From assembly GCA_964036045.1 (NCBI GenBank), contig OZ038383.1, positions 6,836,430-6,900,429 on the forward strand: 64,000 nt of DNA. Direction: 5' to 3'. The translations under genes were made by a program, and so were the position numbers. Origin of the DNA: Eutreptiella sp. 'Long Island Sound 2002' (taxonomy: Eukaryota > Euglenozoa > Euglenophyceae > Eutreptiales > Eutreptiaceae). Below the pieces are notes generated by a model. That model searched no databases, was not told the origin of the DNA, and saw nothing but the letters and a program-made list of their open reading frames with translations. Shown in pieces: positions 1 to 64,000 of the stretch (position 1 is its first letter; every line of letters starts with the position of its first letter).

Positions 1-385
1 AGGAACTCGCCTGTGGCTGGGCGGGACACCCCCCCTATTGGCAGGGTTTCAGGGTCCGGACTGAGCAGGGCATGGGTTGTGTTTGAGCCCCCGCCCCCAT
101 CAGCCACTGAGAGGGTCGGACCTGGGATTGGGATATGAGTTGGGACTGAGTGTCTATGGTCCTGTGATGCCCTTACCCCAGTCCAGTCTTAACCCCATGT
201 GTACATATCCTGATGTGTTGCTGTACATACTTTCGTTCCCTCTTTGCAGAGTGGCAAGGATTCTGAAACGCTTTGTCACATGACATGAGCGCATTGATGC
301 CCCTGTGAGCGTAGTGCTTTGCCTGCCTGCTCACTTGCGCGTGTCCCGCAGCGTCCCGTGGCCGGCCCCCCACGGGAACGCGTCA
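1..385 (+). repeat. 5' LTR of element 1, 3' portion only
   Basis: Nearly identical to 19483-19867. The match stops exactly at a CA dinucleotide (384-385), the expected LTR terminus. It contains the predicted RNA start and self-primer at 264-274. The rest of the LTR lies before base 1. Confidence 0.9.
264..274 (+). promoter_or_regulatory. Predicted RNA 5' end and self-primer sequence in the LTR
   Basis: TGAAACGCTTT is the exact reverse complement of the 11 bases at 386-396, which begin at the first base after the LTR. In the Tf1/sushi group of chromoviruses the first 11 nt of the genomic RNA pair with such a site and prime reverse transcription. By analogy, transcription would start at or next to 264 and R-U5 would be about 122 nt. 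The pairing is seen in the sequence. The start site is inferred. Confidence 0.65.
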
Positions 386-396
386 AAAGCGTTTCA
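386..396 (+). promoter_or_regulatory. Primer binding site of self-priming type
   Basis: AAAGCGTTTCA directly abuts the LTR end at 385 and pairs over all 11 bases with 264-274. It does not begin with TGG, so it does not look like a site for a tRNA 3' CCA end. This contrasts with element 2, which has a tRNA-type site. Confidence 0.7.
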
Positions 397-823
397 CCGC
401 CGCGGGGTTACCCAACCCTCGCGTGCCACTCGGGGCCACCAACCCCGAGCAGCGCGGCGCAGCTCGCAGCTCGCAGCGCAGCGCAGCATCTCGCAGCGCA
501 GCGCAGCGGCTCGCAGCGCCACTCAGCGACAGCGCCGAGTTCGTCACGGAGCCCGCAGCGCCGTCCAGAGCATCGCCCTGACCGCGCAGCGACCGTGGAA
601 GAGGTGCACAGACCAGGACTCCTGCATCAGCCCCATCAGCCGACCCGGAGTCCCATCGGCCGACCAGCAAGGCCGCGTCAACCACCTCCACAACCACCGG
701 CTGACCAGCACCAGCCGCACACCCAGCCCAGTGCTGCAGCACCCTCCTCAACAACCACAACCAGTTCGTTGAGTTGAACGAGTGCACATCAAGGACCTCA
801 AGACCAACTACGCCCCCGCTGCC
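397..823 (+). other. 5' leader of element 1
   Basis: This is the untranslated leader between primer site and gag. It contains a low-complexity stretch at about 455-545 made of CGCAGCGCAGC-like units. No coding feature is supported; the ORFs here are by-products of the repeat. Confidence 0.6.
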
Positions 824-3800
824 ATGGTGAATTGGCAAGAAGCGGGTAGGAGGTGGCCGCAGCCCCACCCCCATGTGGCGCGCCTGCTGCGCGGATTGCT
901 GTGGGACCAGCAGTACCGCTACAGCAATCCCCAGTGCGAAGGCGGCATGCCCGGGAGCTTCGAGCTCCGCGAGGACATGGGGGAGGACCGCCTGCGGGCA
1001 GTGGAGGAGTGGCTGCGGGCAGAAGGGTACGAGTACCGCTTCCGCCGCAAGCGCTGGAGAACGTGGACCCGGCCGGACAGGCCCGGCGAAGGGCTGCGCC
1101 CCGACGGGATTGAGGAGGACGAGGACCCCAACGCCTACCCGTCGGGCGCCTCGATCAACGTCTCCCTGTGGGACGTGATCGAGAAGAACTTCCCGGAACC
1201 GGGGAGCGAGCGCAGGCTGCAGGGCAGCAGCAGCGCGTCTCCGGCGACGGAGAAGCGGTCCGCCGGGGACAGGAAGCGGGACCGGAGGTGGCGGGAGTAC
1301 CAGGAATCCCTGGCCGCCGAAGCCGCCCAAGGCGCCAAGGGCAGAACCCCAGCCCCCAGTCCCCAACGGGCCAATGGTGGTCATCACCCCGGCTCCACCA
1401 CCCTTGGCGACTACATCAAAGTCGCCAGGCAGACCCAGGCCAAGCCCTGTCCGCTGCTCCTGAAGCCCCAGCAGGCCTCAGCAGGCCCCAGCAGCGACGT
1501 GGAGTCGGCCCACCGCGGGAGGATGCCCGCCGACCAGGCCAGCTCCAGCAGCAGCGCCGCTCCCGCCCAAAGGGACGTGGCGCGCGCCTGTGAGCGCGTC
1601 TGTGGGGCGCCCTGCAACCTTCGGGTTGCCCGGCAACGGGCCACGCAGCAGAACGCTGCCGTGGAGGGCGCCATCGGCATCGCCCATGAGGAGGCCACCG
1701 AGTGGGGCAGAGGCATGGACTACCACGCCTCGAAAGTGGCAGCCATCGCGGCCGGTCTCACGGCTGCGGCCGCCCATGAGGCAGTGGCTGCCCGGATCAG
1801 GGCAACCGACGAGGAAGCCCGCCGGACGCAGGAGGCCATCGCCTGCAAGGAGGCCGAGGTGAAGGCGCTGGAAGAGGCGCTTGCCCAAGAGGGGGCAGAG
1901 AAGGAGGCGGAGGAAAGGGCCCACGCCGAAGCAACGGCTAAGGCCCAGGAGGACGCCGCCAAGAAGGAAGCCATCGAGGCCGCGCGACGGAAGGTCGCTG
2001 AGGAGAAGGCCAAGACTGAGGCGGAGCTGGCAGCGTTGGAAGCGCAGAAGGCGCGGCTGCAGCAGGCCCGGGAAGCCGAGGCGGCTCGTGCTCGGGAAGA
2101 AGCCGAAGCGCGAGCTGCCGCAGCCACCGCCGCCGCAATGGAGGAGGCGGAGGACAAACTCCGCCGCGAGACTCCCCCGGGAGTATCACGAGTGGAGACC
2201 CTTCGAAAGCTTTTCGAAGGGGACGCCTCCTCCAGGATGACGCTGGATGAGGCGGACACGGGCAGCAGTGGGAGCAGTGGCACCACCGCCCATCGACGGA
2301 GGAAGGGCAAGGGGAAGACCCCCGAGAGGCCGCGGAGGCTAGCGGGTGGAGACCCCCATGACAGTGACCCCTTCTTCACCGCCAGTGACGGGGATGAACG
2401 AGGCCGCCGGCATCGCCAAGTGGTGGCTTGGACGGGCGGAGACGTCCCCATGGAACCTGTAGGTGAGGATGAGGATCTCCCTCCTCCCTACCGGAGCTCG
2501 GAGTCTTCAGAGACCGAGACGCCCAGGTGGGGCGACATGGGCGAGGATGACGACATGGACTTCGGCATCACGAAGAGGCGCCCATCCTCGGACCCACCGA
2601 GGCGACCCGGCGGAGACCCACCGGGACCCCCTGGCGGAGGACCATCAGGACCCCCTGGAGGACGCCCACCGAGTGGACCCCCTGGAGGCGGACCACCGGG
2701 CGGGGGAGGACCCCCTGGACCGGGCGGACCCGGCGGAGGCCCTCCTGGAGGACCCCCTGGGGACCCCGACGACCCACCAGGGAATGGCGACCCGGATACC
2801 ACCTGGTGGTGGATTGTCTACCTCCGCAGGAGAGTCCAGTTGCTCGAGCTGGAGGTAGACACGGGCAAGGTCGAGATGGCTCGCATCTCCACAGTCGCCG
2901 CGCGCGCGCAGAAGGAGCTGGACATCGCCAGGGCCGAGACCAAGTCGCTGACCAACGTCGTCAGCGGCCTGCAGGAGAGGCTGGACGCGCTGGAAGCCCG
3001 TGGGAGCGTCGGCAGCGACCACCCACCCCTGGAGTCTGGCTCGTCGGACGACGGCTGGGGACCCGGACCAGGTCCAGGCAGACCCCACGCCCCCGGCGGA
3101 GCCCCCAGGAGTCGCCCCAGCGCCAGTGCCCCCTCTCTCACCGCCCCCTCTCACCACAGCGCGGGCCGCCGCAACGAGCGCGTGCCGCCCGGCAGTGGCA
3201 GTGAGGAATGGCGTGATGAGTGGCTCAGCGCGGAGTACCGCAACCGCCGTGCTCCACCGCGGACACCGGTAGGCCCCCGGCGCCCCGCACCACCACCTGG
3301 ACCACCACCTGGCCCGGTGCCAATCTCAATGGCTGGAGGACGTTATGGTGGACTCAGGGATGAGGTTCCCAGAGGAGACGTGGAGTGGGATGTCGGCGAA
3401 GGTGAGGACCTGGACCTGGACCTGGAGGAGTTCGACATCAGCCCGCCGCGTGGTGTACGACGGGAGGCCGCTGAACTCAGCCGCCGGCGCCGTGATGAAG
3501 ATGCGTACATGGAAAGAGTACGGCGTGAACATTTTGGTTCAGCGTACGTGGAGGAACCGCGTCGTAGCCACAGGGATTCCATGGAGGAGATGGACGTGGC
3601 GGCCGTGGGAGTCCGTGGGCGAGGCCGATGGGAACCTCGGTCGACCTCGCGGCCGGCGTTCATGGTCTCTAAGGCCGCGGACGCCGCCGTGTGGGAAGAC
3701 TTGAAGGACATCAAGCCCCCCATGTACGATGGCAACCCCCTCAACCTCGACCGCTTCCTGGAGAAGCTGGACGATTGGGGGCTGACCGTCACTGAAGACC

Positions 3801-5146
3801 TGCCTCCCGCGGATGCGGAGAGATACGTCTTCAAACGGTTCAGGTACCGCCTGCCGGAAGTGCTCGGCGAGCTATACTTCGTGGCGACCAAGGAGGTGAG
3901 AATCAAGACCCTCAAGGAAGCCAAGAAGTGGCTCAACGAGCAGGAGCGGGTGGACGCTCCGCAGGTGGCTGCCAAGCGCTGGAAGTCCATCAAGCTTGAG
4001 CATGATGGACGGGGGATCCGCCTACGAGATTGGCGGGACTTCCGAGGGAAATACACCCTCTTCCGCCGCAACGTGGAGGATTGGAACGAGGGTGACGAGC
4101 AGGCTCGCCTGGTCTCCATGCTGCCGGAAGCATGGATCAAGAGGGTCACCAAGGAGGAATCCAAGAGGGCCAAGTCCAACCACACGGTCAAGATGATGCT
4201 CCCCAAAGAGTATCACTCGAACGTGGTGGCTTGGGCGAAGAAGAACGTGGCCCGGGATGTCAAACGGCACTCCCTGCGGAACGCTCTTCTCATCACCGTC
4301 TCGGGCGATCGCGAGAAGACCGCGATGTGGCGCCTTGACGAGTGTGAGTTGAGCGGCCAGACCATCCGTCTGCAGCCCATCCCGGCGCGGATGAGCTGCC
4401 ACGAGATCCTGGAGTGGGTTGGCGAGGAAGTACTCAAAGAGTACCGAAACCTCCACCACACCCGCGGGTTGAGGCCCGGCGACCGCGACGTCAACTATGT
4501 TGGCGAGGGACCTGGCGGGGAAGCCGCCATGGATCCAGCGGGAGCCGGCGGCGATGAGACTCTCGTCGACGATGACAACGACGATGAGCCCGCCGAGGTG
4601 GCCGTTTGTGCCTTCGTGGCCAACAACCTGAGCGCGGGGAGCAAACCGGGAAACTGGAAGCCCCTGCAGCAGGGTTGGAGGAAGAAGGAGAAGAGGGACC
4701 CTCGCCGCATTGGCGATCCTCCGCTGTCCTTTCAGGAGTTCATACGAGCTCACCCGCAGGGCTGTTTCGTGTGTTATGGGAGGAAGAAAGGCTTCAACCA
4801 TGACCACCGAACATGCCCCGTCCACAGGGCCGACACGGAGGCTTACAAGAAGGCGCACGGGTCGAAGAAGCGTGCGCCCGCGGGTATCCGGGAAGCCAAA
4901 ATGGAGGTCGACAAGGACGAGCTGGCCAAGCTGATGTCGTCGGTGGGGACCGAGTTGGCCAAGGAGATCCAGGAGATCAAGAAAAATTGGTTCCCCAGGT
5001 CGGACAACAAGAACAAGGAGAACAACCAGAATGACCAGAACAAGGACAAGGACAAGAACAAGGGTAAGAAAGGGGGAAGGAAGAAGGGCATCAACGAGGT
5101 TGATGCGGAGGAGAACACCCCTTCCTCCACAACCGACGCCCCCTAG
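824..5146 (+). CDS. gag: Gag polyprotein, element 1
   Basis: Large Gag of about 1,440 residues. I take the start as the first ATG of the open frame (824, context GCCATGG); the frame is open further upstream only through a GTG. The N-terminal half is variable. It has an Ala/Glu/Lys/Arg-rich segment of coiled-coil character (roughly 1740-2160) and a Gly/Pro run built from GGPPG-like units (2590-2790). The capsid-like part is near 3690-4150, with the retroelement-Gag pattern of a predicted start around PPMYDGNPLNLDRFL. A zinc-knuckle-like cluster follows at 4763-4816 (C-x2-C, then H and C, with a longer loop than the standard CCHC). The tail is Lys/Asn/Asp-rich. It ends in TAG at 5144-5146, in a context shared with element 2. 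It would form the virus-like particle and package the RNA. Its length is well above that of typical Ty3 Gag. Confidence 0.88.
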   Translation: MVNWQEAGRRWPQPHPHVARLLRGLLWDQQYRYSNPQCEGGMPGSFELREDMGEDRLRAVEEWLRAEGYEYRFRRKRWRTWTRPDRPGEGLRPDGIEEDEDPNAYPSGASINVSLWDVIEKNFPEPGSERRLQGSSSASPATEKRSAGDRKRDRRWREYQESLAAEAAQGAKGRTPAPSPQRANGGHHPGSTTLGDYIKVARQTQAKPCPLLLKPQQASAGPSSDVESAHRGRMPADQASSSSSAAPAQRDVARACERVCGAPCNLRVARQRATQQNAAVEGAIGIAHEEATEWGRGMDYHASKVAAIAAGLTAAAAHEAVAARIRATDEEARRTQEAIACKEAEVKALEEALAQEGAEKEAEERAHAEATAKAQEDAAKKEAIEAARRKVAEEKAKTEAELAALEAQKARLQQAREAEAARAREEAEARAAAATAAAMEEAEDKLRRETPPGVSRVETLRKLFEGDASSRMTLDEADTGSSGSSGTTAHRRRKGKGKTPERPRRLAGGDPHDSDPFFTASDGDERGRRHRQVVAWTGGDVPMEPVGEDEDLPPPYRSSESSETETPRWGDMGEDDDMDFGITKRRPSSDPPRRPGGDPPGPPGGGPSGPPGGRPPSGPPGGGPPGGGGPPGPGGPGGGPPGGPPGDPDDPPGNGDPDTTWWWIVYLRRRVQLLELEVDTGKVEMARISTVAARAQKELDIARAETKSLTNVVSGLQERLDALEARGSVGSDHPPLESGSSDDGWGPGPGPGRPHAPGGAPRSRPSASAPSLTAPSHHSAGRRNERVPPGSGSEEWRDEWLSAEYRNRRAPPRTPVGPRRPAPPPGPPPGPVPISMAGGRYGGLRDEVPRGDVEWDVGEGEDLDLDLEEFDISPPRGVRREAAELSRRRRDEDAYMERVRREHFGSAYVEEPRRSHRDSMEEMDVAAVGVRGRGRWEPRSTSRPAFMVSKAADAAVWEDLKDIKPPMYDGNPLNLDRFLEKLDDWGLTVTEDLPPADAERYVFKRFRYRLPEVLGELYFVATKEVRIKTLKEAKKWLNEQERVDAPQVAAKRWKSIKLEHDGRGIRLRDWRDFRGKYTLFRRNVEDWNEGDEQARLVSMLPEAWIKRVTKEESKRAKSNHTVKMMLPKEYHSNVVAWAKKNVARDVKRHSLRNALLITVSGDREKTAMWRLDECELSGQTIRLQPIPARMSCHEILEWVGEEVLKEYRNLHHTRGLRPGDRDVNYVGEGPGGEAAMDPAGAGGDETLVDDDNDDEPAEVAVCAFVANNLSAGSKPGNWKPLQQGWRKKEKRDPRRIGDPPLSFQEFIRAHPQGCFVCYGRKKGFNHDHRTCPVHRADTEAYKKAHGSKKRAPAGIREAKMEVDKDELAKLMSSVGTELAKEIQEIKKNWFPRSDNKNKENNQNDQNKDKDKNKGKKGGRKKGINEVDAEENTPSSTTDAP

Positions 5147-5179
5147 CGGAGCCCCTGCAGCCAAGGGCCCCAGCTAGGG
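5141..5179 (+). promoter_or_regulatory. Candidate stop-codon readthrough signal
   Basis: The gag TAG (5144-5146) lies inside CCCTAGC (5141-5147). This is perfectly complementary to GCTAGGG (5173-5179), giving a 7-bp stem that contains the stop codon. The same frame stays open for 116 codons after the TAG, and the motif CCTAGCGGAGCC recurs almost unchanged at the gag stop of element 2. This suggests programmed readthrough, though no experiment supports it here. Confidence 0.5.
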
Positions 5180-5494
5180 CGGTCGCAGGATGGTGACGTG
5201 GGTAGCGCCGAACCATCCCAGTCGGGAGTCGATAAGCACAAGGGGACTGCCGCGGGCGGAAGGCCCGGTCCGGCGCCCAGTCGCGGAGGCGGGGTGAGGA
5301 CAAGTGAAGGCACGAACCCTTGCACCCGTCCGTCCTTCGCGACCAAGGATGTGTTTGATGTACTACAGGATCTTTCCGAGAGTATCGGAGGATCACCCGG
5401 ACCGCAGCTGGATGCTGCAGATGGGCAGCCTGAGCCCATTGTCCACGACCTGCACCAGTCGCTTGTTGAGCTTCTGGAACGCCGGAGATCCTGA
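5147..5494 (+). CDS. Gag-Pol linker ORF after the gag stop
   Basis: This is the gag frame continued after TAG, ending in TGA at 5492-5494. Its sequence is protein-like, with acidic and helical stretches such as DLHQSLVELLERRRS. It overlaps the open part of the pol frame only within 5470-5494. Reaching Pol therefore needs a -1 shift in that 25-nt window, re-initiation or splicing. I see no standard X-XXY-YYZ slippery heptamer there. One interpretation is that readthrough makes this linker and a second recoding step or a mutation separates it from pol. Confidence 0.45.
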   Translation, partial: RSPCSQGPQLGRSQDGDVGSAEPSQSGVDKHKGTAAGGRPGPAPSRGGGVRTSEGTNPCTRPSFATKDVFDVLQDLSESIGGSPGPQLDAADGQPEPIVHDLHQSLVELLERRRS

Positions 5495-8400
5495 GTTTGC
5501 ACGCCGTGCGCCGTGTCGGTCGCGAGCGGCAGTTGCATCTTAAGGTCCGTGCCTTATGCGGGGAAGTGGAAAGGGTTTTCGACGTGTTGGTCGACACGGG
5601 AGCTCAAGTCAGCTTGGTCAAGGCTGGCCTGCTTCCGCCAGAGTGTCTTACCGACAGTCGGAAACCTGTCAGGCTGAAGGTGGCGAACGGCCAGTACATG
5701 GTGGGAGGCACGAAGGAAGCGGCCATTGGGCTGCAGTTCGTGAACCATCGTGAGCTGAGCCGCCCAGACCTCGGCAAGGAAATCCTCCTGCACGGTCGCT
5801 TCTACGAGGCCGAGATGGACTGGGACATGATCGTCGGGTACGACTTCATGATGGAGACGGACTCCGGCGTCCTCCCGGCCCAGGCCTCCATGACCCTGTA
5901 CCAGGACGACCAGCTCTCGTGGCTTTCGTCACCTGAGCACCATGTGGAATGCCAATGGATCCACCCCGAACGCAATCAGCTCGAAGTGGCCGCGCTGGAC
6001 ACTGAGCCCACTGGGCCAGCAAACCAGGAGTACGGCGTAAGGCCGGAAGTGGCGAACCGAGTGGTCGCGGACCTGGGAGCGTCGGATCTGGCCCTGGATG
6101 CGTTCTCTTCAGGAACCTCCGCCCATCTTCGGGTATGTGAGAAGTACTGGAGCGCACAGGACTCCGCGTGGAAGAAGCACTGGGGTCCGCATCAGGGCTT
6201 GATGTGGATCCATTGCCCTCGATGGGACATTCCAAGAGCGATAGCGAAGATTCGCAAGGACCGCTCCAAGGCAGTGCTGGTTGTTCCTATGGGATGCACC
6301 GAGGAGGAAAGTACCCGACATTGGGTAGCCTCACTAACCAACATGACCTTAAACAAGGTCGTCCTACCGGCTGGAGAGAGTGTCTATCAGGACGCTAAGG
6401 GACAGCCCATGCCACCCCAGAGATGGCCAACGGAATTCCACTATGTGGATGGGGGCCTTGATCAGGCCGACACCACGGACTTCGTGTGTGTCAACCGCAT
6501 CATAGCGGAGCCTTGGAGGCAATGCTTTGCGGTTCCCCCTGTTGACATCGAAGAATCCGAATCGGAAGAGCCCCTCACTGAAGAGGAGTGGGATCTGGTT
6601 CAGGGGTATATGGATCAGCCCTTTCACGACTGGGGAAACCAGCGTGAGGGCAAGGGCCAGGACAGAGCCTGGTGGGAAGTGGACTCGATCGTCTCTGGTT
6701 CCTATGACGGGAACACTTTCGTGCAGAGGGTGCTGGACCACCTATCCAGCCAGGACGAGCCAATCGGGGGTAACCCACCCACCTACGGCGATCTGTTCCG
6801 AGGCAAGACCAGAGATGGCCCTTTGGGCCACCTGGGAAGACCACCTGAGCCGAAAGTGAGCGGGGTCGCTACCCCTCAAGTAAGCTCCGTGGTTCAAGTG
6901 CCCGGAAAAGCCAAGGCGGAGTCCGATGACTGCCCCAAGATCCAGGCGTTGAGGGCCAGGCTGAAGCATAAGTATGGTGACACCTTCTTCAGCGGTAAGC
7001 CTGTGTTTCCCCCACCGGTGCGTGGACCGTATGGCGAGGCCAAGATACGACTGAAGCAGGACCCCCGTGTGTACCGGCACCGGGAGTTTGCCCTGAGGGG
7101 CGAGAGGAAGGAGGCCATGGAGAAGATCCTCCGTGACTTCATCCAGAGAGGCTGGCTCGAGCCGTGCCACTCCGAATGGGCCTCTCCTTGCTTCGTCGTC
7201 CCCAAGAAGGTTGCCGGTGAGTGGCGGCTCGTGGTCGACTACCGCGGCCTGAACGCCCAAACGCAGCACGACAGCTATACGCTGCCCCTCATTGAGGACA
7301 TGCTGCAAAAGCAACACCGGCGGAGGATCTTCACGGTGATTGACCTGAAACATGGTTATCATCAGATGCCTCTCGCCGAGGAGTCCCGTGCCTGCACAGC
7401 CATGAGCACCCCACTTGGACCTCTCCGATGGAAGGTGATGCCCATGGGCGTTACCAACGGCAATGCGGCTTTTCAGCGGATGCTGGAGAACCTGCTTGAG
7501 CCAGTGCGCGACTGTGCGGACCCCTTCGTGGACGACGTGATCATCGCGTCCGGGGACCCCAGTATGAGCTACGAGGAGCTCCTGGAGGCACACGAGAGGG
7601 ACGTCACTCGAGTGCTGGACCTTCTGGTTCGGCACAAGCTCACGGGCAGCAGTGACAAGGCCACCATTGCGGTAAGCGAGGTGGTCTTCGCTGGCCACGT
7701 AATCGGGAACGGGCAGCGAAAGCCCATACCTGGCAAGGTGGCTGCGATTGAGCACTGGGAAAAGCCCAAAACGGTCTCTGAGCTACAGGCGTATCTGGGG
7801 TTCTGCAATTACTACTCGGGGTATATCAAAATGTATGCCGAGTATGCAGCCCCCATGACGACCATGCTCAAGGGCAACCGAGAGGAGACCAGGAAGGGGT
7901 CCAAGAAGGCTCTGGTCTGGACTGAAGAGTCCGACCGTGCCTTTGAGGGGATGAAGCAGGCGCTGCTATCCGCAGTGGGTCTGCACCTCGTGGATCCCGA
8001 CCGAGGGTTCGTCCTGCGCACCGACGCTTCCGACTACGCCGTTGGCGCTGTGTTGGAGCAAGTGCTTGACGACGGGAGGCACGTGCCCGTGGCCTTCTGG
8101 AGCCGAGTCCTGGCGGAAGGCCAGAGACGGATGTGGACGCCCCGTGAAAAGGAGGCGTATGCCATCGTCATGGCTCTCAGGAAATGGGCTGGGTACATAG
8201 CCCTCCATCCCGTCACCGTCTGCGCCAACCATCAGAGTCTGCAGTCGTGGCACAAGGAGCACGTGGACACCCCCTCAGGTCCCGCCTCCCGACGGGCAAG
8301 ATGGCACGAGACCTTGGCCAAGTTCGACCTTACGGTTGTTTATATTCCTGCAAAGGATAACACCGTGGCGGACTGTCTCAGTAGGTGGGCCTATCCCGCC

Positions 8401-10128
8401 AGCAAGGGCATGCAGGACATCTCTGCCCATGGCGATGAGGCTGAGACCGCTGAAGCCAAGAGGATCATTGAAATGGAGCGCCTGATGGAGGAGGAGGGTG
8501 CTAAATGCTTCGTCGTCATGGCCGCGGATGCCCTGCTCGCAACGAGGGTGAGCAGAGCGGTCAGAGTACTCGCCCCCGAGGGAGCTGAGTCCGACAAGCA
8601 CCTCTTCCCGGAGTCTTGCCTCCAGGACGACTGGACCGACGACTACGCCAAGTCTGAGGCCTTTGCGGCCGAGTATAGGGCTGTGACCGACCCTGATGAC
8701 GGGCAGAAGTGGCCAAAGGGGCTGACTGAGGAAGATGGCAAGCTCTACCGGAATGGTAAGCTGCTAGTCCCAGAGTCCCGGGTGCTCGAGCTGTGTGAAG
8801 CTTGGCACCACCACATGCTGCACCCAGGGGTCAAGAAGCAAGCCCTTGACATGCAGCGTCGGTTCGAGATCGACCATATCGTTCTCTACACCGCCATCAA
8901 GAAGGTCAGGAAGGGTTGCTCGGTCTGCCAGGCCTGCAATCCCGATAACCGGAACGTCAAGGGGGAACCCCAATGGACCCCGGTTCCTGACCAGCCCATG
9001 GAGAGCGTGGCCATGGACGTCTTCTCCATGCCCGAAGTGCACATTGGCAAGGAGACCTTTGACTGTGTGGTTCTCTGTGTGGACCGCCACAGCGGCTACG
9101 TGGTAGCCGTTCCGGCACGCAAAAAGGGGTTGCTTGCCAAGGAAGTGGCAGTCATGATGATTCGTCATTGGCTGACCGTCTTTGACATCCCCCGCACCAT
9201 TTGCAGTGACCGAGGGCCCCAGTTTACTGGTGGCTGGTTCAAGGCTATGTGTTCCCTCATTGGGATACGTCATGCCAAGAGCGTGGCCTATCTCAGCCGG
9301 TCTAACGGCCGTGCTGAAGTGGCTGGACGGCAGCTGTTCGAGAAGCTGCGCAAGATCCACATCACCAATCCACGTCGGAACTGGTTCGAGGAGATGTGGC
9401 CTGCTCTGAAGGCCCATCATGACACCCCCACTCCGGGCGGTTTGTCCCCTCACCAGATTCTCTTCCGCAGGGACCCCCTGGGTAGGGGACTTCCCTTGTC
9501 TGGTGATGGCATGGCTATGGATGCCAAGGAGTTCTTCGCGCGGCAAGAGCAAACGGTGCGGGACATCCGCCAGCAGCTTGAGAAGGAGCATGCTGAGCGT
9601 CAGAAGTCTGCCCCGAGCTCAACAGCGCAGAAGTTCAGGGTGGGAGACCCGGTGTGGGTGATCAGACCCCGCCCTATGGGCACCCACCTCACCAAGACCT
9701 GGTTCACACCCGGCGAGGTGGTCCGCAGGATTGGTGAGGACACCTACCGCATCAAGGTGGGTCACGGACAGTTCCGGGAGCGCCACGAGAGTCAACTCCG
9801 TGTGCGGGAACCCGACCTCCGTGGCCAACATGTGTCCCTGAGCTATGCCGCACATGAGGCCGACTCGGACGACGACTACGCTGAGCAGGACGACTATACA
9901 GTCGAGAAGATCCTTGCTCAGCGTCCGAAGGCCTCGGCACCCGGAGGTCTGGAGTTCAAGGTTCGTTGGCGAGGCTATGGGCCGTCCCACGACACCTGGG
10001 AACCCGTCTCCTCGTTCGTGCCGCGGGTCAATACTCCCTTCATGGAGTACATCCGCAAGCACAAGACCAAGATCCACGTTTCGGACTTGGCAGCACTCAC
10101 CCGGGCGATTGCAGCCAGGGGTGCCTGA
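5470..10128 (+). CDS. pol: Pol polyprotein, element 1
   Basis: The frame is open from 5470; residue numbers below count from 5497. Protease: active site D33-T-G-A. A methyltransferase-like domain follows at about 195-325 (LDAFSSG at 200-206, HCPRW at 239-243 where active homologues have NPPF). Reverse transcriptase: YRGLN, DLKHGYHQMPL, and F-V-D-D at 677-680. RNase H: DAS at 843-845. Zinc-binding HHCC region before the integrase. Integrase core: D1174, D1238, E1274, with 35 residues between the last two. C-terminal chromodomain: about 1467-1520 (YTVEKIL ... WRGYG ... DTWEP). All catalytic motifs except the methyltransferase signature look intact. The product would process the polyprotein, copy the RNA and integrate the DNA, with the chromodomain directing it to chromatin. 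There is no ATG at the start, so it is probably made as a Gag fusion. Confidence 0.93.
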   Translation, partial: ASGTPEILSLHAVRRVGRERQLHLKVRALCGEVERVFDVLVDTGAQVSLVKAGLLPPECLTDSRKPVRLKVANGQYMVGGTKEAAIGLQFVNHRELSRPDLGKEILLHGRFYEAEMDWDMIVGYDFMMETDSGVLPAQASMTLYQDDQLSWLSSPEHHVECQWIHPERNQLEVAALDTEPTGPANQEYGVRPEVANRVVADLGASDLALDAFSSGTSAHLRVCEKYWSAQDSAWKKHWGPHQGLMWIHCPRWDIPRAIAKIRKDRSKAVLVVPMGCTEEESTRHWVASLTNMTLNKVVLPAGESVYQDAKGQPMPPQRWPTEFHYVDGGLDQADTTDFVCVNRIIAEPWRQCFAVPPVDIEESESEEPLTEEEWDLVQGYMDQPFHDWGNQREGKGQDRAWWEVDSIVSGSYDGNTFVQRVLDHLSSQDEPIGGNPPTYGDLFRGKTRDGPLGHLGRPPEPKVSGVATPQVSSVVQVPGKAKAESDDCPKIQALRARLKHKYGDTFFSGKPVFPPPVRGPYGEAKIRLKQDPRVYRHREFALRGERKEAMEKILRDFIQRGWLEPCHSEWASPCFVVPKKVAGEWRLVVDYRGLNAQTQHDSYTLPLIEDMLQKQHRRRIFTVIDLKHGYHQMPLAEESRACTAMSTPLGPLRWKVMPMGVTNGNAAFQRMLENLLEPVRDCADPFVDDVIIASGDPSMSYEELLEAHERDVTRVLDLLVRHKLTGSSDKATIAVSEVVFAGHVIGNGQRKPIPGKVAAIEHWEKPKTVSELQAYLGFCNYYSGYIKMYAEYAAPMTTMLKGNREETRKGSKKALVWTEESDRAFEGMKQALLSAVGLHLVDPDRGFVLRTDASDYAVGAVLEQVLDDGRHVPVAFWSRVLAEGQRRMWTPREKEAYAIVMALRKWAGYIALHPVTVCANHQSLQSWHKEHVDTPSGPASRRARWHETLAKFDLTVVYIPAKDNTVADCLSRWAYPASKGMQDISAHGDEAETAEAKRIIEMERLMEEEGAKCFVVMAADALLATRVSRAVRVLAPEGAESDKHLFPESCLQDDWTDDYAKSEAFAAEYRAVTDPDDGQKWPKGLTEEDGKLYRNGKLLVPESRVLELCEAWHHHMLHPGVKKQALDMQRRFEIDHIVLYTAIKKVRKGCSVCQACNPDNRNVKGEPQWTPVPDQPMESVAMDVFSMPEVHIGKETFDCVVLCVDRHSGYVVAVPARKKGLLAKEVAVMMIRHWLTVFDIPRTICSDRGPQFTGGWFKAMCSLIGIRHAKSVAYLSRSNGRAEVAGRQLFEKLRKIHITNPRRNWFEEMWPALKAHHDTPTPGGLSPHQILFRRDPLGRGLPLSGDGMAMDAKEFFARQEQTVRDIRQQLEKEHAERQKSAPSSTAQKFRVGDPVWVIRPRPMGTHLTKTWFTPGEVVRRIGEDTYRIKVGHGQFRERHESQLRVREPDLRGQHVSLSYAAHEADSDDDYAEQDDYTVEKILAQRPKASAPGGLEFKVRWRGYGPSHDTWEPVSSFVPRVNTPFMEYIRKHKTKIHVSDLAALTRAIAARGA

Positions 10129-11489
10129 TCAGCGCCCTGAGCTCTCCCCTGATGCGTTTTGGGCGCTTGTGAGGCCGACGAATCGTCCCTTACTTGCTTG
10201 CTCTCTTCCATCTTTCGGTGACAGAGTGGCCATATACCCTCCCCTGCTGAATCCAGAGGAGGATGGCCCCTCTCTTCTTCTATTCGTCACTCACCCCCCT
10301 GCTGAATCCTTGGGAAACCAGGTAGGGCGACTGACCTTCATAATTCTGAGCTCTTGGGGCCTTGAAGCCCATACGACGTTGCGCAACGGATGCCGCTGTC
10401 ATCGGCATTGCGATTTTTGAGTGTGTGGTCTGGTTCCATGGCATTTGCGGAATCCAGACCAGTCGACGTGTGTCTCGAGACTATATATGGCCTGAACTCA
10501 GGCGTTTTCCTGTCCACCCTCCTGCATTGCCTTATCCTGACCGTGGCGTGGTTTGGCGCTCTGTCCAGAGCGTGTTTACACGCCTATTTACCCAGACTAT
10601 TGCTTGTTTTTCTGCCCTCCAGGATATGTGCATATGTATGTTAAGTGTCATCAGCCCATCGCTGAGGGATGGACTGCTTTTCACCACGAATCGGGATACA
10701 GAGGCGCCTTGAGTCGCCGTGTACATATTCTTACAGCCTGGTCCAGCCTGGACCAGTACTTGATTACATGTTCTTCTGTTTGAGTGCCTGTGATACCGTG
10801 TTGCCCTATTCGCTGTGATGTGTGGAGATCCTGATGGCGCCAGGCGGGAAGCCCAGTTGCCTGACTACACTCCCAGCGGTCCGCCACTGTCAGTCCCAGT
10901 GTGAGCCTACCGATTCGCAGACGCACTTGCATTTGGATGGCGGCCTCCGGTGCTCCTGACCTCGGTCAGTCTGCCTGGGAAACTGGTGGTTTGAGGAGTC
11001 GACGCCTCCGCCCACACTGCATGAGGACTCCCTCATGTATGGCCTTCGTGGCAGTAGGGCGAGGGAAAAGACGGCCTTGATGCCCGATCCCTTCAGCAGG
11101 AGTTCCCTTAAGATCTGGGGTTCTTAAGGAGTTCGACTATGGCACTCTGGACTCGCGTCGTATGGATATGGACATGGTGCGCCCGAGGAAGGACCCGTGG
11201 GGACTCTCCCCAGTCGGCGGGCCTTGGGAAGCTTGGGGTAGCCTGATGGATCTTTGTGGTCGCTCTCGACTTGTGGGACCACCTCGGTCGTCGTGTGTCG
11301 CCTATGTTGGCCGTGTATGCCAGTGCCACTGTGGTGGTGACCGTAGCAGCCGGCACCCGGTGCGCCTGGTATGGGTCAACGGGTCCTTTGGATGCCGAAC
11401 AATCGCCGCCAGGACCCGGGACTTGATACTTGATACTGTACATGTGCTACAGCTTATACAGCATCATACCTATCTTACTGTGACTTACT
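10129..11489 (+). other. 3' noncoding region of element 1
   Basis: About 1.36 kb between the pol stop and the polypurine tract. I see no supported gene; the short ORFs lack homologous motifs. It contains one strong hairpin, listed separately. Confidence 0.6.
11106..11129 (+). other. Perfect 8-bp hairpin in the 3' noncoding region
   Basis: CCTTAAGA (11106-11113) pairs with TCTTAAGG (11122-11129) across an 8-nt loop, about 370 bases before the LTR. Its role is unknown. It could stabilise or help dimerise the RNA, or be fortuitous. Confidence 0.45.
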
Positions 11490-11499
11490 GAAGTGAAGA
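11490..11499 (+). promoter_or_regulatory. Candidate polypurine tract
   Basis: GAAGTGAAGA directly precedes TGTGACACCCCC, the typical chromovirus-style LTR start. An alternative is AAGGAGGGGGG ending at 11597, which is also followed by TG. Confidence 0.5.
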
Positions 11500-12080
11500 T
11501 GTGACACCCCCCCCCCATCAGGAAGTGGTCCTGGGTACCCGCTGCCATGCGTGGGTGTTATCAAGCCCCCCCCCAGGGTTTGCACTAAGGAGGGGGGTGA
11601 AGCGGTACCCAGAACCCCATGGCTAGGTTACGGTCTCCGGTCCACTAACCCCATGCACGGAAGGGAAGACGCCCGTTGACGCTCCGTTCCGTGCCGTAAA
11701 GCCCCGCATCGGCAACCGATGCACCGCCAGCGGAGATTTGTATATCAGAACATCAGGAATCAACAGGGTTTTATTTTCATATTGTTTCCGTCAATTTTTA
11801 CGCTTCCGTTCTGATACTCACTGTTTTGACTGCTGGCGGTGGGATCGCGACTTTACCGTAACCGCCAGTTTAACTGTTTATAATGGAAATTTTAACGCAA
11901 TCCGTCACGAAGGCTCCAAAGCCTTCAGGAACTGCATGGACGCTTCCGCAATTTTCACATCTTACACTCGCAACCTTAATCCGAATTTTTCAGGATGTCG
12001 AAATCGGATTTTTGACTTCGACATCCCCGCACTTGATTTGACCTCTTTCGAGTGGACCTACGTGCTTCCCTACGCACGAA

Positions 12081-13705
12081 TCAACTTTCCTTTTATCTTG
12101 CCCTCCATTTGACTCAGAGATATGGGCAAAACAAAGTTGATTCGTGAGGCCACTTGTAAGGGTCATATCTCGTGCCGCTTGCGAGTATTGACGATAAGGA
12201 AACGTGGGATGTATTCACAATACTCCCGACGTAATTTAGGAAGCATTGTATGCCTTGCGTTTCCACACGTGCGCGCTAGTGTAATGGATCATGGTCAAGA
12301 GAGTAGAGTTTGCGTTATAACTCTTTGGCCATGACATTGCGTGCGTTAGGATAACTTTCGAGTGTAGCGCGCAAGTGCTGGTGTTGCATAGGAACTCTCC
12401 TTGAGTTCCTATGAGCGATTGACACAAAGTTATGCCCTTGGAGGGGCATGACATATCGTGGTGGGAGCTACCTTTTTGGGCAATATGGAGTATGTGCCTT
12501 GTGTTGTGTTGCGTGCCCATTTGGCGGGTCCATCGCTCCAAGACAAACCCGCCAATGGACCTCATATTGTGCAAGCCCCTTCTCCATACTCCCCACGATC
12601 AATTGCAAGCCTAACCTTCGTGAAGGGAAGCTTGTGTGGTGATCCCGAAGCGATGCGTTGGGAGCAAGGTGTGTGTTTTGCAATTTTCCATATTTTCATG
12701 TGCCCACTTGGGAAGTAGCGCTCGTAACCTTTCAAGGCGCCCCAAGTGGAGCACATATGTGGGATCAAAGGTCATTGGTGTCAAGTCATTGTGTGTAGAA
12801 GGATTAAGTGATTGCACGATCCAAGCCGAAGATATTATAATATAATTATGCACCTTTCAAGGCACTTTTGTGTGTGCTTGTGCCAATTTTGCCATTTTTG
12901 GCCCGTCATGATGTCAAGCGGCGACCGTGTATCTCAACGTTGCGCTCAATTGACATCATGACCCAAGTATGATATGAGGGTACATACTTCGGTGCCCAAC
13001 ATATCTTGGACCCGGCGAATAACTCCTCTTAGGCTTGGCATACCGTGGCCGCCATGTTGGCGATTTGGGACTATCCCAAATCATGGGCTCACTTGGCGAC
13101 CCTGCCATACCCAATATCGGAGGAGTTGGGCGACGCCAAAAAGATATGTTGGACCAACATGACTTGATACCAATCCTATGGCACACTCCGGTCCAAGTCG
13201 GGCATGTGCCTCATTTGCCCCAACCATGAGTGTGCGCATTTTTGGCCATTTTGAGCAATTTTCCACTTTTGCTGCCCGCCGTGCACTATGTTCGAACCCT
13301 CGTGCACGCCGGACGCATGGACCAATGGACCGTATATGACATGGGTGTTATGGGTAATGGTCCCCATGGTCCACACACCACGTGGGCGAAGCAGAGCCAC
13401 CTTCGTTAAGTCGCTAGCCCAAAGTGAGTGTGGGCAAGTTTGCAATTTTGACATTTGTGGACCCAATTGGGATCGTCACCACGCCGAGTGGCATTGAGAT
13501 CTTTGAGAGCCAAGGGCATGGGAGTCTTCATTGGACTCCCAGTGGATTGCGTATGGGATGGCGGATCTGATCTCCAAGCCGGCCTGGAGATATACTATTG
13601 GGAGCACACCGAATTTTGGCTCATTTCAAGCAGCCAAAATGACCCCATTTTGGGACCCCAATTTCCCCCTTCCGCGTGGTCAATTGGCGGCCCCATTTCT
13701 CTAAG
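12081..13705 (+). repeat. 1,625-bp direct repeat, copy A
   Basis: Identical in length to 17395-19019, with only about ten mismatches, nearly all in the last third. The edges are sharp (TCAACTTT... to ...TTCTCTAAG). They lack TG/CA ends, and the flanks show no target duplication, so these are not the LTRs of a separate simple element. On the left, copy A also extends an inverted repeat CACGAATCAACTTT / AAAGTTGATTCGTG (12077-12146) that copy B lacks, so A may be the ancestral context. No convincing gene lies inside. Confidence 0.9.
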
Positions 13706-15058
13706 GATCACCAGGGAAAACGCGCGCACACGCCCGATGCCCGAACCTGCACCCGCGTTCTCGCTACCTACAGGACCCAGCATCATACGCCCGCCCCCGA
13801 GGCCCGGGACCCTCCGCCGTCTCCCGCGGCCCTCTCCTCCGCCTCCGACTCCACAACCTCCACCACCACGACCACCTCATCCACCACCACCACCACCACG
13901 TCCTCATCCAGCACTCCACCCCCCAGGCCGCGGGGGACACCTCCCAAACGGGCCTCCAAACCCGCCCCCACCGCGAGCAGCCCCATCGCCGCCAAAGCCC
14001 ACGCCCCGGCGAAGCCCATGCCCACGACCCAGCCGAAGCCCAAGGCCGCCGCCAAAGGGCGGCCCGCACCCAAGCCCAAGCCCAGGCCCAAACCCGGCGC
14101 CACGACGGCAGCTCGGGCACGGCCCCCCCAGGATGTCCTCTACGACATCCGGCCCCAGCCGTCCCAGGCCCGAAGGCAGCAACGCCCAGCGCGGCGCCCC
14201 CCCACCGTCACCGACGCCACCGCCACCACCTTCATGGCGGAGCGCGCCGCGGCCGAAGCGCGACGCGCCTCGTCCCACCACCTCCCAAAGCCCGCACCCC
14301 AGGCCCATGGACCGCTCCAGGGTCCACCAGCAGCGCCCCCGCCCCCCTACCGGCCCCCGATGACAGCCCACATGCAGCGCATGCCCCACTACCGCCGCCG
14401 CCGCGAATCCCCGCCCAACCCCGAGGCAGAGACCGTACGCGCACACCCGCGGGTCCACATCCGCGTGCACCCCCACTCCCCACGCACCCCCACGGAACAG
14501 GACTACGAGGAATCCCCCAGGCCCGCCACCGCCGCCAGCCCCCACGACCCCATCACACCCACCCACGCCCACTCCTCCGCCCAAGACCGCAGGCCCGCCC
14601 AGGAACAGTGGTGGCAGCGCTGGACCCACACGCAGCTCTGGGAGCTGCGGAAGTGGGCCCGGGGAGAGCCCTCCCTCGAGGGCCTGGTCCATCGGCCCCG
14701 CAAGGGGTCGGTGGAGAACTGCCGCCTCCGGCCGGCGGGGGGGTGGATGCCGCAGGCCGCATGGGAAGCCATGCTGGCCGATGCGCTCCACCCCCTGGGA
14801 GTCCACCCCCGCAACCTCCCCGCGCCCCAGGACCACCCGTACGTCCTCAGGCGCCTGCGGGAGACCCTCCAGGAAGCGCGGCGAGACGGCATCCGCCTGT
14901 GGGACATCGCCCAAAGCCCAGCCCCGCACGCACACACCCCCTCACCACCCCACAAGCGTCGGCGCACCGACACCGGCGACACCCACAACACCCCAGGAGC
15001 CCTGCGCGCCACACAACACGACGCGCCTGACCCCCCGGCCAGCGGCGCCGCCATCTAA
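13706..15058 (+). CDS. Proline-rich hypothetical protein in the inserted segment
   Basis: Open frame of about 450 codons. There is no ATG until 14234, so it is either spliced at its 5' end or begins there; the frame also runs back a little into repeat copy A. The first 300 residues are low complexity (Pro, Ala, Thr, Ser, Arg). The last third looks folded. It has a Trp-rich motif QWWQRWTHTQLWELRKW near 14605-14655, then a helical segment (WMPQAAWEAMLADALHPLG ... YVLRRLRETLQEARRDG), and ends near a KRRR nuclear-localisation-like cluster (about 14953). I do not recognise the family. A Gag-like or DNA-binding role for a non-autonomous element is possible but unproven. Confidence 0.45.
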   Translation, partial: DHQGKRAHTPDARTCTRVLATYRTQHHTPAPEARDPPPSPAALSSASDSTTSTTTTTSSTTTTTTSSSSTPPPRPRGTPPKRASKPAPTASSPIAAKAHAPAKPMPTTQPKPKAAAKGRPAPKPKPRPKPGATTAARARPPQDVLYDIRPQPSQARRQQRPARRPPTVTDATATTFMAERAAAEARRASSHHLPKPAPQAHGPLQGPPAAPPPPYRPPMTAHMQRMPHYRRRRESPPNPEAETVRAHPRVHIRVHPHSPRTPTEQDYEESPRPATAASPHDPITPTHAHSSAQDRRPAQEQWWQRWTHTQLWELRKWARGEPSLEGLVHRPRKGSVENCRLRPAGGWMPQAAWEAMLADALHPLGVHPRNLPAPQDHPYVLRRLRETLQEARRDGIRLWDIAQSPAPHAHTPSPPHKRRRTDTGDTHNTPGALRATQHDAPDPPASGAAI

Positions 15059-15240
15059 CCCCGTTATCCAGCACAGCACCACCACGGGGCGCCACGCCAG
15101 GCCCCGCCCAGAAGTCACCAAACAAACCGGACGCCGAAGGAAGCCAACGCACACGACAACGAGCACCACTACGCCCAAAGGCGCCGAACCCGGGCCCGAT
15201 ACCGTGGGCTCCTCTCCACCCTCAGCACGACACACACGTC

Positions 15241-15684
15241 ACTGACGTCACTCCTCCGCCGTGCCCCCTCCCACGCCACCGCCCCGCCCCCCCCCCCCTC
15301 CCGCCGCACGTCCCCACGCCGCCCAGCACCCAGCCCCACACACTGCGCCACAGCATCGCCCTAGTCCGGCTCCTCCACCATCGCGGCACTTGGCACCTCA
15401 CAGTAGACCGCCGTCCTGTGGTCCCGCTCCCCCCAGCACCACTCCCGGGGCCGCACCCGACCCACGCCGTGTTCGCCCCCACGTCGCGGGCCGCGGACAT
15501 CCTCCCGCTCCCCGCCACCACCCCTCCCGGGCATCGCATACTACTTACCGCCAACCCCTCGGTCCTCAGTGAGGTCCCCATCGGGCACGCCGACGCCCTG
15601 CACGTGCGCCCGCTGCTGCCCAACCTGCACGCTGCGTACGCCCCCGGCACGCCCGTCGACCCCTCCGTCTGGGACTCCCAGTGA
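15241..15684 (+). CDS. Second hypothetical ORF in the inserted segment
   Basis: An open frame ending in TGA. After a proline-rich start it reads like protein (RHSIALVRLLHHRGTWHL, then a segment with ILLTANPSVLSEVPIGHADA, ending VDPSVWDSQ). No start codon was chosen; it may be the 3' exon of the preceding ORF, since the gap is only about 180 bases. Family unknown. Confidence 0.35.
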   Translation, partial: TDVTPPPCPLPRHRPAPPPLPPHVPTPPSTQPHTLRHSIALVRLLHHRGTWHLTVDRRPVVPLPPAPLPGPHPTHAVFAPTSRAADILPLPATTPPGHRILLTANPSVLSEVPIGHADALHVRPLLPNLHAAYAPGTPVDPSVWDSQ

Positions 15685-15786
15685 GGCCACCGGCCAACGG
15701 CCGGCCCGCACGCACCACCCCGCACCCGCCTCGGGCGCACGACTCCGTGGACGCCGCTACCCACACGCCCGGCCCCGCGCAACCGC

Positions 15787-16345
15787 CTAACCGAGCCAGA
15801 GCACAAGCACAAATCAAACCCGAGCCACACCCCGAAACCGCTAACCCTTGACTCCTAACCAAACCCGCCGAGGGAACAACGCAACCACAGCCCACACCCA
15901 CAGCCCACACAGCCGCCTAACCAGCCAGCACCAGAAGCAAAGAAACACCTCACCAAACCCACCCTGACCCAAGCCTAACCGGGCCGAAGCTCCAACACAA
16001 ATCAAACCAGAGCCACATCCCGAAACCGTCAACCCTTGACGCCAAACCAGGCCCGCGGAGGGAAATGCGTAGACACAGCCCACAGCCACAGCCCACACAG
16101 CCGCCTAACCAGCCAGCACCAGAAGCAAAGAAACACCTCACCAAACCCACCCTGACCCAAGCCAAACCGGGCCGAAGCCCCAACACAAATCAAACCCGAG
16201 CCACATCCCGAAACCGTCAACCCTTGACTCCAAACCAGGCCCGCGGAGGGAAATGCGTAGACACAGCCCACAGCCACAGCCCACACAGCCGCCTAACCAG
16301 CCAGCACCAGAAGCAAAGAGACACCTAACCAAACCCACCCTGACC
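15787..16345 (+). repeat. 188-bp tandem repeat, about three copies
   Basis: Units contain CCGAAACCGTCAACCCTTGA (near 15832, 16019 and 16207) and CACACAGCCGCCTAACCAGC. Spacing is 186-188 bp. Copies two and three are nearly identical and the first is more diverged. Confidence 0.85.
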
Positions 16346-16497
16346 CATACCCATGTACATCAGGACACGCGAGCCGCACCCCTGGGGTGCGACCGCCGCC
16401 ACAGCACCGGAGACACACGCCAGAGGACACAACGCTATAGCACCGCCGCACCAGCTGCCCATGCCTGTGCCTGCAGTGTACGCGCGCCTCTGTTTTC

Positions 16498-16574
16498 CTC
16501 TTTTTTGTTTTTTCTTTTTCTTTTTTCAAAAAATAAAAAAAACAGAAAAAAAAAAAAAAAAAAAAAAAAGAAAA
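16498..16574 (+). repeat. T-rich then A-rich tract with a run of about 26 A
   Basis: T-rich 16498-16527, then A-rich sequence ending in an uninterrupted A run at about 16544-16569. It could be a retroposed poly(A) tail inside the segment, but no element boundary is visible beside it. Confidence 0.6.
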
Positions 16575-16636
16575 ACGAACATTAGGGGGGGAAGAAGAGG
16601 GACACATCCACCCATGGCACACGCGCACCGCACACA

Positions 16637-16830
16637 GCACGCACACCGGTAAACAGGAGCCCAGGGGCCCAGGACACCGCACATGCAACACAACACACCG
16701 AGCGGGCACACCGGTGAACAGGAGCCAGCTGGCCCAGGACACCGCAGGCGCACCACAGCAAACCGCGCGGGCACACCGGTGAACAGGAGCCCAACGGCCC
16801 AGGACGCTGCACACACGTAGGGCAGCCGAG
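16637..16830 (+). repeat. 65-bp tandem repeat, three copies
   Basis: Three units beginning CACACCGGTRAACAGGAGCC, followed by GGCCCAGGAC, spaced about 65-67 bp apart. Confidence 0.8.
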
Positions 16831-17394
16831 GGACAGGAAAGAACCAATACCCCATGGGTCGGACGCACTGGGGCGACCCAGCCGACCCACCGGGCCAATG
16901 GCAGGAGCGGTACTCCAAAGCCATTGGTCCGAGCCCGGCCAGGCTGCATCGAGGACCATGGCAAACGTCACCCGGAGCCATGGAAGCAACCGGTGACAGG
17001 CGAGCCGGTACACAGTCCAGGAGGGGGTCACCTGCCAAGCAGAGTGGCCCCGCAACTCAAGCCACAAGGGTGAGGCGGTCGTACCGTAGACAAGCGGGAG
17101 CAATACCCCTCGTGGTGAGAGATACTCCACACGGCTGGGCAGCCCCCCAAAGCTGCCGCCCAAAGGAGGGGGCATGTGGCCCTACCCATGGACACATGTG
17201 GGGACACCCTCCCACCTGGGACACATGGACCGGGTGGCCGCGACAATGCCTTCCCAAGCACATGCGGGAGCGGCTCAAGAGGCATGTGACATAGGGCAGT
17301 GGGAGGGACAGGACGTCCCCTTGGTAAGACCTTCTTCCTGCACTGTCAAAGGAGGCACCCCGAGCTCCCGAAGATACCTACCTACCTACCTACC

Positions 17395-19019
17395 TCAACT
17401 TTCCTTTTATCTTGCCCTCCATTTGACTCAGAGATATGGGCAAAACAAAGTTGATTCGTGAGGCCACTTGTAAGGGTCATATCTCGTGCCGCTTGCGAGT
17501 ATTGACGATAAGGAAACGTGGGATGTATTCACAATACTCCCGACGTAATTTAGGAAGCATTGTATGCCTTGCGTTTCCACACGTGCGCGCTAGTGTAATG
17601 GATCATGGTCAAGAGAGTAGAGTTTGCGTTATAACTCTTTGGCCATGACATTGCGTGCGTTAGGATAACTTTCGAGTGTAGCGCGCAAGTGCTGGTGTTG
17701 CATAGGAACTCTCCTTGAGTTCCTATGAGCGATTGACACAAAGTTATGCCCTTGGAGGGGCATGACATATCGTGGTGGGAGCTACCTTTTTGGGCAATAT
17801 GGAGTATGTGCCTTGTGTTGTGTTGCGTGCCCATTTGGCGGGTCCATCGCTCCAAGACAAACCCGCCAATGGACCTCATATTGTGCAAGCCCCTTCTCCA
17901 TACTCCCCACGATCAATTGCAAGCCTAACCTTCGTGAAGGGAAGCTTGTGTGGTGATCCCGAAGCGATGCGTTGGGAGCAAGGTGTGTGTTTTGCAATTT
18001 TCCATATTTTCATGTGCCCACTTGGGAAGTAGCGCTCGTAACCTTTCAAGGCGCCCCAAGTGGAGCACATATGTGGGATCAAAGGTCATTGGTGTCAAGT
18101 CATTGTGTGTAGAAGGATTAAGTGATTGCACGATCCAAGCCGAAGATATTATAATATAATTATGCACCTTTCAAGGCACTTTTGTGTGTGCTTGTGCCAA
18201 TTTTGCCATTTTTGGCCCGTCATGATGTCAAGCGGCGACCGTGTATCTCAACGTTGCGCTCAATTGACATCATGACCCAAGTATGATATGAGGGTACATA
18301 CTTCGGTGCCCAACATATCTTGGACCCGGCGAATAACTCCTCTTAGGCTTGGCATACCGTGGCCGCCATGTTGGCGATTTGGGACTATCCCAAATCATGG
18401 GCTCACTTGGCGACCCTGCCATACCCAATATCGGAGGAGTTGGGCGACGCCCAAAAGATATGTTGGACCAACATGACTTGATACCAATCCTATGGCACAC
18501 ACTGGTCCAAGTCGGGCATGTGCCTCATTTGCCCCAACCATGAGTGTGCGCATTTTTGGCCATTTTGAGCAATTTTCCACTTTTGCTGCCCGCCGTGCAC
18601 TATGTTCTAACCCTCGTGCACGCCGGACGCATGGACCAATGGACCGTATATGACATGGGTGTTATGGGTAATGGTCCCCATGGTCCACACACCACGTGGG
18701 CGAAGCAGAGCCACCTTCGTTAAGTCGCTAGCCCAAAGTGAGTGTGGGCAAGTTTGCAATTTTGACATTTGTGGACCCAATTGGGATCGTCACCACGCCG
18801 AGTGGCATTGAGATCTTTGGGAGCCAAATGCATGGGAGTCTTCATTGGACTCCCGGTGGATCGCGTATGGGATGGCGGATCTGATCTCCAAGCCGGCCTG
18901 GAGATATACTATTGGGAGCACACCGAATTTTGGCTCATTTCAAGCAGCCAAAATGACCCCATTTTGGGACCCCAATTTCCCCCTTCCGCGTGGTCAATTG
19001 GCGGCTCCATTTCTCTAAG
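17395..19019 (+). repeat. 1,625-bp direct repeat, copy B
   Basis: Same length as copy A at 12081-13705 and about 99.4% identical. It continues directly into 19020-19867, which completes the LTR. Confidence 0.9.
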
Positions 19020-19867
19020 CCCATAAGGAGCCCGGACCTAATTCCGAGTTGTACACTCAGATAAAAGTCCTAGGTCCTGCCTCCTACCCTGTGAGCCATT
19101 GGCCTTACCTTGGCCGGGCGAGCCACGCGTGGGAATGACGCCAATTTTGGTGATTTCGGCATCATGACCCAACATGACTCATCCGTGTTGCCCTGATGCC
19201 GGGACCTCAGAGGGAACCAGGTTGGGTGAGGGCTCCAGGGAGCTCGTACTCGAAGGGCATAGGGTCAGTTGCCTCGTCCCTACCTCTGGCGGGTCCAGAC
19301 GAGGGGTCAATTTTGGGGATTTTTGAGTTAATTTCAGTTTGGGCTGAAACAGCCCATTTTCAGCTACCAACTCCTGGGTGATAATGGCGGGGCCATATCT
19401 CTGGCTCAGAGTGGAGTTGGGACCTGCCATTAAGGGAGCATAGGGAGCCACTGTCGGTTGGCTTTGGAGGTCCTTGGTTTCCAGGAACTCGCCTGTGGCT
19501 GGGCGGGACACCCCCCCTATTGGCAGGGTTTCAGGGTCCGGACTGAGCAGGGCATGGGTTGTGTTTGAGCCCCAGCCCCCATCAGCCACTGGGAGGGTCG
19601 GACCTGGGATTGGGATATGAGTTGGGACTGAGTGTCTATGGTCCTGTGATGCCCTTACCCCAGTCCAGTCTTAACCCCATGTGTACATATCCTGATGTGT
19701 TGCTGTACATACTTTCGTTCCCTCTTTGCAGAGTGGCAAGGATTCTGAAACGCTTTGTCACATGACATGAGCGCATTGATGCCCCTGTGAGCGTAGTGCT
19801 TTGCCTGCCTGCTCACTTGCGCGTGTCCCGCAGCGTCCCGTGGCCGGCCCCCCACGGGAACGCGTCA

Positions 19868-19876
19868 GTATGTACA

Positions 19877-19932
<56 letters not shown>

Positions 19933-19975
19933 TGAATTTATATATATATCTATATATGTATATAGATATATACAG

Positions 19976-20007
<32 letters not shown>

Positions 20008-20056
20008 CTGTATACATACATACATACATATATATGTGTGTGTGTGTGTGTGTGTA
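19868..20056 (+). repeat. TA/CA microsatellite next to the element 1 insertion
   Basis: (TA)n, then GTATA-rich sequence, then (CA)n and (TG)n, directly after the LTR end. Element 1 inserted at the edge of this simple repeat, or the repeat expanded after insertion. Confidence 0.9.
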
Positions 20057-20191
20057 CATATTGAGAAGGAGGGTGTGGACTTCCGCTTGAAGGGAGTTGG
20101 TACAGGTTGACACGTTTTGCGTTCCGTGTGTGACAACCCAAGCACTCAGTTGAGATGCACGCACCGGCTTTCAACCCCAATCGCGTGAATC

Positions 20192-22502
20192 ATGACGTAC
20201 ACTTCTAGAATGCCACCGAAGACACCAATCTCCGATGAAAAGAAGGCCAAGGCAACGGCATATGCTGCAGCCATGGCAGCGGAAGGGCCATCGCTGATGG
20301 AATTAATGGGGAGCTTGCCTGGCCCACAAAAGCATAAGAAGCGGAGCGTTTCCTTTGCCTCGCAAGCCGAGGTACAAACACTCACGCCCGAGGGTGGGCA
20401 CCAAGTACTAACCTCTGCGCCCATCTCCACACCCGCGAAGCCTGACCCAAAGCCTGACCCGAAGCCTAACCCATCCCAGCCGTCAGACCAACCGGTTGCA
20501 GCCGAGGCCATACCTGACCCAGAAGCAGAGGTGATGGTGGACGACGCGGAAGACGAAGGGATTTCGCAAACACCCCCAAATCTGGACATGCCGGATCCAG
20601 GCGAGTTCACCTCCCAAACGTCCTCTTCACCAGAGCTCCCGACCCCTTCTACCCCTCTTACTTTGACGCCTACGTCAAGCCAACAAACCTCACAACCTTC
20701 TCAATCTTCGACGGCTTCATCGGGGCCGTCTAGTATTGGTGATATAGATCTGTCCAAAGATTGGGATGAGGTAAAGAGACAGATCCACAAGTGCACGGAG
20801 AAAATGGAACTCCGTGACTGTATCCAAAAATTGGAAACGTGGGTCGCATCCTTAGGGGACTCTCCTTTTCGAAAAAAGGTGCAGGATTTTTTCCTCCAGG
20901 AGGCCGAAGAGCGGGGCGAGCTCACCCAGACAGCAATCTCTTTCCTCTCCTTGCGAAACAAGGCCGATCTTTGGGCCCGAGTGCAGGCACAAGTAGGGTG
21001 GGAGGATACCCACGATGCCCGCCAGCCCGTTTTGGAGCAGCTTGACATGAGCCGTCCGTGGGCTCATGAACTGCTAGGTCTGCCGCGTGAGGCCGATGAG
21101 GCCGTCGTTAAAAACCGGTATCGGAAACTGGTGCTGTGGGCTCAGAGGTTTGACATCAGTGTCATTCAGAGAATCAATGGGGCGAAAGACATCCTTTGTG
21201 GGGATAGCCGACGGCTGTACGAGGCTCAATTGAACGGCCTCGTTGCACCACGGGGGGAAGATTTAGGGGATGACCCTGCTCTTTGGCCGCGTGAACACGT
21301 TTGGTGGCCATCAATGGCCCACGTGGAATCTCCGGAGCCCATGCAAGCTGCTAACCCCGGCACCACTGCGCTGCAGGGACCCATTAGCCCTGAGCCAACT
21401 TCAACCTCCTCACCTCCTCACCCGGAATATATTGATGCCGACGACACCCCATCTCCTGCCGAGGGCCCTGCATCTGGGGTAGATGGCATCAGAGCCCTAG
21501 GCATTTTGTTGACAAACCGTGAAATAACGGAACAATTGGGGGGTGATTGTTGGATCGGAGATAATTTGATTGAAATTCGAGTGCAACTCATGAATTTGCT
21601 CCTCCATCGGAAACTCGGCCTCCAGCGAAGGGTCTGGCCTGTTACCCTTTGGCGGAAAAAGTGCTTGCCACAGAAGGAAAACCTCTTTGCCCTCGATTGG
21701 TTTATTCTGGTCTGTGGCGAGCAGGGGCACTGGTGGGTGGCAGTTTTTCTTCATCTGCTCTCGTCCCCTGAAGTGTGGATTCTGGATTCTCTGTGTCCGG
21801 ATTCTGCCCAACGGCAACAGCGTGGAACCGTTCTGTGGGACCTCCTTAAGCGGCATTGGCAGGTGCATAACCAGCACCAGCCATGGCCATTCTCTACTGA
21901 CCCGAACCTTAAGAAATTTCACTGTGTACATCAGCCAGATGGTTGGTCGTGTGCAGTGTTTGCGTGCTGTGGTGCAGAGTGGGTCGTTTCCCTTGTTTTA
22001 GGCGGTAGCGAGGTTGATTTGTCACCTCTATCGCTAGAACTAAGCGACTCAGACCTTAGGAATATTTTACGTAATTGGCACAGAACAGTACGTCTGCTGC
22101 ATACGGATGTAGTTCCCGATCATGCGCTCTTCCCGGATTCTAGAACCCCTTCTTCAGTATCCACAATGCCTGCCCGTCGTGAGGAACAAGTGAAGATGGC
22201 AGAAGAGGAAGGTATGATATATCACTGTTGGGCGAGCGTCTCGCCGATGCATGCCAGAAGCAGTCCTCCCATCGTCGCCTACAGTGCCAAAGACGGAGGA
22301 GCCAAGAGAGCCGGAAGCAGGCAACGTGGAAGGTGTGGAGGCAGCGGAAGGAGGAGCAGCGGAGGAAGTCGCCGCTGCGGAAGAAGCGAGAGGAGAAGCG
22401 GCAGAAGGAGCACCAGCACCAGCCGGAGAGGAAGCAAGAGGAGAAGAGACGGAGCAGGAATTGCCACAAGAACTCCCTGCAGGTTTGCCAGGAATTGCAT
22501 GA
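20192..22502 (+). CDS. J-domain-like plus Ulp1-family (C48) cysteine protease protein
   Basis: The start is ATG 20192, with another in-frame ATG at 20210. The N-terminal third is Pro/Ser/Thr-rich. At residues 290-347 there is a clear J-domain pattern (ELLGLPREAD, then KNRYRKLVLW, then INGAKDIL), but the HPD tripeptide that contacts Hsp70 is replaced by QRFD. At about 430-620 lies a Ulp1/SENP-type protease fold: catalytic His513 in GHWWVA, Asp532 in WILDS, Gln581 and Cys587 in HQPDGWSC. This family cleaves SUMO or ubiquitin-like proteins after Gly-Gly. A short GT-AG intron is likely at 22212-22257. Removing it switches into a Glu/Ala-rich frame ending in TGA at 22500-22502; without it the frame runs into a less credible Arg/Ser-rich tail to 22597. 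Ulp1-like proteins are known accessories of some MULEs, and the transposase lies downstream on the same strand. Confidence 0.82.
22212..22257 (+). other. Candidate 46-bp intron in the Ulp1-like gene
   Basis: Donor GTATGA and acceptor ATGCCAG, phase 1. Splicing joins the protease frame to an open Glu/Ala-rich frame (EPREPEAGNVEGVEAAEG...). The donor resembles that of the SET-gene intron (GTATGT). It is short, so the call is tentative. Confidence 0.45.
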
Positions 22503-22537
22503 CACTACATTGTGACACTACATTACTACGCCTCACC

Positions 22538-22890
22538 ATGGTAGCCTATCAAGTTCGTGCACCAGAGGCCCCCGGTAAATCAATAGTCAGGGGGTAGCCT
22601 ATCAAGTTCGTGCATCAGAGGCCCTTGGTAAGTCAATAGTCAGGGGGTGGCCTATCAAGTTCGTGCATCAGAGGCCCTTGGTAAGTCAATAGTCAGGGGG
22701 TGGCCTATCAAGTTCGTGCATCAGAGGCCCCTGGTAAATCGATAGTCAGGGGGTGGCCTATCAAGTTCGTGCATCAGAGGCCGCTGGCAAATCAATAGTC
22801 AGGTGGTAGCCTATCAAGTTCGTGCATCAGAGGCCCCTGGGAAATCAATAGTCAGGGGGTAGCCTATCAAGTTCGTGCATCAGAGGCCCT
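22538..22890 (+). repeat. 53-bp satellite, plus-orientation block 1
   Basis: About seven tandem 53-bp units containing GCCTATCAAGTTCGTGCATC, immediately after the Ulp1-like gene. It meets the opposite-orientation block at a palindromic junction near 22891. Confidence 0.95.
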
Positions 22891-23062
22891 GATTATTGGT
22901 TTACCCAGGGCCTCTGATGCACGAACTTGATAGGCTACCCCCTGACTATTGGTTTACCCTCTGCGTCGTATACTCCCCGACCCCCGTCCGCCCTCCTCCT
23001 CCGCTTGCTGTGCAATCATCCATGCAACCCCCTGCCCCATCCATCTGTTCCTCGTGCTGCAG

Positions 23063-23188
23063 ACAAGGCAGCCAAGCTGGAGGCCGAGAAGAAAGCCGCT
23101 GCAGACGAGGCAGCCAAGCTGGAGGCCGAGAAGAAAGCCGCTGCAGACGAGGCAGCCAAGCTGGAGGCGGAGAAGAAAGCCGCTGCAG
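23063..23188 (+). repeat. Exon-like cassette 1: three 42-bp coding repeats
   Basis: Three 42-bp units encode the 14-residue repeat DEAAKLEAEKKAAA, a charged Ala-rich coiled-coil motif. A pyrimidine-rich stretch ending GCTGCAG lies before the first unit and GCTGCAG|GTGC after the last, like the acceptor and donor sites of an internal exon. The cassette may be a captured host exon with its flanking intron. Confidence 0.6.
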
Positions 23189-24709
23189 GTGCTTCACCCC
23201 TCGAGCGGCACAGGCCATTGCCCAATCAACACAGCCCGACCCATCTTAGCTCCTCTCGCACCCGCCATCTGACGAGTCCCACAGACACCACCCATTACCA
23301 CTACCGCGATCCTTGTCAACACATCAACAGTTCCAAAGGCACTTCTGATGCACGAACTTGATAGGCTACCCCCTGACTATTGACTTACCGGGGGCCTCTG
23401 ATGCACGAACTTGATAGGCTACCCCCTGACTATTGATTTGCCAGCGGCCTCTGATGCACGAACTTGATAGGCTACCCCCTGACTTTTGATTTACCGGGGG
23501 CCTCTGATGCACGAACTTGATAGGCTACCCCCTGACTATTGATTTGCCAGTGGCCTCTGATGCACGAACTTGATAGGCTACCCCCTGACTATTGATTTGC
23601 CAGGGGCCTCTGATGCACGAACTTGATAGGCTACCCCCTGACTATTGGTTTACCCAGGGCCTCTGATGCACGAACTTGATAGGCCTGCCCGTAACTATTG
23701 ATTTACCGGGGGCCTCTGATGCACGAACTTGATAGGCCACCCCCTGACTATTGGTTTACCCAGGGCCTCTGATGCACGAACTTGATAGGCTACCCCCTGA
23801 CTATTGACTTACCAAGGGCCTCTGATGCACGAACTTGATAGGCTACCCCCTGACTATTGATTTACCAAGGGCCTCTGATGCACGAACTTGATAGGCTACC
23901 CCCTGACTATTGATTTACCGGGGGCCTCTGATGCACGAACTTGATAGGCTACCCCCTGACTATTGATTTGCCAGTGGCCTCTGATGCACGAACTTGATAG
24001 GCTACCCCCTGACTATTGATTTGCCAGGGGCCTGTGATGCACGAACTTGATAGGCCACCCCCTGACTATTGGTTTACCCAGGGCCTCTGATGCACGAACT
24101 TGATAGGCTACCCCCTGACTATTGATTTACCAAGGGCCTCTGATGCACGAACTTGATAGGCTACCCCCTGACTATTGATTTACCGGGGGCCTCTGATGCA
24201 CGAACTTGATAGGCTACCCCCTGACTATTGATTTGCCAGTGGCCTCTGATGCACGAACTTGATAGGCTACCCCCTGACTATTGATTTGCCAGGGGCCTCT
24301 GATGCACGAACTTGATAGGCTACCCCCTGACTATTGGTTTACCCAGGGCCTCTGATGCACGAACTTGATAGGCCTGCCCGTAACTATTGATTTACCGGGG
24401 GCCTCTGATGCACGAACTTGATAGGCCACCCCCTGACTATTGGTTTACCCAGGGCCTCTGATGCACGAACTTGATAGGCTACCCCCTGACTATTGACTTA
24501 CCAAGGGCCTCTGATGCACGAACTTGATAGGCTACCCCCTGACTATTGATTTACCAAGGGCCTCTGATGCACGAACTTGATAGGCTACCCCCTGACTATT
24601 GGTTTACCCTCTGCGTCGTATACTCCCCACCCCCTGTCCGCCCTCCGCAGCTTGCTGTGCCATCACCCATGCAACCCCCTGCCCCATCCATCTGTTCCTC
24701 GTGCTGCAG

Positions 24710-24877
24710 ACAAGGCAGTAAAGCTGGAGGCCGAGAAGAAAGCCGCTGCAGACAAGGCAGCCAAGCTGGAGGCCGAGAAGAAAGCCGCTGCAGACGAGGC
24801 AGCCAAGCTGGAGGCCGAGAAGAAAGCCGCTGCAGACGAGGCAGCCAAGCTGGAGGCGGAGAAGAAAGCCGCTGCAG
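24710..24877 (+). repeat. Exon-like cassette 2: four 42-bp coding repeats
   Basis: Same design as cassette 1 with one extra unit and the same splice-like edges. The flanking non-repeat sequence of the cassette is also conserved. Confidence 0.6.
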
Positions 24878-25659
24878 GTGCTTCACCCCTCGGGCGGCAC
24901 AGGCCATTGCCCAATCAACACACCCCGACCCATCTTAGCTCCTCTCGCACCCGCCATCTGACGAGTCCCACAGTCACCACCCATTACCACCACCGCGATC
25001 CTGGTCAACACATCAACAGTTCCAAAGGCACTTCTGATGCACGAACTTGATAGGCTACCCCCTGACTATTGACTTACCGCGGGCCTCTGATGCACGAACT
25101 TGATAGGCTACCCCCTGACTATTGATTTGCCAGCGGCCTCTGATGCACGAACTTGATAGGCTACCCCCTGACTATTGATTTACCGGGGGCCTCTGATGCA
25201 CGAACTTGATAGGCTACCCCCTGACTATTGATTTGCCAGGGGCCTCTGATGCACGAACTTGATAGGCTACCCCCTGACTATTGGTTTACCCAGGGCCTCT
25301 GATGCACGAACTTGATAGGCCTGCCCGTAACTATTGATTTACCGGGGGCCTCTGATGCACGAGCTTGATAGGCCACCCCCTGACTATTGGTTTACCCAGG
25401 GCCTCTGATGCACGAACTTGATAGGCTACCTCCTGATTGTTGATTTACCGGGGGCCTCTGATGCACGAACTTGATAGGCTACCCCCTGACTATTGATTTA
25501 CCAAGGGCCTCTGATGCACGAACTTGATAGGCTACCCCCTGACTATTGGTTTACCCTCTGCGTCGTATACTCCCCGACCCCTGTCCGCCCTCCTCCTCCG
25601 CTTGCTGTGCCATCACCCATGCAACCCACTGCCCCATCCATCTTTTCCTCGTGCTGCAG

Positions 25660-25827
25660 ACAAGGCAGCCATGCTGGAGGCCGAGAAGAAAGCCGCTGCA
25701 GACAAGGCAGCCAAGCTGGAGGCCGAGAAGAAAGCCGCTGCAGACGAGGCAGCCAAGCTGGAGGCCGAGAAGAAAGCCGCTGCAGACGAGGCAGCCAAGC
25801 TGGAGGCGGAGAAGAAAGCCGCTGCAG
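25660..25827 (+). repeat. Exon-like cassette 3: four 42-bp coding repeats
   Basis: Nearly identical to cassette 2, with a Met codon in place of Lys in the first unit. It was copied together with the neighbouring satellite units. Confidence 0.6.
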
Positions 25828-26195
25828 GTGCTTCACCCCTCGGGCGGCACAGGCCATTGCCCAATCAACACACCCCGACCCATCTTAGCTCCTCTCGCAC
25901 CCGCCATCTGACGAGTCCCACAGTCACCACCCATTACAACCACCGCGATCCTGGTCAACACATCAACAGTTCCAAAGGCACTTCTGATGCACGAACTTGA
26001 TAGGCTACCCCCTGACTATTGACTTACCGGGGGCCTCTGATGCACGAACTTGATAGGCTACCCCCTGACTATTGATTTGCCAGCGGCCTCTGATGCACGA
26101 ACTTGATAGGCTACCCCCTGATTATTCATTTACCGGGGGCCTCTGATGCACGAACTTGATAGGCTACCCCCTGACTATTGATTTACCGCCCCTGA

Positions 26196-26423
26196 TGCAC
26201 GACATTGCTAGGCTGGTCCTTGCAATAGAACGCACATCCTCTGATCCAGGTGCAGCTGAAGCCGAAGTGCAGGAAGCAGCGGAGGAGGGCGAAGAAGGAG
26301 CAGAAGCGGAGGGTGAAGGGGCAGAAGCAGGTTTGCCACTGATTGCACAACACCACTGATGATCAACCTTGATAGGCTACCCCCTAATTACTGATTCACA
26401 AAGACCCTCATAAACGAAACCAT
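26196..26423 (+). other. Degenerate satellite edge with Glu/Ala-rich coding remnant
   Basis: Broken satellite units surround a short open stretch (about 26250-26359) coding AEVQEAAEEGEEGAEAEG-like sequence ending AGLPLIAQHH. Its composition and end resemble the C-terminal tail proposed for the Ulp1-like protein (ending AGLPGIA). It may be a fragment of that tail or of the SET-gene promoter region. Confidence 0.4.
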
Positions 26424-28651
26424 ATGCCTGCACCTATAGGTCCTGCGAGTCCAGTGTCGGAGACGACGAAGGAAGTGGCGGCCGAGCTGCTGGCCGCGTG
26501 GGAGTCGGACGAGGGGGAGGATTGGTGGAGGACGGCGGGGCACAGGGAGAAGCCGCAGCGGGAGAAGAAGAGGAGGGCGTCCTGGGACCTGCACCGAGGG
26601 GATGTGAGAGCCCTTGGTATGTAATTGCATGCGTAAGTGTTTTCTTCTGCTGCTGTGCTTCTTGGGAATTTAATTCTGATCCTTGCTGTTTGTATTCAGT
26701 TCTCGGCAAGAGGGAAAGGGAAGAGGAGCCCGCGGAGAAGTGGGCTTATGAGAAGGAGCGAAGCCCAAGCCCAAGTCCTGAACGCCAGGTTCTTGGAGAA
26801 GGCTCGCCCAGCCCCGGGCCCCAGTCGCCGGTGGTCAGCCCAACCCCGACCGACGTGTTGATGGAGGAGGAGGAGGCGCCGGAGGCAAAGAAAACGGAGG
26901 AGGAGAAGGGGAAGGAGAAGGACACCGAGACTGCGGAGGCGGAGGGTGGGCAGAAGGGGGCAGAAGCAGGGGGCGGGGGGGTTGCCAAGCAACCGGAGGG
27001 GGTCACAACGAGGAGCCGAATCACAACGAAACGCCGACTGAGGGACACGGGGGCGGCGGAGGCCAAGCAACCGGAGGGGGTAACAACGAGGGGTCAAAAA
27101 CGCCGAGCCACGGACACGGGGGCGGGCGAGGAGGAGGGGCAACGGGCGGTGGTGGAAGGGCCGCATTTTGTTATGGGGAAGCACCTCCAGATCGTGGAGT
27201 CCACGATTGGGGAAGGCCGGGGGGCTAAAACGAAGGTGGATATTGCGGCGGACACCTGCCTGGGGGAGTACAAGGGGGAAAGGATTGAAGGGACGGCACC
27301 GGATTGCCTGACGGGTAGGGGGGATAAGGTTTTGTGCATCAAGGGCGGGGGGGCAGATTCAAAGACTGGGAGGGGGGTTTGGGTGGACGGGGGTAAAAGG
27401 GGGAATATTTTTAGCCGTATCAACGCTCGCCCTCGCCTGGAGGATTGCGACGTGATCATCCACCTGGATGACGGTACCCCCAGGGTTTGGACCCGGCGGG
27501 AGGTGAAGGCGGGTACCGAGCTGGCCATGTTCTATGGCGTAAATTACCCGTTGCCCCCTTCGCCTCCACCTGCTGATGCTGCTGACCCTGATGAACCTGC
27601 TGCAGAAGGTTCCAACCAGCCAGTTCTAACCACCCAGAACATTCTTCCCAGCGCCTCTGCCCTGCCTGCAGGGCAACTGTATGCTGATGACGGGTCCCTG
27701 GTGGGTCGCCAGTATTTTTCTTCGAAGGTGACCTACCCCAGCCAGGCCACCGTGACCCATGTTGATGGGGGGCAGTTTATTGTCAGGAAGGGGGACAGGG
27801 TGCGTCTGCTGTGGTCCGAGATCGGGGGGCACTTGACACAGGTTGAAAGCCGGACCTGTTGTTTCAAGATGGACTGGCGGAAGGGGAGCTTCGTCAGGCC
27901 GTTAACCACGGTCTGGGGTGACCAGAATTCTTTGGGGGGCGACTTCATCACGGCTGGGTCGCGACTTGCAGGCGTTTACCCTCCCTGGTTTTGTTACGAG
28001 TTCGAGGGGGCTGCTCCTGGAGGTGTCGTAGAAATGGTGTTTGTGGGTGGTAAGTGGGAGGTGATTTCGGTGCAGAATAGGAAGGACGTGTACGGCCAGA
28101 CGGGTCAGTGGCTGCAGGTCGGAATCGACCTCAGGGGGTATGATGCGGAATACCAAGCTGCAGCGCATGGTATCCGCCAGAAGACATTTTTTGTCCGGGC
28201 AGAGAGGGCTATGGGTGTCGACAGCCGGTGGGGGGCGACGCTGGATTGGGCTGAGTGGCGGGCGGAGCACCTGGTAGCTCCGCCTGGCAAAAAAAACATC
28301 AAGACCCAGGACAAGTCCGTGTACGAGAGGGTGAAGGACAGGGTATATGGGCATGTCATTTGCCGGGTTAATGGTCATGCCATTAAGCTCGTCGACGGCG
28401 ATGGAGGGACTCGGGGCGGGATGGGCCACTGCATCTCGGTCATTGCCGAGTGCAGCAAGGATTCGAGGGGCAAGTCCAGCTGGTTTCTGCTGGTCTGGGA
28501 AGCTGGAGGCTTGGATTCGCCGAGGATCAGGCGGATCTGTCAGGTGGGGGTGGACAGGGCGCTGGCTAAGATGCCTGATCTGCAGTCGCGGATCGAGCAT
28601 TGGGGAAAGAGCTCGACCGTCAGCCCCCCCTGCGGCGTTGAGCCTGACTAG
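26424..28651 (+). CDS. SET-domain protein (candidate lysine methyltransferase)
   Basis: Starts at ATG 26424. Exon 1 is 26424-26616 and exon 2 runs from 26700. An 83-bp GT-AG intron (phase 1) joins them in frame, giving about 714 residues. Residues 1-64 are acidic and helical. Up to about 220 the protein is Glu/Pro/Gly-rich. A SET domain follows at about 223-347: GEYKGERI, then GNIFSRINA in the place of the RLINHS motif, then AGTELAMFYG in the place of the GEEL-x-YDYG motif. The arrangement is like KMT5A/SETD8, but the NHS motif is altered, so activity is uncertain. The C-terminal half (about 375-714) is well conserved-looking but unrecognised. The gene sits between oppositely oriented satellite blocks, between the Ulp1-like gene and the transposase. 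The stop is TAG; the frame continues with an NLS-like PKAKRARVD. Confidence 0.75.
26617..26699 (+). other. 83-bp intron of the SET gene
   Basis: Donor GTATGT, pyrimidine-rich 3' part and acceptor TATTCAG. Removing it links two open frames that are otherwise out of register, the best-supported intron in the mobile region. Confidence 0.8.
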
Positions 28652-28694
28652 CCCAAGGCAAAGAGGGCTCGTGTCGATTGGGGGTCTGTACCGT

Positions 28695-29189
28695 TGCACG
28701 TTTGCAACGGCAAATGTTTTTAAAGAGTTCATTCGTAGGGGGTCGTTGCCGGTGCAGGGAGCAGGTTTGAGGCAGCAGTTTGACGTTCGGGATCCAAGTT
28801 TTTGTTGGACAACTCTGTCCAAGTTTGTTGTTTGGGGGGGGAAATGGCAGATGAAGAGGTCTGTCCCCGTTCAGAAGGCGAAGGCTGAGGTGGAGGAGAT
28901 GCTCAGCAAGGGCAATCCGACGCAGTGGCTCCTGCCACCAGAAAAGGCCGTCCCCTATCTCCCCCTCGCTCTGGTCGACTCCGACCAGTGCACCCCCCCT
29001 TTCACCTTCTGTCGGCCCGACTCCAAGGGCCGACTCAGCAGTTTTGATGCCTTCTGGGTCCCGAACGTCAATCAGAAGCGGCTTGCAGGGGGTAGGAACT
29101 TTCGGCAGGTGGAGCGGGAAACCGAAAAGGGGGGAACCACCCAAGTTGCATGGGTGGTCTATCTCCCCGATGAGACCGCCATTGGGTAG
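28695..29189 (+). CDS. Unrecognised ORF downstream of the SET domain, possibly its continuation
   Basis: An open frame of about 165 codons ending in TAG, in a different frame from the SET gene and starting just after it. It is protein-like (FATANVFKEFIRRGSLPVQG, KFVVWGGKWQMKRSV, then a Pro-rich stretch and SFDAFWVPN). There is no strong start codon; the first ATG in frame is at 28851. It may be the true C-terminus of the SET protein, joined through a missed intron or a one-base shift, or a separate gene. Family unknown. Confidence 0.4.
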   Translation, partial: CTFATANVFKEFIRRGSLPVQGAGLRQQFDVRDPSFCWTTLSKFVVWGGKWQMKRSVPVQKAKAEVEEMLSKGNPTQWLLPPEKAVPYLPLALVDSDQCTPPFTFCRPDSKGRLSSFDAFWVPNVNQKRLAGGRNFRQVERETEKGGTTQVAWVVYLPDETAIG

Positions 29190-30514
29190 GAGGATCAGTG
29201 GGGGGGCTCGCGCGAGGGTTCCGGTAACCCTAATTGGAAGCGCTAGAAGTTTTTCTAGTGCTTGCATTGTGAAGTGGTTTGGGCAGTGAGATGATGGCGT
29301 GTGTAGTGGCAGAGCGCATCGCCGGACCAAGACTGAGATCTGAACCCACGCATTGCAGGCTCCGCGATTTTCTTCTACGGCGGGGGGGTCAGCAGACTGC
29401 TGTTTGCTTGGCAAATTTTACCCTTGATACCGGTTCCCAGACCCAGATATAATATTGAAAGGCCAGGCTCCATTGCATTCTGTCCCTTTCTCTGCGCGGT
29501 GAATTCTGTTTGACCTCCTACTGACCTCCTACCTGATACGCGCTTGTCTACCCCTGTGACTTTCTCTTTGGCGCTATTGGGGTGTTTGTTCATTTTTTGG
29601 AGCCAAAGGGCACCCTATTTCGTCTCATTTGACCTGATCTTGACCGGATCCCATTGCTTACTTTCCATCTGGTTTCACCAGGTGAGACAGATTGCAGGTA
29701 CAGGTACTGGTTTCTGTAACCGCAGGTGTTGTTACAACACGCTATTTTTTAGCCTCAAGAGTATTATTCAGATCTACCCCATTTCGTCTGATTTGACTGG
29801 TTTGACCGGACCGAACCCTTTTCCTTTGTCCAACCTTGAGAGTAATGGCTGATACAGGCTACAAAGACACCACAGCTACAGTGCGTTTGCGTCGTTTGCT
29901 TCTTAGTTGCGTGGGTGCGGTTAAGGGAACTCGAATTTTGAACCCAAATGGGTTCAAGAGAATTATACAGACCCAACCCACGTTGTAAGTGGGCGTGAAC
30001 CTTGTTCCTGACCTTAAAAACAGGTCAGAAGGGACCTGGGAAACGGCGCTGGCCAATTAGTGCAGGTAAGGCAGCTACCGAGGCTAGGGGAAGGTACGTG
30101 ACGCCACAGATGTGCGGATCCTGTGTGGTCACACCCCGGGAACCTCGAGTGCCAGAGGGTCCCCCTACAGGGGGGCGATAACCAAGCTACGGCACCCTCT
30201 GGGCCGAATCCCAGCCAGCGAGTTTTGTTTCCAGGTTACCGGCCAGTTTTCATGGTTTACCCCCACGTGCTTATAAGTGTCAGTTAGCGTTGTCGTCATC
30301 AGCCTGATTCTGACTCCCCATATGTTTCTCCCGTTTAACCCAAGTGTGAACAAATGCTAGTGGATCCTTGAAAATGATGTACTGGATTCGCACATTTTAC
30401 TTGCTTAATCCTTCTGCTATTGATTTGTTTCGTTCCCTTGCCTGTCGTGCGTGGGCCTGTGAATGATTCAGGATTCAATCACCAATTGAGTTGATGCCCG
30501 TCGTACATCAGACG
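29190..30514. other. Region without a supported gene
   Basis: More AT-rich than its surroundings. There are only short ORFs without motifs and no splice-linked frames that I could connect. It lies between the SET ORFs and the satellite and may be the 3' region of those genes. Confidence 0.5.
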
Positions 30515-30835
30515 CCCCAGTGTTCCCCCCTTTTACCCCTTTACTCCCCCCTACGCTCCCCCCCCCCGGGCCCCTTCCAAACCTCCCCTCCAACCCCCCC
30601 AAAGCCCCCCCACCCCTCTCCCCCCTACGCCCCTCCAGCTTTTCCAACATACTCCTCCCCCGCCCCCCCCCCCCCCCCCCCCCCCCCCGCACCCTCCTCC
30701 CATCCCGGGGCCCCCCCAATTCCCCCTCCAACCCCCCAAGCCCCCCAACCCTCCCCCCTCCCCTGCCTCCCCTCCCCACCAGCTCAGCCCTCACCTCCCC
30801 CTCCACCCCCCTCATCCCCCCGCATCCTTCAAGGC
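30515..30835 (+). repeat. C-rich low-complexity tract
   Basis: Over 300 bases of almost pure pyrimidine, including an uninterrupted run of more than 20 C near 30662-30688. The long ORFs on both strands here (Pro-rich on plus, Gly-rich on minus) are products of the composition. Confidence 0.9.
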
Positions 30836-30867
30836 TGGGGAGGGCAATGTCTTGCCATACATGAGTC

Positions 30868-32695
30868 AGACGGTAACCTATCAAGTTCGTGCATCAGAGG
30901 CCCCGGGTGAATCAATAGTCAGGGGGTAGCCTATCAAGTTCGTGCATCAGAGGCCCTTGTTGACTCAATAATCAGGGGGTAGCCTATCAAGTTCGTGCAT
31001 CAGAGGCCCCCGGTAAATCAATAATCAGGGGGTAGCCTATCAAGTTCGTGCATCAGAGGCCCCCGGTAAATCAATAGTCAGGGGGTAGCCTATCAGGTTC
31101 GTGCATCAGAGGCCCTGGGTAAATCAATAGTCAGGGGGTGGCCTATCAAGTTCGTGCATCAGAGGCCCCCGGTAAATGAACAGTCAGGTGGTAGCCTATC
31201 AAGTTCGTGCATCAGAGGCCCCTTGTAAATCAATAGTCAGGGGGTGGCCTATCAAGTTCGTGCATCAGAGGCCCCTGGTAAATCAATAATCAGGGCGTAG
31301 CCTATCAAGTTCGTGCATCAGAGGCCCCGGGTAGATCAATAGTCAGGGGGTAGCCTATCAAGTTCGTGCATCAGAAGCCCTTGTTGACTCAATAATCAGG
31401 GGGTAGCCTATCAAGTTCGTGCATCAGAGGCCCCCGGTAAATCAATAATCAGGGGGTAGCCTATCAAGTTCGTGCATCAGAGGCCCGTGGTAAATCAATA
31501 GTCAGAGGGTAGCCTATCAGGTTCGTGCATCAGAGGCCCTGGTAAATCAATAGTCAGGGGGTAGCCTATCAAGTTCGTGCATCGGAGGCCCCCAGTAAAT
31601 GAACAGTCAGGGGGTAGCCTATCAAGTTCGTGCATCAGAGGCCCCTGGTAAGTCAATAGTCAGGGGGTGGCCTATCAAGTTCGTGCATCAGAGGCCCCCA
31701 GTAAATGAACAGTCAGGGGGTAGCCTATCAAGTTCGTGCATCAGAGGCCCCTGGTAAGTCAATAGTCAGGGGGTGGCCTATCAAGTTCGTGCATCAGGGG
31801 CCCCCAGTAAATGAACACTCAGGGGGTAGCCTATCAAGTTCGTGCATCAGAGGCCCCCGGTAAATCAATAATCAGGGGGTAGCCTATCAAGTTCGTGCAT
31901 CAGAGGCCCCCGGTAAATCAATAGTCAGGGGGTAGCCTATCAGGTTCGTGCATCAGAGGCCCTGGGTAAATCAATAGTCAGGGGGTGGCCTATCAAGTTC
32001 GTGCATCAGAGGCCCCCGGTAAATGAACAGTCAGGTGGTAGCCTATCAAGTTTGTGCATCAGAGGCCCCTTGTAAATCAATAGTCAGGGGGTGGCCTATC
32101 AAGTTCGTGCATCAGAGGCCCCTGGTAAATCAATAATCAGGGGGTAGCCTATCAAGTTCGTGCATCAGAGGCCCCATGTAGATCAATAGTCAGGGGGTGG
32201 CCTATCAAGTTCGTGCATCAGAGGCCCTTGTTGACTCCATAATCAGGGGGTAGCCTATCAAGTTCGTGCATCAGAGGCCCCCTGTAAATCAATAATCAGG
32301 GGGTAGCCTATCAAGTTCGTGCATCAGAGGCCCGTGGTAAATCAATAGTCAGAGGGTAGCCTATCAAGTTCGTGCATCAGAGGCCCTGGTAAATCAATAG
32401 TCAGGGGGTGGCCTATCAAGTTCGTGCATCAGAGGCCCCCAGTAAATGAACAGTCAGGGGGTAGCCTATCAAGTTCGTGCATCAGAGGCCCCTGGTAAGT
32501 CAATAGTCAGGGGATAGCCTATCAAGTTCCTGCATCAGAGGCCCCCAGTAAATGAACAGTCAGGGGGTAGCCTATCAAGTTCGTGCATCAGAGGCCCTTG
32601 GTAAACCAATAGTCAGGTGGTAGCCTATCAAGTTCGTGCATCAGAGGACCTTTGTGAATCAATAATGGGGGTTAGCCTCTCACGTTCATCTCTCG
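30868..32695 (+). repeat. 53-bp satellite, plus-orientation block 2
   Basis: About 34 units in the same orientation as block 1 and opposite to the 22.9-26.2 kb block, so the SET gene is bracketed by inverted arrays. Multi-unit segments recur (for example 31004-31340 and 31847-32180), showing block-wise duplication. The last units decay into the transposase 5' region. Confidence 0.95.
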
Positions 32696-32703
32696 TTGTA
32701 GAC

Positions 32704-35093
32704 ATGTCCATCTTAATGCTTTTGCTCTGCGCAATCTGCGATGTCGGCTGGAGCCTTGTGGGGCTGACCATAGTCTTTTGTGGTCTCGTCTCGGCCGCTG
32801 TTGTTCTCTCCCTTCTCCATCGGAGGCATCGTACACACCACCAACGGCGGCGAAGACGCTCACCGTGTCAACTACTCCACAAGGGACGATGTGCGAGGAA
32901 GGAGATCCCCATTTTCGTGGCACTCCCCGACAGAACCCTCGTTCTGTGTGTGCCTAAGGATATCAGTGAGGCTGCCATCTTAGATCTGGTGAGCATCATC
33001 ACTGGTGTGCCCGTTCATGATCAGCGAATTTGTAGAGTTTCACGCAGAACCGGTGACTGGGTCCGTAACGAACGGGTTCTTGTCCTGTTTCGTCTCCGCG
33101 GTGGTGTTGCATGGAACTGCATCCCGCTGCAGGATCAAACCGCAGACTTCCTTAGAACCAACTTTTGGTCCCTCCACGCGTCCATGGGCCACCCTACCCC
33201 CGCCCAGATGACCTTGCTTTTTGAGGGTGTATATGACGATCCATTTTGTGCGACCTTGAGATCTGTTTCTTCATCAATGTTGGACAACGTCAAAACGGAA
33301 CCCGCGGAAGTGGCCGTTTCATCCAGACCTGCCCCCGTAAGAAACCCCCCTGCCATCTTATCTCAAACCCCGGCATCTGACTCGGGACCCACGGAATCTA
33401 CGGATCCGGCCCCCTTAATTAAGCATGAGTTTAGTGCCGCCCAGTCACCGCGTTCTGATCCTAAACTTCATCCCGACTTCCCCCCCCGCAAACGCGTGAA
33501 ACGCGAAGCCCATTGTCCCTCCGAGCACTCCCCCCGACGTGGAGACGAGGTTGGCTGCACCTTCCGGTCCCACACCGAAGCTGTTGGATACCTGAATAAG
33601 ATTCGGGGGGAGTTGGCAAAACATAACAGCGTTACCAGCAAGTCTGCAGGGGGGAGTAATCGGGCACGTATTGGTTGTCGCATTTGGGGACGCCTAAAAC
33701 AACACGGGCCCCTAAAGGAGACCAGTAGAGCACGCCCAGAAAAGCATCCCCGGCCTCTCACGAAGTCTGATTTGTGTCCATATGGTGCAACGCTAACCCA
33801 TGATCCTGGCACGGGCCTGTGGAAGCTAACCGAGTGTAATTGGGACCACTCTGACCATTGGTGGCCTGACGAGGAGGAGGCCCCCCCACTGGACGAATCA
33901 GCCCTCCCTGATGAGCTCTGGCACGACATTGAGCGGGCGTATGAGCACCGTGAAATGCCGGAGCAAATTCTTGTAAATTTGAGGAAGAAATATAGCGAGG
34001 ACGCGTACCCGGCAATCAAAGGGTTTTCAACCCAGCACATCAGAAACTTTTTCAAGTCCATCGAACGCAAGATGGACCCAAATGATCTTGCACGTTTGAT
34101 TAACCACCTGAAAATGCTCAAAAAGGCAGATCCTGCCTGGTATTTCAATCATGAAGCCCCTGACCCAGTCACTGGTGTTGTACGAAGATGGTTTTTTATG
34201 ACGCCAGAGCAAGTAAAAAACGCCAGAAAATATGCACAAGTCATTTTTGAAGATAACACGTACAAATCGAATCGGTACGGCAAGGCATTGGCCCTGTTTT
34301 GCGGTATCAACGAACATGGCCAAACCCTTCTCCTGGCTCAGGGCTGCATGCCAAGCAGTGAAAATGCAGAGGATTATGAGTGGCTCTGGCAGGAGTGGAT
34401 AAAGGCAACCGGTTGTGCACCCCGCGTTTTGTTCAGTGATGCTGCATACGCCCTCTTGGGGTCCGTTCCCAGGGTTTTCCCCCCGGACCGAACTGCTCAC
34501 TTCCTCTGCCTTTTTCACATTTACAAAAATCTTACCGAAAACTGCCGAAACTCCCTCGAGCAACACGATTTCACTGCTCTTGAGAGCGCCATCCGACAGG
34601 TTCAGGAGTGCCCAGATAAGGACGCTGCTGATATTCTCTGGCGCAAAATTCTGGAGGACCCCCGCTGGAAAACTGTCAAGGACTACCTTGGAGTCAGATC
34701 CCCCCTACATCGTCTTGACCGTTGGTGTGTTGCATGGCAGGTAGAAGTTTTTACCTTCGGCTGCAAGTCCACACAGAGGGCTGAGTCTTTGAATTGCCGC
34801 ATAAAGCGCCACCTAACTACAAGAAAAGGTTACTACCACATTTTTTTATCTGTTTTGCACTTGCTCTCCAAGGTGGGCTATAAACTTGAATATACTGAAA
34901 TGGTGAATCAGCGGCACGCCAATCACCAAATAGCTAACCAGACCTTCCCATTCTATGTCAAGTTCGTTTCAGGCAAGGTGACAAGCTGGGCGTTTGATAG
35001 AATGCTCCAGCAGATGAATGCTTCAACTGCGAACCTCGTGTATGAGTATGACATGTCCAGGGAGGCCCAATATATAGTTGCTAACAGGGCGGC
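32704..35093 (+). pseudogene. MULE transposase with N-terminal ubiquitin-like domain, 5' part (split by element 2)
   Basis: ATG 32704 is the first ATG after the satellite. Residues 1-37 are strongly hydrophobic and are followed by an Arg/His-rich stretch, a possible membrane anchor. Residues 68-134 match ubiquitin along the fold (IFV start, GVPVHDQR in the place of GIPPDQQR, end LVLFRLRGG at about 126-134). A FAR1/WRKY-GCM1-like zinc cluster follows near 358-386 (C-P-Y-G ... E-C-N-W-D-H-S-D-H). The DDE transposase core is D517 (EDNTYKSN), D579 (FSDAAYAL), C-x2-FHIYKN and E694 (RAESLNCRIK). The frame runs into the LTR of element 2. Joined across the single copy of the target site it continues without a shift at 46048. 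The protein would cut and paste the MULE; the insertion has disabled this copy. Confidence 0.88.
35089..35093 (+). repeat. Target site duplication of element 2, left copy
   Basis: GCGGC immediately before the LTR, repeated at 46043-46047 after the second LTR. Five bases is the usual size for Ty3/gypsy integrases. Confidence 0.9.
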
Positions 35094-35626
35094 TGTAAGT
35101 GCGGCTAACCCCCATCTGCTCAGATTTTCACAGATCTGCCCAGATTGACTACATTTTGGTCATTTTTTCTGCTTCGGCGGAATCGCCGCCCCGCAGCTCA
35201 GTCTCAGGATCAGACCTATATATTTCTGATGTGCCGGATCTGATTCCGCGGTCCATTCATCGTAAATCCGCCGCGTTCCGATCATTTACCCGGAATCGCC
35301 ATTTGCCGCTGACGCGCGTGCGCGAGCCAGATCGGCCAAATATTTTTTCACAATCGGATTTATATAAATCTTTTCAGACAGATATGGACACTCAGATGTA
35401 CTTAGGATAATCCGCATCAATTTTCTTCATAGACTGGGATTTTTTGCCGGATAACAATCAGCATGGATCTTGCCTCCGTTGTTGCCGCTCTTGCCTCCGT
35501 TGGTGTCCGTGTATCCGGTTCTGCCCCCAACAGCAGCGTTCAGGTCGACTCCTCGCGTGCCTGCCCCCCCGGTCTTGCCGGCCCTGAGCCCTCCGGCACC
35601 ATCAACGACCTAGGGCAGCACTTTCA
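35094..35626 (+). repeat. 5' LTR of element 2
   Basis: TGTAAGTGCGG ... CACTTTCA. It contains a TATATAAA box and, downstream of it, the gag start codon. Confidence 0.96.
35361..35368 (+). promoter_or_regulatory. TATA box in the LTR of element 2
   Basis: TATATAAA, about 95 bases before the gag ATG at 35463. A start of transcription near 35390 would leave the gag start inside the R-U5 region. It is repeated at 45777-45784 in the other LTR. A weaker TATATAT lies at about 35217. Confidence 0.6.
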
Positions 35627-38457
35627 TGGTAGCAAAGGCTACCTGAATGTTGCTTCAGTGGTGTCCCAACCACAGCCCGCTCCCCAGTACGGCCCCGTAG
35701 ACCCCGCCGCTTCTCGAGAAGTAACGATTACACTGCCTTGGTGCTGTGCGAACGAGGCCTTGAAGGGAATGCCTTGCGCAAGTCCAAGCTGCCCAAGAAG
35801 GGCGCACATCAGCAGCTCTGGGGACCCAGATTACCATAATCCCAGTCGAAACTGGCCATCGAGCAGCTGGAATCCGCCGGCCTACGACGATGGCAACGCT
35901 CCGGTAGAGCTTACGGAGCTGGCAGGTACCAACATTCCTTACCAATGTCCAACATTTGAGACCACGGACGCCGATCTGAACGACATTGAGATGGGCGGTC
36001 CAGGTGAGGTACCTAGCTATAATCGACCAGCCTCTTGGGCACAATGGGACGACCATTTGTCCCTAGAAGTGACCCGTAACCTTGAGAGCCTTGAGGCCCT
36101 TTGTTGGTTAGCGTCGTCTAAGCTGATCGAACAAGAAAGAATCGCCTCTGATTTTTTAACGGAATATTTTTTCCTCCTTCAGACCGAAATTAATACCAGG
36201 ATGTGGTGGCGTTCTCAAGAAGATGACTCTTTTGCCATTTTTTTGCAGATCTGGGAGGCAAGCCCCTTCCCGAAGGAGAAGGTCCCGGCACCTGTTCCCG
36301 GGCCCTCCGCCCCTCATCCCCCTGTTTCCATCCGCGACGATCTAGCCGCCGCGGTTGAGGAAGGAATTTTAGAGGCGGCCAGGCAGGCAAGCCTGGAAAT
36401 CAGGGCTGAAGGAGCTCCCCAAGTGGACTCCTGGCTGCGGACCACCGAGATCAGCGGTCCGACAGCCTGCTCAGGCTCTTCAGGACACGGCATGTACTGT
36501 CCTGCCGACTGCTCCTGCAGATTCCAGCGAGATGCTGAGCTCCAAACGCTCAAAGATCAAATGCACCTCATCATTGAAACGCTGGGAATAAAAAATCTTT
36601 TCAAGGCGCACATGCGGTCTGAGGGCGCCTCATCGGTGGAACAAGCAACAGAGCCGTCGGAGGAGGCGACAGAAATTTTTTCAATTGCTCCTTCGGTGGA
36701 CTCCAGGACCACCGATGCAAGGATCAGCAGGACCAAGCTAAAGGAAAGGGTTCAAAACTCTCGTTCTGAGAGTAGGACGGCGAAGGCTAGGACTGAGGCT
36801 CAGAATGCCAAGCGAACTGCCTCCCGTACTGCCCCTCCTGCTGCTGATTCCAATACCTTAGCCCAGCTGTTGCTCGCCCAGACCCTCGCCGGAGCTGGTG
36901 TGGCGAATGATGCCGCCAAGGTGTCTGCCATTACGGCCGGTGTTGGGCTGGATTCGCTTCTTAATCCTACTTCCTTGCGACTTCGTCAGGTTGCCTCAGT
37001 TCCAACGGGAATTTAAACTGTGGGTTAAGACTCAAAAACTCCAAGATGATCAGTTCCTGATGGCCCTCTTGGATTGCCTTGAGGGAGCGCCGGCCAACAC
37101 TTGGCTCAGGACTTGGAGTGATCGCGAGGATACAAGTTCCCCCCTTACCTTTGATGAGGTGTGGGAACAGTTGGAGGTACGTGGATCCCGGCTGCCAGAG
37201 GACCACTACCACCAAATGTTGAAGAATTTTCCTTCATTCTCGCGATTAATTTTGCACGAAGTGCAAGACAAAAAACAGCGCTTCTGGAATTTAGTGGAAG
37301 AAGCTGAACATTCAGGCGAAAAATTTTCTAGTGCCGAGCTGAAAAGTCTGATTTTTGACAAGATCCCCTCAGAAACTGCCGCCACCCTTCGGAACAAACA
37401 GTCCGAAGAAAAGGTCAAGACCTGGTGGGCGGAGGTGGAAGGCTTTGATGCCTCCGCCAATAAATTTTCAGTTCGGGAAGCACTTCAAAAGTGTTCCCCC
37501 ACGTCGTTTTCCAAGGTGAAATTCACTGAAAACACGTGGAAAATCAAGTTTCATGAACACGAGGATCGGGACTTGTTTGTCCAAGTCCTCAACAGGGGAG
37601 TCAGCTTCCATGGCCATCGCCTGAAGGCCAAAAACTGGGTGTTTTTGTACACCCCGAAGGAACTCTGGGAGGAGGTTGAGCGGCTCGCCGACGCCGCCAA
37701 TCAGAATTTCCATGAGGGACTTGGGGGAAACAAGAATACCCAGCAAAACACCCAAAATGGGGCCCAAAAGGGCAACAAAAAGGTGAATGACACCCGGAAT
37801 GTTCAGCAGCACTGTAGCATCTGCCTTCTTTTAGGTTCTACGAACCGAGCTAAGACGCATTCTACTGATAATCACCGATGGTCTCCTTACGATCACAAGG
37901 TGATTGGTGAAAATATCAGTAATTCGCAGAATTCAGACAGGAATGACAGACAGGTGCACGGTGGGAAGGCTGGAAAAGGGAATCCGACCCCCTCCGGTGG
38001 AAACAAAAATCCTGGAGGCCCTGGCGGGTCCCAAGGCACAGGAAATCGGACTCCATCCGGCTCCGGTGGGCAGCCGAACGGCCAGAAAAATCCCAATAGC
38101 AACGCCGGAGGCGGAAATCGAAATCCAGGCCAAACCCCTCAATCCGGTGCAAACAAGGGAAATGCTCCAGGATTCCAGGGTAAAGGTAAGGGAAATCCTT
38201 CAGGAACCCCTTTCTCTGGTAAGGGCAGAGGGCGTGGCGACGGTGGAGGTCCATCATCCGGCGGCCGTGGCCGTGGACGTGGAAAGGGCAACCATCGTGT
38301 GGATCAGGTCTCAGGTGCAGATCAGGTGTCCGATGCAGATCGAGATTACGTTGAAAATGCCTTGAATCCAGCAGATGATCCGCTCCAGGATGAGTGGGTC
38401 GACGAATCAGGGTGTGTCCACAATGTTAACGCAGCCACTGGAGGTCAGAACGCCTAG
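35463..38457 (+). CDS. gag: Gag of element 2, starting inside the LTR
   Basis: ATG 35463 lies inside the 5' LTR, and the frame crosses the LTR end and primer site without a stop, to TAA at 37014-37016. The capsid-like domain (EFKLWVKTQKLQDDQFLMALLDCLEG, TWLRTWSD) continues in the +1 frame from about 36990 to TAG at 38455-38457. A one-base shift is therefore needed near 36970-37010, either programmed or a mutation. A zinc-knuckle-like cluster (C-S-I-C ... H ... H) lies at about 37813-37880, then a Gly/Asn/Pro-rich tail with RGRGRGKG repeats typical of nucleocapsid. The gag stop is followed in the same frame by pol. It packages the RNA in particles. Confidence 0.8.
35627..35643 (+). promoter_or_regulatory. 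Primer binding site, initiator tRNA-Met type
   Basis: TGGTAGCAAAGGCTACC begins directly after the LTR. Its first 11 bases match the complement of the animal-type initiator tRNA-Met 3' end (TGGTAGCAGAG) with one mismatch. It is also self-complementary (GGTAGC/GCTACC around a 4-nt loop). Confidence 0.65.
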
Positions 38458-38492
38458 GGGAGCCACGAAAATCGCCCCTCCCCAGGCGATTT
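38455..38492 (+). promoter_or_regulatory. Candidate UAG readthrough signal of element 2
   Basis: TAG at 38455-38457 separates gag and pol in one continuous frame. Downstream, AAATCGCC (38469-38476) pairs with GGCGATTT (38485-38492) around an 8-nt loop. The loop contains CTCCCC, complementary to GGGGAG at 38457-38462, next to the stop. The two helices have the order of a pseudoknot, but one connecting loop is only 1 nt, so they more likely alternate. The context CCTAGGGGAGCC matches the gag stop of element 1 except at one base. Confidence 0.55.
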
Positions 38493-41400
38493 CAGGCATG
38501 ATCCCCAGATTCCTTCTCGACCACTACTTGATGTAGGGTCGCTTGTCTCCTCTCCCCTGGATCCGGCAGCGGATCCTTCTGTTGTAGTGGACGAGGTTGG
38601 TGTACAGTCCAAGCACAGGGCCCGTCAGTTTGTCACAAAGCTGTGGGTCTCTGATTGCAAGGGCAATTTCCACCTCGCCACTTGTTTGTGTGACAATGGA
38701 TCGGAGGTAAATCTCCAATCCAATTCTTTCTTGCCTGACGACTGCGTGTTTGATTCGCCTCATCCTGTTACCCTCGAGGGAGTTTCTGGACATTCTCTCG
38801 CAGGTGGGCAACGCGGTTGTTATATATCAACTCATTTGGTCGCTCAAGACCTTTGGGAAGAAGGCAATGTGGAGGAAGTTATCCTTCAGGATGACTACTT
38901 CTATCGTGCCGACATAAACTATGACCTTTACTTGGGCCATCCTTGGCTTCGCAAGAACAGGGTGGCGCCCGTAGGTCATCGGCGTTGTTTTTTGCTGGAG
39001 TCAGGTCCCTTGGAGCGTCCTGAATTTCGTTTTTTGCACGCAGGGTTTAAAAGTGCAGAAGAATTTTTGAAGCAAAAGGTTACACCAAAGTTTGGCGAAG
39101 ATGTCACCATTGCAGAGGTGAATGGGAGTGCCGATTACTCCCGAGAGTTAGAATGTCTTCGTAGGGACTCCCAGCCACGACGCCCTTCGCGCTGGCACTC
39201 TTCATCCTACAGAGTTGTCGACAAATGGCGCGATACAATTTGTGAATATTTTTATGAACACCATTCCTTTTGGCCACAGTATGATGCCTTTGCTAACCGC
39301 GAGAACAAGCGCTTTGACAAGCACTTTCGCGACGCTTGGACCCATAAATGGGACAAGAAGTTATGGATTAATCCTCCGTTTCACTTAATCCAGCAGGTCA
39401 TCCACAAAATCAAGCAAGATAAAACCCAGGCGATTTTAGTTGTGCCCTTGTGGGACGACAAGCCTTGGTTTCAGGAATTGCAAGACATTTGTGTAGATTA
39501 CATCGAACTTCCCAGGAAGATTAAGCTGTATGCCAGAGACGACACAGGTCCCCTGCCACAGCGGCCCTGGAGTTCGCTTGCATTCCTGGTGGATGGAAAG
39601 CTTTCTGACTCTGATTCTGCTGATTCTAGTACTGATTCCTGTGTTGGGTCTGAATCTGAGGTTGAGCGTGGTACTGATGATGAATCTATTTTTTCTGGTT
39701 TTTGTCCGTCAGATGCCCAAGGTGATCAAACGTCAAATGGATCCGCCTCGTCTCCCTCTTCCCCAATACGATCTACATCCAAAAGAATCTACGGCGCACG
39801 GACGACAAAAAAATTTTCTTCGCGCCGCAAATTCAGAGTTTTTTATGAAAAACCCCGTGTGGAAGCTTTCAAAGATCCTTTCGAGGAGCTGGATCACGAA
39901 GAGAATCTCTGGAATGTCGACACTCGACCCACCTATCTTCAAGAGGCAGTTGATACGGACCTTTTCAGGGACATCCGTAAGAAGATTCTTCCTGCCAAGG
40001 CCGAAGAAATCGCCAAAGTTTTTTCGACAGTAATTCCTGGCGATCAGGTGGACACCGAGTTGTGTTCCAAGAAAAGAGACAAGACTTTTGAGGAACGGAA
40101 GGACACAACCCTTTCGGGGAAGTTGATCAAAAACCCCCCTGTCCGTGGGCAGTTCGGTGAAGCCTTCATCGAGCTTCGTGAAGGGTACAAGGCGAAGAAA
40201 CAGCATCCTTATGAGAACCATGGACAGAAACATGAGATACTCAGAAAAATAATCGAGAGAAATCTCAGGGAATTTGGTTGGCTTGAGGGTTGTATGACCA
40301 GCGAGTGGTGCTGTGCACCCTTTACAGTCCCGAAACCTCCGCCTGCAGACCAGAACACTATTGATGGTTGGCGAATGGTTGTTGATTTTCGCAACCTCAA
40401 CGCCGAAACCAAGGCGGATTCACACCCCCTGCCCCTCATTGGGGAGGAAGTCGCCAAGAGGGCAAGAGGTCGTTTGTTTTCTGTGCTGGATCTCCGTCAC
40501 GGCTTTCACCAAATGCCGTTGAGGAAGGACAGCCGACCTCTCACCTGTATGTGCACGCCATGTGGCCCAGTCCAGTGGACGGTCATGCCCATGGGCCTGA
40601 AGAACGCCCCTTCGTTTTTTCAAAGAATGATGGAAGATGTGCTTTTTACAGCTCATCCTGAGCTTCGTGCCTTCGTGAGTGTGTACATAGATGACATAAT
40701 CATCGCGACAGAGGGGGAGGGACTGACCGAAGCCGAGCTGGTGGCCCTACATGAAAAGCAGCTGAACCAGGTTTTGGACATTCTTGATGCCAATCAGCTG
40801 ATTTGTGGGCCAAAGAAGGGAAAATTATTTTTAAAATCAGTCGAATTTTGTGGTTCTCTCCTTGAGAATGGCACCCGACGACCCAGTCCAGGGAAGCTCG
40901 TCGCTATTCAGAAGTGGAAGCGCCCTGAGACGATCACGGAATTGAGAGGATTCCTGGGTTGTTGCAATTTTTACCACACTTTTGTGCCGAATTATGCCAA
41001 ATTTGCTGCCCCCCTCACTGAACTATTGAAGGTAGGGAGAGATGCGGGCAAGGCAGGTTCAAAGGTTCGTGTCAAGTGGACTGACGAGTGCGAGGAGGCC
41101 TTCCATCACTTGAAGGCGGCCCTCTGCGAAGTCGCCACGTTGCATGTGCCGAAGTTCGACCGACCCTTCTACATAAGAACCGACGCTTCTAGGTACGCGA
41201 TCGGAGCTGTCCTTGAACAGGTTGATGAAGCCACAGGTGATCATTACCCTCTTGCATTTTGGTCGCGGAAGCTAGCTCCACGCCAGATGCAATGGTCACC
41301 GCGTGAGCAAGAGACTTATGCCATAATCTGCGCGCTGAAGAAGTACCAATCGTGGGTTGGCACCAATCGAGTCGAGGTCCTAACGGATCATCGATCTCTG

Positions 41401-43662
41401 GAGTATTGGGCCACCGAACACATTGATACTGTCGCGAGCCCAGCTGGTCGACGGGCCAGATGGCATGAATTTCTCAGTTTGTTTGACCTCCATGTGTCGT
41501 ATTTGCCTGGAAAACACAACACGGTAGCGGATGCTCTGAGCCGATGGGCTTACCCCGCTTCAGAGGGGCTGCAAAGTACCAACATCCATGGTACGGAGCA
41601 GGACCGCCACGTAGTAATCGAGTGGGATCAAGAAGAAAAAAACCTCATTCGACGTGAATGCATGCAATGCTCTGTTAAACAGCATGCATTACCGCGTCAT
41701 GACATCACGGCCTTCTCAGATCCGGCGCATGCTCATGAAATCATCACCAAATCACTGAAAGTCGTGGAGAAAGTCACCGATCCCTCCTCAGGGAGTGTGA
41801 AACGGTTCGAGTATACCCGACCAGTAAGTGGATCTCGGTTGATTCAGGGCATTAAGCGTCGAGATCCGGCCAAAACTCCACCCCTGCCGAAAGATTCCCT
41901 TATCATCCGTGACTGGACGAATGATTATCTGCATGATTCCATGTTTAAAGAGGTCTTTGGAAATCTCAAATCCAAAGATGCTCACAAGGATGGAATTTTT
42001 TCTGAATATTCGTTGGATGGGGGGAAGCTGTGGATGGAGGGTAAATTGTGCGTACCAGACGCCCTGGCCCCCCGAGTGTTAAACTGGTGGCACAAATGGG
42101 AGTCCCCCCACGCACATGGCCGTAGATTATGGTCGATGATTAAACATAGGTTGTTTGGCTCAAGGCTATATACTCATTGCATGAAAGTAGCCGCCGGATG
42201 TGCCCAATGTGCTGTCTCGACGCCCCCCAGCGCGAAGAAGCACGGCCATCTGAGGCCACACCCTATTCCGGAGCGCCTCTTTAACAGAGTCACCAGTGAT
42301 TTTTTCCATCTTGGTGAACTCGACGACGAAGAGTGCCATTGGACCAACAAAAAGGTCAATGGAGTGCTCCTTATACAATGCCGTCATTCTGGCTACATTT
42401 AGGTGTTGCCTTGCAACATCGAGTCAATGACTGGCAAGGCTGCCGCCAAATGGTGCGCGCAGACCTGGATGGGAGGTTGGGACGTCCCATCCGAGGTGGT
42501 TACGGACTCAGGCAAAGAGTACACCTCCGAATGGTGGAAGGAATTATGTGCTCGCCTTGGAATCCACCACCTAAGATGTGAAATCCACTCACATCGAGCG
42601 TTGCCTGGCGAAAGAGCCGGCCGCTCAATTATAAATATGCTTCGTAAGGAGCTCGCCAGTGAGAAGGACTTCCATTGGCTTGAAGTTCTCTTCGCATTGC
42701 TTCGCCGTTACCACAACACGCCTTTGTATCATGGCCTTTCTCCAAATGAAATTGTCTTTGGACGAAAGAAGTGTTGGCGGAACATGCCGTTGAATAATCC
42801 TCGCCCTTGTAAAGATGCTTCGTTGTTTTTGGACGAAATCCAACGAGCAGAAAAAACTGTCTCGAAATTAATCGATAAGCATCAAGCTGACTGGCTTTGG
42901 GTCCAGAATCAAGGCCGAAAAAACCCCCACAATTTTGAAGTCGATGATCGAGTTTGGCTTCGAAAATCCGAAACCACCCTGGGCGGAGATGATAAGCTTC
43001 TTCCCTTGTGGGAGGGGCCATTCGCTGTTACAGCGCGTCTAGGTGAGAACAGGTGGAGGATTCGTGTGGATGTCAGCAGGGAAATTGAAGTTTCGGGCGA
43101 TCGCCTCAAGAGAGAGATCCCCTCCCCCAAGGATCGGGTTAAACCCCTTTTTTGGACTTCGAAATTTTTGTCCGATCGGGTAATCGAAGGGGGGAAGTAC
43201 GAACTCAAGAGGATTTTAGAAGCAAGACGAGACGAAAAGGGCGAATGGGAATTTCTATGTGAGTGGAGGGGCTTTGATTCCAGTCACAACAACTGGGAAC
43301 CAGCCCATTCTTTTGTCCATGGGTACACCAAGGGGTTCATCGACTTCCTCAAGAAGCACCCCGAAATTGGCGTACTCCTGACAGACTGTCTGTCGAAACC
43401 CGACAGACAGGTGGAGAGCGACGGAAAAAGACCTGTGGTGAATCGAGATCCAGCCTTTTACGGCCCTCAGCAGCCACATTCCAGGGCTGATCCGTCGATC
43501 CCCCCTCCTGCGGTCAGGCCAGCCCAAGAGCCAAATGAGGACCAAGCTTCGAGTTCGGCCGCTGATTTGCAGCGCCCAAGCCGTACGAGGGCCCCACCAG
43601 ACAGGTTGGTGGTCACATGTATTCGTGCTTGGCCGAATGGAGGGAGATCCGTCGTGACTTGA
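38458..43662 (+). CDS. pol: Pol of element 2, with an in-frame TAG in integrase
   Basis: One frame from the gag TAG to TGA at 43660-43662, broken only by TAG at 42400-42402. Residues are counted from 38587. Protease: D36-N-G, where D-T/S-G is expected. Methyltransferase-like domain: about 205-330, with DAFANRENKRFDKHF and intact NPPF at 262-265, then ILVVPLW and PW. Reverse transcriptase: Y-I-D-D with Asp at 702-703. RNase H (RTDASRYAIGAVLEQ). Integrase: Asp codons at 42298 and 42505, Glu at 42610, with the TAG between the first two. Chromodomain: about 43192-43330 (YELKRIL ... EWRGF ... NNWEP). Unless the TAG is suppressed, integrase and chromodomain are lost. The other domains look intact. 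Compare element 1, where no such stop exists. Confidence 0.9.
42400..42402 (+). other. Premature TAG in the integrase of element 2
   Basis: It lies between HSGYI and VLPCN, where element 1 has an uninterrupted HSGYVVAVP. The frame is the same on both sides, so this is a simple nonsense change rather than an indel. Confidence 0.85.
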
Positions 43663-45499
43663 GTCGCCGCCGCCATAATCTGGGTAACAGTCGTCTAGTC
43701 CAGGGCGTCATGGCACTCGTCGCTAGGGCTCAAGGGTGTAGGTTCGAAACCCTTGCATGTCCAACTCCTACAAAAGCTCCAGCCTCGCCCCGTCGACCAC
43801 TTATTCCAATGTGAGTGTTCTGACGACTTGAAAAAACCACATTCTGCTCAATCCACTGTTCATTTTTCCTGATTACGACATGATGTGGAGAACTGCGAAT
43901 GTTTGATAATTTGACGTCAATCAACTTTTCTTTGGTCTCCGTTCGGCAGACAAGGCGTAGATACGCTGCCGAAAGCCACGGAGTGTGCTGCCGTGTCCAG
44001 AAAAAACCAAACTCAGGCTTAATTCAGGCAGATTCGGGGTAATCTTGTCTCTGTTGGTCTGTGCATCTTTGGAATTTGGCTACTCGTGCAGATGGAAGCA
44101 AATGTACATAGTAAAAACGCCGGCCGGCGACATTCACCCATACAGGCACCCCCTGTAGTACTGGCGGCACTAGATGCGACGCCAGGAACTCGGATCTTAC
44201 CTTCATTTGCCGTGATGCTGAAGCCAAAGTCCAGATTCAGATCCAGATTTCTTGAATTTACCTTGAATTCCTCAGGTTTGTCCATCATTCTTGCACTGTT
44301 GCAGCAAAACCCCGACGTCAATTGTTCAGACAACCTTCATATAGGAGCTCCAGGGACTTCTAAAAGCAACCTCTCGGACCTCAGAGCTTCCGTAAGCTTC
44401 AGTGTATTTTTGGCACACACCAACGTGAGCTCAATCCGACCTGAAACCGTCGAAAATGGTGAATCCAAGTGTCTTGTGGGACTCAATCGAAAGATGGGCC
44501 TTGTCCAAGTCAATTGACACCGCCGCCACTGTAAATAAAGGACTATTCGGTGTCTCTCAGTTATATACTGTCAGTAAAGCGCCTTCAGCGAACCTTCGGC
44601 GCGTTACATGCCAAGGATCCAGGGCCATCATGTCCCATCATGATGCATCATCACATGATCCACATTTTCATGGAATCTGTTGGATGCTCGCGAACCAACG
44701 TGCCGGAAAGCATAATTCAGCTGAATAAACGACAATATATATTAACTCTAGTCTAAACGAAGGTGTTAGTAGTTTCAGTTCTAGACATTCCGCTTCATTT
44801 CACTCTCATCTTAGGGAATTTGCTCATTTTAGGACAATTTAGGTTGATTTCCTTGTCATCTCCTCTCATTCCTCGAAGATCTGTTTTCGGCTTTGCCTAA
44901 CTAAGTGAACAGAAAAACATCCCTACCTTCTGTGGTTCACTTAGGGCCTGCAGACGACATTTGTATTTGTTTTCCCTCTCTGTGATTGTTTCATCTCCTT
45001 CATCTCTGCTCAAATTGATTCTCAATCTTGCTGAATCTTGTGATCATCCACCAGATGCGCCAAATCTGAAGCACATGCTGCACTTTTCAGAACGAGAAAA
45101 GCGGGAGTAACACGATGTAGAGTACGTGGAGGACACCGCAGCGTGCCCGCGACAGCTAAACTGTGCCAGAGCGCTGAGATGTCACTCCATTTCTTGGTTC
45201 TCCCACTCAATCCACCAATAATCTACTTCATTCTCAACCAGGGCATGGTTTGGTATCGATTCTCGATACGTTTACATGCTTTTTAGCCCTTAACCTAATG
45301 TTTTACTGCCCGGAGGACTGTTCGTCACTCCTCATTCTGTCTCATTTCAGGTTCATCCATCCTGATTCAGTGCCAATTCAGCCCAAATCAGGTCAGATCA
45401 AGCAGATTTCGCCCCATCGAGGCTACATTTCTATTTTTTTCTGGGACTTACCCGCACTACGTTCTTCGTTGACGTAGCGACACACCCCAGTGTGTTTTT
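43663..45499 (+). other. 3' noncoding region of element 2
   Basis: 1.8 kb, AT-richer than pol, with no convincing ORF. A GGTTCGAAACC box at about 43740 resembles a Pol III B box, but no tRNA fold forms around it. Confidence 0.6.
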
Positions 45500-45509
45500 G
45501 GAGGGGGAG
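45500..45509 (+). promoter_or_regulatory. Polypurine tract of element 2
   Basis: GGAGGGGGAG directly before the LTR start TGTAAG at 45510, the expected primer site for plus-strand synthesis. Confidence 0.85.
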
Positions 45510-46042
45510 TGTAAGTGCGGCTAACCCCCATCTGCTCAGATTTTCACAGATCTGCCCAGATTGACTACATTTTGGTCATTTTCTCTGCTTCGGCGGAATC
45601 GCCGCCCCGCAGCTCAGTCTCAGGATCAGACCTATATATTTCTGATGTGCCGGATCTGATTCCGCGGTCCATTCATCGTAAATCCGCCGCGTTCCGATCA
45701 TTTACCCGGAATCGCCATTTGCCGCTGACGCGCGTGCGCGAGCCAGATCGGCCAAATATTTTTTCACAATCGGATTTATATAAATCTTTTCAGACAGATA
45801 TGGACACTCAGATGTACTTAGGATAATCCGCATCAATTTTCTTCATAGACTGGGATTTTTTGCCGGATAACAATCAGCATGGATCTTGCCTCCGTTGTCG
45901 CCGCTCTTGCCTCCGTTGGTGTCCGTGTATCCGGTTCTGCCCCCAACAGCAGCGTTCAGGTCGACTCCTCGCGTGCCTGCCCCCCCGGTCTTGCCGGCCC
46001 TGAGCCCTCCGGCACCATCAACGACCTAGGGCAGCACTTTCA
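45510..46042 (+). repeat. 3' LTR of element 2
   Basis: 533 bp, same length as the 5' LTR, with only about two or three base differences (for example TTTTTT/TTTTCT near the start and GTTGTTGCC/GTTGTCGCC). Ends in CA at 46042, followed by the GCGGC duplication. Confidence 0.97.
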
Positions 46043-47176
46043 GCGGCACCCTTATGGAACTATGATCGACAGTGTCACGATTCACTTGAGACGGAGTTGG
46101 TAGACCTACCGAGATTCTGTGCGATCTCCAATCGTGTGCACCAAATCCAAGGCAAAAATATAGTTTATGAGGTAAAGCGAAGTGAATCCAGCTGCACTTC
46201 GCGTTACATGAACTGTCCACATTATGTTTGTCTGTTCGAGCCATTGGCTGAGGATGGTGCCTATACGAAGTTTTGGTGTAGTTGTGGACTTGCTGTCCGA
46301 GTCGGGCATCCATGTCGTCACTATTTTGCTGTTTTGCATCATCGGTCATCTTCAGTCGGCTTCCATCTTGGGTTGTTCAATCCAATTTTTATTTTAAAAA
46401 CGATTTCAGACTGCAACTCAGGTCCTTGTCAGTGCCAAATGCAGCAGCCAACGCCTCCCCCTACCCACAATGCAGGTACCCGTGGCAATCCATGCTACAG
46501 ACGATGACATTATATTGACCGACATCTCCTCGTGGGCTGATTTGCCAGCCAGAACGAAACGCGAGCAGATTGTCCGCTCCCTTGGGAACCTGCAGTCCCG
46601 GATGCGTCAATATATAACTAATGTGGATCGAGTGGCAAATCATCTTTCCGACCAGGGACAGGATGCAGGGGCCTTTCTCGAAGAAGAGGAGAGGCTACTG
46701 AACCAATTTGTGGACATGCGAGCCTCCTCCACACAGGTCCATGTGGCAGGTGCACAAGCACCACGACCTGTTCCCCCGCCGGTGGCCGCCAAGCGAACCG
46801 TGCAGCCAACTGTCAGGAAGGCCGCTAAGCGAGGGGATGGTCCAAAGGGTGCTACAAAGGGAAGAGGTAGGGGTCAGGCTAGGGGTAGCGGTCCGCCGCT
46901 GAAGGAAGAAGGAAGGAAGAGCTGAATGCTGCCCTTGAGCTTTCAGATGCGCTAACCACCGTGAATCAGGCTCCTGGGGGCCTGAGTGCGCAGCAGGCCG
47001 CGTATAATGATCAATTGCATGCACACATTCACAATATGGTTGACTCGGCTGAGCAGGTTGATACTCGCTTGGCTCAGTTGTATGCTCGGGCTGCATGTGG
47101 GGAACAACTTTCGCCAGCTGAGATGCATCAGTGTAAGCAGCTTTGGGAGTGGCGGGCTCAAGTGTCGAAGAACTAA
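46043..47176 (+). pseudogene. MULE transposase, 3' part with SWIM zinc finger
   Basis: The right-hand half of the gene split by element 2. Cys codons at 46277, 46283 and 46313 and His at 46319 form the C-x-C-x9-C-x-H SWIM finger, the usual C-terminal module of MULE transposases (WCSCGLAVRVGHPCRHY). The frame continues through GFHLGLFNP to 46507. A likely intron near 46370-46470 leads to the next open frame (from about 46508: DDDIILTDISSWADLP ... with a basic, Pro-rich RGRGQARG tail) ending at 46925. A one-base shift in a GGAAGAAGGAAGGAAG stretch (about 46904-46919) opens a last segment (ELNAALELSDALTTVNQ ... to TAA at 47174-47176). That shift may be a mutation or another splice. Confidence 0.75.
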
Positions 47177-47449
47177 GGACATTTCAAATTTCAAGTCTGA
47201 GTTTATGTTCCATGCCTTCACGGTTCGCCTGTGTAAGGTTGGGTTATGCCTCCATGGCCCCCAGTTTTGAGCTACGGCTCCACAATGTATACTACTTTCA
47301 TCATCGGGAAGCACATCTCTTGCACATTGTTTTACACATTCTTTTGCACATTGCACAAAAAAAGATGGAACAATGCTTTCTTCGTGCCAAGTGTGCAAGG
47401 GCAGGTGAGGGACGGAATTTCCAGTGACAACGATAGTGTGCAAGTCGAT
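47177..47449. other. Short noncoding stretch
   Basis: No gene or clear terminal inverted repeat seen. The right end of the MULE should lie here or within the next kilobase, but I could not identify it. Confidence 0.5.
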
Positions 47450-48362
47450 GGGTGAGTAGGAGGGAGTTGAAAATGAGTAGGAGGGAGTGGATTTTCACTT
47501 CGAGGGAGTTGAAAATGAGCAGGGGGGAGTTGAAAATGAGCAGCAGGGAGATGAAAATGAGCAGGGGGGAGTGGATTTTCACTTGGAGGGAGTTGAAAAT
47601 GAGCAGCAGGGAGGTGAAAATGAGCAGGGGGGAGTGGATTTTCACTTGGAGGGGGTTGAAAATGAGCAGGGGGGGGGTTGAAAATGAGCAGCAGGGAGTT
47701 GAAAATGAGTAGGAGGGAGTGGATTTTCACTTGGAGGGAGTTGAAAATGAGCAGGGGGGAGTTGAAAATGAGTAGGAGGGAGTTGAAAATGAGTAGGAGG
47801 GAGTTGAAAATGAGTAGGAGGGAGTTGAAAATGAGTAGGAGGGAGTGGATTTTCACTTGGAGGGAGTTGAAAATGAGCAGGGGGGAGTTGAAAATGAGTA
47901 GGAGGGAGTTGAAATTGAGTAGGAGGGAGTGAGTTTTCACTTGGAGGGAGTTGAAAATGAGCAGGGGGGAGTTGAAATTGAGTAGGAGGGAGTGGATTTT
48001 CACTTGGAGGGAGATGAAAATGAGCAGGGGGGAGTTGAAAATGAGTAGGAGGGAGTGGATTTTGACTTGGAGGGAGTTGAAAATGAGCAGGGGGGAGTTG
48101 AAAATGAGTAGGAGGGAGTTGAAAATGAGTAGGAGGGAGTGGGTTTTGACTTGGAGGGAGTTGAAAATGAGCAGGGGGGGGTTGAAAATGAGTAGGAGGG
48201 AGTTGAAATTGAGTAGGAGGGAGTGGATTTTCACTTGGAGGGAGTTGAAAATGAGCAGGGGAGAGTTGAAAATTAGTAGGAGGGAGTTGAAAATGAGTAG
48301 GAGGGAGTTGAAAATGAGTAGGAGGCAGTGGATTTTCACTTGGAGGGACTTGAAAATCAGCA
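47450..48362 (+). repeat. 21-bp minisatellite
   Basis: About 43 units of GAGTAGGAGGGAGTTGAAAAT and variants (GAGCAGGGGGGAGTTGAAAAT), with a recurrent GTGGATTTTCACTTGGAGGG insert that forms 42-bp and longer super-units. The period is a multiple of three, so long repetitive ORFs appear on both strands. They have no start context or motifs and are not called as genes. Confidence 0.95.
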
Positions 48363-50500
48363 GCAGTAGCCTTGTTACCAGTAAGGTATCGTTCCCTTTT
48401 CTGGCGATAAAATAGTGCAATTATTTTATAAATTTGGGCTGCAGAACGGTTCAAAACATCCTTGTCGCCTTTTAGCAGAAGATCAGTTGCAGTAGATCAG
48501 ATGCAGTCGTTTTTTCGGTTGTCGTAAATGCGCGTGTCGCCTGTTCGTGCGCAGTCTTTCGCAGTCTGCTAGGGCCGCAGTCTGCATACCGTCACCGCCA
48601 AGTACAAGTGGTAATAATGTAATGAAGCCGGTATCAAAGCGTAAGCTAAATAAGGAGCTTTTCAATATTCCCTTGAGCTGATGAGTGCAAAGGAAACCGC
48701 AAAACGTTATCCCTTTTCAAAATCCCTGAAATTCATGAAACTTCACCACGCAATCCTCGCCATGCGTAGCTGCACGTGCGGGGCATGTAGAATCTTGACT
48801 TTGATCAATTGGGGGTGTGGTTTTCATTCCATGTCCGATCCGATCCATTTCTTTGGGGCTTCGGGGGTTTTGTATCACCCTGATACGGGGCGGGCATCGC
48901 CTTGTCTCCTCGGACATTAGCCGAGAAATTGGTAAACTCCTTGACGGCTCGTAGGGTTAGGGTTAGGTCGTGAAATCGGGCTTTGTGTTCGTACCTGGCT
49001 TGTGGCACATCGCCAAGGACCAGTCAGTGATGCACGGTCCAAGGAGAAATGATGAAGGGATGGATGCGGTTGATGATGCGTGCCTGCGAGATGCCTTTGC
49101 ACCTTGCAAATGACACGAGCATGGATCATACATTGTTATATTCCACCAATTTTCGAATCCTTTTGAACCCCGCGTGTTTGTATTCATATGCGAGATATCA
49201 ACGAGGTGCCGTGGGTTATGGGGTTAACTCCAGCCTCAAACTGCATCTCCCTTGACGGGGTGGCCCCATTCCACATCAAAGGGCAAACTCGCAAGGAGTG
49301 ATCTATGAAGAGGTATGATTTGATTATTGCCCCGTGCAGCGTGTTTTGCTCAAGGCACACTCGGTGATGTGGTGTGACATGCGGGAGTAACGCCAAAGTC
49401 AATCCTCTACAAGTCACACCACATCCCTGAGTGCGCTTTGAACTTGTTTTTGGTAGAACTCATCGTAGATCGTGTTGTTGCAGATCCGCTTTTTTGCCAT
49501 CAAATATTCCCATGCTCCGTGGGCCGAGGATGCCGATACACAAGGGGGGCGATGGGGGGGGTTTTGGAGGTTCGGATTCACGAACCGTCGCGCTCCTTGT
49601 TGCGGGGCTGCGTTCTCCAATGCGCGCGCATCAAAACACCCCCTTGGATCGCGCTTGTGTCTCCTTTCGTTGTTCCATCACCTTTGTCTAGCGAATGGAG
49701 TCGGCGCGGTTGTCGTGATGCCGTTGGACTATGGTCGCGCACTATACCGCTTTGGATGAACTTCATACGAAAACACCTCCAACGTCATGGAAACAAGGAT
49801 AGTCGTCAAAAATTTGCTTCAAATGGTGAAAAGTCCAAGAGTGGCAAAGGTATTTAAGCCCATCACCATTGACCACACATTTGCATTGTGGTCCAGCACA
49901 TGGGCAATGGATGTCTTACGTTAGAGTGTTATGGCATGAGAAAAATGGTGTCGATAAGTTTGCTGAGGTGAATTGGGGTTGAAGACAAGGGCCTTGCATC
50001 TCTTGAAGAATGTCATTGTTCGTAGGGGCACTATGAGCCGCCGAGCCCTTTGATTTTTGGGCATGGTGGGCAAGCCCCCACCGTGCCCTTTGCTTTTGTT
50101 CGCTTCGCATGGTGTGTCCATGCCTTTCGAACGTTTACCATTAGATCATAAACTCCACGCGCGGATGCCCATGTGTTTGTGCCTTCGCGTGTGATATAGG
50201 TGTGCCGCGGTGCTCGAGCCATTGCAAACACTGTTCCCCATTTGTTTTACTAGAAGCATCCGAACATCCTGCACAACCCAAAGGGGTTGTTAGTGCACAT
50301 GTGGAGAAGCTGTCTTCGCCAACACATGGTACTAGCAACGACTTGGTCCCCCCGGGACCGGCGCATGGCAATCACTTCGTCGCCTCTCGCGCATCACCCT
50401 TGAATAACGTGGTATGCCTTGTCCAAGCTAGGGTGCAAAGGATTCGTTTCTTTCGCGTTTAGAGGCTTGTGTATTCCCATTCCCTCTCCTCTCCCCGTAG
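48363..50500. other. Region without a supported gene
   Basis: Contains two TTAGGG units (about 48953-48966) and no ORF with recognisable motifs. The last 40 bases form the strong pyrimidine tract and acceptor of the first candidate exon, so the right part may be an intron. Confidence 0.5.
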
Positions 50501-50671
50501 GACGTCCGCATAGCTTCGATAGTGCGCATCCAGAGCCATGTCCGTCGGCATTTGGCAAACAAGCGGGTGAAAGAGCTCAAGCAACACTTGGCACTTCAAG
50601 AAGATCAGGAAGAGTCACAAGAGCTAAGGAGACTCCTCATCACCGAGGAGGTGCTAAGGTTGCCGGATGAG
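50501..50671 (+). CDS. Candidate exon 1 (IQ-like motif)
   Basis: Acceptor CTCTCCTCTCCCCGTAG, donor GAG|GTATTG, 57 codons, phases 0 and 0. It encodes IVRIQSHVRRHLANKR, close to the IQ calmodulin/light-chain binding pattern, then a Glu/Leu-rich helix (ELKQHLALQEDQEESQEL, RRLLITEEVLRLPDE). Confidence 0.6.
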
Positions 50672-51800
50672 GTATTGCTTGCTCTAGCACTGCACCATTC
50701 TCGGGTTGCCATGCATACCACTCCGCTGCAAGATTTCGTAGAGCATGGAAACCAGCGAAGAATCTTCTTCGGCCCTCACTGAAGTTGTCGGTTAGCGGTT
50801 AAGGGGGCTTTGCGACGAACTTGCCGGTGGAACATCAAGCAACCATCACGACCCAAGGGGTATGCTCTCTAGCACATGCTAAAGGTACCGCAATGCGCAA
50901 TGCGGACGGCAAAGATTCGTGAGCGAAAAGCCCACAACGATTAATCATTAAATGGGTGCCATGTGTACTACCGTTGCTCGCCTCACTCCCTCAAGTTCGT
51001 GAGCGTGAGGTTTGCATCTCCCATAAGTTGAAGATTCCTATTGAGTAGAAGTGCGTGGGCTGAAATGCGAGTCGGCAAGTATTTTACGGGTCGTGAGAGG
51101 GATGTTGAGACGGATGTGCGAGGTTCCTTTTGGTCACGTCCTTCCTCCCTTTTGCAAGGAGCACTTGCAAATACAACGGGTGTGCTAAAATGAGACGTGT
51201 CATAGAGTCGAGATTCCCCTGGCGCGTATCATGTTATGGTTACCGGGAAGGGGGGCTTTGGATGCCAAAGCCAAACGGTAAGCGCCAAAAGAATTGAGGC
51301 CCAATGCGACAAAAATTATGAGTTCTGAAAAATACGCTAAAAATACTTGCACCAGTGAGTAAGTAAGCAGCAGCATGAGTGTCTAGGATCACTTTTGGAA
51401 GAATGCATTCCTCCCCAACTCCGCGAGGTCCTTGGAGAGGCTTACCTCGTTCGATCGCTCCATTACGAAAGCTGGTCCAATTGGAAGTCTCGGTCAAGCA
51501 AATCAAATCCCTTGTGGTTATGTTTGGGGCTTGCTCGTTGCTCTTCCAAAAGGAGTGATGTTAGAAATTGTCTCACATCCTATTGACAAGTGGAAAAAAA
51601 TTTCACGGACTGCCGGGTTGAATTCACACGCGTGTCCAAAACGCTGATTTGAGTGTGACGCACGAAGGAGTTGCGCTTTTGGGTTGGAGGAAGTTCTGCG
51701 TATATATTTGCGGGAGGCTCTTAGGGAGGGTGTATTCATACGATACCCATGTGCATCGCACCTGGTTGCAAAGCTCTCTACCGGCTCCTCCTGTCCTCAG

Positions 51801-52099
51801 CACGACAGCGACGACGACGCGGCTGACGTTGAGACCTCGGAGCTCGCACGGCGCCTTCTTTTGGAACGCCGCTTCATGTCTCGATTGCGGGTGCTGGAGA
51901 GCATATGCCTGCTCACGATCCAAGAGGTACTAGCCCGCCAGGTGGTCAAAGAGGAGTGGAAGCACCCGATGCGGGAGCTGGGCGTATTGTGGGTGCAGGG
52001 CTGGGAGGCCGCTGCGCGCGCAGCCCAGCAGCGCATGTGCAGCGAGCAATGGTACGTGCTGCGGCACGCAGACGTGCGGATGCGGGAGCTGTGCTGCAG
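51801..52099 (+). CDS. Candidate exon 2
   Basis: Acceptor TCCTCCTGTCCTCAG, donor TGCAG|GTATGA, phase 0 in and phase 2 out. It encodes an acidic start (HDSDDDAADVETSEL) followed by an amphipathic helical region (RRLLLERRFMSRLRVLESI, then WEAAARAAQQRM). Confidence 0.62.
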
Positions 52100-52939
52100 G
52101 TATGAGTGCCCATTTTGGACGCTTGTCGCAGCACGCAAGGGAGGAGAGGCCGCATGCACTCCCCACACCCGGAATAAAGCCATCATCCCGTAGGGCGCAG
52201 CCGCCTTTTTTGCTCAGGGCTCGCGGGCAAGAGGGCAAACTCCTCCTTGCCTCGCAACCTTCCTGCCATCGGCTCCCTCGTTGTGTCCAAAAAAAAGTGG
52301 AAAGTTTGCTTTTGGAACGTTTGTGGGAAGATGCTTTTCGATGTTTCTGTTCGAGCACCGCTCATTTTCAATCGTGCCCCCTCTAGTAAGAAGCCCTTCA
52401 ACGCTGCGTTCTGCGAATTCTTAGCCGGAAGTTGCAGGCTGTAAGGGCGACAATTGTGCTTGTAAGTAGAAATTCGAATCTAAGCCGAACAGCAGTGCGC
52501 AGAATCACATTGATATCCAAAAATCACGGTAGTAACAGCCGGATTTGGACCTGGGTCAATCATGTGGTGTTGGAGCACTGCTGCAGGACAGGCCGATACG
52601 CTACCGTTACTTCTGGCTCACCAGACCAGGACTCCCAAAACGTCCACATTATTGTCATCGAGCGACAAATGGACTCGATTGTAGCGCCCGGGGGCGCGCC
52701 ATCAAGAGACCGCTGATCCCGTGATCGCTCACCATGGCTCACAAAGGCTACATCACCAGCGCCAGAACAGCGGTTGTGTGTGGATTCAAAGCAACTGGAT
52801 CCCCGCCTCCACTCCCCTTATGCACCCCGGGTTATGTAGCCATATTCACACATACCCCATGCCTCCCGAATGCCCCCCATCCCCTAGCGCTTGCTGTCAA
52901 TCCCAGTATCCCATGTTTCTTGCACCGGTCCTCCCTCAG

Positions 52940-53078
52940 ACAACGGCTGATGGCCACGGAGGATGTGCAACGACGCAATGATGCACAGCAGTTGGCTTTG
53001 GACAAGCAACGTGTGCAGCAGTATTTGATCGTGGTCCTGGCAGAAATGCAGGAGAGGCTGACCCTTTGTGAAGACTTG
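52940..53078 (+). CDS. Candidate exon 3
   Basis: Acceptor CGGTCCTCCCTCAG, donor TTG|GTGTGT. Phase 2 in, matching exon 2, and phase 0 out. It encodes QRLMATEDVQRRNDAQQL and VLAEMQERLTLCEDL, a heptad-like helix. Confidence 0.6.
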
Positions 53079-54374
53079 GTGTGTTGATTTACCCCAGTTG
53101 TGAAAGCCATGAAGACGTCAAGAGTCCAGCTGGTTGAGTGGTTCTGGCGCCTGGCTCCTCCAGCGACAGTCCTGGGATTGCACCCAAAACAAGACACAGT
53201 TACTCCACCAGCGCTGGAATGCCAAAGGTCCCTAAAACCGCCTGAAAGCGTGCCCGCGGCTCGTAGGTTCAAGCTCGACGTGTGACATCGTTGGTCGTGC
53301 ACCAGCAGGTTGGCGAGTGGGCTTCAGAAAGAGGATTCATGATCCGAGATACCCCCAAGCCGCTGTCGCTCGATGATTGTCGTTTATCGCTGTCAATCGC
53401 CATGCAATCCCCTGCGTGCACTTTGAGTTGCTGTTCACCGCAATTAGTGGTCCCACAACCACATTCACCGCTGCCCCAAGTCACAGGGTTCGTTTCGCCG
53501 GATTTTTTGAGCTATTGCACCAAAAACATCTTTTCCGTTTTATTGGTCGCTCGTGAGATTTTGTCTCCCATGAAATGTTTCTATTTCGGAACAATGACCC
53601 CCCTGCGCCCCATGCTGCCTTATCTGAAAGAAAGAGCCACATATCTCTCGGGTTAGGGTTGCAGAGACTGCTCTGCGTTGGCCCTCAACGATGGTACGCG
53701 ATCCATGCGGCAGTACAGGGGCAGGGGGCAGAGGTGTGGCAGCCATTTGGCATTAATGCGGCAAGGGGTGATTGCACCCTATGCGCCCCCTGTACACGCC
53801 ATCGATCCTGGACCTCTTGCGACCCTGGACATGCTACACGGCTACCATGGCAGAGAGAGAGAGAGGTGTTATGGAGCCGCTCTCCAGCAAGGCATATGTG
53901 TGACAACGGGCCAGGCTTGAACTCCCCAAGTTGAGGGGTGGGTTCAAAAAGATTGCCCGAAATGGCATTTTATGGCAGCTGGAACTGGGTGGTTTGCATG
54001 AAGCCCACTGACCCACTTGCACTCAGTGAGATTGAGGGGTAAACACACCCTTCAATCCAATGAGTGATTCCATTCCATTCCATAGAACATCATCCTGGGT
54101 CTAGTAAGGCCACCATGTTTCGAACAATCGATGCAGCACGCGGATCTCCATTCGGGTTGGGGGGACACCGAGAAGAATCAATACCCAACCAACAGTGCAT
54201 GCATCCTCAAGCTCCAAGGCATGATAAATAATCCAAGGCATAATGATATTGAACCCGACCGATCGATGCCTGCAATATTGGGTTCCGAAAGTTGGCGCGT
54301 CCGTCTGTCCGCAGTGAATGCGTCTCCTGCACAATCCTCGCATGCGTCCTGCAAGCCTCCCGGTTGTCCTCCAG

Positions 54375-54482
54375 GTAATTTGCCGGTCTGCAATCGACCA
54401 TCACCAACAAACACTGCTGTTGGCTGCGTCGGAGACAGCCGCTCGCGAGAAGCTCATGCTCGCGGAGGCCAGCGAACAGAAG
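54375..54482 (+). CDS. Candidate exon 4
   Basis: Acceptor GGTTGTCCTCCAG, donor AAG|GTTGCT (weak), 36 codons, phases 0 and 0. It encodes LLLAASETAAREKLMLAEAS, helical. This is the least certain of the set. Confidence 0.45.
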
Positions 54483-55324
54483 GTTGCTTTCTGCTGATCT
54501 CGTGCACACGTGCCTACACATCCCGCATTCCGTGTAGCCTCAGGAGACAAGTGCCACGGCCAAAGGCAGAGAGAGCCCTGGATCCCAGACTTAGAGAAGG
54601 CCGTGCTTCTGCGCAACCCGCAGGCAGGAGCAGGAGGTTCTTGGGGGGTTAGACACACGAAAGAAAGGCTGAAAGTCACATCGAAACAAATGGAAGTGGG
54701 TCACAGGCAGAATATTGTGAGCAGCAACAATTATTGGCAGTCATGGCCCTGCCCCCTGCCCCTCTACGTCCAGCTCACACATGTCATTTTGCATTCTCGA
54801 CTACAAAACTGGTCGCTAGAAACACAACGATTAGATGGGGTTGCCCTGCGTAGACAACGCCGTGCTACCACGGGTTGGGGGGGGGGCTCTGTCTTGATAA
54901 TGAGCACGGGCATTCAGTTGATGTTTGAGCCAGGCCTCCTTGCTATTCTCCTTCGTCCTGTGTCACCTCCCGAGACTTAAAGTTGGTGAAATCCGAAGAA
55001 TTACACTCAACGAAGGTCTGATGCCAAGCACACCCCTGATCAATGCCATTCGCAACGCTGTGCCAGGCTCCCCTGAGCGTGTTGCATACATTCTTCTCTA
55101 TCCTTCTCCATTTCTGCCTGTAGCAAACACACTGCAAACGCAGTTGTATGTTGAATTTGCCTGCAGGGTGCACGGATTCTCTCAATTTGGACACCATACT
55201 ACTGCTGGTGAGGTGGTTTTTTTTCGATGGTCGGAAAGGTAATGGATTTTAGAATATTGGCATTTTGACCCCACTCCCCCTTTTTTCCCCCGTGACCCAG
55301 GCAGCACCTGGTTGGTGCCACCTT

Positions 55325-55700
55325 TAGCCACCATCATTCCTTTCCACTTTGGGGATCCCAAAATGGCAGGGTTCATGTGGCCACTTTGAATGCTCTCTAC
55401 TCTGGGAGGTCCTGATGCGGCAGGCAGGGGTCAGGCTGCCCTTTTGAATCCACTTTGAATGCTCTCCACTGTGGGAGACCCCAATACAGCAGGGGTTAGT
55501 TATGTCGCCACTTTTCAGTCCATTTTGAATGCTCGCCGCTATGGAAGACCCCAACAAAGGCAGGATTATAGCCACTTTGAGTGCCCTCCGCTCTGGGAGA
55601 TAAGGCAGGGGATATGTTGCCATTTGTGAGTCTTTTGAATTTTTGAATGCTCTCCGCTGTGAGAGACCCCAATACAGCAGGGGCTATGCATCCACTTGAA
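55325..55700 (+). repeat. Degenerate tandem repeat in an intron
   Basis: About five diverged units of 45-75 bp, each with TTTGAATGCTCTCCRCTSTGGGAG-like sequence followed by ACCCCAATACAGCAGGGG or a variant. The plus-strand ORFs here are not called. Confidence 0.75.
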
Positions 55701-56685
55701 ATATCCCCCCGCCCTGGTGATCCAAAATGTTGGGAGGGTGTTGGTGTAAGGATTGCAGGTGAGCATCCATGGTTGGTGCAGATTTTTCCTGCCCCTAGTG
55801 GGGAGCCCTTGCTGAGCCCAAGGAATGGGATGCCAAGCTTTATGCAATGGCTGTCGTGAATGGTGGACAATGTTTTGGGGGGCCATTGGCCACTGGCGTC
55901 CCTGCCATGACAGCAACCCCACCAACCCCTTTTGTAATGCTCCTTCGTGTGCCTCTTTTGTACCCTCCCCCCCCAACCCCTGTTTTTCCAACACCCAAGT
56001 TTGGTGTTCCCCCCGGTTTTCCCAAGGCTCTGAAAGGTGCTGAAACTCTGCTTGATTCTGCCGAGACTCTGCTTGAGCTGTTGCGCACCAACTACCAATT
56101 ACACGACCTGGCGCTTGAAGATGACTTAGTGGAGTCGTTTTTGTGCAACTGGAGGTATCAGGCCTTGTGAGATTGCGTTTCCAAGCGGATGGAGAACACA
56201 CAATAAGGACAGATTGCTTCGGCAATTCCCAGCCTCCACAGGTCAACAACCGAAACTCCCAACACTGATTTATATTTATAATCTGACCACTCAACAATGC
56301 TAAAATATCGCACGTAAAGCCGGTTCTGCGTCCTCTGTATGCTGAAGCAGCTGTCATCAACATCTCAAACTATTGGCCAATTTGCAGAATCCTTTTACTA
56401 CCAATCCTCTATGAGGTGGGCTTGCCAAAGGCAACAGAATTTTTCAATTTTGAGCCCAAAGATCCCATCCCAAGTGCTCACATGTTCTTGCCAGCAAGGG
56501 ATGTGAAGCGCGGAGCCAAACCGGCAGCAGCAGGAAGGAACAGGCTGGGCAGGCATTCATAGCAAGGAAGAGGCTGCAATCGAAGAGTATGACGCGATTC
56601 CGTCCTCAGTTCTAGCCTTACTGTCCTCCACTGCACGTCACTGCCCCTTTCTTGCGTTCCACACGATCAGTATGTGGCTTTATAG

Positions 56686-56925
56686 GTGTTGCTTATGCGG
56701 TGGGCTGAGGTGCTGAGTCGCCATGAGCAGCTGCAGCTGTACATCGAGGACAGCACCGCGTTGCGCACGGCAGAGCTGTCGGCCCGGGAAGCAGCAAGCC
56801 GCAGGGCTACTGAAGCCCAGTGGTTGCAGTCATGGAGTGCCTTGGCACGGATCCAGAACCTTCAGGGGGACTTGTGGGCAGTGGAGCTGCAGGAACAGTT
56901 TGCACGATGGCAAGCGAACGTTGAG
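56686..56925 (+). CDS. Candidate exon 5
   Basis: Acceptor TGTGGCTTTATAG, donor GAG|GTGTGG, 80 codons, phases 0 and 0. It encodes ELSAREAASRRATEAQWL and DLWAVELQEQFARWQANVE. Only this frame is open across the exon and it closes soon after the donor. Confidence 0.6.
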
Positions 56926-59064
56926 GTGTGGTTTGGTTTTTGACTCATGGAACCTGTGGCGGGCAGTTGGGGATGGTGCAACGCCCTAGCTACTGCCAGT
57001 CCCAACCCCGGTGCCAGCCTCTGTGCCCGACTTCGTGCTCGCTGTCCCAGCTTCACCTGAGCTTGCAGTCTCAGCTCCAGCCACAGCAGCTCTCGCCCCA
57101 ACTCCCGCCCCGGCTCTCGCCCCATCTCCACCTCCTGCTGAGCCCTGAAACGACCTCCTGCTAAAACGCTCAAACTCCGCCTTACCCCCGCTCTCAGCCT
57201 GACCCCCAAGTGCAGTAGCCCGAGCCGCAGCCACGATGCCAACCCATACCTGCAGCCCTCGCCAGTGCCAGAGCCAATGCCACCCAATGCACGAGACAAC
57301 CAAAACGCAGAATGCATTTGTGACCCCAATTGCGCTTTGCACACAAAAAGTTGGCTTTTTCAATTTTTTCCGCATGGAGGACCGCTCCCAGGCGAGCTGC
57401 GCATGGCTTGTCACGTTAAGTCAAACAAGTTGTGGAAACGGCATTCTGGCACAGCGCAATCAAATCTTCGATGTGCATCACGTGTCACGGTGGAGGTCTA
57501 GTGCCGTGTAGGAGTTGGAACGGAGTTGCGGATCGAGCGCATCGGATCCCATTGTGAAATTCTTAAAGGTGCTGAGTGGGAATTGTTGTGTGCTTTGGAT
57601 CCGAATATCCTGTATATGCGTTGCATTGATTGGAGTGCATGAAGCCCCCCCCCCCCCCTGTTATGAGCGCAGCACCTGGCAGTGGCATGGTCCTCTTTGC
57701 GATTTGCTTCTGCCGCATAGGTCTGATCTGTGTCGCGTTTTTTATTTTCACAGTCGAGCGACAAAGTGGCAGCAACAAGGAGGCAAGTGGTTGAATAGTT
57801 TTCTACAGGTCGATCGATTTTTTTCCTGCCCTCATGTGTGTCGCGTGCCTGCATCACTGGATGAACAGATTGTTGCAAAGGGCATCATCTTTTCCGTTAT
57901 TCTTCTAAGTCACACCACAACACCGGGTGCGCTTTTTGGTTTGGAAAATATGGTGGACCTGACGTATTTAGAAGGCTGATAGTACCGCTGTGCAGGGACA
58001 TACACACCGCCTGCCCTCCGCTTCTGGGTCTCCATTTGCATCTTGAAACGTTATACGCCCCAAGGACAGTTTGCGACTTTGGCACTGGTGCACATATTGG
58101 TGCGGGATCGGGCTCTTTTTTCATATAGTTTTCCCATGAAGCCAAGGAGAATTATATTGCATGTTGGGAGCTTTTGGTGCCTAAATAAGAGCCCCATCTC
58201 TGATTGTTTCATGTTTCACCATTCCATATCTTCGTTTGTCCATTGACCATGTGGAGGATGGTTTTGCATCAGGTGAGTTGAAGTTGAATGGGACCCCCCC
58301 CCCCCAATGGCTCTTGTGGTAGCGTCGGGGTATTGAGGGGAAGCAGTATTGGAGCCTTGGTGCTTCCCGCCACAGGGATGCTATCCTTCCTCCGAACTGC
58401 AGAAGAAGGATGAGATTCCTGAGCACACTGTGCATTTTGAGTGGGCCCCGTAGTTGCTCCTTTTTGTGTTTACCATGCAGCACATTGTCCTTCCCCTGTG
58501 ATGCCTGCGGCACGCCTGCAGCATGCACTTCCTAGCCACTTCTTAGCCACTTCCTGGCCAGGCAGTAGCAACCATGCAGGCCCACAAGAAGAGGGCTGAA
58601 GGCGTTGGATGAATTTTTTTGGAGGTTGGTGAGGGGAGAATTGTTTCTGTACAACTGGTTGCTCCACCATTTTAAACCTCAAAATGATCAGTGCAATTTG
58701 GCGATCGTTTTAAGGTATATGTTGGTTCCCCCCCCAATCCCGTGCCTGACAGCGCTTTTCGTTTTCTACACCAATTTGCATCATCTTTCATTCCCACTCC
58801 TTTTTGAAGTGATCTGGCTTTGAGTGGTTGCAATCCAGTCGCTCTTGGTGTGTGGCTGTGGTAAACATGGGAAGTGTACCAAAGGTTGCACCTACACCTT
58901 CGGGTAGCTCACCTTAATTAGACCCCGCCCCCAAATCCCCCGAACCGCCCCCTTCCGACCCGCCCTCTCCCACCTTTTTACCAACAGTGGCAGGTGGGTT
59001 GCGGCGTGCCCCGTCCGGCCCCGGCCCTCCGTGTCTAGCTCACTGCTGCTGTCTTCTTTGCCAG

Positions 59065-59301
59065 GAGATGCAGGCAGCCACCGACCTGCTGCACGAGGCA
59101 TACCTGCAAGAGCACTGGCTTGCAGTCGCTGCTTTGAAGGCCTCGGAGGCCAGGGCAACGACAACACTTTTCCTGGATACGATACAGCTGCAGGAGGTCG
59201 AAGCCCGCGGCATTTTGTGCAGGGACATCCTGTCTGAGTGGCTGCAGGAGATGCATTCTATATTAGTGCTCTGGCACAATGCTGTGCAGGACATTCTAGA
59301 G
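59065..59301 (+). CDS. Candidate exon 6
   Basis: Acceptor TGCTGTCTTCTTTGCCAG, donor GAG|GTCTCC, 79 codons, phases 0 and 0. It encodes EMQAATDLLHEAYLQEHW, then ALKASEARATT and a Trp/Leu-rich helix (ILSEWLQEMHSILVLWHN). Confidence 0.62.
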
Positions 59302-59689
59302 GTCTCCCCATTTCTGTCTTTTGATGTCACAGGCTGTCTACTGGCGGTCGCTCTCGCGGTGCCCTTGTACCGCCTGCTATTGCGTGCCAGACTTGCATTG
59401 CGATGGCCGCCCCTCAACATGGCGCACTTCCCATCAGCAGGGTGCTGCAACCTCCATCAGGCACCCCTTCCCTGTGGTAGTGCGGTGGGGGTTTCCAGGG
59501 GGATCGTTGCATTTGGAGGGGCGCTGTGCAAGTGTGCACAGTTGCTGGTTTTTGTCGGTGCATGTGCGGGGGAGGGAGGGGGGCAGGGATGCCCTTGAGG
59601 CTAACTTGCGCTCAATGGGGGGTCTCAGGAACAGATATGCACGTATAAGCGCGTGTGCGCGGTTACATGTTCTCGCGCATATGTTTCCG

Positions 59690-59795
59690 CGCATACGTAT
59701 ACGCGTATACGTATACGTGTATGCGTATACGCGACGTATACGCGACTTTTTCGCGTATACGTACGTATACACGTATACGGGCGGGTATATATGGT
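59690..59795 (+). repeat. Alternating purine-pyrimidine tract (CGTATACG units)
   Basis: Nearly unbroken alternation of purine and pyrimidine made of CGTATACG and GTATACGCG. It is prone to cruciform or Z-DNA structure. A second, shorter tract lies at about 60037-60092. Confidence 0.85.
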
Positions 59796-59811
59796 CTGTA
59801 TACACCGTGTA

Positions 59812-59945
59812 TATATGTAGACACCGTGCATAGTTTGTAGACACTGTGCACATACACGTTTACCCGGGTATAGTCTGTAGACACTGTGCACCACAAGTAG
59901 ACGCGGTCTGCTAACTGTAGACACTGTCGGCATGTTGTGGACACG
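59812..59945 (+). repeat. Short dispersed-tandem GTAGACACTGTGCA repeat
   Basis: At least five copies of TGTAGACACYGTGCA and variants (near 59816, 59837, 59876, 59896, 59917) between the two alternating tracts. Confidence 0.75.
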
Positions 59946-60983
59946 AAGAGACAATATTTGGGACATTTGGATGTTTGGGAATATTCGGCCCCCTTCCCTA
60001 AAAAACGGTCCACTAACGCCGTTTACCCTTGCACATGGGCATATACGCGTATACGTATACACTTGTGTACGCGTATATGCGCGTATACGTACAGCCCTCC
60101 TCAGGAGTGGTTGCAAAAGCGGTTACGGGCTTCAACACGCAAAAATGCCTAGCGACCTGGGCACAGCGCAGCACGGCATAGCACAACAAAATGGGGGGAC
60201 GGCACAGCACTGCACAACGCAGCAGCATGGCACAGCACGGGGTGCGGTGGCCCACGCGCTGGCGACGCCCGGAGCCCTCCGGATCGGTACCGTGCCCGTG
60301 GCGGGCGGCACGGGCGGCCATGCCGGCGGTCGCGTTGGTACTGCGGGGGTGGGAGAAGTGAAGACGTTGGGGTGGACCGCGTAGTGTTGCCCGGGGGGGT
60401 GAGGTGGCGGTCTGCGCCTCAACAGGTGGTGGTGCGAACCAGGGGACAGGGGGTGCGCAACCACGACGTGGGGTGAGGAGGGCCGAGAACACGCAATCGA
60501 TGCTTTGCCCAACACTACAAGGCTCTGGTCATCGGTAGCTGGGGACTTTTGCATGTCGAATTCCGAGGTACTAACTGCTTTGGCGACCACTCTGGTGACC
60601 TGCCTTTAGCATCCCCCCTCCTCCCCCTCACGTACATCCCTGCCACCCACCCCCCGCCATCCCCTGACAAAGGGCACCGACCCAAACCACGTGCTACGCT
60701 GCCATCAGCTCACGTTATTTCCCTCGAGGTGGTCCTGCCCCCCCCCCCCTCCCCCCCGTGCTGTTAGGGCGCAAATTCCCGTCAGAACAGCAGGACAGCA
60801 GAACGACAGTGTGGTATCAGTTCTTTGTTTCTTTGTGTCGAGAGGTGGTGGTTGTTGTGGTCCGCGCCGCCGTTACTGGCCATCCGCCGGCGGTTGCCGA
60901 CTTTTCGGTTGTCTCGCAACTGGCAAACTGCTGTCCACGGTTATGGCCCGGATGCACTGTACCGCACATGTTTGATGTTGCAG

Positions 60984-61175
60984 CTGCGGCACGCAGGATT
61001 TGGATCGTTTGTAGCGCTTGCGACTGAAGAGGCGCAGGCCCGTGCAGCCGTTACTCAGGATGTGCAGCAGCAGTGCACGCCAATCTACTGCCGAGCGCTG
61101 ACGGACATTGAGATGGGGTGGCGCAGCAGCATAGCGGCAGCAGAGGTGGCAGTGCGCTGTGCCCATGGCCTGCAG
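60984..61175 (+). CDS. Candidate exon 7, repeat unit homologous to exon 8
   Basis: Acceptor TTTGATGTTGCAG, donor TGCAG|GTGTGT, 64 codons, phases 0 and 0. It contains EEAQARAAVTQDVQQQ and IAAAEVAVRCAHGLQ. Exon 8 repeats both blocks with the same spacing, so the pair arose by exon duplication. Confidence 0.65.
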
Positions 61176-61338
61176 GTGTGTGCAGTGACTCGGGCAGTCT
61201 CACCCGAGCGCTCACCCCGCGGCCGGCCCGGACCCCGAATAGGGATTGGAAGCAGTCGGGTGTCTTCTTTCGCTCAAGCAAGGCGTTTTTTAGTGGACGG
61301 GAATGGTTTTTTGCCGAGAAAGACCGTCCAGTGCGTCT

Positions 61339-61460
61339 GCCGTCGGTTGGCCCAAATCCGGTGTCGGCTGTCGGTTGGCCCGCAACCGCCGTCGTCGGTC
61401 AGCCCACGTCCACCGGTGGTTGGCCCACATCTGCCGTCGGTTGGCCGTCATTGGCCTCTG
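61339..61460 (+). repeat. Imperfect GTCGGTTGGCCC repeat
   Basis: Five or six imperfect units of about 20-24 bp containing TCGGTTGGCCCRCA, in the intron between exons 7 and 8. Confidence 0.7.
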
Positions 61461-62315
61461 CTTGATGCCAACTGAAGAGACCGCCCTAATGTCTTTTGTG
61501 CCAAACCATGGGGCTGACTGCAGAAAGACCCCAGTGTTTTTTTTTAATTGACAAAGTTCTGCTGCAAATGCAGTATTCCTGGGGCAGTTCACCCTCGTTC
61601 GCCGTCGCGTTGGGGGGGGGGGGGGGGCTTTCATGCCAGACAAGCCCAATGGCGGGCCCTTTAAGCTGGTGGAGGTGGTGGAGGTGGGGGTGGTGGGGGG
61701 TCTTTGAGAGGGGGGGCATTTTGCCGTGGCACGGGAGGTCCCGCCCCCCGGAAATGCGCATTGGGGATGCCCTGGTGCATTTGCGGGCTGGACAAGTCCA
61801 AAGGGTGTGTACATGGGACGCGTGCACCGGTGGTACCCGCGTGGTACCCGTGCCTGTTCGGAATGGTCCGGCTGCTGCGCCGACGACGGCCAATTTGCCA
61901 ACAGCCCTTTCCATCGGTGCTGTGGTGCAGCTGATTTCACGCGTAAAGAATGAACTTGGTCGCCCGGGGTGGTGCGCGCGCGTGCAAGGGCGTTGCGTGC
62001 CCGGCGATTTCTCTACAAAAACAGTCGACATTTCGCAAAATGTAGTCCAAACACTACAGCGAGTTCCGTCCATGTTGCCAAAGCAAGCCAGCTGAGTTGC
62101 ATGGCACGCGTGTGTGCTGGGGGGTTACGTGCATGGGGCACGAGGGGTGGTATGCGCACGCCATGCTACGCTGTACGCACATTGTAAACATGAACCAAGC
62201 ACCTGTGGGAGACCAATGCAGCCCAAAGTTTGATATTTACTGCGGCTCTGTTGTCGACCTTCCACCAGCAGGACTGCCCAGGGCTGTGAATGCTGAACCT
62301 TGTTCTCGGCTGCAG

Positions 62316-62468
62316 ATTGAAGAAGCGCAGGCCCGTGGAGCCGCCATCAGTGATTTGCAGCAGCAGTACAAGCACGTCCAATGGGGAGTGATGACGGGCA
62401 TGGAGACTGCTTGCCGCGACGAAATAGTCGCAGCGGAAGTGGCAGGGCGTTCTGTCCTTGCTCTGCAG
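62316..62468 (+). CDS. Candidate exon 8, repeat unit homologous to exon 7
   Basis: Acceptor TTGTTCTCGGCTGCAG, donor TGCAG|GTACCG, 51 codons, phases 0 and 0. It contains EEAQARGAAISDLQQQ and IVAAEVAGRSVLALQ, aligned without gaps to exon 7 over about 50 residues. Confidence 0.65.
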
Positions 62469-63139
62469 GTACCGTTTGGAGCGTCTGAGTATTTGGCCAC
62501 TGGGCGAATTCCGCTGAAGTCCGCTGCCTAGATCTGAGTTGCGCATGCAGTTGTGCAAAGGCATGTATAAAGTAGCATTAGTCATGCAAGCAGTCGTGCA
62601 AGCACCGGAGGATTTCCAGACAGCGGTCGTGCATGCCGTTGCGATTGTTGTGCACCGATATCCCTGCTGACAATTTGTTCTGACCTCCAATTTATCCCGT
62701 GTCTAGTGCATGTTCCCATCCCTATGTCGTACGAAGTTGCCCCCCCCACCCCCCACCCACAAACACCTTGTGTGTGTGGAGAAGGTGGGGGTGGTATTTC
62801 CACACACTGTTTGTGGTTTGTGGACACTCTGCTCCTGGGGGGGAGGGGTTGAGAGGGCGACAATTGGAATGGCTAAATGTGGCACCAGAAAAATGTCCTA
62901 AGTTATGCCATGGTGTTTCAAGAGCTGTCGCCATTTTTCTGCGCTGTCTATGCTTGTTTGTGCCACAATCGAGGAAGTTTGTACCAAAACTTCCAGTGGT
63001 ACTCCAACATTTGTAGCAAATTTTCCCAGCACCAAAATTTGCCATTCCAAATTTCGCAAGCGCCAAAATCCACCGCCCCCCGTACCTACCACCCGTCATT
63101 TGCTACACCGATCTCCATCTTTTCGGGAACACCTCCTCC

Positions 63140-63610
63140 CCCCCCCTTCCGAGAATACAAACAGCCATTTTTGGAGCCCCCCTCCTGTATTGCTTATTAG
63201 AATACAAACAGCCAATTGTAGACCACTCCCTTTTTGTCCCAGGATAGGTCCCGGATTTCAAACAGGCATTTCTACCCCCCTCACCTCTTGGAACACAAAT
63301 AGCCCATTCCGGACTGCCCCGTCCTATGTTGCATTGCAAACAGCAACTTCTGAACACCCTATCCCCCCTTTTTCATATTCCCAACAGCCATTTTTGCCCC
63401 CACCCCCTTTCCCTGGATTTCTAGACCACCCCCATGGTGGATTACAAACAGCATTTTCTGGACAACCCCGATTCTCGGATTACAAACAGCCATATCTGAA
63501 CCCACCCCAAAGGCTTGGAAGACAAACAGCAACTTCCTGAACCACCCCCTCACCCACAATACTTGTTGTGGATTACTAACAGCAGTTTCTGGACCCCCCC
63601 CCCTTTCACA
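63140..63610 (+). repeat. Degenerate tandem repeat with ACAAACAGC core
   Basis: About ten diverged units of roughly 35-65 bp, each with TACAAACAGCNNTTTCTG-like sequence followed by a C-rich stretch. Confidence 0.8.
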
Positions 63611-63727
63611 GGGCCCGAAAGTTAAAAGTAGTGAGCCACTTCATTGCACGAAGATAGGAACCGTGTGCAAACAGTCCCAAGTGGGTTGACGGGAAATAAT
63701 GCGGGGATAAGTGCATGAATGAACAAA

Positions 63728-63850
63728 TGGGGTGAAAATTGGGGAGTTTAGGCATGTTTATGATAATTGTCCATAGGCCTACTATGTAGAGAGTTGGAAA
63801 TTGGGTAGTTTGGACATGTTTACTATGTCCATAGGCCTACCATGCACAGA
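63728..63850 (+). repeat. Two-copy tandem repeat, about 60-70 bp
   Basis: Two copies containing GGCATGTTTA/GGACATGTTTA and TCCATAGGCCTACYATG, directly adjacent. Beyond this, to the end of the window, I see no gene. Confidence 0.8.
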
Positions 63851-64000
63851 GGTCGACGGGCTAGGGTGGTGGGCCAATCAAGAGTTTAGGCGCCCACCTC
63901 CCCGTTGCTGCCCCCCGCCTATGGAGTAGAGGGAGGAGATGGTTGGGACCAATTCTCTTCCATACCCGCCCTCCTGTGCAGCCTCTGCGACATCCCCGTC

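Follow-up and report, generated by a model that had tools for sequence, protein, structure and literature searches.

Can a transposase carry a ubiquitin-like domain that a protease encoded by the same element cuts off? The question arose from a sequence-only reading of a 64,000-nucleotide stretch of the Eutreptiella sp. genome (C6:6836430-6900429; hereafter the window, meaning the whole stretch). It had described a 67-residue segment, ending in RLRGG and followed by VAW, inside a MULE transposase, with a Ulp1-family protease gene upstream in the same element. Ubiquitin and its precursors are processed after Gly-Gly. Translation confirmed the coordinates of the segment, its RLRGG end, the VAW after Gly-Gly and its location: the segment reads IPIFV...LVLFRLRGG, then VAW, in a frame that runs unbroken into the MULE transposase. 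The terminal Gly-Gly expected of a ubiquitin-like protein is thus present (RLRGG-VAW), with a putative role in processing, and the likeness to ubiquitin precursors lies in RLRGG with the chain continuing past it. The features of the locus are collected in the table.

Table. Features of the MULE copy and its surroundings (window coordinates)
Feature	Position	Strand	Basis
MULE copy of the window	19868..48597	+	matches of other copies (L049-L053) begin at about 19868 and stop at 48597
Ulp1-like cysteine protease frame, 801 aa	20192..22597	+	catalytic residues; below profile threshold
53-bp tandem array that overlaps the protease frame at its 3' end	22540..22889	+
53-bp tandem arrays in opposite orientation, three blocks (23344-24608, 25033-25555, 25983-26214)	23344..26214	-
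SET-domain-like frame, 717 aa	26498..28651	+	PF00856, E 0.052 in the window
53-bp tandem array immediately ahead of the transposase frame, reaching slightly into its start	30864..32687	+	L002-L008 carry an array of this unit in the corresponding position
First part of the transposase, with the MULE domain at residues 515-610 of P0001	32665..35093	+	PF10551
Hydrophobic leader and arginine-rich stretch (MSILMLLLC...RRRRR)	32704..32859	+	Kyte-Doolittle
Segment of 67 residues ending in RLRGG	32905..33105	+	residues 69-135 of P0001, frame from 32701
Ty3-type LTR retroelement with chromodomain, inside the transposase gene	35094..46042	+	interrupts the match to complete copies
Remaining transposase gene	46043..47150 (end approximate)	+	resumed match to L002-L008
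21-bp tandem array close to the right end	47453..48357	+
Terminal inverted repeat at the right end, with CGGTGACGGTATGCAGACTGCGG outermost	48497..48597	-	85% match to the left repeat of L049/L051

Structure and copies of the element

The transposase was recognized by its PF10551 match (E 3.2e-17; 63.2 bits, cut-off 27.6). In the window the gene is interrupted at 35093 by the LTR retroelement, and the match to copies L002-L008 resumes at 46043; the 5-bp overlap of the two flanking matches is taken as the target duplication of the retroelement. Copy L002 encodes 1181 aa, counted from the ATG that corresponds to the transposase start of the window. The window copy, split by the retroelement, has retained its right end with the terminal inverted repeat (TIR) and lost its left end, and its cargo consists of the protease-like gene, the SET-like gene and the transposase. 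Two copies were sampled at both ends; their TIRs are about 100 bp long and 84-85% identical to each other. One of these two copies, L051/L052 (C6:21741683-21759624, about 18 kb), has TIRs and is flanked by the 9-bp target duplication CAATAACTC; no target duplication was found at the other, L049/L050, the right end of which is altered. Target duplications of MULEs measure about 8-11 bp. A PF10551 domain, terminal inverted repeats and a target duplication within the expected length were thus all found.

The genome searched comprises 2.28 Gb in 2205 contigs. A one-piece match over at least 758 of the 815 query residues was obtained at 50 of the 55 scored transposase places, most of them at 96-97% identity, and so many near-full-length and similar places suggest that the family has been active recently. 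No close relatives were found in the viral contigs searched.

That the protease-like gene lies upstream of the transposase in the same MULE was borne out by its other occurrences. Among the matches listed, 37 of the 56 protease-like gene places have a transposase N-terminus within 60 kb, against a chance expectation of 0.44. The count sets at least 56 protease-like gene places against the best 150 transposase N-terminus places, and the 19 without a partner may in part represent missed partners. The nearest transposase N-terminus is on the same strand and downstream in 36 of the 37 pairs among the matches listed; in the remaining pair, on C7, it lies upstream, yet a same-strand place is also present 12 kb downstream. 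The distance is 10.8-12.1 kb in 10 of the 37 pairs, and longer distances may be due to insertions inside. Both in the window and in the L051/L052 copy, the interval between the two genes contains the SET-like gene and 53-bp arrays of both orientations. Judged from these positions, the protease-like gene and the transposase travel as one element. What is established here is the single element, its TIRs, its gene order, its target duplication (in one copy) and an open frame in two diverged copies; the solid result is a large MULE that brings along a protease-like gene and a SET-like gene.

The attribution of the protease-like gene to the Ulp1 family held in part. Candidate catalytic residues, assigned by eye, occur in the Ulp1 order, H513 (at about 21728), D532 (21785), Q581 (21932) and C587 (21950), in a frame that extends to 22597, and all four are present in 8 of 8 copies, a nearly identical set to which the window's own belongs. 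The family label itself stays below profile thresholds: in Pfam the domain had no match at E <= 10, and yeast Ulp1 matched at E 0.06, just behind an unrelated beta-galactosidase at E 0.049. We refer to the predicted protein as Ulp1-like. For the SET-like gene, the PF00856 match reaches E 2.6e-4 in L053:3112-4548 (21.8 bits, cut-off 22.4), a copy in which the gene is present as two neighbouring frames; it is a possible histone methyltransferase borne by a transposon.

The 53-bp arrays (22540-26214, 30864-32687) have up to 34 copies of the unit, and one of them stops at most 25 bases from the transposase ATG. They are interspersed with three blocks of 42-bp repeats at 23056-25827; in L053, repeats related to the 42-bp unit encode a peptide rich in lysine and alanine (AADEAAKLEAEKK). 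The window also contains two coding regions of Ty3-type retroelements, each with a chromodomain, at 5497-10125 and 38587-43659.

Conservation and probable translation of the N-terminal extension

RLRGG is expected 0.39 times in window frames of at least 60 aa and was observed twice; the second occurrence, at 33491 on the minus strand, is antisense to a basic stretch of the same transposase. The motif has survived in most related copies. It is intact in 30 of 36, and the di-glycine in 35 of 36, a count from which L009, L013 and L015 were omitted as repeats; when L011, L017 and L018, with an unchanged segment, join the 36, RLRGG is intact in 33 of 39. The invariant G-G of our alignment A1 is flattered, as the alignment omits L029 (RLCRG) and three copies whose segment contains a stop. 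The five RLRGG positions account for 7 of the 174 residue changes of the segment, compared to 12.8 expected by length. As evidence of function this conservation is weak, because old copies decay close to neutrally. Singleton old copies have w of about 1 or higher nearly everywhere; since this includes the core, nothing is learned from them on the segment.

More can be read from two diverged copies, L060 and L061, which keep RLRGG and hold frames of 1195 and 1198 residues through the segment. Over the three pairs of L002, L060 and L061, pN/pS was 0.57 for the leader and 0.58 for the segment; it came to 0.68 past the segment, 0.67 ahead of the core, 0.46 within the core and about 1.3 for the C-terminal part; these values were pooled by hand from small counts, with L036 and L039 (a fragment without the segment) left out. 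Comparison of L036 (a 923-residue frame) with the same three copies gave a w of 0.31-0.50 for the segment and 0.81-1.25 for the leader. By codon preference, the frame of the segment tops the other five frames, narrowly. With a pN/pS near that of the catalytic core, the segment looks translated, and probably about as much as the core, as far as these small counts go.

The codon preference of the leader is near zero, and in the hydrophobic part one opposite-strand frame scores higher; translation may start further inside the transposase frame. Another, related MULE family in this genome (26-29% identity) shares a region from residue 334 onwards; its N-terminus is short and acidic, with a start about 90-120 residues before the shared region, and no counterpart of the segment was found in it (six loci fetched, five reaching far enough upstream, from the only other family sampled). 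Since the related family has no such N-terminal region, the segment is no general part of these transposases. Both the leader's codon preference and the start of the related family fit an alternative in which about 170 N-terminal codons are untranslated in the active enzyme, the start is an inner ATG past the segment, and chance or a role as leader RNA accounts for the open frame. The long frames of L060 and L061, and the narrow lead of the segment's own frame, speak against it, and we regard it as unlikely. When relatives of the segment were sought in the genome, the best 150 of 213-217 candidates all belonged to one family, at 80-100% identity, with no second family carrying the segment among them.

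If translated, the leader would be hydrophobic, with a Kyte-Doolittle 19-residue maximum of 2.5 (computed on L002). This is odd for a nuclear enzyme, and it is the best remaining reason to consider maturation by cleavage.

Comparison of the segment with ubiquitin

The claim that the segment aligns with ubiquitin along the whole fold did not hold. Gaps are required for the alignment, and at the largest of them seven ubiquitin residues (54-60) have no counterpart. The ubiquitin profile gives -0.1 bits (exceeded by 200 of 5000 shuffles), and in Pfam none of 20 members had a match, leaving no significant match to a ubiquitin-family profile. In a PDB search with the single sequence, ubiquitin-like domains were the sole matches at E <= 10 (E 0.26-0.65). 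Smith-Waterman comparison of the whole protein with ubiquitin scored 40, a value reached by 38 of 2000 shuffles, and RLRGG supplies 26 of the 40 points (BLOSUM62 sum); by sequence, E. coli uL23 scores 38 compared to 40 for ubiquitin.

The likeness is stronger once RLRGG is held fixed. When the start was left free, three scoring schemes gave 7, 9 and 1 of 5000 full shuffles that reached the ubiquitin score; for shuffles within blocks of ten the counts were 15, 8 and 0 of 5000. With the start used in the sequence-only reading, the score of the window sequence was equalled by 0-1 of 4000 shuffles and that of an older-subfamily string by 0-3 of 4000; for NEDD8 and yeast Rub1 the same test gave 29-165 of 4000 for the window sequence. 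In a natural control, RLRGG was attached to other stretches of the window; 4 of 5849 equalled the segment's score, one of them being the segment itself, shifted. All these numbers overstate the case, because the comparison was chosen for its visible likeness. A genome search with ubiquitin returned no known MULE place among the best 150 matches (to E 3.7e-19), by which a MULE segment is not excluded. Overall, the ubiquitin reading of the segment is weak.

Structure prediction leaned towards refuting a ubiquitin fold, with a single-sequence model of middling confidence (pLDDT 71). Its order is strand-strand-helix-strand-strand, and its structural neighbours were ribosome entries in 50 of 50 matches listed, uL23 where named. 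No entry named ubiquitin appeared among the neighbours listed, although in one listing many are nameless, so that the absence is no proof. An earlier, poor model (pLDDT 44.7) also gave mostly ribosome entries among the Foldseek matches listed and is not counted as evidence. The likeness to uL23 is confined to these neighbours; there is no profile match, the model is from a single sequence, and we claim no homology.

Could the segment have a ubiquitin-like fold, strongly diverged and shortened, that acts as a binding module without ever being cut? Its strand order, the PDB matches and the shuffles with RLRGG fixed speak for such a module, but the model matches uL23-type entries rather than ubiquitin, and residues 54-60 are unmatched; we think this improbable. 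A lower probability still attaches to the proposal that the Ulp1-like protease of the element cuts a ubiquitin-like domain off the transposase after RLRGG, freeing the enzyme (from a membrane leader) and a modifier. It can draw on the location of both genes in one element and one orientation, on the retention of RLRGG and the di-glycine in most copies and of the protease residues in all eight, on the hydrophobic leader, which would make release useful, and on an ubiquitin alignment that beats nearly all shuffles once RLRGG is fixed. Against it, ubiquitin has no support from profile or fold, the copies are too alike for conservation to tell much, and no other family bearing the segment was found among the best 150 genome candidates or in the one related family. 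We consider this very unlikely, and the self-cutting transposase a guess. At least as doubtful is its fuller form, a membrane-tethered transposase precursor, with a hydrophobic leader, an arginine-rich stretch and a ubiquitin-like domain that has RLRGG at its end, which the element-encoded protease would release to the nucleus; if true, the transposon would have a switch made of two genes and a free modifier of its own. Cleavage, if real, would be a transposase maturation of a kind for which we found no description in titles and abstract openings, and would give a reason for the presence of Ulp1-type proteases in several kinds of transposon.

The explanation that we hold to be probable is a plainer one, in which the segment is a translated, family-specific, non-ubiquitin domain, RLRGG is fortuitous, and the element is an ordinary MULE whose Ulp1-like factor plays an accessory part. 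The segment would belong to a translated N-terminal extension confined, as far as searched, to one MULE family, and would fold as a small domain of two strands, a helix and two strands, probably not ubiquitin. RLRGG would most likely be the chance end of a beta strand, with the chain running on into VAWN. The element would move as other MULEs do, with the transposase acting on the TIRs and leaving a 9-bp duplication, and the Ulp1-like protein may be an accessory factor acting on SUMO or ubiquitin conjugates of the host, a role that has been proposed in other transposons. Here we infer the fold, the translation of the leader and all functions of the element's proteins.

Relation to known transposons

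The element is most likely of a known kind, a MULE that carries a Ulp1-like gene, with an unusual N-terminal extension in addition. According to two reports, Ulp1-type genes in MULEs are already known from Kaonashi/KIU of Arabidopsis and also from melon, rice and grapevine, and in KIU elements the Ulp1-type gene is one of three coding genes, as in the Eutreptiella element (PMC13317346, PMC2836005). KIU elements are non-TIR MULEs, whereas the Eutreptiella element has TIRs; its third gene is SET-like, and its transposase has a long N-terminal extension and a hydrophobic leader. Ginger1 DNA transposons bring a Ulp1- or OTU-type protease domain (PMC2836005); they have another class of transposase, and the protease domain sits at the C-terminus of the transposase itself, unlike in the Eutreptiella element. 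In a literature search of titles and abstract openings, no ubiquitin-like domain in a transposase was described.

Ubiquitin matches of the genome also include a very large polyubiquitin locus, a cluster of about 60 kb on the minus strand of C15 (29319398-29378821), in which more than 100 listed matches fall in several open frames, the longest of 1701 residues.
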